Positions 1 through 64,000 of a DNA stretch of 64,000 bases are shown one piece after another. Positions within the stretch are counted from its first letter, which is position 1. Every line of letters starts with the position of its first letter. The translations under genes were made by a program, and so were the position numbers. The stretch is from contig NC_079885.1 in assembly GCF_029227915.1 (NCBI RefSeq), forward strand, positions 25,421,001-25,485,000, in the 5' to 3' direction. Origin of the DNA: Hydractinia symbiolongicarpus (Eukaryota > Cnidaria > Hydrozoa > Anthoathecata > Hydractiniidae). The notes under the pieces are model-generated. The model searched no databases. It had not been told where the DNA came from and was given only the letters and a program-made list of their open reading frames with translations.

Positions 1-812
1 CCATAATAGTTTTGCTTGGAGTTAATAACATTTTCTGTTAGTTTCCCTCTACCAGAAATGGGATTTTTTGTCCCTTTGTGCGACTTCACCATATTCCGCA
101 GTCGAGTTCCAAGTCTTTTTTGGACATATCCAACGCATTCAAGCTTTATTGGTTGAACGTTGTAATTTTGATAAGGATCCTGATCTACAACTTCTTTAAA
201 AGAAGATGTATCCCCATCTCCTAAATATTCTAAGTAGATTAAATTATTTTTCTCCACAGAACGATTAAACATATTTGTTGCACCAGCTGCCTCCATTGCA
301 CCGGATGATTTGGTATGGTTTATTTGACACACATGATCGGCTTTCCACCGGTTGTATTCTGGTGTATCCTTTTTGTTTTGCCACATCCTACAACCTTGAC
401 AATATTTCGAAAATGCTTTCACATCTACAACTTTGTCATCTACAATAGCGGTCACAACCCCGTTTAGAGAGGCATGCCCCGGTTTTTGCCAAGCGTCGTC
501 AATTTTTACTCGCTTTCTCGCTGGACCATTAATGTTTTCACCTTGAAGTTCATCTGCTGCTCTTTTCATGCTAGCTTTAGCAGCCTTATCATAAGCATGA
601 TAAATTTCTCCATTGTTTAAGCTATGGAATGATGCATTTCCAATGCTATGCATGTTCATACAATGTGCGAAAGTTTGCATTCCATGGTGGCCGCGTCCAA
701 TTTCTCGAAACGCAATAACCGCTCTTGCGTTAGCCTCATATATTTGACGACCTTGAGTGCGAGTTTGCCTTTTACATTGAAGTGAAGAATATAAAGGCTG
801 GTTCACAGTCAT
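1..812 (-). CDS. Mutator-like transposase, partial (runs off left edge)
   Basis: Minus-strand reading frame open from about 812 to the window edge (about 270 residues), so only the N-terminal and central part of the protein is visible. It reads as a Mutator-like transposase of the kind common in cnidarians and other invertebrates. Visible family-like blocks are EIGRGHHGMQTFAHCMNM, then KIDDAWQKPGHASLNG (probable first catalytic Asp in the IDDAW block), a Cys pair in SKYCQGC, YLGDGDTSSF (probable second Asp), and ECVGYVQKRLGTRLRNM followed by GRGKLTENVINSKQNYY. No stop or frameshift is seen in the visible part. The ATG at 812-810 is the first in frame, but the first dozen residues do not look family-like, so the true 5' end may be an upstream exon or a junction with the neighbouring Harbinger fragment. 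The third catalytic residue should lie left of the window. Confidence 0.72.
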   Translation of the reverse strand, partial: MTVNQPLYSSLQCKRQTRTQGRQIYEANARAVIAFREIGRGHHGMQTFAHCMNMHSIGNASFHSLNNGEIYHAYDKAAKASMKRAADELQGENINGPARKRVKIDDAWQKPGHASLNGVVTAIVDDKVVDVKAFSKYCQGCRMWQNKKDTPEYNRWKADHVCQINHTKSSGAMEAAGATNMFNRSVEKNNLIYLEYLGDGDTSSFKEVVDQDPYQNYNVQPIKLECVGYVQKRLGTRLRNMVKSHKGTKNPISGRGKLTENVINSKQNYY

Positions 813-925
813 TCGCTGTGGTCGCTCGAATAGGGAGATTTTTAAAAAGTCTATTCGCTGCGAACGGAAGAATGCTGTTAACACTTGGCGCGTAAAATTT
901 AAAATCGTTTACAACCAAAACAAAT

Positions 926-1411
926 ATGGCGCTTACAGCAAGGCAAATTATTTTATTGCTTTTGTTGCGAAGGCGGATGAAACGTAAAAATACTCGCGTA
1001 GCTAAAAGAAGATTCTGGGTTCGTCAAATCTACAAGGAGAGAAAAATAAAAGGAGAATATCATCTCCTGGTTCAGGATCTTAAATTATTTGATAGAGAGC
1101 TATTTTTTCGCCACTTTAGGATGACACCCTCCAAATTGGAGGAGTTACTTGGATACGTAGGACCGTTAATCACCAAGTCATCATTAAAATCCGAAGCAAT
1201 TAGTGCTAGTGAAAGGCTCTGCGTTACAATGCGTTATCTCGTTACCGGTGACGCACAAACTACTATTGCAGATAGTTACAGAATGAGCAAAAATACTGTT
1301 AGTGGAATAGTGAAAGAAACAGCAAATGCAATATGGAAATCCTTGGTTCGTTCAACTGATAAACGTAGTATGTTAATTACAATAACCATTGGCAGTTTCA
1401 AAAAGTTTTGA
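926..1411 (+). pseudogene. PIF/Harbinger nuclease, first-exon fragment
   Basis: The 161-residue frame resembles the N-terminal exon of Harbinger nucleases: a basic start (RRRMKRKNTRVAKRRFWVR), then FFRHFRMTPSKLEELLGYVG and ISASERLCVTMRYLVTGDAQ, ending near NTVSGIVKETANAIWKSL. The same block order occurs in the first exon of the Harbinger copy at 10,631 (FLRMAPENFDELLNLVG, ISAKINLAATLRFLSTGAN, DAIYMNL). No catalytic exon (the IDGKH or VENAIG blocks) follows on this strand before the next unrelated fragments, so this copy is truncated. The last ~15 residues before the stop are not family-like and probably represent intron or foreign sequence. Confidence 0.7.
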
Positions 1412-1850
1412 TAAATTCATGTTCTGATTTTACTATTTATTTTTTTTACATTGTGTCCTTTTATTTGTCTAATTCAGGTAAAGGGACATCTAAGAACAGC
1501 AATGTCTTTAAAATGATAACCCAAGGAAATCAATCAGCACTGAATAAATCTTTACCACTTGGACACACTGTCTTAAAAAGAAGATTTTTGTCAAATGCTC
1601 CTGGTTATATTGTTTTTTCCCGAAGGAATGCAAGTAAATGCAAAAATAAAGACCCAAAGAATTTGGGGTTTGTGTATGCTTTTTTATATGCAAAATCTTG
1701 TCAGCAGTTTAAAATTATTGTCAATAGATTAGGATATATTTTAAAGCAGCACTTATTCTACTGAATGTGTAACTCTTACTTCCAACTAACAAAGGCACTG
1801 TAATGCACTTTAAATATATTTAATTATTTTGGTTCTTCAAAGTCGAGGGA

Positions 1851-2388
1851 TTGGGAGAAGTAAGTAAATGGGATCACCTAATTAAAGACTATCTAATCAA
1901 TCCATCACAGAACTACAAATATTCCACCTTTAAATACATTGTGCAGCATTTCGGTAAAAAGACTACTTTAACGTTAGAAGAGCAGTTTTTCACGTTATCT
2001 GTTATTCCCAACTTCCACAGATGGGAAGCAAATAAATCCAGTGGTGTAAAGAAAGAAGAATGTTTTATTGGTAGCGGACGATCACCAATACACCAAGTAC
2101 TGCTTGAATAGGGAAGCTGGGTACTTTAGAAATTCTCGTTTTTTCCACGATGTCTTTCACGGTTACAGTCACGGCTGTTCGTCTGTTTACAACAGCAAAT
2201 CCTTTCCTGGTTTAACCTCTGTAAACACATCCATATGTGAGCAGTTTAATTCATACCTACAATGTATCAAGTCTTCTGCAAAACATATGTCCCAAACTAA
2301 TTTCATGTTTTTTGCACAGTTTATGATTCATATTTGGAATCAAAACCACAAAATATATCACTTTAAAATTATCATTTGTTTAGCGTGA
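1851..2388 (+). pseudogene. Fragment of an unassigned transposon-like protein
   Basis: Two overlapping frames (1851-2111 and 2068-2388) appear to be pieces of one older coding region. The second contains FHDVFHGYSHGCSSVYN, FPGLTSVNTSICEQFNS, then AKHMSQTNFMFFAQFMIHIWN. Closely spaced His/Cys residues followed by an NTS-x-x-EQ-x-NS block recall uncharacterised multicopy proteins of fish and invertebrates thought to be transposon-derived, but I cannot name the family. There is no good start codon or splice evidence. It directly follows the Harbinger first-exon fragment and precedes a minisatellite, so it is probably a decayed insertion. Confidence 0.35.
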
Positions 2389-2399
2389 TCAACCTCCTC

Positions 2400-2940
2400 T
2401 CCAGGACCCCAGTGTGAGACTTAAACTGAGCGCACACAAGGAAGAATTGTCGCGGACTCGCCTTTCATTCGGAACCTTTTCTATTCAAAATCCCTTTTCA
2501 GAGACCAAAATTCATCGAAACAACATAAACTGAGAGCACATAAGGAAGAATTGTCGCGGACTCGCCTTTTATTCCGAATCTGTTCTACTCAAAATCCCTT
2601 TTCAGACCAAAATCCAATAAACAACATAAATTGAGCGCAGAGAAGGAAGGATTGTCGCGGACTCGCCTTTCATTCGGAACCTTTTTTACTCAAAATCCCT
2701 TTTCAGACCAAAATTTAACGAAATATCATAAACTCATCCCACAGAAGGAAGAATTGTCGCGGACTCGCCTTTCATTCGGAACCTTTTCTATTCAAAATCC
2801 CTTTTCAGACCAAAATTCATCGAAACAACATAAACTCATCTCATAGAAGGAAGAATATTCGCGGACTCGCCTTTCATTCTGACTCTTTTCTACTCAAAAT
2901 CACTTTTCAGACCAAAATTCAACCAAACAACACAAATGGA
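2400..2940. repeat. Minisatellite, ~102-bp unit, about 5 copies
   Basis: Five head-to-tail copies anchored by GAAGAATTGTCGCGGACTCG-like sequence begin near 2441, 2545, 2645, 2748 and 2850, giving periods of 100-104 bp. Each unit also carries a TTTCATTCGGAACC block, a CTCAAAATCCCTTTTCAGA block and an AACAACATAAACT block. Copies differ by point changes and small indels, and the last unit has lost part of the GTCGCGG core. The frame at 2631-2846 is a by-product of the repeat. Confidence 0.88.
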
Positions 2941-5644
2941 GCCTACTAACATATTATCATGAATGAATATAGATTTCTTTATAATTCGGAATTTTGTGCT
3001 AAAAAGCCAATTCGTAAAAGCAAGGTTTTTCCATGTGTATGGATGGCTTTTTGAAATTAAAAGTTACAGCCATACGTTTTCTGAAGGGTGGCAAATTGCA
3101 TGTGTATAGATTTCTTAGAGATACAGGGTATTTTTTCAAACTTACTGGAAGATGCAATATAAAACAACTTTGATGGAATTTTGTTCAGTGTTTTTTAAAT
3201 ATGTAGAAATATATATAACTTTACATTGTAAATATGATCACTAAGTATACAATACAAAATTCAAACAAAATAAAAAAATTTAACTTGTTCAGAGGCCCTT
3301 TTTGGAATGTAAACGTTCAACTTGGTATGGCGGTGCAGCCTTGTAATTTCTTTTACACATTTTTACATCCATCTATAATAAAATAAGTAAAATTACTTTA
3401 AAAAAGCTAGGACAATCTGCCATTTTTTAAATAGGTATATAAACGTTTAACAAATATTTTTTAACAAAGTTTCCTCAAATAATTATTTTTTACCATTAGA
3501 AATAAATATAACATCACTCTAAATTGACATAACAGGAAGGGATGAGAATGGCAGGATGTTACCACAAAATAATACTAAACAAATGGTCCTTTTTTCATGT
3601 GTAACACCAATATTAAAAGTAGTCTACTGCATGTACAAACTATTGACTATGTATCAATCATTCAAAAACTATTGCACAGACTATTTCTATACTATTATTT
3701 CACTATTCTGATTTTATACTGTATACCATACACAGATATTTGTTACGATATTTGCATTTCTTTGTATTTTAAAATATTAAAATTATTGTCAATTAATTTT
3801 TTTTAATATAGAAAAGAAAGTGCTTTACCCCTTTCCCTTCTTACATCCAATTTATTGTTACAGGGATAAACAAACATATAGTCATCCTCTTAATTTTTTA
3901 AAGCATAGCTATAGACAAGTTATGAACATTTCCATATAAACAGTCAGTAAAAAAGAAAGATCACATGGAGTAAATGGACCAACAAAAAAACCTACTTATT
4001 GGTCACAGAAGAGTACAGCTGAAAGATCAAATTTGGAATTTTTGTAATGATCCCTGTCATGTTGTATGGACATGTCCAAGTATTGAAAATAGAAAAAAAA
4101 AGAATCTTGCTTTTTCCTTTATTGCCTGTTCTTCGAAAAGTTTATACACCCTTTTTTAATATAAAAATATAGTCTATAGGATAGTCGAGATGAAATTAGA
4201 CAAAAAGGTATAAACAAACTAAGATCCATGCCTGCATTGAAATTTTATTTGCATCAACAAAAAAGTATTTACTTGCATCTTTTATTGACATAACATGTCT
4301 CTCCTCAGATTTTATTTAAAGACATTTTCCCATAAATTTTAGTTTTTTGTCTGTCACTTGAATTAGTCTACTTAAAAAACAGCACCTTAGGAGTGATTCT
4401 TACACCAGGCTACATTTCTATGAATATATCATGATCATTTTTGCCTAAGTTTAGAATATTTTATGTTGAAACAAAAAACACCATTCTTATTAAAAAAACA
4501 GGGATGAGAACTGAAGGTGAAATAAGGTAAAGTAACAGATTTCTTCAAATTCATTTTCTGTTAGAAGATAAGATGTACTCTGTTTGGGTAGTACAGGTTG
4601 AAAAGTAAAAGGCTTACACAGTTTTAGATCAAGAGATTCTTTCGTGTTTGCAAACAGGCTCAGCAACAGGTTTCGAATTGGAATAGTATATGCACACATT
4701 ATGTGTGGAAAGGCTTCTTTAAACGTTGGCCAGACCGGCTGAATTCCCTTAGGAATACATTCATCTCATACATTGATATTTTTGCACATGCGCAAACATT
4801 TCTGTAGGTAGAAAATATACACAACAGACCACAGTAATCACAGAAATCCATTTAAAAAAAAAATATTTGCTTAAAATTAATAAAAGTTGTTAAGAAAAAT
4901 TACTTGAATATATTAAATTTAGCTAGTTTCAGTTTCTGTTGTAAGTAATAATTTATTTTATGCTACTCAAAAAATCTTTATTCTTTCTTTAATTGCCATT
5001 TTCCCTTCGTGAAACCTGCTTTTTTACCTACACAAAAGCTCACGCATGCCTATTGTTCTCAAAATGAAATCGAAATAACTACGTCACACGGAAAGTGGTC
5101 TATTAAATGACTTAAATGGCTATATTTAGGTATTTAGCTATATTAGCTATATCTATATTTAGGTACCTAGCTATATTTAGGTATTTCATATAGCTAATAC
5201 ACGCTAATACAAATTTCAATTTTAAAAAGGACAATCAGTTGACACAGAAAGTAATGCCCCTGATACTTCAGTTTTCTTGGCAAACATTTTTCATCAACAT
5301 TTATTTAGCTACCTAAGCTAGGTTCTCCCTCTCTCCTCTCTCTGTCTCTCTCTCTCTCTCTTTAGGTCTAGCTTGCCCCAGCAGGACAGTCAGTTAGCTA
5401 GCTAGCTTTTGTCAATCAGGGCCAACCTGTTTTTCAACCCTAATAAGTGTCTAATTCAGCTAGCTTTCTGATTAGATTTATTTAACTAAAAAAATTAATT
5501 AAAGATCATCAATAGCAAAAAGCTACCATTTAAAATACAAGAAAGTCTGTTGTTGCCCGACTGTACGCGTTCGGGTCTCCACCACTTACCGCAGCCAAGG
5601 TGCCATTTATGGTGCTAGCATCAACCAATCAATGCAACCCTTCA
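2941..5644. other. Non-coding stretch, no gene recognised
   Basis: AT-rich DNA with only short frames lacking recognisable domains. It includes a degenerate TTAGGTATTTAGCTATA-type simple repeat near 5110-5210 and a CT-rich microsatellite near 5325-5362. I see no splice-linked coding pattern or RNA gene. Confidence 0.5.
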
Positions 5645-6510
5645 TTACATAATGTTCCATTTATATTGCTGCGGAATAGTTACTTCCTCCGTGTGTTTCT
5701 TACGCTTCGATGCTTCTTCATAATTATGATTGACAGAAAATAAAACAGCAAATGCTTGACCTAGGTCATCTTCAGAATTATCACTGTCGGTTTCTTCTTC
5801 GACTTTTCGAATACGTCGATTTTTACCATCATATTTGGTTGATTTATTTCTGCAAACTTTTGATAAATGATTCGATTTACCACAATTATAACATTTCTTA
5901 CCAATAGCATAACACGTCTTTTGATGATTCGGTGTAAAGTGTTCTCCACATTTATAACAATACTTGTTGCTATGGTTACTACGATCTCTATCGTCGTGTC
6001 ATTTTTGCTGGGGTTTATAATGTTCGTTACTACATTGAACTTTGTTCACTTGTTCGTCTTCAGTTGAACTTGACGACGACTTTGTTGTAGCAATTTCGGC
6101 TGCTTCTTTCTGCGATATTTCTAGATTCCGACTAATTTCTAATAGTTTTTCTAACGTAAGATTTTCTTCTTGAAGTAATTTAAACTTTTTGATCGACATG
6201 TAAAAATAAAATGGTCGCGTATTTCGTTTTCGGAGTGATCATTGAATGAGCATGTGTCTGCGAGAGTCTTAAGCCTTGTTATGTACGAAGAGCAAGACTC
6301 ACTTACCTCTTCTGTTGCACTTTTAAATACGAATCGTTCGTATGTTATATTTTTCTTCGGAATAAAATACGTCGTTAATTTTTCTTTGACTTCATTGTAC
6401 GAGTCGTTTTCTTGTTTTACTGTTTTGTAGACTTCTCGTAAGTCTCTACCACCAAGGTGAAGCAGAAGTGCGATTTTTTGTTTTTGTTCACTCACGCCAG
6501 ATGCTGTTAT
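5645..6510 (-). pseudogene. LTR-retrotransposon Gag fossil (Ty3/gypsy-like)
   Basis: Read on the minus strand from about 6510. The first frame has a capsid-like retrotransposon Gag region (KIALLLHLGGRDLREVYKT, then YFIPKKNITYERFVF, FRD-type block NEIRDHFIF). After a frameshift near 6190 a second frame continues through EENLTLEKLLEISRNLEIS. After a stop at 5999-6001 a third stretch carries two zinc knuckles, CYKCGE...HQKTC and CYNCGKSNHLSKVC (a CX2CX4HX4C knuckle), then an acidic tail ending at a stop near 5645. This is the usual order of gypsy-type Gag. No protease, reverse transcriptase, integrase or LTR is seen beside it, so it is an isolated, broken remnant. Confidence 0.72.
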
Positions 6511-7549
6511 GAATAATGAAATTTAGCTATGGTTTGAAAATACATGATACTTACTGTGCTAATTGTGAATGTAGTTTTAAATGCTCTTGATGTTAAAAGA
6601 TTTCTTTGCTTTCAAGGTCTTTTTGCAATAGTGTACCGAAATTTATTTTATATAAGCTGTTTGTTTTGATTTTTTTCAATTGTTTTTATAATTGGTTAGC
6701 ATTAGCAATTTTTTCAGTTTTTCCATAACTACTTAACTTCTTCGGGGTGGATCTAGCAATGGTGCCATGGCACCATTTAAAATTTCCAAAGTGACCTCTT
6801 TATGGACAAAGAGACCAAATATCTTTCATTAAATATATCTTTAAAGGAGCAGTGTGGTGAGCGGTATACGCATTACTCGGTGCGTTTTTATAACAAATAT
6901 TCCACGTCGTTTGTTGTTCCGTGTTTAAAACTCGCTGTTTGTGTCGCAAAACAGCATTCAAGCTATTCTTTTACACATTTCCTGCTCTTGTGGAACGTTT
7001 CTTTTGCGTGGGCCATAACTCATAAGCTAATGAAATTTGAGAACGTTCTAAGCACCTCGCTGTCTTGCCGGCAAAATGTAATTTGGCACCAGCCGGCTCT
7101 CGAAGGTGTCGCTGGCACTGGTCGCCTGGTGCCAAATTTTGGATTTATATGCTAAGGTCTTGCTGAGGAAATTTTCGTCTGGTGCCAAAATTTGAAATGT
7201 ACGGCCGACGATGTTGCGAATGAAACAGCCGAGATGAAATATAAATATTTAGCTTTGTTTGTGCGCTCTCTCTTCCCTACTTAATTTTGACAGCTTTTGA
7301 TATCTAGCTAATTATATTTCAGGAATCCTAATTAAATTTTATAATTGCTTTTGTTTTTGATGCCATATTCGACTTTTGTTTTCTGGTTTGTAAGCATTTC
7401 ATTTTTAAATTCTGCTCTCTGTTTTTTCTGAGTTTTAGGATGGATTCAAGGTACTTGTCACTTGTAACTTAACTTTGTTATGGTTCACTCCCCCAACCCC
7501 CCCCCCCCCCCCTCCCCCCCACTGATAAATCTGTTTACATCTAGATTGA
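6511..7549. other. Non-coding stretch with short inverted repeats and a C-tract
   Basis: No gene recognised. It contains a 20-bp perfect palindrome at 6758-6777 centred on GCCATGGC, inverted 12-bp arms ATTTGGCACCAG and CTGGTGCCAAAT between about 7081 and 7137, and a cytosine run at about 7497-7520. The 117-codon frame at 6802-7155 has no domain and overlaps the inverted repeat. Confidence 0.5.
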
Positions 7550-8232
7550 TCGTGTTCCCGTTCCATACATGCCTTATAATCTGCCGGGAGAAGAAAGTTC
7601 TGGTGGTGGCATAATCCTCTTGAGGTCCACTGCAAATGGAAATTTCCTTTAAAATTCATGTTCAATACTTCTCACTGGAGATGAAAACATATGTCATTAA
7701 CTAAGAGCATCTGTGACGACAGAGTTGATATTGTATGCAGATTTCTATGCTAAACAACTGTACATTTTTGACAAAATATAAAATAATCCTAATCGGCACA
7801 GATATTATGCATTTGTATGACAACATCTTGTGCAGCCAGTGAAGATCTTTCAAGAGATGCTACCACCATGGTTGATTGTGTCAAAAAAGAAGCTAGCTTA
7901 AACCGTCATTGGGGCCCCATGATGACTATGTTGTCATTATCATACGTTGTGAAACGTAAAATGAAATCTGTGTATCCTATCACATCAAATACCACAAATG
8001 TTAGTGTTTACAATGGCAATATAACTCCACGCGATTCTAGTATGGAAAGATTATGCACTTTGTTGATAATGTGGTCAAGAATAGGGGACCTTTGTGAAGT
8101 TGGAAGTAGTTTCAGTGCTAATCACTTTGTGCCATTGTACATCCAAAGTTCAACCAAAGATAGTAACAGCGGATTGTAATTGCCTGTTGATGCAAAAGAA
8201 CCACCACCATGCAAAAAGCAGAAAATTAAAAG
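7550..8232 (+). pseudogene. OTU/vertnin-like domain gene, decayed
   Basis: Reading plus-strand frames together gives a recognisable OTU-like block: PYNLPGEESSGGGIILLRST, then ANGNFL where active family members have a G-N-C motif, then a stop, NSCSILLTGDEN, and ELILYADFYAK. A frameshift near 7800 leads into a cleaner stretch (7817-8179) with EDLSRDATTMVDCVKKEASL, NRHWGPMMTMLSLSYVVKR, KSVYPITSNT, MWSRIGDL and FSANHFVPLY. An in-frame TAA at 8177-8179 is followed by PVDAKEPPPCKKQKIKR and a good splice donor (AAAAG then GTAAGT) after 8232. The block order matches proteins of the vertnin/OTU-like group that are multicopy and mobile-element associated in invertebrates and fish. The catalytic-type Cys is replaced by Phe and several stops are present, so it is non-functional. 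Confidence 0.6.
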
Positions 8233-10494
8233 GTAAGTAATTGTTTCATTTTATTTTTCTACCTAGATTGGTTTATTATTGCACTAATATGTCCTTTCTA
8301 GGAATTAGATTTTATTTTTTTTTCATTTTCTAAGAATTCAATTCTTATACATAACATATACCATGCAGCCAAAGAGCATGTGATTTCTAAGAATTCAACC
8401 ATGAAATGACCTGTATTTATGTATTTAGACATGTAGTGTTGTGTATTTAACTTATAATTGTTTATTTATAATAGGTTGGTGGGGATGTGAGTTATAGGTG
8501 TTTTTTTACAATGTATTTGCTGTTGTATTTTGTTGTTAAGATCCACATACAATCAAAGTTATATTTCTTTTGAATTTTTCTGGAAAATATATAAATGTAT
8601 CATATTTTTACATGTTTCATCTGTACTTTGAAATTTCTAATTCAGTAGCAATCTGTACTTTTATCATTCATACTTCAGTGTCATTGTGTGAAACTAGAGA
8701 AATCACCAAAAGCGTACTAAGAGTGCCTATAAAGTCATACATTCATGTAGGACAATTACATAATGCACTTTTTACGTTCTTAGATCATAATGCGAAGTTC
8801 ATTGTTTTATTTATAACTATTCAAAATTGTTATGAACTACATTTCAAAACGATGCATCAATATTTACACATACAACAATCAATATTAACTACATTAGTGT
8901 CTTTTTTGGCTTATCTGAGTGCCCCCAAAGCCTTAGAAATGCGAAATTTTCCCAAGGGCCCCAACTGTTTTGGATCAAGCCGCGCCAAATTGACGTAAAG
9001 CGGACCACTCGATAAAAATCCTAAATCCGCCCCTGCTTCTAAGATTCCTTGTTGTTAATTTAATCCTCGAAGTCTTAAATATATATATAAAAAATGTTAC
9101 TAGCTTAATAAGTCTCGATTAAAAAAGTAGTATTTTGTTTTTAATTCTGTATTTTAAAGGTTTCAATCTAATTTGACAAACACATCCACTGTTTTACACA
9201 ACTGTGGTAACTGAATGACTTAAGAAATCTTCACTGCAAAAATAGGTAAGTCGGTAATTGCGCACCCTACATCCCCAGCAGTACGCGCGTGTTTTGCTTT
9301 GCCCCTGTAGTCTGTGTTCGTCCCTGTAGTCTTTGTTCAGGACTTTTTTCTTGTTATGATAACTGTGTTACATGTAAAATTGAATAGAAGTAAGGACTGT
9401 GTTATGGAGCAGACCAAAAAGCCAATCGGAATGATCTGTTTTTCAAAATGAACACGGAGTCATGAACTGCGTTTTTTAGCAGCCATGAGAAGAGTAAGTT
9501 GCCTCTTCTTTAATAAGACAGACTAGTCTATAGCCTGCGTTTCGTTTCCGTAGCACGAATTTTTGGAATAAAATACAGACCAAATAAAAAACTTTTTTGC
9601 TAATGTGATGTCATTTTTCATGACGTTAAAATTTCTGGAACAAAGCATTTTCTTGGTATTAAGTCCATAGGTTATTTAATTAGTATAAAGGGAAAACTGA
9701 CAATTTTTAATAGATGGAAACTTTTTTAATACAATTGCTTTTAAAAGTAGCGAAGTTGATTTTCACATTAAAGTCTCTCTGAAAAAAAGAGTTAGACCTT
9801 TACTACTCTATAAACACGATTTTTCGTGCAACATAATGTTTTGATATTACATTGAAGACAATGGACACGCGCGCGTTTCGGTAGGTAGAATAACACCAGA
9901 CTACACTAATCTAAAAATATACCACAGGATACCTGCATGTTGATAAGGCTAAATGCAATCCAGCCCGTATTTAAACTGATTCTTTATCTTTAACGTAAAA
10001 CTAAGAATGAAGAAGTGAAGAATATAAGTTACCTGAAAAAGCAAATTTGATTTTGCTACAAATTCAAAACTGAGTTGCAGCTACTTTTGTATATAAATAT
10101 ATTCAGTTCTGCAACACAAAGCCTGCCCAAGAAAAAAGGCAATTTTTGTGTATTTTACATAACCTTGTTTTGCAAATCAAATAGAAGCTGTATTTTCTAA
10201 TAGCAGAGCGCTAAAAATCTAATTAGGCAGAATAACAATGGTAAAGACCCGTTATTTGAATTTTGATGAATTCAGCAATGACCAGTCGGTACACAAAATT
10301 TCATGCCTGAAACGCTGATTAAGAAAGTTTATGGAAAAGTTCTTTTTCTTTAGCAAAAGCTGATTTTAAAACCTTATCCTGGTTTCTACAAACACAATAA
10401 AATATCTATCAGTTAGTAAATGCGATATGAGGTGTTTTATCTATCTGTTTCAAAAAATATTACCCTCGATCAGCGTATCGACCTTGCAAACTCA
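8233..10494. other. Non-coding stretch, no gene recognised
   Basis: AT-rich DNA following the OTU-like remnant. A 142-codon frame at 8570-8998 lacks family features and has a composition typical of random AT-rich frames. Between 9295 and 9340 there are two copies of a CCCTGTAGTCT(G/T)TGTTC phrase. Nothing else could be assigned. Confidence 0.45.
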
Positions 10495-11129
10495 AGGCTG
10501 AAATACACGGTCAGTTTAAAATGATCATTTTAAAATGACTGGTGTTTTTCGTCATTTTAAAATGATGGAACACCTGAATACACGAGTCATTTTAAAATGA
10601 TAGAATTTGTAAATAAAAGTTGTTTACACTATGGACTCTGAAGAGGAATGTGCTGCAGCAGTTGTTATAATTGCCATTCTTTCAAAAAGAAAAAAACGCA
10701 GAAGAAATAGATCTACTTGGGTGAAGCCATGGCTCGGTAGAAGAACAGAACTTGGGGTATATAATACTCTTTTACGAGAATTGCGTGTGGAAGAAGTGTT
10801 CGAATATAAAAAGTTTTTAAGAATGGCACCTGAAAATTTTGATGAACTTTTAAATTTAGTAGGTGTTGATATACAAAAAGAAACTACAAACATGCGCGAG
10901 CCAATTTCAGCAAAAATTAACTTAGCAGCAACACTTCGTTTCTTATCAACAGGTGCTAACTATGCAGACTTGCAACATATATTCCGTATACATAGAAGTA
11001 CGTTATCTCGAATTATCCCAGAAGTATGCGATGCTATCTACATGAACTTAAAAGACAGATATATAAAGGTAATATTTATTTAACAAAATATTTAAAATAT
11101 AATGTATTGATTCCGTTATGACTGGAGTT

Positions 11130-14100
11130 TTAATTACTGCCAGCGTTTGGTGATGCAAAAGACTGAGTATAACTGTGTATATCTTGCTCATTATGGGGTG
11201 GTATCTGTAACACTACAGGTGAGTGTGGGGATGTCATCATGCTGGAATAATACGATCCTTGCAAGTTCTGTGGAGTTGACTGTCTTTGTACTACGGGAGG
11301 AGTAGTTGTACTCAGTTGAAATGGCAAAGGTAGTAGCCCGAACTGTGCTTGGAAGATTAATTCCTGTATTTTTACTTTAGCATATTCCTTTACCCGTTTA
11401 TCAGGAATTTCTTGAAGACTCAACCCAATGTTTTGTCCAAAAAGAACATCAACGTGATTGACTTTGTCCTTTTTGGATGACAATACGGCCATAGCTTCAT
11501 TAAGCATTACGTCTTCTTTCGCTTTGCTATTATCAACCTTCCGTTTTTTATTCAACGGCTGTTTGGTTGACCGGGGAACATTATTGTCTAGTTCTATCCT
11601 TTTGGTTTCGTCTTCTCTGTAGTCAGCAAAGAATCCTTCACAATCGTCTTCCTCGTTAGAGTTGTATTCACCGTTTTCCTAAAAATATTTTTATTTTAGA
11701 CACCATCAACAGAAGAGGAATGGAAAACAATTGCTAAAGAGTATGAAGAGCGTTGGAACTTCCCGAATTGTATTGGTTCTATTGATGGCAAACATGTTGT
11801 CATAAAGCAACCTCGAAATAGCGGATCGTACTATTTCAATTATAAAAGCACTTTCAGTATTGTGCTTTTAGCTTTGGTAGATGCCAATTACAAATTCATT
11901 TATGTTGACGTTGATTGTAACGGAAGAATAAGCGACGGAGGTGTATACCGAAATAGTTCACTTTCAAAAGCCTTGGAAGGTAATCAATTGGGACATTGTG
12001 ACCACTGTCCTGGAATTTCCTGGAATGTCCTGGAATTTAGTTTTTGTCCTGGAATGTCCTGGAATGTCCTGGACTTTCCTTCTTTTTTAGAGATTGTCCT
12101 GGAATGTCCTGGAATTTAGTTTGAAGGCTGCATATTTAATTTTTAAGGATAATTAAATTCTTTTTTTTAGGCTTTCTTGCTTGATTTCTAGTTTTATCAT
12201 TGGTTTAGTATTTATTTCCCATGGTATATCTATGTTATGTTTCACTTGACCTTACCTAACAATTAAGTTTCTTATAGTTTACTTTTTATTTCTGTTTAGA
12301 ACTAGACTAAAAGAGATTACTAATGATATAATAATGCCAAGAAAATCAAAATTTTTAGACGACTGGCTAAAAGATCCGAATTACAAGACCTGGCTTTCCA
12401 AAAAAATGAAGGCTTTGGAAGATGTAAATACTGCTCGAAAGATATTTGCGTCACAAATATGGGCGAAGCAGCTATCAAAAGTCATAAAAAAAGTAAAAAA
12501 CACACTGAAAGAGAACCTGTTAATTCTTCTGTTCTCCCTTTTGTTACCGGTAACCAAAATGTAACAGATTCTTCCAAGCTAACGTACTCTTCTGAGCCAA
12601 CATCCTCTTCTGAGCCAACATCCTCTGATAAAGCAAGTTCCTCAACTAAACCCTGTCAAGGTACTTTAGATTCCATGTTTGAGAGAGATCAAATATTATT
12701 TGCAGAAATCCGCTGGGCTATGAAGGTGGTCCAGCCAAATAGCAGAAAAATTTTCTTGCGGAAGAACCAAATGTGGCTATCTCATTAACCATGGTCTTGC
12801 TCCATATTTCTTAGAAGTCTTGATGGAAGAAGTCAAGAAATCACCTACATATTCGTTATCCTTTGATGAAAGTTTAAACAAAAAACTACAAAAGGGACAA
12901 ATGGATGTTTTGGTCAGATATTGGGATAATGAGAAAGATATTTCCATAACAAGGTACATGAACTCTGAATTCATGGGTGGTGCAAATGCAGAGCAAATAC
13001 TCGAAACTTTTTTGAATGGGTCCAAATCTCTTAATCCAAAAAGTCTTATGCAAATATCTTCAGATGGACCAAATGTCAACCTAAAGTTTCTTACTTTATT
13101 TTCTGAAAAACGTGATCTTGATGAACTAGCTGGTCTAGTGAATATCGGAACATGTGGCCTGCATACTGTACATGGAAGCTTGAAAAATGGCATCAAGAAG
13201 TCTGGTTGGGAAATGGGAAAGGTGCTGAAAGCTATGTCAAAGTTGTTAGATGAATCACCTGCCAGAAGGGATCTGTACGAAAAGTTGACAGAAACAAATA
13301 TTTATCCACTGCCTTATTGTGGTCACAGGTGGTGTGAGAATGAAAACTGTGCAAATCGAGCAGACACCATATGGCCTGAATTTGTGAAGTTCATCAAACA
13401 TCTAGATGGTCTTATAAAGTCCAGACAGCCACAGGGGAAATCATTGGCAGTTCTTCAAAAAGCAGTTAAAGATCCCTTGATGCCTACAAAACTCAAGTTG
13501 GTAGAGTTCATCGCTTCAAAGCTTAACAAATTTCTGAGAGGCTTTCAAACGGATCAACCAATGGTTCCATTCCTATGTGATGTCCTTAAGGATCTTCTTA
13601 CTTCAATTATGAAAATGTTTATTCTAACAGGTAAGTTCACGAAGATCTGGTACAATATACAACAACAGAAGCTATAAATGACAGATACTATGAAAGACAA
13701 CTCACTAATACTATTTATTTAAAGGATAGAACGAGACAGATCTACAGTACGTCTACAACAACATCTACATCTACTTATGACTACATTGACTTGTGTAAAA
13801 GTTACTGTACTGGACTGGTAAATGCCGTTTGTTTATCCTTTATATATTACACTTTTCTTATTTTGCTTGAGAATTGATTATTTATTTAACACCGATCTTT
13901 CCTTACCATTTTTGATTTTTTGATTGATACCTTCAGATACCATCAAAAAGGCTGATACAACAATGAAACTTTTAAAGATCGATGTCTCGGATAAGAACAT
14001 ACATAAGCCCTCTGAAACGATTGATGTTGGTATGGGTGCACAACTCCACATCTCACAATTTCGGAGAAGCGGTGATTTTAAAGGAAGTTCCTTTCGAAAC

Positions 14101-16511
14101 TTTCATCAAGAAACTGTTCTGTTCTTATCCAGTGTGACCAGTCACATGATAGAGAAATGCCCCCTGAAACACATGATCATTCGATGCTGCAGTTCAATCA
14201 ATCCCAACAGGCTGGCCATTAGGGATGAAAGAGAAGTTTTAAAGTTAAGATTTTCCAAGATGTTAGAAAAGCTAACTTTTTTAGGGCAAGTCACCCCTAA
14301 AGTTGCTGAAGATGCTAAAGAACAGTTCTCAAAGCTCATTGATGATGTTGTACCTGAACACCAGGAAAAGTTTCTCTCATTTGAAAAGTTTGATCAAAGG
14401 CTAGATACATTCTTTGCCCAGTTTCTAAAAACAAAAGGTTTTGAGTCTTTATGGAGTATTTTTAAGCTCGTATTCTGCCTGAGTCACGGACAATCTGCTA
14501 TTGAACGAGGCTTCAAAGCAAATAAAGAATTCATTAAAGAGAACCAGTCAGAATGTTCGCTGAAATCATTAAGAATTCTGCACGATCACATGATTGCAAA
14601 AGAAGTGCGAGCACACAACATTCCAATTACAAGGGAATTAGTTAAGTCTGTCAAGTGTGCAAGATCGCGTTATGTTGAAATTAATAATGAAAAGAAGAAG
14701 TTAAAAGTGGATTCTGGAAAAGCATTGAAACGAAAGGTTATTTCAACTGAAATTGAAGAAGTGCAAAGGAAAAAACAATTCCTCCAAACCAGTATAAACA
14801 CTCTCATTAAAGATGCTGATGAATTGGCATTGAAAGCACACACAAATGCTGACTTTCAAATCCTTGGACGATCAAACGATTTACGAATGTTAGCCAACAC
14901 CAAGAAGGAACAATTTGACAAGTTGGTTCAGATGGAGCAAGCATTAATACTTCGAAAGGATTCCATTGTTTGATTGGAAAAGTATTTTGTAGTCTTATGT
15001 TGCTATTTTGTTATTGGGGTTAATTTTTGTTTGGCTAGCTAGTGTTTATTTTAGTTCAGAGATTGAATTCTTATGTTGTTACAGCTTTTAGTTTTGCGCT
15101 CAAAGAAATACATGACTTTACTTTATTTGTTGTCCTGGAATGTTCTGGAATTTTTTATTTTTTTTCAATTTTGTCCTGGAATGTTCTGGAATTTTTTATT
15201 TTTTTTCAATTTTGTCCTGAAATGTCCTGGATTTTAATTTAAAATGTCCTGGGAAAAAGGTAAAATGTCCTGGAATGTCCTGGAATGTCCTGGAATTTGA
15301 AAGTTTTTTTTGAGTGGTCACCATGTGGGAATGCCACCACCAGCAACGTTAAGTGATGATGAGAATGAATTCCCGTATGTTATGGTAGCTGATGATGCAT
15401 TTCCACTAAAGCTTAACATTATGAAACCTTACCCATTCAGAGGCATGACCAAAGAACAAAGAATTTTTAATTATAGATTAAGCAGGGCAAGGCGGATTGT
15501 AGAGAATGCAATTGGTATATTGGCTAATCGTTTTAGAATCTTTTTATCTCCTATACTTCTTTCACCAGAAAACGTCCAGAAGATTACTTTAGCAAGTTGT
15601 GTGTTGCATAATTTTTTACGGGAAAAAACTCCGTCAGGTTACACCCCTCCTGGAAGTCTTGATGTTGAGGATATTGAAAATGGAAGAGTGAATAATGGAG
15701 AGTGGAGGTCTGAATCAAGTGAAGCTTTGCGTTCAATAAGAGTTACTGGAACCAATAACTATAAACCTGACGCTAAAGCTGTACGAGATTAATTCTGTGA
15801 CTACTTTAATACAGTTGGAACAGTCCCATGGCAAGACAATTTCATTTAGATAAGTATATTATAAAAAGCAAATAAAAATACACTTGCCAGAGAGGATGTT
15901 GTTTTTCTTGGAATGATTGTGTCCAGTAAAAATGCCATACATTGAAAATAAGGCCACTTTGACTCGTAAATTTCATCTCTACCCGCTCCACTTTTTGGTA
16001 TTGATTTTTGGAGTTCTTTTGAATAATAACTTCGTAGAGTATTTATCTTTCTTTTCACATCACCCTCTAAATAATAAAATATGTATGTTTTATTATTGTT
16101 AGCTTTATAAATACGCATATATATACATGCAAATCAGAGTCAATAAAAATTGCAACAATTTACTACTAAAAATACTAATAAAAGTTACATAAAGTTGCTA
16201 ATAAAAGTTTTTTGTTTCTATAAATAATACAGTATAATTCTTAAGTTTTTAATAACAAAATAACATTCATTATGGTATTCAATCCACGAATATATAATGA
16301 TATAAATAAGGTTATTTTGATATGCTTTTGTATCGAGAATGTAAAAGTACAAACCTTCCATGGTGCATTTTCCCATCAAAATTCTAGTACTTTTAGCCTT
16401 TGCATCTTTGTTTTTATAAACTGTCAAAGTTACGTTCCACAGACTTTCTTCTTCTCTCCATGCACTTATAAAATTCTCAGTTGATTCCGTTTTCTGCGCT
16501 TTAGTTCCCAT
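11130..16511 (-). CDS. Harbinger-associated MADF-type DNA-binding protein
   Basis: Three minus-strand exons join in frame: 16511-16355, 16066-15888 and 11678-11130, giving about 294 residues. Exons 1-2 form a MADF (Myb/SANT-like) domain: FISAWREEESLWNVTLTVY at residues ~13-31, then KRKINTLRSYYSKEL and ESKWPYFQCMAFLLDTI, the usual MADF end. Exon 3 has an acidic stretch (SNEEDDCEGFFADYREDE), a basic patch (NKKRKVDNSKAKED) and a BESS-like tail (LFGQNIGLSLQEIP). Such proteins partner the Harbinger nuclease for nuclear import and terminal-repeat binding in studied members. Intron 1 is GT-AG. Intron 2 fits frame only with a GC donor (CTG then GCAAGT). Intron 2 contains nuclease exon 2 on the other strand plus the whole hAT-like insertion, so it has grown to about 4.2 kb. 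The coding exons themselves are intact. Confidence 0.8.
12007..12118. repeat. Left subterminal TGTCCTGGAAT repeats of the hAT-like element
   Basis: About seven copies of TGTCCTGGAAT or close variants lie within the first ~125 bp of the element, several directly adjacent, spaced by TTTAGTTT-type linkers. The same motif in the same orientation is repeated near the other end. Subterminal repeat clusters are known transposase-binding sites in hAT elements, so that role is a reasonable inference. Confidence 0.75.
12334..14973 (+). pseudogene. hAT-like transposase, N-terminal part damaged
   Basis: The protein opens with MPRKSKFLDDWLKDPNYKTW at 12334. A BED-type zinc finger should follow, but only its second half is readable (DICVTNMGEAAIKSHKKSKK, in another frame); a deletion near 12,438 removed the first Cys pair. 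A second deletion or shift near 12,735 breaks the frame between KVVQ and IAEKFSCGRTKCGYLINHG. From there the main domain is open: YSLSFDESLN (probable first Asp), MQISSDGPNVNLKFL (second Asp), CGLHTVHGSLKNG (the hAT C-x-x-H region), and a GT-AG intron at 13631-13936 joining MFILT to DTIKKADTTMK. The second exon ends at 14973 and includes GQSAIERGFKANKEF, the hAT C-terminal Glu region. The family assignment rests on motif order. Two N-terminal lesions make it non-autonomous as it stands. Confidence 0.78.
15134..15297. repeat. Right subterminal TGTCCTGGAAT repeats of the hAT-like element
   Basis: At least eight TGTCCTGGAAT-like units, including two longer 48-bp duplications with an ATTTTTTATTTTTTTTCAAT spacer around 15,133-15,228 and three immediately adjacent units at 15,266-15,297. 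The units face the same way as those at the left end, so relative to the inverted termini the array is not itself inverted. Confidence 0.72.
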
Positions 16512-16750
16512 CTTGAATATTATTCTTGTAATATATTAAAAATGTTTACTATCTTCTATACTCCTTCTGTTTATACAGAATAACTGAAATATACTCAAAA
16601 AACTCAATGGCGTCATAGTAAAACAATTCCGTCTAGCAATTTCTATGCAGAAGTTCATCATTTTAAAATGATAAACTTCAAACATGTTTAAATGATCATT
16701 TTAAAATGATCATTTAAAATGACTGGTGTTTTTCGTCATTTTTTGTGAAA

Positions 16751-16804
16751 ACACGGTCAGTTTAAAATGATCATTTTAAAATGATCATTTTAAACTGACC
16801 GTGT
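16751..16804. repeat. 54-bp perfect palindrome at the right Harbinger terminus
   Basis: The sequence from ACACGGTCAGTTTAAAATGA to its reverse complement ending at 16804 reads identically on both strands. It contains three overlapping TCATTTTAAAATGA-type units and duplicates the outer part of the terminal inverted repeat in inverted orientation. The left end of the element does not have this full palindrome, so the right terminus was probably rearranged, for example by a fold-back duplication. Confidence 0.85.
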
Positions 16805-17343
16805 ATTTCAGCCTTTAGTCTATAATTTTGACCTCGGGTAATATTTTTCGGTATAGATAGACAAAATAATTTATATTGTATTAATATATTATTTCTTAAA
16901 AATAAAATGACTGAAGATAAACAAGCAATGCAATAAATTAACAAAAATTAACAAATAAACTTCACATTTTTTTGTTTGAAAATATTATAAATGTAACTTT
17001 ATAAGAAACATGAAAAATCAATGAACACGGGTTTCATGGTGTGTTAAAAAGAATAATATTTTATTTTTGATTGCCACCTTTCGTCTTCTGTACACGAAAC
17101 TTGGAAAACGTCCAGCTAATTGCATAAAGTGAGAGCGTATTAGTGCGCGGAGTAACCTCCAATCATTTCTCACATCTAAAAATATTTAATTGACCCATGT
17201 CCATACCCGTTTTCGTTCCGCGATATATGCATGCAAAAATGCAGTATCAACAAAATGTTGACTCTTACAGCTTTTAACCATGAATGTAGACATAAAGGAG
17301 GAGATTATACTCTTTTGTTTCTTCTGAAATCATCTGTGATGCG

Positions 17344-18270
17344 CAACCTTGTCCCCAGGGTCTTGTGGCCCCTGAGCCATTATTATGGAGTGGCCAACAA
17401 TGACCCTGGAACAGGTCACGTGATACAAAAATGCCCAGATGAAATTCCAAAAATAATGAGATGCAAATTCGGCGCACGCCTTAAAAGCAAGATTTAGAAA
17501 TGCCGGGCAAAAAAAAGACAGCGTAAAAGAAACTTTTTTGTCAATAAAAGAAAAATTGTCAGAATATTACTGACTTGACTCTATTAACTCTACTATTGAC
17601 TCTATTTGGCTCAGCTTGATTGTTTAAAGTTTGTCTCCATTAAAATTCATGAGGTACCCAGCTAACGTGACATCCTGGGACAGCTTTACTTAACCACATA
17701 TTTATAAACGACATATTCAATGGCAATTATTTTCCAGTTTGGTGATTTTGTTAACAACATGTTAGAAATTGTAAAAAAAGAGGGTATTAATTTTAAAAAT
17801 GTTATTTGTACTTGGGCACGATATGTGTGGTGGAGCATAATCAATCGCTGGCCTAAAATATAATAATAGGACCTTTGATGTTTTCACAGTGTGGTAAATT
17901 GGCTTTAAAAGAATTAATTTGTTAAAAAAACTTTACTTGTTTGTTCTTAAGTGGTCCAGATTTAAAAATTTTGTTACAAAACCCTTATCAGCCTCATTTA
18001 AATTGCTCAAATTCTGAAACCGAAAGTATAGCTAATACAAAATCATTCCTTAAGTCTATCCTTAAGTATATAGGTGAATATGAATAAAATTTGTGATATG
18101 ACAAATTTGTGAGACCTTTCTTCATTGAAAAGACAATGCCAAAAAAGCGCAACACAGATTACTTTTTAGTGCCTCACTTAATATACATTCTACGGCACTG
18201 GTTAGTACATCAAGTATCATATTTACCTACTTTATACACGAGTTTAAATGTTTATGTTTTAAAAAATTCT
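17344..18270 (+). repeat. Dispersed repeat family, copy A
   Basis: Starts at CAACCTTGTCCCCAGGGTCT and stays alignable by eye with the copy at 27,067-28,600: GGTCTTGTGGCCCC, GGCCAACAATGACCCTGG, GTCACGTGATACAAAAATGC, then CACATATTTATAAACGACAT, and later GGTCCAGATTTA and ACAAAACCCTTATCAGCCTC. Same orientation as copy B but about 600 bp shorter. No coding capacity; the frame at 17231-17497 has no domain. It is a non-autonomous mobile element or an old segmental copy. Confidence 0.72.
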
Positions 18271-19549
18271 TATATGCTTATAAGCTTGTGTATGTCAGTA
18301 CACGACACGTAAATTACGGGTCACTTTCTTATGACGTGGCGTTAGAAATTTACCAGAAAAAAAGGAAGCCGCCAAACGAGAAAGCAGGGGTTCGTTTGTC
18401 GTATATGCTACAGCGCCGTTCGCGGTCGTAATGTGTTAAATATTTAATTTCACCCTCGGTTTATCATGCGCGTGCCGTATCTCACGGAAACAAGTTGTTT
18501 ATCAACTGAAAAAAGAAACCCGAAGCGATCTTTTGTACTCATTTAATTAAAATTAAACCTGAAAAAGTTATTTCAAACAAAGCATTCCAATGTTTACTCC
18601 TCATCAGGTTAGCTTAAAGTTTATTTGTTCTTCTATATTTTCCATTTTTTTGTTATGGCACCGAGGTTGCTTACTTTTATAACAAATCTTTCGGATTCGA
18701 ATATGAATGTAATGCACCTTCCCGAATTTCATAAATTATATTAATTATGACGTCATCCAAAATTTTATAATGGTTTTGTGCTCTTCAAATAAGGAGATTC
18801 AGATAGGTTTTTAGAGCAATAAAATATTCTGGTTGGATTTTATTTAGATTTGAAGAAAGTAATTATTTTAAAAACGAGGCTATTCTTGAAAAGCTCGGCA
18901 ATATGAAGGGTTTGACCGTAACTTTCAGCTCGGAATTGAGGCAATTAACGAACAGAAATATTTACGAAATTAGGTAATTTGTTCTACCTTTTGCTAAAGA
19001 ACTTAGGGATAAGAATCAATTTTTAATATCGACCTCTTTCATTAAGTTATAATTTCAATTAAGGCATAATTATGAAATTCGGGAAAGGTCTATTCGAATC
19101 TAAAATGTGAAAAACAAACTGTTGTTGTCGAACGAAATTACTGTTGTTAGTTAGAAAAATCTTTTTGAGGAAAATAAAAATGTACGATGATATAACATCA
19201 CAAAGAGAATTGATTGAAAATGTATCAAACAATTGTATACGCTTCCAATTTCATCTCTTTGGGATGAAGCGAAGTTTAGTAATCGCAGTAAAAAACAAAA
19301 GTGACTAAAAGCTAGCAAGCGACCTACTGAGAACGTGAAAGAAAAAGCGGATGTGTTGTTTAAATTATCTGGTGAGAAAATGAATTTAGGTGTATAACAA
19401 ATTTTTAACCATCTTAACTTTCGGAGCTAAGTTTTTCCTTAAACATAAAATTCCTTGTGGCGCCTTGAGCAGAAAAATATTTCCTTTAAGCACTTTGGCC
19501 CACATGTGCCCTTATGATGGAACAGAATTTTCCATTAGCTAAAGCGAGT
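18271..19549. other. Non-coding stretch, no gene recognised
   Basis: AT-rich DNA with some CpG-containing phrases around 18,340-18,490 (for example CAGCGCCGTTCGCGGTCG). No frame with recognisable family features and no clear repeat structure by eye. Confidence 0.4.
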
Positions 19550-20112
19550 TATAGCAAGTTTTAGAATACCATTGATCTACACAAGAATGAGAACCAACAA
19601 GCCAACGACCAATTTATCAGATTATCTAGAATAAATCCACCAACGAGCCAACGATCCAACGACTACTTCCTAGTCCTCGTTCCCTCCTACGTGTGGTAGT
19701 CCCCAAGCTACCGCGGAAGAATACAACACGAAATCACTAAGCATAACGTTCGATGAATTATTATGTATTCTCCTAGTACAAATTCATTCAGCGTCTGGGT
19801 TAGGGTTAGGGTTATTTTTTAAGCTTTTATTGTTGTCTGCCGATAAATGGTGGTCCCCTGCCAGGGTTAGGGGGTTAGGGTTAGGAGTTAAGGTTAGGGT
19901 TAGGGCTCGTTGGCTGTGTTGGTTCGTTGGCTCCTCGGCTATGTTGGTTTGTTGGCTATGTTGTTTTGTTGACTATGTTGCCTTGTTGGCTAATTGGTTC
20001 GTTCGGTCGTTGGCTATGTTAGTTCTTTAATTCGTTGGTTCTTTGGCTCGTTGGCACGTTGAATCGTTGACCACAAATTAAAAAGCTGCGACGGTATTCT
20101 AAAGTTGCTCCA
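19550..20112. mobile_element. Inverted-repeat element containing telomere-like repeats
   Basis: Imperfect inverted arms AGCAAGTTTTAGAATACC (19552-19570) and GGTATTCTAAAGTTGCTCC (20093-20111) bound a ~560-bp segment. Next to the left arm is a run of CCAACAAGCCAACGA-type units, and next to the right arm a long run of their complement (CGTTGGCTATGTTGGTT-type units), so the arms extend as degenerate inverted arrays. The centre holds TTAGGG-like repeats. This looks like a fold-back or MITE-type element; no target duplication was identified with certainty. Confidence 0.5.
19797..19908 (+). repeat. Interstitial telomere-like TTAGGG repeats
   Basis: Short runs of GGGTTAGGGTTAGGG at 19,798-19,815 and again at about 19,863-19,906, with interruptions (GGGGGTTAGGG, GGAGTTAAGG). 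TTAGGG is the animal telomere unit. The small copy number and location within an inverted-repeat element argue for an interstitial insertion and not a chromosome end. Confidence 0.8.
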
Positions 20113-20342
20113 AGACATATATATTTTCAGGCTATAGTCATGGTAAGAGCATATTAAAATAATGAGCATAGTATTTGAAAAAAATTAAGAACATGGAGGT
20201 TAAAACGAAAACACACTATTCCAAAAAAAACAGCGTTTATATCCTGAAGAAGAATTTATATAAACTGTAAAAAGAAATTTTCCGTTGTTACTGTTTTCTA
20301 CACTAAAGACTGGTGATTCACTGTTAATGTCATTATTCTAAA

Positions 20343-20513
20343 CTAGTCGTTGCCCGTTGAAAAATCCACGGGTTTCGTCCTTTATATTTACTCGTCGCAA
20401 CAAACTGGATAAAAAATCCATTGCATTTTATATTCGTGTTACTGTAACATAATTTTCTAACTCAGCAGGGGGTCTGCGCAGAGACAGACAGACGACAGCT
20501 ATTATTGTAGAGA
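20343..20513 (-). mobile_element. Non-autonomous Helitron-like unit 1 (tandem)
   Basis: Read on the minus strand the unit begins TCTCTACAATAATAGC and ends with a hairpin (CCCGTGGA, TTTT, TCAACGGG, one stem mismatch), six bases CAACGA, and CTAG, followed by T. A 5' TC, a 3' hairpin shortly before CTRR, and insertion between A and T are the Helitron hallmarks. It abuts the next unit with no spacer. About 171 bp and no Rep/helicase coding. Confidence 0.75.
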
Positions 20514-20686
20514 CTAGTCGTTGCCCGTGGAACAATCCACGGGTTCGGCCGTCTTTTATATTTACCTGCCGCAACAAAGCAGATAAAAATATATCGCATT
20601 TGATATTTGTGTTTCCGTAACATCATTTTCTAACTCAGCGGGGGGTCCGCGCAGAGACAGACAGACGACGGCTATTATTATAGAGA
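20514..20686 (-). mobile_element. Non-autonomous Helitron-like unit 2 (tandem)
   Basis: Same family as unit 1: minus-strand TCTCTATAATAATAGCCGTC start, a CGTCTGTCTGTCTCTGCGCG block, and a perfect 8-bp stem CCCGTGGA/TCCACGGG with loop TTGT, then CAACGA and CTAG. The base before TC on the minus strand is A. Its 3' CTAG directly touches the 5' TC of unit 1, so the pair is a head-to-tail dimer. Confidence 0.78.
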
Positions 20687-23504
20687 TTATTTTTCGGTTT
20701 TAATTATGTAATTATGCCTTTTCGCCGCTATCAACTTCATCAACAAAGCAAATGCCCTGGGAACGAGGTTGCTGTGATGCGATCAGTTGCAAACCTATTC
20801 ATGTTGTCTTTTCAAATTCTGGCACGTGTCAATTTTATTAAATGTCATTGGTCGAGACAACAATCAAGTTATAACCTTACGTAATTGATTAGACGGTGAA
20901 ACAATAGTTCATTTCAAAATTGCTGATATGTGTTTTGTGTATCAGCAAAATCAAAGTCACGGAAATAGGCCAAACTAAAACTTTATTATCTTTCGAATCT
21001 ATTAAAGATGGTGCGTGCAAGGATATTTAAACTAAATACTTTCAAACTATTGGCTGTTGTGATTATGTAACTGTCACACTCCCTCTGTCACACTCCCTCT
21101 GTCACTATTTTTTTATCTACTGTCTACAATCATACATTGTTATGATCAATCTTAATACTTACAGTTTGTTAGACAAAGCCTTTATTTTATCAATGTTCTT
21201 ATCCAGTAAAGAGGAAAAGAATAAAAGAATAACTTCTCTTGTATTTATGTTGGCTGAATTTTTGTCAAAATCTGAGTCTCAATGTTTTTAATAATTAGGT
21301 TCATGTGTATTTTGTTTTCTACCTTTTATGTAAAAAATATCTTGAAAATCTTGTAGAATTGTTCAAATTGTTTATTCGCCAAAAATAATCTTCGTAGAAT
21401 TCTTCCATTGTGTTGATTTGTGAAAATATAAAAACAAAAATTTTTTTTTGACCTCACAAAAATTTTCACATCATTTTCTTTGATTAAAGTTACCGTTTGA
21501 CATGACAAGCATTTTGTGGACAAAATTGTAGTAACAAATATTTTTCTTTCAGGACATTACGCTAAAACCGTTTGAGTAACCATTTTGTGATTTTCTCAAT
21601 GAACAATTTTTAAATTGAATGGGAGAAAGCAAACATGCTTTGTGAAGTGAGCCAACGAAAAATTTGTTTTAACTGAGAAAAATCACTAGAAATTTCATTT
21701 GCCCTAAAAAATTACTAACTCTCTCAATACAAGATTTCAGAACTAGGAAGTCGACAAAAATTTATGAAATCAGATAAAACCATAAATTGTGTTTAATGTA
21801 GAAATTATGTGGTACTTGAAGTAAAGTGAGAGAAGAAATATAAAATAAAAATTGTGGTAACTACAAAACATAATAACAAAAAGAACATATTGGTAACTCG
21901 CACTTTAAAAGTAACTCGTAAAATTTATGTAGCAACTCGTGGACTCCAACTGGCAACTTGTGTTTTAAGACGGAAGGTTACTCGTAAGTCGTGGATTTAA
22001 TGTAGCGACTCGTAACAAGCAAGTCGTAACTCGCAACTTACGATTTACTAAACCGCACACAATAGAGGCTAGTATGTTATAGTATTTTACTGACCGAAAT
22101 AATATGCATTATCTCTGGTCTGCAAAATAGATTTTTGACCACCTGTTTTGAATCATAATTGCATACGTCATGTTTTTGGTAACTTTTAAGCTAACTTTAT
22201 GTTTTCTCGAACTTTTCTGTATCTAGCTACAATCTTGGACAAAACATGTATCTGCTTTTTAATTTCCCTCAACTTCAAGGTGGAATCTTGAAGGTTTTGG
22301 CTGCAAAACTGAGTGTGGGGGAAGGAGGGGGTTAAAATTTTAATAATAATTTAAAATCTTCAAACTTCATGCTAGTAGTATTGAACCACTAAAAAGAACA
22401 AACTTACGGTAAATTAATCTATTTCTCCAAGTTTACAAATATATGAAACAAAACTCATATTTACATTACAACTGAATACAAACTTACTGCGAATTAAAAA
22501 AGAAAAAACTTTTGATATTTTATAAAATAAAAACACGCTGGGAAAAGATGGTGTCAACAATTCATTGAAAAAATACCTGTGAAAGAGTGTTGCAGTCGAA
22601 TATTACACCATCTACGGCAATTGTGTTTGAGCAGCGAAAGCGATGTTATTAAAGGACAAATTTAATGCATAATTATGCAATTAAATTTATTGCATAATTA
22701 TGGGAGCTAACATATTATTTGATATTTTCTTATATGCAATTTCAGATCCAAGAATAAGTGTAGAAAAACCACACCCTCCTCCTACGTTTAAAAAAGATAA
22801 AGCAAAACCAGCCTCGCTTCCAGAAAAATGCTGGAACGTTGTTGGCATATATAAATACATATAGTTTTTCCACATCCTAAATATTAGAAATACTGGACTT
22901 TAACTAAAACTATATACTCTCCCGAATTCCTCAACGCAATTTTCGAAGATGTTCTTGTTTTTTGTTCTCTTTTTCGGAAAAGATTAATCAAGAACGACTT
23001 GGGCACGTGAACGACTTCGGCACGTGAAAGCCTTAGACACGTGTGGATTCCTATAAAAATGCGCGAAAACAACAATTCAATTGGTCGTGGCAACAAAAAC
23101 CCAAAAAATCCTCCGCGAAGGAGCATACGGGAGAGTTTTGACAAAATAGTGCAGAAAAAAATGCACGTGTCGTTTGGTCTAACTATATCAAAAAGTATTC
23201 AAAGCTAGCTTTACAATAAAAACGGTTCTTTGATTCGAAACGAAGATGGTACACCTGTCAGTGAAAAGTTCAAAACAAGAACGTTATAGGGGACCTTGCA
23301 GCCTGCGAAGATTCACAAAAAACAGAATAAAAAAACATGCTTTTGAGCTCCACCTTTTCTTGTGCATAATTTTTTCACACACAGTTACCTTTCTAAACAA
23401 TTGTGCGTATTAACATATTTTTATATTCTCATACTAAATAAATCTTAGTGTTATATATATATATATACATACCTACAAATTCACGAAAAAAATATCACGG
23501 CATT
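20687..23504. other. Non-coding stretch, degenerate repeats only
   Basis: No gene recognised. Includes a duplicated TGTCACACTCCC phrase near 21,075-21,105, a degenerate GTAACTCGTA / GCAACTCGTGG-type repeat at about 21,890-22,065, and near 22,655-22,705 an AT-rich inverted repeat with TGCATAATTATGCA. The phrase TGCCCTGGGAACGAGGTTG near 20,753 is the reverse complement of the motif that opens dispersed repeats A and B. Confidence 0.45.
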
Positions 23505-24064
23505 TCAGACATGCGAAACGAATCCATAGTTGACATCGTCTTCTGATTTCCGACAGGTCGCTAAATACGACACGAACGAAAATATTGAAAGCACCAACGC
23601 AAAACAAGCAGATGTACAAGCCAGAATAAATCCCCATTTGTATTCAATTTCTTCCAACGCATGCTCATTGTAATATCCATTTCGCCGTGCGTATAGCCAG
23701 CACGCACCTCCTACCAAAGCAGCAGTGATAAAATAAAAAATGGCGGATGTATAAGTTTTAATTTTATTGTTGAACAATCGCAGCATAGAGATGAGGATGC
23801 AGATAACCGACGAAATACAACCAATGACATATAAAACTCGAACTTGCTTTAACCAAACCGGACTCATTTCCTCTGACTTCCATTTAGCATATTCCAGACA
23901 TTTTTGTTTTTTCTCGCAAGCATTCCATAGACCAGAATGGTAAGACTTTCCGTCAAAGACAAAACCAATCCAGTAATTGCTTGACAATGCAAAACCCAGC
24001 ATAACAGTGAACACAAGTGAAGCAAAGAAAGAAGTTATACTTGTTACAGCCATACCTTGATGTT
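23505..24064 (-). CDS. Claudin/PMP22-family four-span membrane protein
   Basis: The likely protein starts at ATG 24053-24051 and has 182 residues. A splice acceptor (TTTCTTTTTAG) ends just upstream at 24065, so residues readable before it are intronic and the 5' untranslated part lies in an unseen exon. Membrane spans are at about residues 8-26, 73-93, 103-121 and 141-164. The first extracellular loop has the claudin signature W28...G41-L42-W43...C46...C52, and QVR before span 2 matches the family's conserved Arg region. Claudins and relatives sit in the plasma membrane and form or regulate epithelial cell contacts. The C-tail ends in a hydrophobic SHV, compatible with PDZ binding but not proof of it. 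Length is short for vertebrate claudins (about 210) but normal for invertebrate claudin-like or PMP22/EMP-like proteins. All coding sequence is in one exon. Confidence 0.82.
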
Positions 24065-27000
24065 CTAAAAAGAAAGAAATCAAAAATATACAGAAAAATC
24101 CTCTCTTCATTGCACTTCTGTATTTGTTGTTTATATTTAATTTTGTCCAACTTACTTTACATTTACACAACTTAATTTATTTATTATAAAGTTACATCTT
24201 GTATATACATTTCATCTTGCATGTTTCCATTCAGTGCATTTCTTTGTCTACCCGAGCGTTACATGTTTTTTTGTAATCTGCAATCGTGCAAAACACATTA
24301 ATAATAAATTAATTTGACGGAAAAATACTCTCTCCTTCGTGCTAAATATGGACCCACAATTTCTTTTCTGTATTATTCTTTGATGTACAGAATGTTCTTA
24401 AAACACTAATATATCGAAATACCGTCAAAATATATACTTCTCACCGCATTGCAACAAAGAGTTTTCATAAAGAGAATAATTTTTTGTTATTTGAAAAGTG
24501 AGCCGCAAAAGTTAGCCGCTAAAGAAATTTTACGTAACATCAACGAGGAAGATTTTCAATCGGCATTGTTGTTGCTTTTATTACTAACCACTTTTATCGG
24601 CTTTTGAAAGTGACATTGTTCTTTCAAAATTAAAAAAAGGAATATAAAAACGACAAAAATAAAAGCTTTTAGAGATTACGTTGAAATTAGATTATCTATA
24701 GAACTCACAGGTGCTCCTCATTCAGCATAACGCCTTCAGTCTTCCGATAGCATATTTTCCCACGGGGCCCAGTTTAAAAAGTCAAAAAACAATTTTGCAG
24801 TGTATCCTATTCTCAGCATCCGTTTGTTTGGATTGTTTGTTTACATCTTATGTCTGGAAGCTAAAAGATGCTTTGTAGCTAACATTTCGTGCCCAAGGAT
24901 TTTGCCTCATTGGTAAAATTACTGGTAACTAAGGTGTTTTTGGGTTGTTTGGAACTATGAATTGATTATTTTAAAAAATGCTTAGTGCACACAATCTCAT
25001 AGCCATATAAAACTAGTGCATAAATTTTTAATAGAAGACTTTTATAAGAGCAATGAGCCCGGGAATTGGTAAAAAAAATAAGAAAATGGCAAAGCTGTAA
25101 TTCCAGTGACAACAAACATGAAGAAATATCTTTCAAACAATCCCACTGTATACGAAATCAAGCCACACAAAGTTTCATTTAGGGCTTATAAAAACTACAT
25201 ATTTATTTTTAGAATTGTTTGCGTATGTCGTGTCGATATTGGCGTCTCAATTGTGAGCATAATATTTTTTGCACGTCACATGTTCTTTTAAATTCAACAT
25301 AAACCCGGATCAAGTTAGACATGCATGATTTTTCTGGCCACCAGGAAATTGGAATTGCTGAATTTGCTATCCTTGAAGAAATCTTAGTTAACTTGGCAAG
25401 AATCAAGTAAACAATTATACGCCTCCAAATTATTCGTGCTTGTGTTTAATCGTTTTCGTAGAGATTGTTTTGAAGATAGAGACTGAGATTTGTTTATACA
25501 ATCGATACAATCGTGTCCCCAGTCGGTGATATTCTGGAGATTTTACTATTTAAGACAAAGCTGTTGGATTGTTAGACAAAATTATGAATACGAACAGTGC
25601 TTGGTCTAGTGTTTTAACGCACATGTACATGGCTAAAGATTAGGTCAATATACCTAACTTGTTGTAGCCATAGGTAATAGAAAAAGACTGATTCAGAATT
25701 TTAAAAAACTTCTAGTGAAATGAAGATGTTTTGTTATTATTAAATGATCTTGAGGTCGGCTGGAAAAATATTGTTACTCATGCTACGAAATTGATACCTT
25801 TGTCAGTAAACAGTAACTATTTCAAAATCGTTCTCATTAAGCTTCGTGATTTATTATGGTTCACAATTAACGAAGCTACAATTGTTCCTGCTGACAAAAA
25901 TATTAATAAATACATCACAAAAGGAATTGGGAGGACTTCAATATATTGGAAGATATATTTCACACACACTTCATAGAAATTTAAAAAGTTCAGCTTAAAA
26001 ATCCAGAATACCAACAATAAATTGCCGTTTTGAAAGCAAGCAAGGGAGAAGATGCAGATATTTTAATTTGTCGATTAAACCGATGGCGGATTGTGGCAAC
26101 TTTCTCTCTCAATTTGTGAAATATACTTCCTCTTTAAAACTAAAAATATTTGTTTAAGAAAAATCAAGACCAAATCAATCATATCAGAACTGGCAAATTT
26201 GTGTCAAATCAACAGCGATTTCTTATGCCGAAGATCTTCTCCAAAAAGACCAATTAGCAAAACATAGCAGCGAAAAGGCGTTACTACATAAAGAAATCAA
26301 AAAACAGGTTGAAAAAACTTTGTAACATGGTAATATACTTTATATATACACTAAACTAGAGTCGCATATGTACATATACATTTATTTTTGCTCTTTTCTT
26401 TCGGACCTGTGTCATCGTTAATTTCTTCCCATAAATGTTTCGAATCATATCTTCCTCTAGTATCATTAGAAGTGTAAGAGACGTACTTTTTGAATTCGTA
26501 TTGTGTTGTCATTACAGCAAAATTGAGTAACACCAGAATTATCAGATCTATGTCCTAATTTTCTCTGATTTCCAAAGTATTTCCCTACAGGATCTTGGCA
26601 AAATTTTCTGAGAAAACTTTCAAAAACGCTTGTTTTATGAAGTATTATTAAACAGGTTCTATTAGCGAATATGATGTTACCTAAAAGGCCTTTATAAGTT
26701 AGATGTGAAAAAGACATTCTTTCTCTTGCATTCAGAGTGTAATTACCTGGTCGATTTTCAATGTAAGTTTTCCATTGACTTACTTCAAGTGTCATTAATC
26801 AAACCATTAAGTATTTTGATATTGTCACTAGGTATTTGCATTGCAAATTTTAATAACAGAATGTGAGTTATGGTTGATGTGTTGGTTAGTAATCTTTGGA
26901 AGTGCTTTTAGTTCATTTATCAAAACTTTAGGGTACATTTGAGTAATATGTTACCAAAGTATATATTTATCTGAATTACACATGCACCATTTTTTAACCA

Positions 27001-27066
27001 GAGTTTGCAAGACAATTCCTTGTGAGTTTAATAACATGGGGAGAATCTATAAAGAGGTAAATAAAC
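24065..27066. other. Upstream region of the claudin-like gene and non-coding stretch
   Basis: Should contain the 5' non-coding exon and promoter of the claudin-like gene, but I cannot place them. Frames at 25731-25976, 26466-26795 and similar have no family features. No repeat structure stands out. Confidence 0.4.
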
Positions 27067-28600
27067 CAACCTCGACCCAGGGTCTTGTGGCCCCTAAGCC
27101 GTTTTTACGTTGTGGCCAACAATGACCCTGGAACAGGCTGGTCACGTGATACAAAAATGCCCAGATATACTGGGCATTTTTGAAATTTCAAAGATAATAA
27201 GATGCAAATTTGGCGCTCGCCTTAATGGCGGGCGAAAAACGGCAAAACATAAAAAAACATTATTTTCGATCAAAACAAAATGGTCAGAATATTGCTGATT
27301 TTACTCTATTGGTCTGGCTTAGCCTGATTGTTTAATATCGGTAAAAGCCTTTAATTTAGAGAATGTTTTGAAAGTTTGTTGTTATTAACATTCAGGAGCT
27401 GTAGCTAGCTAGCTAGCTGCGCTGTGTACTATAGCTATATGTACCTATCTAACGTGATATCCTTAGACAACTTAAGCACATATTTATAAACGACATATTA
27501 AATGGCTATTATTTTCCAGGTGGGTGATTATGTTGAGAACATGTTAGAAATTGTATGGAAGAGCTGGGTATTTTAGTTGCACAGAAATCTTTCTAATACA
27601 CTAATAATTCGTCAAAATTTGTGCTACACCAAACAATTCTTCCTATTTTGAAAATCAAAACTAGAAGGACAGGTTGTAATGGTAAATTTATGTATTATTC
27701 TTGGGTCTGAGTTAACATGCATGACATGCTCTAATCATTTTTGACAAAATGACCAGCATATTTGAATTCAGCATCAAAGTTTGCCCTTATTAGTAGCAAA
27801 ACATTCAATGTTTATGATGAAATGTCTACACAAATCAACTGCAGTGAATATGGTTAAGTACAGTTGAATGCAACTTACATATTTCCTCCAAAAGTCTTTT
27901 GTATTCTGTTTTAAAATGATCATAACTAAGAACCAAGAATTAAAAGTCTATTCCTACCAGTTTTAAAATATAAACTTTTGCCATGTTTTTCTTGATTGTA
28001 TATATAAACTGTTGCCAAGAACCCTTTTTTAGCAAGATCTAATTTCGTAAAAGGGATGACATTTGATATCATTTAACGATATAAATAATGGGTTAACTTA
28101 TAGCTGGTTTATTATATACATGTAGGGTATTCATTCCAGAAATGCTACTTGTACTTGTGAAAATATTCCAGTGGAGCGTTGGCCTAAAATATAATAGTAG
28201 GACCTTTTAGTGTTAAATTTTCTCAGTACATTGGCCTTAAAAGAATTAATTAGTTAAGAAAACCTTACTTGTTTGTTCTTATTTGGTCCAGATTTAGAAG
28301 TTTTGTTACAAAACCCTTATCAGCCTCATTTTAATTGTTCACATTCTGAAACCTAGAAAGTGTAGCTAAGACAAAATCATTCTTTTTGTCTATCCTTAAG
28401 AATATAGGTAAATGGGAATAAATTTGTGATATGACAAATTTGTGAGAGTTATCTTCATTTTAAAGGCAATGTTGAGAAAGCAAAATACAGTTTACATTTT
28501 AGTGCCTCATTTTAATGTATATTCTATGAGCCTGGTTAGTATATAAAATAATGCAGCAGGTTCCATAACAGGTTTTAATGTTTATGTTTTTAAGAGATTC
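27067..28600 (+). repeat. Dispersed repeat family, copy B
   Basis: Starts at CAACCTCGACCCAGGGTCTT and parallels copy A (17,344-18,270) in order and orientation: GGCCAACAATGACCCTGG, GTCACGTGATACAAAAATGC, CATATTTATAAACGACATAT, AACATGTTAGAAATTGTA, then after an extra ~580 bp (about 27,590-28,170) TTGGCCTAAAATATAATA, TTGGTCCAGATTTA and ACAAAACCCTTATCAGCCTC. A CTAGCTAGCTAGCTG run sits near 27,408. Either B holds an insertion or A a deletion. No coding content recognised. Confidence 0.72.
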
Positions 28601-31600
28601 TTGCGCACGCTCGGAAAAATCTGAAAATTCTATAGGCAAAAAAAATGGAGACCTTAGATGAAAAATTCAAATTATGGTTAAAAACTTTTGAACTGTGGCT
28701 ACTAGCATCTTTTAAATGACATGTGTTCTAAATTTTAACCACATGCAAGTTATATATATATTTTTAATTTCAAGTTCAAAAGATGCCTCTACTTAAAAAT
28801 AAAGTTTTAAATGCGGGAATTATAAACAACACACGTCAAAATAGAAAGTCAGATGCATGCTTTTTAGCTAACAAAATGTTTCTTAGAAATGTAAACAGAT
28901 AAAAGCTAATTGCCCACATAAAATTTCAGAGAACACAGCCAGCTTTTCACAGAAATATTTATATCTTTCACGTCGTTGAATATCACTTCTTTATTAAGGG
29001 AGGGATTTTTTTTTTTGATTTCCGCCGCGTAAGGCGTAAGGCGTAAGGCGTAAGGCGTAAGGCGGAATCTTTAAAATTGCCTTGGAAGATAGAGAGATAG
29101 GGACCACCTATAGCCTGGACGCGTGGTGTTCAGAAAAAAGTATTTTACCCTGGGCCTGGAAGTTGTTTAGTTTCTTAAAAGCCAATAGAAATGCGTTATT
29201 TGATTTTTTAGCCAATAGGATCTCAGATTGTCAAAACCTGATTTCGTGGCTTCCTGTGATGCTTTGTCTCGAAGTTCTTCGAGTTTCAGACCAAAGTTTC
29301 TTGCCCAAAACAATCGGTTACCGTTCCTCTTGATATATTTGAAACTCCAAATCAATGTTTTGCAAAACAGGATGTTTGGTCGATGAGACTTCTCAGATAA
29401 AAAAATGCTGTATATTTTAAGCTAGCTAGTTTGTTACTTAGCGATGTTAAAGTGATTTTCATTTGCGATTCTTCAGAGTGTTTAAAGCTCTTATTTAACC
29501 TACGCAATTCCCTAGCATTTCTGTCCAACTATAAAATGGCCTTCCTTATCTGTCGTTAGGGATCAAACCCATTACCTGACTTAACAGTTTGGGAACCAAA
29601 ACTGGTGATTAATAGCCTAAAAGGTGCAGTAGTTTTCAGGAAAGTTTGACATAGATTTAAGCTACATTTGCAATAAGTGTTTTCTTATATTTAACATGAC
29701 CATCGTTAAAATGCAGCATCGGCAGCAGATCAGAATTACAAACTTTGACAGACAAATCTACAGTGCATTTTTCTGATAATATTCTTTATGAACTTTATGA
29801 AAAGGGCTGTGTATTAAGATAACAAGTCCTTTATTAATCGCTATTTTGTTTTGTACACAAATATTCAATGTTACATTGTGTTACAAGCAAAACATTTTGC
29901 TATATAAAAAAACCTGACATACGAGCTTAATTTGTATGTAAGTGTGTCGTCACTTACATAAATGAGGTTATGAATAAAAATTCTCCCTGATGTGCACAAA
30001 AACATGTGAATGTAGCTTTAAAAAAGCATCAAGTATATTGTACTTATTTACTCTATTATCCAGTCAAACATCGGTTCTAAAAAATTATTCTGCAAAATTT
30101 TCCATTTCAGCTAGCCGCAACAATTACAAATTTTTATATTTCTTCATACTTTGATTTCTTTAGTATCTAAGTTATTGAGTTCTATGTTGCTCATTTGTAA
30201 GTGCCCTAACTTGTAAATACTATGTTAACTGAACTTTAGGCACCCAAAAATTAATACTGCACATTTCGCATATATTCTGCAAATTGAAGCATTTTTGTGT
30301 ACCACTCATTCACAAAAATAAGTTTCAGGAATTTATTGTGCAAATAAATTGTACCCTTTGCAAGTTAGGCTCTTACAACAAGTTTGAATGCATATTGAAA
30401 TTGAAAAAAAAAAAGTTATAATGGCATTGCTTATAGCCTGGAAAAAATTTGAGGTAGGTGTTTATACTTCTTATGCTTCAAATTTCCAAACTTTGTTAAA
30501 AACTTGCTAAGTTTCGCGAAAAACAATACTACACTTAGTTTTTTTTACTCAAAAATAAGGCCACATATCCAGCCTATATATCCTGCAATATAGGAATCCT
30601 GCTAAATCCACCTTTATTTGTAGGTTAAAACACTAATCCAGTGGTGAAGTAATAATAGACTAGAGTAAATATGGTATTCTTGGTCACTGTTGAATATAAA
30701 CATTTTAGGGATGCTTTTAGGCAGGTTTAGGAACTTTCGAAAATATTAAATATTTATGAAACTGCCAAAATTTGTTTTTGAACACGCAGGTATTCTTCTT
30801 GGAAAAACAGACATCACAAATATTTGGCGTTTCACAGTATCACCTGATTTTTTTATCAAAACTTCATAAAATGGTGAAAAATGTTATTTTATCTTCCATT
30901 TATACCTGTCATCTTTGAATATATAGGGCACAGAACAATATCACATTAATGTGCTAAGATTATTTCGATTTCTTCATATATATATATATGTTTTATTTAG
31001 TATTTTTCTTTCTTTTTTAGGTCAGCCATAATCTAACACAGCCATCATCAGCGTTTCCAAAAAAATGTTGACAGAGTAAACTGCAAACATTAATTTGTGA
31101 AAAATGAATCACTAAAACTAATATATATTTATATAGTTTATTTTAGTCTTATTTTGGTTAATAGTATTTACTTCACATTATTTTTCTGGGAAACTAGACG
31201 TCTATGGTTCTTCTATGATTTTACAGAAATTGTATCATGAAATTTTTAGAACTCTCTAGGTAGATCCTAAGTTTTTATGCTTTTTTAGAACTATGTGTAA
31301 ATCTGTATATTTTTGTTATTTATTCAGATGTAATTATTTTGAAGTATTTGTCGCCCATATTTAATACTTTTCAGACCAGGTAACTTTAACCCCTTTTTTA
31401 TAGAAGAACAATGTTATAAGAACATGAACCTTAGACTCAAAACCCCAGACTCAAATCATTGTTTTTATAACTAAAACTACTAAAGAAATGGAATAGTCAA
31501 AAAGCCTCAAAAAGCGGTTAAGTCACATAGTTTTGCGCAATTATTCAATCATTTATCCTGTTTTTAAATCGAAAATCTCAGCTCAACTGGAAATCTCAGG

Positions 31601-33131
31601 AAATCTCAGCTTGACCATTGAACGTTTTGCTCTGTGGAAAGTTTCTCTTAACAAGGCGGAAATCTTCAAGCCTTAAGGCTTCTTGTTTTTTTTTGATTTT
31701 GCTTTGAGAATATGGCTTTGCTGTGAAAGTAGAAACAGTTTCTGCTTTTTAGCGGCGAAATGTTTGGCTGTAAACTTTTGACCAATCAAAACGCAATCGT
31801 CAGTGTTTTTATTCTTTGAAAAACTTATTACTGGATAGAATTTAAAATAACTGAAAATAAGAGTTCTTACATTCAGTATTTTAAATTCTTGTTTTTGTTT
31901 CTCCTGGAAATCAAAAAGATATTCCGCAGCTAATTGTCGCCAAATTCGCCATTAACAATTCTCTTCGTGAAAATCCTTCTTTATATTGGTACAATGCAGG
32001 ATTTTGTGGGCTTTTATTTCGGTATTCTCTACTTGTAGTGAAAAATATATATACATTGGTTTGCGTCAATCTCAAACATGAGGAAAGGATCACGTGGTCG
32101 TGATGATTAACGTTGTCGATTGTCTACGAGAAGGAAAGTCCTTTACTGACTTTCTGAATTAACAACGGTTGCTGCGTCAGACTGTGAAACAAAAACTCGG
32201 TCTATATGCACATTGCTGTGCGTTTTCTACACGACCAAATTAAGTGATTAAAATCCACTGCAACGGTGAGCAGACAATTAGTTTTATTTTTGAACATCAA
32301 TCAGCATATCAATGTCAATAAGATTGGAATTATTCATTACGTCCCTATTAACCTACCTGCTGATAAAGCGCTGCCAGAGAAATACACTAATATCAAACCT
32401 GCACATTTTTCCACAAGGGTCGTACTCTTAAGCAAAAAAGTATGGAAATGTAAAAAAATATTTGTAGAGTATCCAAGATAAGAGAGTGCAAATATCTGGA
32501 TGAGGATTGGTTTGATTACGTAAAAACCTCAAACAATTGAGTTGTTTCCTAGGCTGCATAAAGTGCGATTTTGGTGACAGACAAATAGAATACGCTGACA
32601 CTTCTACTATTATAAAGAGAGGGTTTAAAATCACTTGCAATGGTAAAACATACTTTATACGTTGTGCAGAAAGATATGGCTTTCTTGAACTTTGGACAAA
32701 CACCTGTTGTTGTATTGACTAACCAGTTTTGCTTTAGCTAAATCAATTCGATGGCATCATCGAGATCAATATGGGGTATAGTAGTCATGATAGCATGATT
32801 CATACAGGATGGCGTTTATCCCTGTAATTCTCTGTGTGTGATTTGTTGAAGAAAATGGATGGAGTATAGTGCTCACAAATGCTGGTTCGTCCAGGTGTAC
32901 CAAAAGCTTTAGTAACAGAAAATGATGTGGTACCAAACACTGTCACCAAATTACAGTGTGCTGTCTGTATTAACTTAAATGAAAAGGTCTACCTTGATAG
33001 AGGCAATCTACACGCTGAACGTTCATTTTTTTTACACTTCCTTCGCTTGATTCGTTCTACTAAATTCAATTTATACGTGTAAATGTTGAGAAATTATTCC
33101 GTGGTTCTTTGCATTAGAACATTGTGACTAT
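28601..33131. other. Non-coding stretch, no gene recognised
   Basis: AT-rich DNA with only short frames. Contains a short heptamer array (29020-29067, listed separately) and an (AT)n tract near 30,978. Frames at 32,266-32,722 and 32,879-33,082 carry no motifs I recognise. Confidence 0.4.
29020..29067. repeat. GTAAGGC heptamer array with inverted ends
   Basis: Five to six copies of the 7-bp unit GTAAGGC in a row, bounded by TTCCGCC on the left and GGCGGAA on the right, which are reverse complements. The whole 48-bp block stands out as GC-rich in AT-rich surroundings. Confidence 0.85.
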
Positions 33132-33252
33132 ATAGTCGTCAACCCGTGGAAATATCCACTAGATCGCCCGTCCTTTATATATCGCATTTCGTGTTTCCGT
33201 AACAGTACCCGTCTTTTGCTGACAGACAGCGAAATTATTATTATTAAAGAGA
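33132..33252 (-). mobile_element. Degenerate Helitron-like unit
   Basis: Same family as the units at 20.3 and 49.8 kb. On the minus strand it starts TCTCTTTAATAATAAT, contains GCTGTCTGTCAGC and ACGGAAACACGAAATGCG, and ends with a damaged hairpin and GACTATA in place of GACTAG. Shorter than intact units (about 120 against 172 bp), so it has internal deletions. Confidence 0.6.
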
Positions 33253-34394
33253 TGCAAGGTGGCCATCAATTCACATTTCAGACATGCAATAATTAGAAGA
33301 AACTAGTCCAATGTTTTCAAAGATTTTGTTTTTGGCACCTTCGTGACTTCAGGAGTCAGAACTACTTTCCAAGGCGGGATTAATCAAAGGCACAAACAAA
33401 CGAACAAAGACATTAAGGGTGATGGAGGATTTTTGGGTTTAATAGAAGGTGTAGAAACGGTGGAACATTGGATGTTATCTAGCCAAGACGTTGCTAGGGA
33501 AGTTGCACAGTTTAAATCCTCTTCTGTACTGAAGAAATAAGAAAGGACTACTTTCCAGCACCATTAGCAAACACCTGCATGCCAAAAGCGGCTTCAAAAT
33601 CATCTGACATCCACAATCAGACAATTTGAGAAGCTTGGAAACCTCTTTTGTGAATTCTTTAGAGATGAGCTCGTCCAAATTAACAATATCAGTAGACTAT
33701 ACGGACGTTCTGGCTTGGGCAATTGCATTCTTTAGCCAGCTTAGGCTGGCTAAAGTTGGGATTAAACTCGGTAGTGGTCAAGATAAAGTGAACCTTTCAT
33801 ATATTCAAGTCATATTCTAGGTCGAAATAAATCTTGTGAGCTTCCATTTTTCACGCCTTTACGGGATGTGACCAGACTAACTGCAGAAAATCATTTTTTG
33901 TAACTCAGAAAAGTTACTTTAAGGACGATGCAAGTGCCAGAAGCTGCATTAAAATGCACAGCGTTGTGCAAGAAAAGTCACGGAAATGTGACATATTAAA
34001 AACCTTATACTCGTTTCAAACTGTTCAGTTTGGCCGTTTCGTCTGTCTAATTATTAAGTGATTTCTCAATTATAGTGTAATTTTTCTATAACCAAGTTAC
34101 AAATTTTTAACGAACCAAACAATTATTAAACAAAATTTTATTTTATCAAATGTTTGTCTTTTATCCATAAAAAATTACATTTTAAAGAAACATACGTATA
34201 CGTAATTTCTGAAGAAAGTTTAATTGACTCTTCTGGTCCGTAAATTGTGTAATTTCTTGACCCGTTGTGTATCAGTTAGAGGCAGTCTTTTCTCGTTTCC
34301 AGTTCGACAAGAACTCCATAACTGGTTTTAACGATGTTTGTGACAATTTTATACATTGGAAATAGATAAAACTTGCATAAATTATGGACCTAAA

Positions 34395-34640
34395 ATCTGA
34401 TCCTTAGACAGAATTTTTAATTAAATCTGGTTTTTAAATTTTTTAAATGCTTTTAGATTTTCAACAATTGAAATCATGAATAGATCGAAAATACGTGCAC
34501 GCAAAATGTTAACACGATCTGTTAATCACGAGAGATTTACCCACCTTTTGATTAATTAGGGTTCCTCTCTAGAAGAAAAGGTTTATTATCGTCCTAAATC
34601 CTTTTTCGTCTCTTTAGTTTGAATTTATTAAGTACGTAAA
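34395..34640 (+). repeat. Dispersed repeat family 2, first copy
   Basis: Shares ordered blocks with 36,258-36,545: AGACAGAATTTTTAATTAAA, a TTTTTAAAT/ATGCTTTTA stretch, TACGTGCACGCAAAATGT, TTGATTAATT, and a CTTCCTAA/CGTCCTAA-T-CC-TTTTT-GTC end. Same orientation. Diverged by point changes and small indels. No coding content. Confidence 0.6.
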
Positions 34641-36257
34641 CTAGCCGTTAGTGCGCCAAATTTAGTAAAAAAAGTGCGCAAAAAAAAATTTACGCTAAAA
34701 TTACGATTTTTTTTTTAAGAATCAGAACTTATTTGGAAAAAGGTCTTTGAAAGCGTGAAAGCAGAATAATACTACAGTTTATACGAAAGAACCGCACATA
34801 TTGACCGAAACTCTAAATTTTACTATTTTGTTGGTTTTTTGTGGGTTGATGTAAATTTGCGTGAAAATTAATGCACGCCAAATACGTTTACTGGGAAATG
34901 CAATAGGTTGTGAGGGGAGGCATACTTTTTTGTGAATACGCGCGAATATTAGTACAAATAAAGTATATAAAGTTTTTTATTTTAAAAATAAATCTGATTC
35001 CACCAAGCAATATAGGCGGTGTAACAACGAGGAAAAAACTGTGGGAAATAGGAATTGCAGTGGACGACGTGAAGAGTTAAACAAAATTCTGAAAAAGTTT
35101 TCCATGCATGCAATAGAGTAATTTAAAAAAATGAGCCTTATACAAATGTTTAAAAACTTTAATATAAAGATGTCCAATAATTAGAGAGCAGATTTCTTTA
35201 TTTTGTATATACTCTATTGTGTTCACCTAAATCTACACTCCTCCCTCCTCCCTCCTGTTTTTTTTTAATTTACCGACGCACCATTTTTCGTAAATTTAAA
35301 ATTTGCTGACTAAGATTTTTTGCTGGTTTCTTTTTTTAGTGGATTATGAACTGACATGCAAATGCTAAACAATTTCGGTTCACATTCTGAAGTAAAATCG
35401 CTTGCTTTGAGAAAAAGGACGCTTTTAATTCTCACGAAGTTTAAGTGTTAAAATGTTACTATAATGGGAGGTTTAGTCGGCAAAAAAAGTAACTAAATTT
35501 TATGTTAAATTTTAAATCTAACGCCAATGTTATTACCAGCTACAAATTTTTTCTTTTAGCCGACTTTTTTTGCACCAATAATTTACTTGAATTATCATAT
35601 ATGTGATATTTTTTTAAAATTATAATTGTAGTTTACTTTTCGAACTTTAACTACTACACTTACTACTGGTGATTGCGCGCATGTTTTGTTGTGTCTCTAA
35701 AGAAACATTCTATTCCTCTGCGAACTTTAAGATACCCAGGTAAACATTGCATGTAACTATAAACAATATTCTCCCATTGAAGATCAATATTTTCCACGTC
35801 AGATTTTTTTGGCTCAACTCACCTGCTAAATTGTGACTGTTCGCTCGGCTGTAAAAAAAGTTATTTTTTGGCTCTTTTGTTTTGCTTCGCGGGAGTAATT
35901 ACTTCTTAACCAATCAGAATAATAAAGTAACATGAACGGGCATTGAGAATATGACTTCAATCTGCATAGATATTATCCTGCACAAGTGTTTGCAATGAAA
36001 AATGTAATTGTTCATGGAAGTTTGATATTTATTTGGCGCGAAATTTAGAGAATTTTCTGCTTTAATAAGGTTTTTAGAAAAAAATTGTTATAGTCGGGCG
36101 TGTGCCGAATAAACCGACTGAAAGTAGTGGTATTATGTCCACAAAAGCCAATATATCCGTAATACCGACCAAAATAACGTAATTGTGATGGTGAAAATAT
36201 ATTGGCCATATTAGCAACATCGTCTTCTCCTTCTGTTCGTCTTCTCTTCTTCTGTTC

Positions 36258-36545
36258 GAATTTTCGTTATCAGACAGAATTTTTAATTAAATCTGTTTTT
36301 AAGATTTTTTTTATGCTTTTAAATTTCTAACAATTAAAATAATGAATTGACCGAAATTACGTGCACGCAAAATGTGAAAAATGTTTGCACGATTTACTAA
36401 CCACGTGATCTGGCCAACTCTTGATTAATTCGCACGCCTTCAGGTTGCCTCTTGATGTGAAAAAACCTACGAAGCCTTGGGGACGAGGTTGTTTATCTTC
36501 CTAAGTTCCATTTTTGTCCCTTTATTTTCCTTAAAGCTATACTAC
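36258..36545 (+). repeat. Dispersed repeat family 2, second copy
   Basis: Partner of 34,395-34,640. Contains AGACAGAATTTTTAATTAAA, TACGTGCACGCAAAATGT and TTGATTAATTCG. Near its end is CTTGGGGACGAGGTTG, the reverse complement of the motif that opens dispersed repeats A and B, which the first copy lacks. Confidence 0.6.
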
Positions 36546-38222
36546 TTTCCCTTTGATGGATACGAGGACATTAAGTGGTATCAATGGGGCCGTCGTACAA
36601 ATTTCATGCGTCTTTAACAAAATATAACAATTAAAGATTTGGCCAAATACAGATTACTCAAGGCTCAAAATGCTTATAACGACATTTTTTGTAAATTACT
36701 AAAATGTCCTTGGAGAATTTTATTCTCGAAATTTTCTCAACAAATCACATAGTCAGTACAAAAGGTTTTGGCTGGGCTCACGTGGTATGACGTCCTTGCA
36801 TATAGCAGTTCCAATAACTTGACAGCTGATAATGAGACAACAAATGTCCCACAGTAGTGATAAAAAATAACGACAGTAATTTTAAGGTTGATATTTTCAT
36901 TCCTATGATATTAATTCCTTGAAATTCGAAGTTATAAATATATAAACAACTAAGTTTAGTACATGAAAATAATAATAATAAAACCCAAAAAAAGAGAAAC
37001 CTCTTATAATCTCAAAAATTTTTATTATTTTTACAGCTGCTGTCACTTCTAAATAAAACTTGTACTGTTAATGACGCCCTTGTTCGAGTTGAAGAAACTT
37101 AGTTACGCATTTTTAAAAATATAGCAAGAATGTCCTCCCAATAAAACTTGGTCAAGGATGCGCGAGGCAAATATTATTTTGTCTCGCCCAGCTCTGACAC
37201 CTCGTTTACACTCTTTTTTTCCTATAAAAATCCCGAAATTATAAAGGTCGACACACTTTAAAAGCGAAAACAAACCCCAGCTCACACAATAAAAATTATA
37301 AGACATCTAAATGAAGGCAGTGCATCAGTTTTTACATGTGAAGAATAGAAAAAATACCTCTACAGACTGACATGGAGAGGGTGTGGACAAAGATAAAACT
37401 GAATTCGAAACGAAGCTCCCCTTCTTCGCTGAAATTCAACTTTAGAACTCGCATATATTTCTATACAAAGGCTATGAAAAATACGAATTAGAAAATCAAT
37501 TTTTTTAGCTAATGTACATACACATTATACGGCAGAGCAGCTTTAAGGATTGATTTGGTGGAGCATTAGAATTTTTAATTTCACATCTAATCTTATGTTG
37601 CAAGCCACCTTAGCGAAAGTTTATAATCAGAGGATTTCCTAGACCTTAAAGGTATTTAAGTAACTTTTTAGTCAGAATCGCATAGAGAGTGAAGAAACAC
37701 CGTAAAACACACATAAGGATCACTTTCCACTTACTTCTACATTTCACATAACGATAGATCAAACTAGAAGGTTGTATTTCTGGGGAAAAATCGATCATTT
37801 TGACATGCGTGGAAAACATTAAGTGGAAACACAGCTTTAACAATGACTATTGTGCAGTACTCTCCCACAGTTTAAATGTGCATGCAATACGGTAAACAAA
37901 AAGCTTCATCAAACGAAAAAAAAGTTAAAAATAAAAACAATATGTAAAATACAGGTGATTTTTGTTATTTTTGAGCATGGAACACACGATAGACAAATTT
38001 TACACTAAGTAAATTACCCTTGCATAAAGATGTAAGGATATTCCACGGATACATTCCGTTTTAATTTTCCATTTTTAGAACATTCGTTCAGGCAAAACTT
38101 TTCACTTGTGTGTCAGCAGTATCAAAAATATACAATTATACAATACACATACATACATACATTATATAACAAAAACAAGATACGTCAAGGTATTAAATAT
38201 TCTTTCTTGTCATTCATTCGCA

Positions 38223-41200
38223 TCATAGGACTTTCTTGTTGACAGTTGAGAACGGATAGTCCCAAAACTTCGTCGATATTCCATACCCTAAAAAAGTACA
38301 TTGAAATATAAACCATGACTAAAACCAGTTTAACAAATACCACTTGACGAAATTTCACAATTAAAATTCACACAACGATTATTTTATCAATAGCACCATG
38401 TGTGTTCATTCCTATTTATCTCCAATTCGACATTTTACAGTTAGAACCACAAATGTGTCAAGTTAAGGCAAGGAAGTGTGAATCAAAACTTCAGTTGCAG
38501 AGTGCTTTCTTTTAGCCTTTTTTTTAACTACACAAAAAAAAATTTCAAATGTGCTAATTTTCCTCAAAATTCCACACCGCTTTTATCTCTCAATAGCATG
38601 GGTGAATGCTTTTCAATTATGCCAGAATGTCAATGTAATGTTTCCTAACCAAAGAAAAGTTAACCATAAATATCAAAGAGAGAAATCTAATATTGTACAT
38701 AAAAACATAAAAACTAAGTTTAATTTATGTGGCGATGCGCTTTCCTGTATTTTGCGTACATTTTTAACGAAGGAAACTTTGTTCTCTAAAAATTATTTTT
38801 ATTTATTCAAGGTTTTCAAACCTCATGCGGAAATAATACTACATAGGTGAACTTTTCTAAATTTCAGATGTTGCAAGATAAACATACGTACCGGTAGAAT
38901 GGTCATCGAAATGATGTAACACGTGATAATATTTCAGTGAATGCAAATATGTTCCTCTCTCCGGTGTACCATGATGAAAATAATAGTGCAGCATATCATA
39001 CCCAACATAACCAAGCAAACCGCCTGACCAGACCGCACGTGAAATACCAACTGGAAGTAGCATACTGAATATCCACAAGAAGAACGCGGCAAACACAGCG
39101 GCAGCGACAGGTGGAAACACTAGCCTTTGTCCATCAAATGGAACCTGAAACATTTCAATACGAACAAAACAGTTAATTTTGCTCCCTTAATATGCTTTAA
39201 TCTGAGCCGAGATAACGACATTAAAAGCTTTATTGAAACGAAAACTATCTAGATGGCAATAAAAAATATTCATGTTAACAAAAACAGTACCGCCTAAGAG
39301 CTAGATTAGGAAAAGTGGATTGTACCACCTTTTTTGCTGATACATTGTATGTATTTATGAAACAGAACAGAAAAATCAAGCTTTGTCATAGTCATTTTTT
39401 ATCCTGATTTATAAAGACATTCCTGTGCTAGAAAATGCTTGGTTCACTGTAAACACTGCAGAATCGTCATAGCTCTCTATTAATTAAAACAGACATATAA
39501 TTATACCTACCTTGTGGTGTTGACCATGCAGGAAGAAATGAAATGTGATAAGCAACGGTGAATCGCCTTCCGGTTCCAAATGAAACAGGAAACGATGAAG
39601 AATATATTCTACAAATGTCCACATCGGTATCCCAACAAGAAAGAAACACAAAAACAACAAAAATGACGATGCTCGTCGCAACCTCTCATCCTCGAAGAAA
39701 TGGAATGCTCTATTTGAATTGTGTATCTCCATAATAGATATAATAGAGAATATAATGGTAACAGGTATCCAGATTAAAGGTACCACATACCATGGTGTTT
39801 TTGAGAAAAATTCAACAAAGTCTGAATCAAAAAGTCTAAGTTTTCTATTTACTGGCGAGTGTACCCATTTCATGTAATCTTTACCAAGTTTATGTACTTG
39901 TAACACCAATCCTTTATTCCAATCAATGCGATCCTTTAATAAAAAAATAATCTTAAAAATTATTACGTAGATTTTTTTAACTTTTGTGGACAAGAGAAGT
40001 TTTTGACAATTTATGCTGACTAAAACAATTGGCCAATTCAATGCTTCAAAAAAACTATTATATTCACATTAAACAAGTTCACTAGTCACACCTTCTACCC
40101 CATATTACCAAACATTGAAACCAGTTAGCACAGTTTGAGAACCAAAATTTAACTTAAGGTTGCCTGAATTTTTTCTCCATTTTCTAGGACTAAGTAACCT
40201 TTGGGTAAGGCTCAAAATTATGAGAAAGGGAATTTAAAAGTGTTGTTACATTGATCATCAACAAGGGGGCTGAAACCATAGCTTTTATCCCAGTTTTTGC
40301 CTATCCATTTTACAAAAATCAGTTACACTATTAAATGATTTAAAATTAATAGTTAATAGAATTAATATTAACAATGGAAAAATATAGTTTGTTGTAGGAG
40401 TTATGATGACGTCGGGAGTGCACAAACAGAAAAATTATTTTAAGAAATTTGTTTAGCAGTGTCCCTTTGATGAGTAGAGCGTGAAATGCTGATCAAGACA
40501 ATGTATAGGACTGTTATTATTACAATGCTGGTTTAAAGTCTAAAGAAACAAAGCATATTTTTGTTTGGCATTTTTAAAAGGTGAAATTTCAAACATTTCC
40601 TTCACATGACTGTCAACAAAATTACTTAAACTTATATGGGATTGAATTAAGGCCACCAGCTTTTTAAAAAGGACATTTATTGAAGGGATTCCTGCATTGA
40701 AAATAATATTTTTGCATGTTATAGAGGATGAAAAGTTCTTTATCAAGTTTTTTGGAATTTTAAAAAAATATTTTTTTCGTTCGTAAGATATTGAGCTTAA
40801 AAGATTTTCAGCTGACCTGATGATATCCTCATTGATGATGTAATAAGGTAGTAAGCATAAATTAATACTTAATATATCTTGCAAATTTACTCAATATCAG
40901 AACTTTTCAGCAGTGTGGACTTATGCTCTAGATGATATCTTGACATGTGTAAAGTTTTGTAGTTTATGAATGATTTCAATACAATGTCAGCATTTTTCAA
41001 AACTTTCTTATAATATCATAAGAATCTTGTTTTTGAATACTTAAAATTTTAAATAACTTCAGAACAGAAAAAAAATTTAAAAAAATTTCAAATGACTTGA
41101 TAAACAACTTTTTACTCTCCACAACATACCTTTAAAGAAGGGATGTTGTGGAGAGCAGAAATCCCTTTAAAGTTATTTTTGACGAAAAAAGAAGCACTTG

Positions 41201-44200
41201 TTTACAAAACAATACTTATTTTAAGTATAAGTCTTTCAGCTAAAGTAGTGGAAGAACTTTCTTATATATATAATTAGGCGATTTAATTTAATGATAAATG
41301 AAAATATGGTACCACACTTTAACATGCACAATGACACAAACATTTGCATTAATTAAGCAGCTTTACTGCATAAAAAGAATGCTTTTGTTTGTGCAAACAA
41401 CTGATTTAAATCTCTTAATTAACAATAACAAGGTACAATTTAGATATCAGACCACTCTTGTTTGTTTATTTTTTAATTCAAACCTAAGTAACATCAACCT
41501 GAATAAAACTTTCTGTGGAAAACGAAAATTTTTGAAGATAGTATCTATAAGTAACTATAATTATATGCAAAGTAAAATAGTTAAAATATCAACCGTGTCA
41601 GTAATTTTTCACAAACATAAAAACAATAATATATTGAGCAAATTGATGTTAAGCAAAAGTTACAACTTAAACAACAAAACAAGACAATATAATATATCAT
41701 TAAGATCATTCAATGCAGGAAAGTTTGTTTTCATGAATGGCTGGGTTTGTCTATTTGTGGTTTTTAGATTTCACCTTCTGCATAACGCTCACAGTAGGGA
41801 CATTTAATTAGTTGAAATTCAAGCTGAATTATACCTTATTCATTATGCATGTAATTTTTTCATTAAAAAAAAAATACAGGATTATGATGACCTAATGAGT
41901 AACTAAAATTTCACACTGAATGCAAACTGTGTTGTTTTAATTATAAGCTTAGAAAAAAACAAATATTTCCCCTATTTTTTTATTTTCTGGAAAGGAAACT
42001 TGAAACCTATTTAAAATTCCTTCCTTATTAAAAAAAACTTGGAAAAGAAAGACATATGAAGAAATTAATTACTGAAACCATATGTCTTTAATGCAAAAAT
42101 ATGTTTCAAAACATACATGTATACAAACTTAGTTTTTAACTCCATAAATAATTCAATTTTATCTCTCACTGTAATTGTTTCATGAGCAAGTTCTCTATTG
42201 AAATAAAAAGCATTTTTAAGTGATAAACCCATCTTTTTGCAATTTCTAATCGCTGTAATCAAGGAAAACTTTTTCAGTCATTGCAACTTACTACTGTTTT
42301 TGGTAAAATAATATATATTATTAACCCTGATGAAATATATATTAATAAGACAAAAAAGCGACGCAAGGATTGCAACTAGTATCTGTCTACAAAATGGACT
42401 AACAATATACATACAAAAATTTAAGACAAACTGACCTCCTTCCATCCTTTCATTGAAAATTCTTCTTCTATGACACTTTTTGTTAGACGCTCTTTTTCAG
42501 TCTAAAATATACTAGCAGGTTTAAATACAATGTGGTAAAGATAAGTTACTAATTATGCTAAGAGAAAAAAGTGTTAAAACAAAACATTTTGTTTTTATTT
42601 TATACCTAGCATACAGTAATATACCTAAAAATTAAATTTCATTCATGGGTTCTTTACTTAAGTTTTAACTTGTTTTAACTCATACATAATTCTCTTTACG
42701 AAGCTTAGGTTTGATGCTGCTTACGTGATCTGAATTTAACAATGGTTGATAAAGTATTTTTTCTTATGGACTTATCCGTATACTTTTATTCTTTGTATAT
42801 TTATTTATGACAACATACAAACTGTATGCACACTGTTACTGTTTTTCAAATCATTTACCCTTTGTGGCATGAGATACAGTTTGGGGTTATATGGATAACA
42901 CTTGGTGTTTGGTAAAAAACAAAACATCTTTTTTAAGCAAGACGATGAACACTTGGTGTTTGGTAAAAAACAAAACATCTTTTTTAAGCAAGACGATGAC
43001 TGGTCACCCATGACACAAGAAAATACATTTCAGTCTATTTGTCTTAGTCCATTGTTATTAAAGCCCAATAAGTTCCAATGCCAGCATTGTAACTCACACC
43101 AGCACTCAACAATTTTAAAACAGCTGAATGTTTGTAAAAATTATTAAAATAGTTTCACCAGAAAAGAGCTTTAAAATTAAAAAAATAGATAATTAGAAAA
43201 GGAAAGAGTTAAAAATAAAAAATGAAAGTATAAAGTTTATTGTTGAAATTGGTGAAATCGAATGTTTAATTATCAAAAAATTAGTAAAAATAAACCTTAC
43301 AAAACGTTTCATATTGGTGATATGCAAAAATTAATCTTCACAAAAGCTTAAGAAACTCACCGTTTTACTTTTAATCTGATATTTTGCAAGTCTTGGATGT
43401 TTACAAAACTATTTATTGTATGCACATGCATGGGGGTAGAAAAGGGTAGGACCACATAATATAAAAAAAAAGAAAAAGTTACTGAAATTAATTTCTTAGC
43501 AATCTATTTTTTTTAAAGAATCAAGTTGCAAGACTTAGTTGTTTCACTGGATTTCTTTGGTCATGAAAGTAAAACAAAAGTTATTAGCTGCCCTCCGCCT
43601 GTGCAGTGCAGCTAATGCATGCATGTTGTTCTCACATGCATAATCACAACATTACACCAAAAAGAAACTTGTTTACACAGGGGTTTTTTTAATAAAAAAC
43701 CCGACGAAGGGCCTAGTTCTGAAAGTTTCTTATTTGTAAGCTTAAATTCCATGTTTTTAGTTCCAAAAGTTTCTTATTTAGTTTCTTAATTTTCCTAGTA
43801 AAATAAGGGTTTCTTATATAAAATAAATAGCTGGTTCTAAAGTTTCTTTAATCTTTGGACTAGTTGGTTTCAAAATAAAAAAAATAAAGCATTTTTCTTT
43901 TTAAAGTCTCTCCCCAGTGATGATTGTAACATCTTCAATTAATTTTAAGAATTAGTTAGAAACAAGTTTCTTATTTCAGAAATAGACATAGAATGTTTTT
44001 TTTGAATATCCTACAGTGTATAGGTTTCTCATAAACATGTTTCTTATATATATAGAAAAAAAGTGTATTGCATAGTTTTAGGTGACTTTGTTTTTTATTA
44101 AAGTTTTTGAAACATGTGTTTATTTAAAGCTTCTTCTGTTAGACTTTGACCATAAATAGTCTGATTTTTCATCACTCAAAGCTTCTGACATTCCAATCAG

Positions 44201-44678
44201 AGAAGAGAATAGCTACCAACATTTTTGGCATCAGTTATATTTCAAGTACATAGTAATCATTGAATTTTTTCATAAGCATGTGAATAATTCCTTAATCGTT
44301 GTCATAAGTAGCTAGCTTGCTACATAATGTGTTTGCTAAGTTATTAAAATGTTCTAGCTAAAAATCTATGAACAAGCTTCACAAAAAAAATAGACTTACT
44401 TTTTTTTCTATTTTACCAACTTTATATTCCCTAAGTAAACTATATGCATTATGAGTATGAATATGGGTATTTTCATCATTAAGAATATCAGTTATATCTG
44501 TTCCAGCTCGTGCTAGAACTAACTCTGCACCACCAGGATGTTTTTCTAAAAATGGTGTGACATCGTAAACAGTTCCTTTTTCTATTACCCAACAATCGTC
44601 CACTGTACAATGCTTAAGTACTTCTTCCTCTTGGTAAAATTTACAATCTCTTTCCTTGATATTACCATTTATTTCCAT
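38223..44678 (-). CDS. FA2H: Fatty acid 2-hydroxylase (five exons, complete)
   Basis: Adds the 2-hydroxyl group to fatty acids used for 2-hydroxy sphingolipids, in the ER membrane. Exons 44678-44400, 42501-42436, 39933-39511, 39144-38892 and 38287-38223 join in frame at GT-AG sites and give 361 residues, close to the human length. Exon 1 is a cytochrome b5 domain (residues ~14-90) with the haem motif HPGG at 47-50 and a second His near 76. Exon 2 is a 66-nt microexon. Exons 3-5 hold the hydroxylase: WYVVPLIWIPVTIIF span, HRFLFH (228-233), HFFLHGQHH (247-255), HYYFHH (309-314), and YLHSLKYYHVLHH (H324, H330, H333-334), the full di-metal His set. The C-terminus YGISTKFWDYPF is typical. No lesion is seen. 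The second intron is about 2.5 kb and holds no recognisable gene. It is a single-copy-style host gene and my most confident functional call. Confidence 0.95.
39934..42435. other. FA2H intron 2, no gene recognised
   Basis: AT-rich intron. A 169-codon plus-strand frame at 41298-41807 and a 114-codon minus-strand frame at 40540-40884 lack domains and have the Asn/Lys/Leu-rich composition of chance frames in AT-rich DNA. A short inverted repeat with GGATGTTGTGGAGAG and its complement CTCTCCACAACATACC occurs at about 41,115-41,155. Confidence 0.5.
42502..44399. other. FA2H intron 1, no gene recognised
   Basis: AT-rich intron with a 51-bp tandem duplication (listed separately) and several TTTCTTAT(T)T phrases between 43,720 and 44,050 that look like low-complexity drift. 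No coding or RNA gene recognised. Confidence 0.5.
42897..42998. repeat. Perfect 51-bp tandem duplication inside FA2H intron 1
   Basis: AACACTTGGTGTTTGGTAAA and the following bases to GACGATG occur twice, starting at 42897 and 42948, with no differences I can see. Perfect identity means a recent duplication or a polymorphic two-copy repeat. Confidence 0.9.
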
Positions 44679-47600
44679 TGCTACTTAACTAGACACAATG
44701 CGGTATATCGACCTTGTCCAATACGCTCATACTTCCTGCATTTGGAGGTACGGCCAGCTACGTTTTGCATGAGCTATTCCGAGAACGATGCCCCAATTTC
44801 AAAACACTAAGAATAAATCGGCAGCGGGTAACATATACACTAAAATAAAATAAATTAGCGACCGTATTTCTGTATTGTTTTTAACATCTAAGTTGGTATG
44901 ACCAAGGATCTCTAGCTGGCCATATTGACACACACATAACAACTAAAAAGCATAAGTGGAAACATCGTGAGGTAAATTTTATTTGATGTTATCCGAAATC
45001 GGGTTTCGGACGTGTGTATCTATTCACTTAGGAGGTTATTAAAGAGTTCCTTCTTGAAATCGCTTTCGGGGACGCTCTTTTCACAAAAAGTAAAGTGAAG
45101 ATTCAGACGCGTCCATTTCTCGCATGTAATTTCCACGTGACGAATCACCAAAAATTTTCTTTTCTTTTCCACGTGACGAACATTGTTCCGAGCAAAACTA
45201 CAATTGTTTGTACAAAAAAAGTAAAATAGAACATTGACGTGTAAAAACAAAACCGAACTGAACACGCCTCAGCCAAAAATAGATTATGTAATTGTGTATG
45301 TAAGTTGACTGTCATGTGATTTTTGACCTGTAGTTGATATGTGAGTTGTTTTAGTCCAAACGTTTTTTTATAAAACAAAATCAGTATTCAAGTCCCTTAA
45401 AAAAGGCTGAGTATCAGGTTTCTCAAGCCATAAGAAGTTTTTTAAAAATTATGTGCAGGTTGTTTAAAACATTTGAGTAATGAAAAAACATGTCATACAT
45501 ATCCCATCCAGGCGACAACATCGCTCGTAACGCCAATACTCGAACACATAAAAAAGCACTTAAAAGAGTTCTGGGAGCTAGTGGTTGACCCTTCAACAAT
45601 AATTGAAGAGAAAACGAAAAGTCCTGGCGGCCCGATTGTTTACCACCCAAACTTTATTTCAGTTGGTATTTCAGTTGGTATTCATTCATTGCAGTAAGTT
45701 GCCGAACAACGCGGCAACAAATTATACAAGCATAGAATTGTTTCTAAGGCTCTATTTTCTTCCCATAGTAAAAAATAGAATAAAAGCCCTGCAAACAAAG
45801 ACAAAAAATTTAGACAGAGTTACGGTAACCAGTTGGTAGATATTATTTTAACGCCAGCAATTGGCTAAATTATAATTCAAAAAGAGGTCTTTGTTGCAGC
45901 TACTCTCAACAGGATTTCGGTGCTTTTACATGCGGTATCTCAAGGTTTAAACTGATGACGTTTACATGCCTAATTTTCATGTTTGTTTATTTTATATGAA
46001 ACTTCGACCACGTATAGGACAACTTTAGCTTGTAAATTGTTTCAATTTCATGCTCATTTGAATACTCGTGTACTTAATACTTGTGCCACTTATACTTTTA
46101 TTGTGATTAATGGCGTCGTTTGCAGATGCATAGATTTGAGGGGTTGGGGGTGTTAAAATTAAATAAAAATGGGATAATGACTAAAAGAAATTAAATGTAT
46201 TTATCATCTAAGAATTTTCTGTAGTTTCACCTTATAATAACATGTTTAATGCTCTCTAGGCTTCACTCGTATGTCCAATATATTTTTATATTTACAAATA
46301 AGTCTTTACTTTATAAACATATAAAATGAGGACTCGGCCCCTAGGCAGTTTCAGTGTTTGCTGTTACCACACGCCTTTTCTACGGCTTTTTTGTAATAGG
46401 AAATACTTGTCCAGGGCGTGCTGCACAATCAAAATGTTAAAACTTACGCATCCTCTTTTAAATCAACTTTCTCTTAAAATATTTATACAGACAAACCCTA
46501 CTCAACAGGACACTACCGACCGCTGTGCCTGAGAAAAGTGTCAGTTGTGAAAAGTGGCTGCTCTGAGGTGGTTTCACCGTATGGCATATTCTTTGCGGAA
46601 GATTTTGAAAGACTCGAAAGCAAAACTTAGATTTCGTGCGGAGAATCGGCCATATTACCAGTAGTGTTATATACTTGTTTACCCTTTTTTCCCACTGGAT
46701 TTGAGATTTTTAAATTGCGTACTTCACTGGATTCAAAATTTTCTACTATTTCTTAGCACTAGCTAAAGGTAAACAGAAAGCTCATGTTGTTGTACTTTCC
46801 AATATTAAATATTGGATGATGTGGCAATAAACAGCTTGTGTACAAAAGCCAGGTGTATTTTTTTTTTTAAAAGAAACTCTCCGAAGTGTAAAAAAGTTAA
46901 TAAGATTTTTAAACACACAGAAAATTAAGAGACGCTCATCCTAAAGAAAATAAAGAAACCCAGATCTATTCCCTGCTTTTTTCTTTTTTTTCTTTTTTAA
47001 CTTTTATTTTTGTATTCTTCTTATTACCCCTCAAAGATTTAAGACCCTCTTCTGTTTGATCTGACAACAAAGATGGTCAAATTACACAGCTTCTTTTATA
47101 ATAGGCAACACAAAAATTTTACACACATGCTCAATGTTGCTTCAGTTTCATCCTTACAGTTTCCACTGTTACTTTCGTGTTGATTTAGGACAACCTCGAA
47201 CCAAGGGCTTTATTTTCCCTTTTAAATATAGAGACAAAGAGTCCGCTTTTCAAGATTGGCTTGCGCACTTTTTGCTCGAGGAAGACCAAACTCACGTATA
47301 CGCTTGGTTAGTTGGGCTAATGCGACAATCAAAATCCACCTATTAATCACATCTTTTGCACGAAATTTACATAAATTTCAGAAAGAGATATGTCTCTGAA
47401 TTGTTTCCATTTATGCTCTAATTTTTTACTCAAGTCAGCGTAAGCTGTTTGCTTAAAAGTCGTTTCTTTTTCAAACAATCATTTGAGATTTTTCTGCACG
47501 CATGATTCCAAACTGACCGCCTCTTCTTATTGTATTTAGCAAAGGTCAAGTCGGTTTTATCATATATGTCAGAGCATGAAAACTATCCATGCAGAAAGCA

Positions 47601-49760
47601 GATGCGTCAAGCAAATTTAAGCAAGTGAAAATGGATTATAAAACTATTAACAATGGAATTAGTATCATGATTGAAAATTTCTGTTTTTTATTGTTATTTC
47701 TCTCTTTCTCTGTTGTTTTCTTTGGTTTGTCTGAGAGATTCTTCCGTTTCGTGTTTTATCTTTATTGAAGATATTTCTTAATTTCGTCCTTCGGACGTTT
47801 AGTTTCTATTCATTTTAGCTTTCTTTGATAGTTAAGTTGCTGAAGTTTTGAAAATCGCTACTGACTGTAGGATGAAACAATTAGTGTTTTTAAGAGGTAT
47901 TACAATTAGTGTTTTTTAAGGTATTTGTAATCATGTCCAAGAAAAAAGATTTTTGATGTTAGTTTCTCTTTAAGTTTCCAGAGGCTTACTGTTGCTTAGT
48001 TGTCACTATCAACTTAAGCAACCTTGTCCCCTTTTCTGCCAACGGAATATACTAGGTTGACACTTTAGAAGACCAAGTCACGTGTTTGCTTGCTGGTGCG
48101 ACAATGAAAATCAAACTTTTGTTACTCACTACTTACTGAGTCTCCGTATGAAAGTAACATGACTTTTAGAATTCTTTTCTTCATGTGCACGAATACATAA
48201 AGTATTTACACGTTTTAGTAAGTTAGGAATATTCCCCAAAAAATAAAACTGGTGTAAAAGAAACTAAAAGTGTTCTGCTGAACAAAAAAGGTTAAACTTA
48301 TTATTTTAAGCGATTACAAACTTTACAAGGGGAGATTACAAATTCGACAAGTAAACAGATTACAAATTGCGATAGGTTTGGGATTAGAAAGTACGATAAG
48401 ATCGCATTACAAATTACGATGGGATTACAAAGTGTGGCAAACTCGGATTACCAATGCTACTGGGTTACAGAGTGATACAAAACATCAAGTATATCATCTC
48501 TTAACTTTCTGATCGTTTTAAATTAGCGTATTGACCGACCTGTTCCAGTTCTGCAAAATACACAGGAGTATCGCCGCGGTAAACATGAAAACGAGGTTTA
48601 TTATGAACATTTTTTATTTCAAAGCGTGTTTTGCTGAGAAGAAGACTTTACCACAAGATTAAATTGCTATTAAACTTTCGTAAGTCTTAAATATCACTAC
48701 TGAACACCTCCCTTTATTTATTCATCCTTATTTCCAATGTTTTGACTCAAGGATAACCTCCTTTTGAACTTAAAGACAAATAGCTCTTTTTAGTACTGGC
48801 AAAGAAATCATCCAGTCAAGAAAGGAGATTACCTGTTAGAACCAATTAATTTTTTTCTGAAGCAATATTTATAAATTTAAACATTAGACGAATTAGTTAC
48901 TACACAGTGAATTCCTTTAAAGTGAAGGATCGGTAAAAAGATATTCAAATACATTATTTAATTATTTTAAGCTCTCATGTCAAGATTGTTCGCGGTATTT
49001 TTTTCTTTATAGTATTGTTTGATACAATAGAATACATTGTACGCTTTCTCAGCTAATATTTCATCTTGTTATAACTCGCTTTGCAATTTTTCTTTCGTTT
49101 TATTTCTAAAGTTCTCATACTACATTATTTACGACTCACGTTTCATGTCTGCATTTCTTTGATGTTATGTGTTCTCAAAGAAAGTTAAAACTATGTTTTG
49201 TTTCCCGGAGTGATACATATGCTTATTTATCAATCGGTCACTATATGATTCATATATTTTGCTATAGTACTTTTAGTTAAAATATCTGCGGCATTTACCG
49301 CATTAATCGAACTTGGGGAAACATAACTTCAATTTCTTTGTTTTGGCGCTCGAAATTTGGTGAAATAAATAATTTCTTTGTTTTTTATCCATATCTTTGT
49401 GAATCTCGTACTCCACGGTTAAGTTAAATAAGATCGTTATTGTAATCAAAAAATGACTCGATATCCTCCTGGCGATGCTCGTTGGGCAAACTGTGGAAGT
49501 TTCTTTAAATCATATGGGTTTTTTACAATAAACTCTGCTTTTGTTGCACGCCCAAAACCAGTTACTTGTTGTGTAATTAAAAACAGGTCTCAATGTTCAT
49601 AAAGGTGGGGAATTTTATTTGAGTTTCATATTGATGAATGACTTAGCTTTGTCAACCTTAGTTCTGAATACTGAATAACTAGGGCGCCCAGGACGTTTGG
49701 ATAAGAGCCCAACGCAGATTTTTGCATTCGGCTATTAAAAATTTACTAGAATGTGTCATC
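44679..49760. other. FA2H upstream region and non-coding stretch
   Basis: The FA2H promoter should lie just above 44,678, but no clear core element was identified. The rest has no recognisable gene. Frames at 45423-45697 overlap on opposite strands without family features. Near 47,187 (GACAACCTCGAACCAAGGGC) and 48,019 (CAACCTTGTCCCCTTTTC) are loose matches to the opening of dispersed repeats A and B. Around 48,310-48,480 a degenerate unit of roughly 27 bp (GATTACAAA-(N)-GCGATAAG type) repeats six to seven times. Confidence 0.4.
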
Positions 49761-49813
49761 TCTTTAATAATAGCCGGGCGACCCCGTGGATATTTGCACT
49801 GGTCAGCGGCTAG
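49761..49813 (+). mobile_element. Helitron-like unit with large internal deletion
   Basis: Starts TCTTTAATAATAGCCGGGCG and ends GTCAGCGGCTAG after a decayed hairpin arm (CCCCGTGGATATTTGCACTGG). Only about 53 bp remain of a ~172-bp unit; both ends are kept. It directly precedes the next unit without spacer. Confidence 0.6.
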
Positions 49814-49986
49814 TCTCTATAATAATAGCTGTCGTCTGTCTGTCTTTGTGCGGACCCCCCGCTGAGTTAGAAAATGATGTTACGGAACCACGAATATCAA
49901 ATGAGATATATTTTTATCCACTTTCTTGCGCCGGGTAAATATTGAGGACGGGCGAACCCGTGGATTTTTCCACGGGCAACGACTAG
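49814..49986 (+). mobile_element. Non-autonomous Helitron-like unit, intact ends
   Basis: 173 bp. Starts TCTCTATAATAATAGCTGTC, has CGTCTGTCTGTCTTTGTGCG, and ends with a perfect hairpin CCCGTGGA-TTTT-TCCACGGG, CAACGA, CTAG. Both neighbours are units of the same family in the same orientation, joined CTAG to TC. Matches the units at 20.3 kb in length and order. Confidence 0.8.
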
Positions 49987-50114
49987 TCTATATTATAATA
50001 CCCGTATACGTCTGTCCGTCTGTCACACAAAATGGTACCGCAAGTAGCGACACACACGCAATGAGGTATTAAAGGACAGGCGAACCGTGGATTCTTCCAC
50101 GGGCCACCGACTAG
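49987..50114 (+). mobile_element. Non-autonomous Helitron-like unit, shortened
   Basis: 128 bp. Starts TCTATATTATAATACCCGTA, contains ACGTCTGTCCGTCTGTCAC, and ends with hairpin CCGTGGA-TTCT-TCCACGG, then GCCACCGA, CTAG and a following T, as expected for insertion between A and T. It is the last unit of the three-unit array and carries a different middle part. Confidence 0.72.
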
Positions 50115-51420
50115 TAATAAATAATTCATTTCACACGCATGAACTTTCGCGATTCTCTTGGGAAATTTTGCGACATAAACTTTTGCGGTTTTGTCCAAAC
50201 TTCGCTGAATGAAGGTATGAAATGGAGTTGCAAACATTATCCTTAATATTAAAAACCTTTACTTTAGAGAAGAGGGAATTGTAAAGGGTTGGAGGTTCTA
50301 ATTATTGTTGTTCACCCAGTGGACTCCAATGTCATACAGGGAAGAGAAAAGAGAAGATCAGTTTAAAAATGGAGGAAAGCTTTAGGTTATATTTAAATAC
50401 ATTTGATTCGAAGTTAATATTATAAATTTATAGACCTTGGTGATTGAGTACCTAGAAAGGGCTTGCCATGTTTAAAGCTTGCTGAGCAGGATATATTTGG
50501 CTGAAATACACTTCAAAATTAAGGATAACAGCATGAAATTGAGTATGAAACAACCTTGTTTAGTCTGAAGAGGACTTACTTCGTGTTTGATGTTTCTTGA
50601 GGGGTAGGGGCTCTCCCTGCGCCAATTTCCCCCGCCTATTGATTACTCCTCTAATCTGTACTTCTGTTTTTGAGATAGCATGTACGAGATGAAATAGTAG
50701 ATCTTTTTAAAAAATGTTTTGGCAAATCTTGCTTTACCAACCACCCGTATTGGTTAAGATGTTATCAACCTACTTACTTTTTGGTCTCAAATTATCCTTT
50801 GGTTCCTTCTCCATTCGAATATTTATATCTCTTAACAATTTCTGAAAGCTCTCCGCTCGACTAAAAAAACGTGAAAACAGGCTTCCTCAAAATATATATC
50901 ATCAACCAGCCGCTGGTTGATGAAATAATCAACAGCAAAAATTTCCGTACCGCTACACTAAACTGGTACCGTTCGGTGTATTTTACTAGTCCCAGTAGTA
51001 AAAAAGGCTACAAAAAAAATAAAAGCAGTAGAATAACAAATAATTATTGTCCTAGATTTAATCGATTAAAGCGCTCCTTTTATTCTCTATTGAACCTATC
51101 AGAACAAGTATCAGAACCCTAACCCTATGGAAATGAAATAATCGATTAAGTCCTATCCCCACCAAGGGCGATGAGTTCCTCGCCTCTTTTTTCTGTCGCG
51201 ACACGGACTTGTCGCTTAAGTGGAAATTAAAAAGCGATTAAATTTTTTACCTCTTCCGGAGTTCACCGCTACGAAGTCTACGAGAAGGCAATTGATATGA
51301 AAACGTTTTGATATTTTGTCGTCTAAATTCTTTTCAAACTTTTATTTAAAAAAAAAAAAAGAACTCGCAAAAGTGAGACAATAAATAATCGCTAATTTAA
51401 AAAATTTGCTACTTAACTTT
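50115..51420. other. Non-coding stretch, no gene recognised
   Basis: Frames at 49983-50237 (minus) and 50871-51122 (plus) have no domains. A short CAACCAGCCGCTGGTTGA palindrome is at about 50,904-50,921. Nothing links this stretch to the LINE that follows. Confidence 0.4.
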
Positions 51421-51429
51421 TTAACAGAA

Positions 51430-53255
51430 CACTTTCTCGAAATTTACTCGTGTTATCTACGATATCGCATTAACACAATATAAAAATAACGCAAAAAGAA
51501 CGTGGGAAATAATAAAAGAAGTTATAGGTAAAAAACAAAATGTTCAACATTGTCTTCCAGACAGGATCACATATGACAACAATATTATAGAAAACGATAC
51601 TGAAATAGGTAACACATTTAACGAATTTTTTGTAAATGTAGGATCAAATCTGGCTTCAAAGGTTACAAGCAATGTTAACTATAAAAACTATATACCGAAA
51701 TGTAAATTTAAAATACTAAATGATGGGCTTCAATTAGATGACTTAGAAAATGCATTTAAAGGCCTAAAAAAGGGTAAAGCTCCAGGTTATGACGATATTA
51801 GTAGTGATATAGTAATAAATTCTTTCACATCGATTAAACACATTATTTATCATATTTTTAAACAATTATTTTCTCAAGGCATATTTCCAGAGCTACTTAA
51901 AACTGCTGAAGTAATTCCAATACTCAAATCAGGCGATACTGATTTGGTCTCAAATTACAGACCAATCTCGATAATGCCAGTACTTTCGAAGTTGTTGGAA
52001 AGAATTATGTATAACAGAGTGTTCAATTACTTTACTAAGAACTCCCTTTTCCATCAACAGCACTCGACAGAACATGCCGTTATGCAACTTGTGGAAGATT
52101 TACACAATTCCTTTCTAAGCGGTAAATATACCCTGGGTGTATTTATTGACCTTTCAAAAGCTTTTGATACTGTTAATCATAAGATTTTACTAGAAAAACT
52201 ACATGCATATGGTATAGACGGAAATACGTTAAAGTGGTTTAAAAGTTATTTATCTAATCGCACACAGTTTGTCAATGTTGGGAATAGCAAAAGAACTAAT
52301 AATCTGGCGATAAAATGTGGTGTGCCTCAAAGCTTTATACTTGGGCCTCTCATGTTTTTGATTTACATTAATGATCTTCATTATTCCACTCAAGTTCTAA
52401 ATCCCATTATGTTTGCAGATGATTCTAACCTTTTCTATTCTCATGGAGATCTCAATACACTCTACAGAACTGTAAACAACGAACTTATAAAACTAACAGA
52501 CTGGTTTAACGCAACTAAATTATCTCTAAATGTTAAAAAGACCAAGTATAAATTATTCCACCGAGCGCATAAAAGAAAGAGACTACCAATAATATTACCG
52601 GAATTTTTAAAATATTACCGAAATACCAATAATATTACCGGAAAAATTTCACAATCTCACGTGAAACAGAAACGAAGTTCCTGGGAGTTATACTAGATGA
52701 GAGTCTTACCTGGCAGAAACACATTGAAACTGTAAGTATAAAACTTTCAAAATCTATTGGTGTTGTTTATAAAGCTCGACACCTCCTAAATAAACATTGT
52801 CTAATAAATTTATATTTTTCATTCGTACATAGTCATATAAATTACGCAAATATCGATATATAAACGTCAAAAACACGCTGTTAGGACTATTCTTTTTCAA
52901 GACAAATTTACGCAAAGCAAACCACTACTGCAGTCTATAAAAGCTTTAAATATTTTCCAGATAAATATTTTTCAGAACGTATCCTTTACGTATAAAATAA
53001 AAAACAAATCTATACCCCCCATAATTTTTAACATGTTTCAAGTAAGAGAAAGTAAATATTCAACCAGGTCATCTGGTCAGTACTATCCAACATACAGAAA
53101 AACTAAGGCCAGTCAGTTTTTTTTCTTCATATCGTAGTCCATATATCTGGAATAGCATACACAAAATTGATAGATTTGTACTTGACAATGAGCTAATTTA
53201 AAATGTTTTCATAACAAAGTAAAAACATTTATATTTCATAGATTGAACAATGAAG
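51430..53255 (+). pseudogene. LINE reverse transcriptase (CR1/Jockey-type), 5'-truncated
   Basis: One frame is open from about 51,430 to 52,696. It begins in the linker before the RT (NAKRTWEIIKEVIGKKQN) and covers the fingers (KKGKAPGYDDISSDIV, VSNYRPISIMPVLSKLLERI), motif A (GVFIDLSKAFDTVNHKI), motif B (KCGVPQSFILGPLMFLIYIN) and motif C (MFADDSNLF, the catalytic Asp pair). Motif B has QSF where most members have QGS, a change in a normally invariant Gly. After a frameshift near 52,600-52,690 the thumb continues (FLGVILDESLTWQKHIETV, GVVYKARHLLNKHCL), then more stops up to about 53,255. An A-run at 53,559-53,570 could be the 3' tail. There is no endonuclease domain upstream. It is a dead 5'-truncated copy, the usual fate of LINEs. 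Confidence 0.85.
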
Positions 53256-53570
53256 TCTTATACTTTTAGATATTTATTTATCTTTTGCAGGCATTTGTTA
53301 TTTAGCATTTTTTACGTAGGTTATTTTAATTCTCTTTTCCATGCATATTTTTAAATACAAGTGTCTTCATAGCAAGTGTATGATATGTTATTTCAACAGG
53401 TTCTCAATGATAAGACTAGTTATTTGTCTTCCTTGAGTTTCCTAGTTTACAAAGGTGTTTAGTTAGATAGCATTATTACATATTTTTAATCTTGTAACAA
53501 TTAAATTTAGTGAATTTATTACTGTAACACTTTACTACTGTATATACCTTTGTTTACGAAAAAAAAAAAA

Positions 53571-56500
53571 TATCTAAAAAATATCTTATCAACGTCATCA
53601 GTTTGACATGATTACAATCCCTGACACAACACAGGGCAACTTTTAAACATAGTCCCACAAGCACTTAAAACCACAAAGCACTTTTCCCGTTATTGCTCTT
53701 CATTTTCACGATTATTTCTTTACCCTTACATTGCAGAAACTGCAACTTGTAGGTTTATTTTCAATGTGTTTTGCCTGTCCTACACTCATCTAACTTCAGA
53801 AAAGTGAAAAGTGATGATGTTTGGTAATTTGGAGAAATAGCCAAACAACATTTGCAAAAACATGATGTCCCGAATTGTATTTGAAGACCCAGCCGCACAG
53901 CAGTAATACACATGCGCGCTTTTATTTCAAGGTACTCCAGATCACTTAAAGTTAGAAAGTAAATGAGTGTCCTTTACTAAAAAATAAATATGTAATATGT
54001 AAATGCTGTTACCTTCCAGTAACTCGAACACCGGATAACTCGAACTTTCATTATCTCGAATCATTTTCTTTAGTCCCATAAACTTTCGTTAATACTTTAT
54101 AAAAATTTGCGGTTAACTCAAACCTCGGATAACTCAAACATTCGTTAACTCGACCCATTTTTCGTAGCCCTGGGCCTAATTTCTTTGGATTTACTCGAGA
54201 AAAGGACTAGATAAATGTCATATTCTTTTTTTTACTTTTTAATAACTCTTGATGTAAAATATAGATAGATAATGTTGTCTGTCAATGACAATGTAATTTA
54301 CAAGGGACTTGCATATCTTTTTCATCGCCAAGATTGCACCATTTGCTGGTAACTATTGCCCACTTCATAAAAAAATCGCGTCAACTCGAGTTATAATGTC
54401 ATTTTAGACTAAATTAGACTTAACGGGAGCTTCGTTTAACTCGAACTTTCGTTAAATCGAGCTATTTTCCTCGATCCCTTGTAGGTTCGATTTGTCGGGA
54501 GTAAACTGTGTTTGTTTTGTTTGCGGTTTCTACAGCCCTTGGATTCAACTCAACAGGGTGCTTATTCAATCAATTGTGGTATTTCCGGTATTTCTTAATA
54601 TAGCCCACCATAAAAATGACAAAGTTTAGGGTTTATTGGGTCTACCTATTGTTTTCTCCATACGTACATAAAAACAACAACAACAACTACAAATATTTTT
54701 TTCTAATTTTGCCTCGATTCTTAATCTTAGTCTTGCGAATATTTTTGTCAAATTTCGACTTCGTCTTCTGTTGTCAGCAATCTCACTCCATCTACAGCAC
54801 AAAATATTTTTGCAACCATCTTATAACATATATTTGATCATGTTATCCGAAGTCGACTGAACAATTACCACCCCCTTCTTCCCCCCCCCCCCCCCCATTT
54901 TCATAGGTCTAGCCACACTTACATCATCTTTTCTGTTCGTCATTAACAAGCAGCCTGGCCTGATATAAAAAGCGTGATGAAAAGTTTATCACTAACTGTG
55001 TAGAATGTCTAACTTAGTACAATGTCTTAGTTCAACTTATTGCTGAAACCCCAAATTGCTCTGCAACAGTCGATTTAAATATTCGGTAAATTATGTTAAT
55101 TTCCATCGTCCCCGTGTTATCCAGTGGTGCAGGGTTTCCCGTCTGTTTTTATCAGTAGAATTGGCAAACACCCCTGGGTGTTCTGTGTATTTAAATTTAT
55201 GTTGTTATTTCATATCCTAGCAAATTTGAATGCATTCGGTGTTTTTGTTGTGTCACGACTATTTTGTTTTAATTTTAAATTTGCCTGTTCGCGAAAATAA
55301 TAAGCACTAGCTAATTTATTTTGTGTGTCAACCGAAATGGTTTCTACTAAATATCACTAACATACGCTTCAACTTACATATTTGACTTTGTTATTGACTG
55401 GTTAGATTTTGCACTAATGCTCCTTTGGGGGGAGGACATTTCTCACAAAAAGGCGTTTATTATTAAATTCAAATTTAATGAGTGACGTTTATCCGTAGGT
55501 GGTTGGGAAATAAAGAGGCGTTTGGGAAAATCAAAAGTCGTCCCCTTCTTAATGATTCATAAAAACAATTGTCAGTTAATTTTAATTTAACATTGGCATA
55601 AAAACAACATGTCTAGCATATCAAATAAAGCAGGGATTTTTTCGATTATTATTTGTAGACCACTTGATGCAGGAAAGAAAAGCCAGGTTTTGCAATCCTG
55701 TCTGGTGTCAAACTTTCTTTTTAGGTACTGCGACAACACCGGCCATAACATTTTGCAAAAGGAAGGCCAAATAACTCACTTGTAGTTGTTCACAAACGGT
55801 TTTAGGATCATAGGTCATTTGATTTAATCGAAAATCTTAATGATAACAATTTCTGCTGACTACAGGATGTCATATTTTCTTGCTTTTTTGAACTTTTAAG
55901 TACTATCATGTGGATTGTGACATCATGCAGGATATGCTGTTTACCTAGCCTACACATTACACATTGGCAAATTGAAGCTACTGGCTTCAAAGTTTTGGGC
56001 TGGTGGCGATGCTTGAAAATTCTTACAAATATTATTTCCAGTTTTTTTTTTTTTTAACCTCACCACTAGCATTTTTGAAATGCTCCCAATAAACGCCCTT
56101 CAAGGAAGGCAGGCAGTAACTACTAAGTAACTAACTACTGGAAAAACCCTTACAAGCACAATCGCTCAACTGGAAAACTACCTACAAAAAAGCAGTTCCT
56201 AATGCTAAAGTGCTTGGGTGACTTAACCAAGAGGTTGAAGGCAAAATTTATATTTTCTATTGCATATTTTTCATGGGCTGTTTTCTCGTCTAGGATCCAT
56301 GACTACAATCTTTGCAAATTATCATCTAACTTTTGCAATTAAGTTTCATTAAATTCACCTCAAGTAATCATGTACTCGTACTTATATTTTAAGATAGGAT
56401 GACAAGTCACAGAGATAATTGACGTATATTTGATTGACAGTTAAAATGACAAAGAGGTCACGACACACATATTGTGTTACAAAAGCTAAGAGGGAAATCC

Positions 56501-56690
56501 TCTCCGAAACTTCAGAATTGTAAAACGAATTTTCTTTTCCTCTTATTTTACATGATCGCAATTTTTAAAATATGCGACTAAACGGGACAGGGTTTATGAT
56601 TTAAGCCAGATATTTTAAATGCAAACAATTGAAAAAAAAGCGCTAAATAAGGACCGTTGTAAAAGCACTGAAAAATTATGTCCTGGGTCT
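53571..56690. other. Non-coding stretch with a TCGAA-rich repeat and a C-tract
   Basis: No gene recognised. Between about 54,018 and 54,480 the phrase ACTCGAAC or its complement occurs many times (GGATAACTCGAACTTTC, GGTTAACTCAAACC, CGTTTAACTCGAACTTTCG), a degenerate repeat or remnant of an unclassified element. A run of 16 C is at 54,881-54,896, and a T-run at about 56,042-56,055. Confidence 0.45.
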
Positions 56691-56691
56691 A

Positions 56692-58121
56692 AACAGAGCG
56701 ATAACAAAGAATAGGCATAAACAGGACGATAACATAAGATGGTTATAAACAGGACGATAACTTGAAATGGGTATAGACAGGACGATAACATAAGATGGTT
56801 ATAAACAGGACGATAACCTAAGATGGTTATAAACAGGGCGATAACATAAGATGGTTATAAACAGGACGATAACATAAGATGGTTATAAACAGGACGATAA
56901 CATAAGATGGATATAAACAGGACGATAATATAAGATGGATATAAACAAGACGATAACATAAGATGTTTATAAACAGGACGATAACATAAGATACAGGACG
57001 ATAACATAAGATGGATATAAACAGGACGATAAGATAAGATGGTTATAAACAGGACGATAACATAAGATGGTTATAAACAGGACGATAACATAAGATGGTT
57101 ATAAACAGGGCGATAACATAAGATGGTTATAAACAGGGTGATAACATAAGATGGATATAAACAGGACGATAACATAAGATGGTTATAAACAGGACGATAA
57201 CATAAGATGGTTATAAACAGGGCGATAACATAAGATGGATATAAACAGGACGATAACATAAGATGGATATAAACAGGGCGATAACATAAGGTGGTTATAA
57301 ACAGGGCGATAACATAAGATGGATATAAACAGGACGATAACATAAGATGGTTATAAACAGGACGATAACATTAGATGGATATAAACAGGACGATAACATA
57401 AGATGGTTATAAACAGGACGATAACATGAGATGGATATAAACAGGGCGATAACATAAGATGGTTATAAACAGGACGATTACATTAGATGGATATAAACAG
57501 GACGATAACATAAGATGGTTATAAACAGGACGATAACATGAGATGGATATAAACAGGACGATAACATAAGATGGATATAAACAGGGTGATAACATGAGAT
57601 GGATATAAACAGGACGATAACATAAGATGGTTATAAACAGGACGATAACATAAGATGGATATAAACAGGACGATAATATAAGATGGATATAAACAGGACG
57701 ATAACATAAGATGTTTATAAACAGGACGATAACATAAGATACAGGACGATAACATAAGATGGTTATAAACAGGACGATAACATGAGATGGATATAAACAG
57801 GGCGATAACATAAGATGGATATAAACAGGACGATAACATTAGATGGATATAAACAGGACGATAACATAAGATGGTTATAAACAGGACGATAACATGAGAT
57901 GGATATAAACAGGACGATAACATAAGATGGTTATAAACAGGGCGATAACATAAGATGAGATAAACAGGACGATAACATGAGATGGATATAAACAGGGCGA
58001 TAACATAAGATGGGTATAAACAGGGCGATAACATAAGATGGGTATGAACAGGGCGATAACATATGATAGGTATAAACAGGATGATAACATAAGATGGATA
58101 TAAACTGATCGATAATATAAC
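56692..58121. repeat. Minisatellite, 28-bp unit, about 50 copies
   Basis: Unit ATAAACAGGACGATAACATA plus AGATGGTT, 28 bp. Variants alternate GGTT/GGAT at the unit end, GGACG/GGGCG in the centre and CATAAG/CATGAG. Two short 18-bp units (AGATACAGGACGATAACATA context) occur at about 56,991 and 57,739, each preceded by the same rare variant series (GATAATATAAG, then AGATGTTTATAAAC), which indicates a higher-order duplication of about 748 bp. Because 28 is not a multiple of 3, all frames stay open in places, explaining long repetitive minus-strand frames that are not genes. It ends only about 60 bp before the 5.1-kb transposon. Confidence 0.95.
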
Positions 58122-58207
58122 ATTAGAACTTTAGAGGTAAAGGACACAAGCTTTTTAATACAAGTTTTTATTATCGGTTCTACCGTGGCTGAATTGGACA
58201 AACTAGA

Positions 58208-58523
58208 TTCTAGTTCATAACTGGCGGCAAAACTCGCGCTAAAACTCGCGGCCGCGACTTATAACTAGCGGCCGCGACTTATAACTAGCGGCCGCGTGTT
58301 TTGCCGCCAGTTGTATTTTTTCTGGTCCTGATTTTAATACGTGTTGTTGTAAAAACTTTCGGCACAACTCGCGGCCGCTACTTATAACTAGCGGCCGCGA
58401 CTTATAACTAGCGGCCGCAACTTGTAACTAGCGGCCGCGTGTTTTTCCGCCAGTTGTGCTTTTCCGGTCCCGATTTTAATACGTGTTTTTGTAAAAACTT
58501 TTGGTGCAACTAGCGGCCGCGAC
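58208..58523. repeat. Left subterminal GCGGCCGC repeat array
   Basis: Eight GCGGCCGC octamers in about 275 bp. The basic unit is GCGGCCGCGACTTATAACTA (20 bp). Two larger modules of about 130 bp repeat, each running from three or four units through a TTTTCCGCCAGTTGT block and GATTTTAATACGTGT to GTAAAAACTTT. It lies between the terminal repeat and the integrase start (58595), so it could both bind transposase and act as a promoter. Confidence 0.9.
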
Positions 58524-58594
58524 AATATGAAAATTGAGAACATGCCTAAATAAAAAATAGTGTTCAGTATCAGCCACTATTCATTCAAGTAGGT

Positions 58595-59779
58595 ATGTCT
58601 GACAAATTTCTTCCTTCGACACATCCTGGCACATTGCAGGAACTTGTTTGTTATTACCATGGCATACATCCTAAACTTAAATACAAGGATATATGTTCCA
58701 TAATTGTTAGTCATCACAAGAAGAATGTTTCCATGTCTCAAATGAAAGCTATATTGAAGAGCAATGGATTGAACAGAAAAAGAAATGTGTCTGAAAACAT
58801 TCTAAAGGGTGTCATTGAAAATGAATTGCAAACATCATTGTCTAAAGTTGGATACCGTCAAATGACCGAAAATGTCTGCATGAAATATGGATTTTGTGTG
58901 TCAAAAGAAGATGTACGTCGGGCTATTAAAGAAGTTGACCCGGAAGGCGTGGAGAGTCGAAAATATAATACAATCAAAAGAAGAACATACTGGTCTCTTG
59001 GTCCCGGCGATGTATACCATCTGGACGGAAATGATAAGTTGAAGAGATGGGGGTTTTGCATTCACGGATGTGTGGATGGATTCAGCAGGAAGCTTTTGTG
59101 GCTGGTCGTTGCGTCTTCAAATAATGACCCGCTAATTATTGGTAATTATTATCTGCAATGTATCAGCCACTATAAGTTTTGTCCTCGATTACTGCGAATG
59201 GATAGGGGAAGAGAAAACATATATTGTGAAGATTTACAAGTTTTCTTTACTGGCTCCACTGAGAGTTTTTTATACGCAAACTCAACAAGAAATCAACGTA
59301 TCGAAGCATATTGGTCGCGCCTTAAAAAGTTTCGCACAAGCTGGTGGATTGAATTTTTCCAATCTATGGTCAGTCGCAACATTTATAAGCCGCAATTGGA
59401 TACTCATCAAGAATGCCTTCTTTTCTGTTTTTTGCCTATTATACAAAAGGAGTTGAATGAATTCGCGCACACATGGAACTTGCGCACAATTCGACAATCA
59501 GCAAACACTCCTGGAGGAAAACCTGATATGCTTTTCCATGTTCCTGAAACTGTTGGCTTCGAGAAAAAAGGTGTTGATATCGATGAAAGAGACTTGCAGA
59601 TTGCGAATAACTTATTACGCATTGAACATCCCCCGGTTCATCGCAATAAAGATATACACGAACTATTGATTTGTTACGTACATATAAACAGCATAAAAAT
59701 CGCTAAGGACGCAGAAGGTGGATTAGATATGTACATAAAGTTGTTGGACTTATTATCACGTGATGGATTTTTAATATAA
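58595..59779 (+). CDS. DDE integrase/transposase of IS3/retroviral type
   Basis: 394 residues, one exon, open throughout. N-terminus (~10-65) has an HTH-like pattern (LQELVCYYHGIHPKLKYKDI ... SMSQMKAILKSNGLNRKR). The integrase core shows all three acidic residues: D144 in VYHLDGNDKLKRWGF, D203 in LLRMDRGREN, and E237 in STRNQRIEAYWSRLKKF, 33 residues after D203 as in D,D-35-E enzymes. Family blocks CVDGFSRKLLWLVVASSNND, TSWWIEFFQSM and NEFAHTWNLRTIRQSANTPG match the IS3EU-like integrases abundant in fish and cnidarian genomes. The ATG at 58595 follows the left repeat array by about 70 bp. It should cut and join the element's ends. It is distinct from LTR retroelement integrases because no Gag, protease or RT accompanies it. 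Confidence 0.9.
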   Translation: MSDKFLPSTHPGTLQELVCYYHGIHPKLKYKDICSIIVSHHKKNVSMSQMKAILKSNGLNRKRNVSENILKGVIENELQTSLSKVGYRQMTENVCMKYGFCVSKEDVRRAIKEVDPEGVESRKYNTIKRRTYWSLGPGDVYHLDGNDKLKRWGFCIHGCVDGFSRKLLWLVVASSNNDPLIIGNYYLQCISHYKFCPRLLRMDRGRENIYCEDLQVFFTGSTESFLYANSTRNQRIEAYWSRLKKFRTSWWIEFFQSMVSRNIYKPQLDTHQECLLFCFLPIIQKELNEFAHTWNLRTIRQSANTPGGKPDMLFHVPETVGFEKKGVDIDERDLQIANNLLRIEHPPVHRNKDIHELLICYVHINSIKIAKDAEGGLDMYIKLLDLLSRDGFLI

Positions 59780-60263
59780 AACATTCAAGTATTGGGATTT
59801 AGAGATAAACAAACTAATATTTAACGTTTTTTGAGTTTTGCTTTTGTTAACAAAATATAGGTGTATTTACAGCATAAAAAATATTAACAACTTTTCAACA
59901 GGAAGACAAAAAGTCACAACAAGATGTGTATGCAAATGAGCAAAATTATAAAAGTCTAAGCTTCATGCTTTATGAGATTTTTTTGTAAAACTGGGATAAA
60001 AAATATTTATGCTAAAGCCCACAAAAAACAAAAAAACAAAACGAACTCATATATACACGTTTTTTTTATAAGAACAAAGTATTCAAATTTAAAAAGTTAA
60101 GAACGTTTGAAGGTCTTTCTTCAAGTTAGTGTTCTTATACAAAAAACGTGTATGTAACATAAGGGTATGCAACCAAAATTTAAAAAACCTTTTATACACA
60201 GTAACTAAAAGACTATATCCAAGTAATATATTACGAAAAACAACCTTCAAATATTCATTTCAA
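59780..60263. other. Intergenic region between converging genes, with hairpin
   Basis: Between the two stop codons. Contains inverted arms TACACGTTTTTTTTATAAG (60053-60075, continuing to AAC) and GTTCTTATACAAAAAACGTG (60131-60152), separated by about 55 bp, which could form a stem at the 3' ends of both transcripts. Both 3' untranslated regions must lie here. Confidence 0.6.
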
Positions 60264-62776
60264 TTAAATCTCTCCAAAACCACTACAAAATTTTATTGCA
60301 GTTTTCATTGCCTGTCCAACATTTTTTACTGGTAAGACAACAGTCCTTGAACAGGTTGACACCTTAGGAAGCACAATGTCCTCTTCAAAATTTATATCTA
60401 AAGGGTCATCCAATCCATGAGGTGGGATACGGTCAAATCCAGTAAAGAAAAACAATATATCTTCTAGAGATATACCAACATGATCACCGTTTGCAACTTC
60501 AGCAAGATAAATTTCAAATTCACAAATTGCTGATTCAACCAAAGATCGTTTGTTAGATCCAAGTATACCATCACGATTAATTTTTAGTAATGCAACAAAC
60601 TCATTTAAAGTTATTGATTTATTGTTTACTTGGAGGTACTTTCTCATAAAAACGACATTGTCTGGTTCACCTAAGGCTGAGTCGATGCTCATCAAACCTT
60701 TTCGAAAGTGCTCAAGAGCATGGTATCTGCTAAATATAACATAATTTTTTGCAAACATCATTTTATCCTTTTCTTTATCGCCAGATGGCAAAATGTTATT
60801 ATCCAGCATTTCATCAAAATTCCCTTCTTCAATTTGTTGAAGTTTCGCTTGAAGTTCAGCATCATCAACATTTATAACATCATTAGATTCTTTCGAATAT
60901 AACGCATCAACAACACAAAAATGTAAACATTCTGGTCCTCTAGCAGAGTTCAAAATTGATAAACCTGTCAGTTGACCCAATTTGTAATATGTTTTCATTT
61001 CCAAATCCTGTGGAGCAGCCTTAAAGCACAGGGCAGATGTTGATCCAAAAAATAGACCTGGCACAAGGTTAAAGTACTTCATGCACAAAGTTAAAAATTC
61101 TTTATAAGGACCTCCAGCATCAGCAGCTGCTTCGCCAGCAAATCGTATAATAAAATCATGCTTTTCTGCATCAAATGATTGTTTTAATAGTATGTTCCAG
61201 AATTTATTCTGATCTCTTTGAACAATAATGTGGCGTGGAGACATTTGGATCAACCGTTTAAATTTAAACCGTTCCAACGCACACTTCAAAAAATCCATTT
61301 CACTCACATCTTTCTCTTCAACATTGTTTTGATTTAATTCAAAATCAGCTGGAATATCATTTGCAAAAAAGCGGTCAACTTCATCATCACCAAAAACTTC
61401 AGAGTTAATTTCATTACTTGTTTGACACACTGGTGGTTGGTTAAGACTAGGAGACCCTATGGAATGTCTAAATCTTATAGGGCGTTGCACATATCTTAAA
61501 GAAAAATGACTTATTCTAGCTTCTCGTAATGCGGCATTGTTTTCAGGATGGATTTCGGGTTCTTCCTCAACATCCCCTTCTTCTGCAACTATTTCATCTT
61601 CAACAACAATAACACTGTTGCTATGATCTTCCAAGTGAGAATGTGTTTCTTGATTCTGCTTTTCTTGGTCTGCTGATAAACTAGCCTGATACTCCAGATT
61701 CTGCTCACATCGAATACAGCTAATATGATACGTACAGGAGCAAACTTGACAAATGTTACCCTAGTAGTGAAAAACAAAACATGAATATGAATATATGTCG
61801 AAAATTATTGTTAACATTTATATATATTCAAAATATTTTGTTGGTGTCATCCTTAATATTAATAACTTTTTACCTATTACATAAGCCATTATGCACAGAC
61901 AAAAGGCTGTAAAAGAGTTTATATATAAAATAAATAACATCATTTATCACCTTTTCCTCAACTTCAATATCTGCAAATGTCTCAAAATCTCCATCACTTT
62001 CGTCACTTGGAATTTGAGATATCTTCAAAAACGAATCCAGGGTGAAAGAACTGTAACTTTTTGGATAATAGAGATATAACAGAATTGCTTTCTTTTTTTC
62101 TTTCTGTGATAAAGCATATTGTTCTAAGTTTTTAAAAGTACTCTCCATCTTTTTCCCATTATACTGAGCTAAGAATGTTTTTACTCTGTCTGGCACGTTG
62201 TATAAATTACGAGCTATAGTATGCATCTCTTCGTAAGTGCACATACGTTTGCAGTCGATGCTGTGAGATTTGTTTCTTTTAGCCACATAACATTTCTTTT
62301 CGTAACACTTTAACCCAAATGTCACTTTATATACCTCAAGAACTCTAATTTGCCTATTTTTCGAATCAATGCCAAAAACATGGTTTTTTTTCAATTGGTG
62401 TTTTAATTCTTCAGCCCTTTGTTCATATGATTTAATGGTGTTGGAAGTGGCAGTGAATTCTTGTTTGTATGCTAAAATGTCTCCATAAACGAGACCTATT
62501 TCTAACAGTTTTGCATCTGTGACATCAGACGCGACATTGTCGTCAATTTTGTAGCAAACAAACGATGGCAGAAGATAATCCAAGCTTCTGGATTTTAGAA
62601 AGTGTTGAATCTACAAAGTAATATGTAGGGATAAAAAATAAATGTAAGCTTAGCTAAATCTGTAAAATATGTAGAAAAGTAAGATTTTATACTCAATTAC
62701 AAACAGAAGTAAAAAAAACAGCTCATTTTATTACCTTGCTGTAGTTTTCGTTATCGACCACAACATTAGCTGCCAT
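60264..62776 (-). CDS. Transposon-borne SAM/Cys-rich/HECT E3 ubiquitin ligase-like protein
   Basis: Three exons join in frame at GT-AG sites: 62776-62735 (14 codons), 62610-61951 and 61760-60264, giving 732 residues. Residues ~12-66 look like a SAM domain (KIQHFLKSRSLDYLLPSF ... ELL-type end LLEIGLVYGDILAY). A Cys/Lys-rich region follows (GLKCYEKKCYVAKRNKSHSI). Exon 3 opens with a compact zinc-binding-like knot, C238-x2-C-x-C-x2-H-x2-C-x2-C, then an acidic linker (VVEDEIVAEEGDVEEE). The HECT domain spans ~410-732: RFAGEAAADAGGPYKEFLTL, PGLFFGSTSALCFKAAP, KLGQLTGLSILN, and the C-lobe end LPKVSTCSRTVVLPV with the thioester Cys at C704. Resembles the G2E3/HECT proteins linked to mobile elements in fish and invertebrates. 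Transcription starts just inside the right repeat array. Ubiquitin-ligase activity and targets are inferred. Confidence 0.85.
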
Positions 62777-62827
62777 GTTTGTTTATGTTTAAAAACGTGC
62801 ACAGAAGCATTTTGTTTAAGCCCAGTG

Positions 62828-63232
62828 TTATAAGTCGCGGCCGCTAGTTATAAGTCGCGGCCGCTAGTTATAAGTCGCGGCCGCTAGTTATAAGTCGCGG
62901 CCGCTAGTTATAAGTCGCGGCCGCTAGTTATTAGTCGCGGCCGCTAGTTACGTTTATAAGTCGCGGCCGCTAGTTATAAGTAGCGGCCGCCAGTTAAAAG
63001 TAGCAGGCCGCCAGTTATAAGTCGCGGCCGCTAGTTATAAGTCGCGGCCGCGCTTAACAAGATAACAATTTACAGACCACAGCCATAGAATTTAAATATT
63101 TTACGGACCAGATTCCGTCTATTTCTGGCGGTAGAACAAGCGGCCGCGACTTATAAACGTAACACGCGGCCGCTAGTTATAACTTGCGGCCGCAAGTTAT
63201 AAGTCGCGGCCGCGAGTTTTACCGCTAATTTT
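62828..63232. repeat. Right subterminal GCGGCCGC repeat array
   Basis: About fourteen GCGGCCGC octamers. The unit GCGGCCGCTAGTTATAAGTC (20 bp) is the reverse complement of the left unit, repeated in seven near-identical copies from 62,835, with variants such as a TTAT-to-ATTAG change, an ACGTTTATAAGTC insertion, and AGCAGGCCGCC. After a unique gap (63,060-63,140, containing CAGATTCCGTCTATTTCTGG) four more units lead into the terminal repeat. It sits just upstream of the HECT gene start at 62,776. Confidence 0.9.
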
Positions 63233-63287
63233 GCCGCCAGTTATGAACTAGAATCTAGTTTGTCCAATTCAGCCACGGTATCGGTTC

Positions 63288-64000
63288 GGATATTTTTTTT
63301 CTGTTTTTATCTGAATGTAATGCAGGTGGTTTTTAACGTCTAGACAACCTCGTTTCCAAGGTCTGTAAGATGTTTTTTAAACGGCAAGAAACCTGATTAG
63401 GAAATCCAACAAACCCTAATGAAAAATATAATTTTGTATCTCTCATTATACCAACCGCGGTATTACTTATTCTTATTCCTTATCCATTATTTTTAATTAT
63501 TCTTTTGAATTAATAGACTTTTATGCAGCGACAAAAACTCCATTCTGATTAAATTTAATCTCGTCAATTAAGTTGATTGAATTCTACCTTCGTAAAGAAA
63601 AAGTCACGACAGCGCATAAACAAAAGATGTTCAGTTTTTCTCATAGCCTGATTTAAAGTTGTTTTATTCTGTGTGAATTGTATAAAATACACCCTCTTTA
63701 CCAGGACTTTTAAATTTTTAAAAACGGGCACAGGCAGGTAATACTGTGAAGTTACGCAAATATTACGTACTTGTATGTGTGCGTTTCATCCTCATATAGA
63801 AAATACTACAGGACCTGGGATCAAGGTCAGATAGACATAAAGTTAACCTTGTTAATAGCAGTAGTACAGAAAATATAAATTTGTGAGTTTTGACATAAAA
63901 AATATGCTAGATGTTATTGTAAAGGCTTTTAAATGTCTGGTAGTAACAGGATATCAAAATATTTTGAAGTAAGATTTGGGAAGTGTGGATTAATATAAAC
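63288..64000. other. Right flank, no gene recognised
   Basis: AT-rich DNA. ACAACCTCGTTTCCAAGGTC near 63,340 is another loose match to the opening motif of dispersed repeats A and B. No coding or RNA gene recognised up to the window edge. Confidence 0.4.

Follow-up and report, generated by a model that had tools for sequence, protein, structure and literature searches.

The Hydractinia symbiolongicarpus DNA analysed here (the window, 64,000 nucleotides in length) contains, at positions 58181-63280, what sequence comparison between copies has shown to be a complete DNA transposon with both genes open and with young sister copies. One gene encodes a DDE transposase and the other, converging on it, a predicted HECT E3 ubiquitin ligase. 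Since the pairing recurs across copies and families, and both genes appear constrained between families, the ligase looks like a recurring, long-established and working gene of the element that lies convergent to the transposase in several families of the host genome, and not like a one-off capture. The element and its flanking repeats consist of the following features.

58174..58180, no strand: left target-site duplication TCGGTTC, a 7-bp direct flanking repeat
58181..58232, plus strand: left terminal inverted repeat, 52 bp, perfect
58243..58438, no strand: left subterminal 20-bp repeats with GCGGCCGC core, in arrays 58243-58296 and 58366-58438
58595..59779, plus strand: DDE transposase of 394 aa with an rva_4 integrase core; open frame without introns
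60264..61760, minus strand: HECT exon 3, with a zinc-knuckle-like Cys motif, a conserved RHSIGSPSL motif and the HECT domain
61951..62610, minus strand: HECT exon 2, with an N-terminal helical region (low confidence) and a predicted ubiquitin-like beta-grasp domain
62735..62776, minus strand: HECT exon 1, with the start codon
62827..63218, no strand: right subterminal 20-bp repeats, in opposite orientation to those on the left, in arrays 62827-63051 (10.9 copies) and 63160-63218
63229..63280, minus strand: right terminal inverted repeat, 52 bp, perfect
63281..63287, no strand: right target-site duplication TCGGTTC, a 7-bp direct flanking repeat

The 52-bp perfect terminal inverted repeats and the 7-bp flanking repeat described in the earlier note were both recovered. 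The inverted repeats extend to 120-nt arms at 95% (58181-58300 and 63161-63280), and a 38-nt terminus piece, searched with up to three mismatches, occurs at two sites in the window, both of them element ends, and in 0 of 100 shuffles. The left subterminal repeats are probably transposase-binding sites. An Rfam scan of the window at the gathering score gave no match. The flanking repeat can be refined, as the usual duplication of the copies is 6 bp. Among 13 copies with both ends (four of family 1, which comprises the window element and its sisters, six of family 2, L033, and the decayed L015 and L023), the duplication was 6 bp in eight, 7 bp in two (the window and C8), a 5-of-6 match in two (L015 and L023) and absent in one (C9); 6 bp is therefore the length of 8 of the 10 perfect duplications. 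The termini read TACCG..CGGTA in families 1 and 2 and TACGATGG..CCATCGTA in L033. Kojima and Bao (2023, PMC10045372) have described TA..TA termini and a usual duplication of 6 bp for the IS3EU/GingerRoot superfamily. Because of its TA..TA termini and mostly 6-bp duplications the hydroid element fits this superfamily, and we infer an autonomous cut-and-paste transposon of IS3EU/GingerRoot type, placed by its termini and duplications.

The transposase matches the Pfam family rva_4 (PF24764) at 2.9e-33. The D/D/E integrase triad proposed earlier is supported: D144, D203 and E237 are invariant in all 36 aligned transposases (the window and 35 of the 217 matches) and, judged from their motif context, presumably form the catalytic triad. 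A weak similarity to IS481 (0.0011, below the cut-off) may be a further likeness to IS3EU/GingerRoot, and the relative P0124 matched both IS481 (2.3e-7) and IS3 (3.2e-7), again below the cut-off. A search of PDB by sequence with E up to 1 returned nothing for the transposase, and tblastn confirmed no relatives in the viral contig collections or, for the transposase alignment only, in the prokaryote contig collection.

The earlier note had also described two open converging genes. The convergence and the freedom from internal stops hold; the HECT gene is not a single open frame and was modelled from the sequence as three exons on the minus strand, with GT-AG introns, no internal stops and a product of 732 aa. 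The Pfam HECT family is matched above its gathering cut-off (1.1e-8; 35.5 bits against 23.9). The thioester Cys, reported earlier as intact, is residue 704 of 732. In the alignment to E6AP it falls on the Cys motif, within a weak C-terminal stretch that alone scores 3.1 bits; 19 of the 21 aligned rows (the window and 20 of 31 matches) have Cys in its column, and the other two have gaps. The best 50 of the 147 PDB matches to the predicted HECT model are HECT-type E3 structures, with identities of 14-19%. By domain score and aligned C-lobe Cys, the protein is thus classed as a HECT E3 ubiquitin ligase with predicted ligase activity, and it shares the HECT fold and Cys motif with E6AP, HUWE1 and Rsp5. 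To our knowledge, its N-terminal part, with the ubiquitin-like domain and the zinc knuckle, is unlike that of the named human HECTs. A Pfam search of exon 2 found no family above the cut-off. The ubiquitin-like domain is predicted from a model with a mean pLDDT of 66, and of 73-87 within the domain; UFM1, PB1 and FERM-type folds are among the structures that it matched. The prediction for the helical N-terminus is too weak for naming.

All four family-1 copies (window, C4a, C4b and C10) hold both genes between matching termini, with the inner part of both genes deleted in C10, and the copies carry separate duplications (GAAAGT, ATAATT, TAAGAA and, in the window, TCGGTTC). The element is young and may be active, and its host is a laboratory animal. 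In family 2, all 7 examined copies have convergent transposase and HECT genes; a right terminus was looked for in the C5 copy and not found. The earlier proposal of a transposon equipped with a ubiquitin module of its own, made dependent on recurrence of the gene order, is upheld by these two families. Two observations had been named as speaking against it. Copies of the termini without the HECT gene did not appear in family 1, where the termini enclose both genes, and the HECT gene is not a host gene present once, as it is found at multiple loci in the genome. A host HECT gene lying by chance between two unrelated inverted repeats has next to no probability; no point in its favour was found, and it was rejected on the recurrence of both genes in families 1 and 2.

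The same convergent two-gene layout is seen in decayed families and in a distant third clade, where the HECT match of L038 is above the cut-off (2.4e-10) and that of L033 is weak and below it (0.018). In a census of 25 places grouped from 75 matches, for which the share of HECT-less elements was measured, pieces of both genes were recognisable at 16 (window, C4a, C4b, C10, L013, L017, L018, L022, L023 and L026-L032), with HECT present as short pieces only in L017, L018 and L023. One further place (C9:18654492) adjoins third-clade pairs (L025 and L038), one has HECT only (L012), three have the transposase only (L014, L015 and L024), and four have neither gene within the 3.5-10 kb inspected (L016, L019, L020 and L021). 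Two weak gene matches in L017 overlap by about 100 bases. For the P0014-like HECT relative at C3:18034655, no transposase was detectable within 2 kb downstream. The transposase check left out six further family-2-like HECT loci, C5:16450745, C9:19443564, C7:14522572, C1:27543721, C2:23779228 and C2:21439464, as well as three of the four 37% HECT loci and the weaker HECT loci.

The dN/dS comparison suggested earlier for the HECT gene was made within and between families. Sister copies differ by few changes and are uninformative on selection, and among the variants within family 2 the ratio was 1.02 for HECT and 0.93 for the transposase, a neutral mix in both. Between families, both genes appear constrained, with dN/dS of roughly 0.1-0.2 in the better-covered elements: 0.22 for the transposase and 0.21 for HECT in L013, and 0.14 and 0.12 in L022, all of them rough values as dS is near saturation (1.1-1.9). 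Higher ratios were obtained for L017 (transposase 0.44, HECT 0.62), for the HECT of L018 (0.40, from 37 codons) and for the HECT-only L012 (0.47, with dS of 0.08). A passenger origin, in which the element took up a host HECT gene a single time and gained no benefit from it, would suit the neutral family-2 variants, the broken HECT genes of several copies, and the HECT-only and transposase-only derivatives. However, the transposase, surely an element gene, shows the same neutral mix, and the pairing and layout are preserved across families of 52% and 42% identity and in the more distant clade. This explanation is very improbable and is largely refuted because of the constraint between families; the one-off capture it assumes was rejected on that constraint and on the recurrence in copies.

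As to function, we consider it moderately probable that in this autonomous IS3EU/GingerRoot-type element the HECT E3 acts in trans, most likely on a host protein by which the element is held in check. The binding sites of the transposase would be the long termini together with the subterminal 20-bp repeats, and the enzyme would excise the element and reinsert it with a 6-7 bp duplication. Cys704 of the HECT protein would accept ubiquitin from an E2, the substrate would be selected by the helical region, ubiquitin-like domain and zinc knuckle of the N-terminal part, and the ligase would serve all copies; the likeliest substrate would be a silencing factor or a repair or checkpoint factor of the host. 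Action in trans is favoured by C4a and C4b: both have two identical 1-bp length differences in exon 2 of HECT, yet each occupies a separate site flanked by a duplication of its own. An element copy with a broken ligase seems, on this basis, to have moved, so it appears that the ligase is unneeded in cis, and over short periods it might be dispensable. The main alternative substrate is the transposase of the element itself, which the ligase would turn over, either as a control on overproduction or for release of the post-cleavage complex. Such self-regulation is possible but rather doubtful: the recurrent pairing and the similar constraint on both genes suit a ligase and its substrate as well as they suit a host target, and the apparent movement of a broken-HECT copy is compatible with either model. 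Removal of host repressors, tuning of the transposase level and cell-cycle timing, all suggested earlier, are candidate functions among which the sequence results do not decide.

Transposons that carry ubiquitin- or SUMO-cleaving proteases are already known, whereas here a predicted ubiquitin-attaching ligase is kept across families. Bao et al. (2010, PMC2836005) have reported ubiquitin/SUMO-pathway proteases (OTU, Ulp1) in Ginger1 and Ulp1-bearing Mutator elements, also in Hydra, and have suggested that the ubiquitin pathway has a part in transposition, an idea that the hydroid element makes testable. The protease domains of Ginger1 are erasers at the C-terminus of the transposase, in contrast to the separate E3 ligase gene, a writer, described here. 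Ginger1 also has 4-bp CCGG/CCGT duplications and TGTNR ends, and membership was rejected on the 6-7 bp duplications and TACCG ends of the hydroid element. Kojima (2025, PMC12730594) has described fungal IS3EU elements with TET/JBP dioxygenase and alpha-kinase genes, 6-bp duplications, TAYGG..CCRTA ends and oppositely oriented transposase and alpha-kinase genes; the hydroid element resembles these in its duplications and in an accessory gene opposite to the transposase, and differs in carrying a HECT E3. No HECT gene was found in the available parts of Kojima and Bao (2023), whose main text lacks the word "ubiquitin", and by that description the HECT gene sets the hydroid element apart. Among the matches listed, a search of the open-access literature found no earlier report of a transposon that pairs HECT with a transposase.

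We lean slightly towards an ancient animal transposon lineage whose core second gene is a HECT E3, maintained by element-level selection for a task in transposition or host evasion. If so, selfish DNA may actively rewire the protein turnover of its host. Many cnidarian HECT genes in the catalogues, and perhaps the expanded HECTs of other animals with rva_4 transposases, would then be transposon genes, and caution is due, with mobile genes among the annotated HECT genes of animals. One such catalogue entry, the NCBI gene LOC130632632, is the HECT gene of a family-2 copy.

The transposon at window 58181-63280 has the anatomy that the earlier note described, with 52-bp perfect inverted termini (95% identity over 120 bases), a 7-bp direct repeat, TCGGTTC, on both flanks and two converging genes. 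The 38-nt core of the terminus is absent elsewhere in the window and from all of 100 shuffles. Repeats of 20 bp with a GCGGCCGC core lie at both ends, the left and right sets being mutually inverted. The transposase (plus strand) is a 394-aa frame without introns that matched the rva_4 integrase core profile at 2.9e-33 and IS481 weakly at 0.0011, below the cut-off. Residues D144, D203, and E237 are unchanged in 36 of 36 aligned rows, consisting of the window protein and 35 of 217 database matches. The convergent HECT gene (minus strand) was modeled from sequence as three exons with GT-AG introns, encoding 732 aa with no internal stops. A partial transposase of 252 aa from another sequence source (P0034) is 98% identical to that of the window and would be a further copy or allele. 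A satellite array of about 50 units of 28 bp (window 56690-58120) ends approximately 60 bp left of the transposon.

A search of the assembly (481 Mb, 76 contigs) found closely matching termini at both ends in four places (family 1), the window and the following three.

Family-1 copies outside the window, with matching termini at both ends
C4:1669094-1677891, C4a copy
C4:1678193-1683179, C4b copy
C10:27212807-27215910, C10 copy

The two-gene layout, whose recurrence the earlier note had left as a condition, is present inside the termini of all four. The window copy is flanked by a 7-bp duplication and each of the others by a 6-bp one, and both genes are unbroken in the window copy only. The C4b copy has a transposase and HECT exon 3 without length difference and two 1-base length differences in exon 2. 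C4a has the same two, a further one in exon 3, and a transposase interrupted by a 3.8-kb insertion. In the C10 copy the interior of both genes is missing, and exon 2 differs by 5 bases. C4a and C4b have the two exon-2 differences in common, yet they occupy different sites, each with its own duplication, which suggests that a copy with a broken ligase has moved; gene conversion may instead explain the common differences.

Seven further copies on C1, C2, C3, C5, C8, C9, and C12 (family 2) have the common terminus TACCGTGGCTGATTACAACG, with inverted repeats of 275-284 bases in six, and transposase and HECT converge in all seven. Family 1 and family 2 are 52% identical in transposase (204/392) and 42% in HECT (293/700). 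The transposase frame is open in six copies, and HECT frames of 652-724 codons were found in five. These five include one with a changed C-terminus (L032), one with an internal deletion (L031, matched at 100% by residues 11-662 of LOC130632632, P0002), and one with a cut N-terminus (L026). Both ends were read in six copies, five of which have duplications (CATAAC, CCTTTA, CTAGAT, CCTGTG, and the 7-bp CAAAAAT); none was found at the C9 copy. The right end of the C5 copy was looked for and not found. The C9 copy (L027, C9:18934500) also contains an insertion at element-relative 4479-8308 with open frames of 955 and 353 codons.

At L013, L017, L018, L022, and L023 both genes persist as decayed remnants, once more in convergent orientation. 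The HECT remnants of L017, L018, and L023 are short or weak, and the transposase and HECT matches of L017 share about 100 bases. Both element ends are present at L015 and L023, where the flanks agree at 5/6 bases. Comparison of the seven copies of family 2 gave per-site non-synonymous/synonymous ratios of 0.93 for transposase (24 non-synonymous and 7 synonymous variants) and 1.02 for HECT (42 and 11), values that point to neutral decay after insertion, as expected for transposon genes. Comparison of family 1 with the decayed relatives gave the ratios below, which are blurred by saturation and decay.

dN/dS of family 1 against decayed relatives (codons for transposase, then HECT)
L013: transposase 0.22, HECT 0.21 (312 and 74)
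L022: transposase 0.14, HECT 0.12 (253 and 279)
L023: transposase 0.19, HECT 0.13 (346 and 39)
L018: transposase 0.12, HECT 0.40 (188 and 37)
L017: transposase 0.44, HECT 0.62 (145 and 124)
L015: transposase 0.14 (transposase-only locus)
L012: HECT 0.47 (HECT-only locus, close kin, dS 0.08)

Synonymous sites are saturated between families 1 and 2 (transposase pS 0.83; HECT dS 2.4, dN 0.61). In L013 and L022 the ligase was about as constrained as the transposase, and no other line of evidence speaks as strongly for the ligase serving the element.

A third, more distant clade (L033 and L038) pairs an rva_4 transposase (3.9e-35 and 1.8e-32) with an opposite-strand HECT-like gene, whose Pfam HECT match is clear in L038 (2.4e-10, above cut-off) and weak in L033 (0.018, below cut-off). 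The ends of L033 are TACGATGG..CCATCGTA, with duplication CATATT. In L038 (C9:18644500, 361-9623) two pairs seem to be adjacent; the Pfam comparison concerns the first, and the second contains a long TA simple repeat. P0124 and relatives (a clade of rva_4 proteins, ~418 aa) start with a signal-like run of hydrophobic residues, which is unusual in a transposase. Among 25 places grouped from genome matches, 16 have both genes, one lies beside third-clade pairs, four show a single gene and in four neither was seen. L019 (C4:8755000) and L020 (C4:161000), 8.6 Mb apart, have the same terminus and right flank, a likeness attributable to segmental duplication or an assembly duplicate. The single-copy host HECT gene that the earlier note named as contrary evidence was not what the genome search found; the HECT family is dispersed. 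The genome-wide search listed 68 matching stretches, of which the weak ones may be ordinary HECT genes of the host. Two NCBI HECT proteins encoded on separate contigs, P0014 and P0152, share 95% identity. No transposase was detected in the 2 kb downstream of the P0014-like gene on C3 (18034655), so element membership cannot be assumed for every HECT relative.

The transposase, by its family, would excise and insert the element, and the ligase can probably act in trans. As its target, a host factor limiting the element is weakly favored over the element's own transposase, mainly because accessory genes of other transposons offer an analogy. Transposons with ubiquitin-pathway proteases are already known, and PMC2836005 describes OTU and Ulp1 proteases in Ginger1 and Mutator transposons. 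Passages of PMC12730594 report TET/JBP dioxygenases together with alpha-kinases in fungal IS3EU elements. In termini and duplication length the Hydractinia element fits with IS3EU/GingerRoot as outlined in PMC10045372, compared by description. A text search of the open-access literature gave, among the matches listed, no separate HECT ligase as a kept second gene. A G2E3 ubiquitin-ligase match named among unclassified repeats in a section of a fish paper (PMC5638112) hints at a wider spread. According to portions of PMC11067881, repeats make up 50% of the Hydractinia symbiolongicarpus genome and ~60% of them are unclassified; neither "ubiquitin" nor "integrase" occurs in its main text.

Other transposon traces also exist in the window. 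A DDE_Tnp_4 (Harbinger-like) transposase is apparently split, with profile positions 1-69 at 11700-12119 and 76-158 at 15301-15792, other open frames between the halves (12327-14973), and GTCCTGGAAT-type tandem repeats flanking the region on either side; 11700-15792 is probably a nested insertion. A Mutator-like transposase remnant (PF20700, 3.9e-46) lies at window 3-908.
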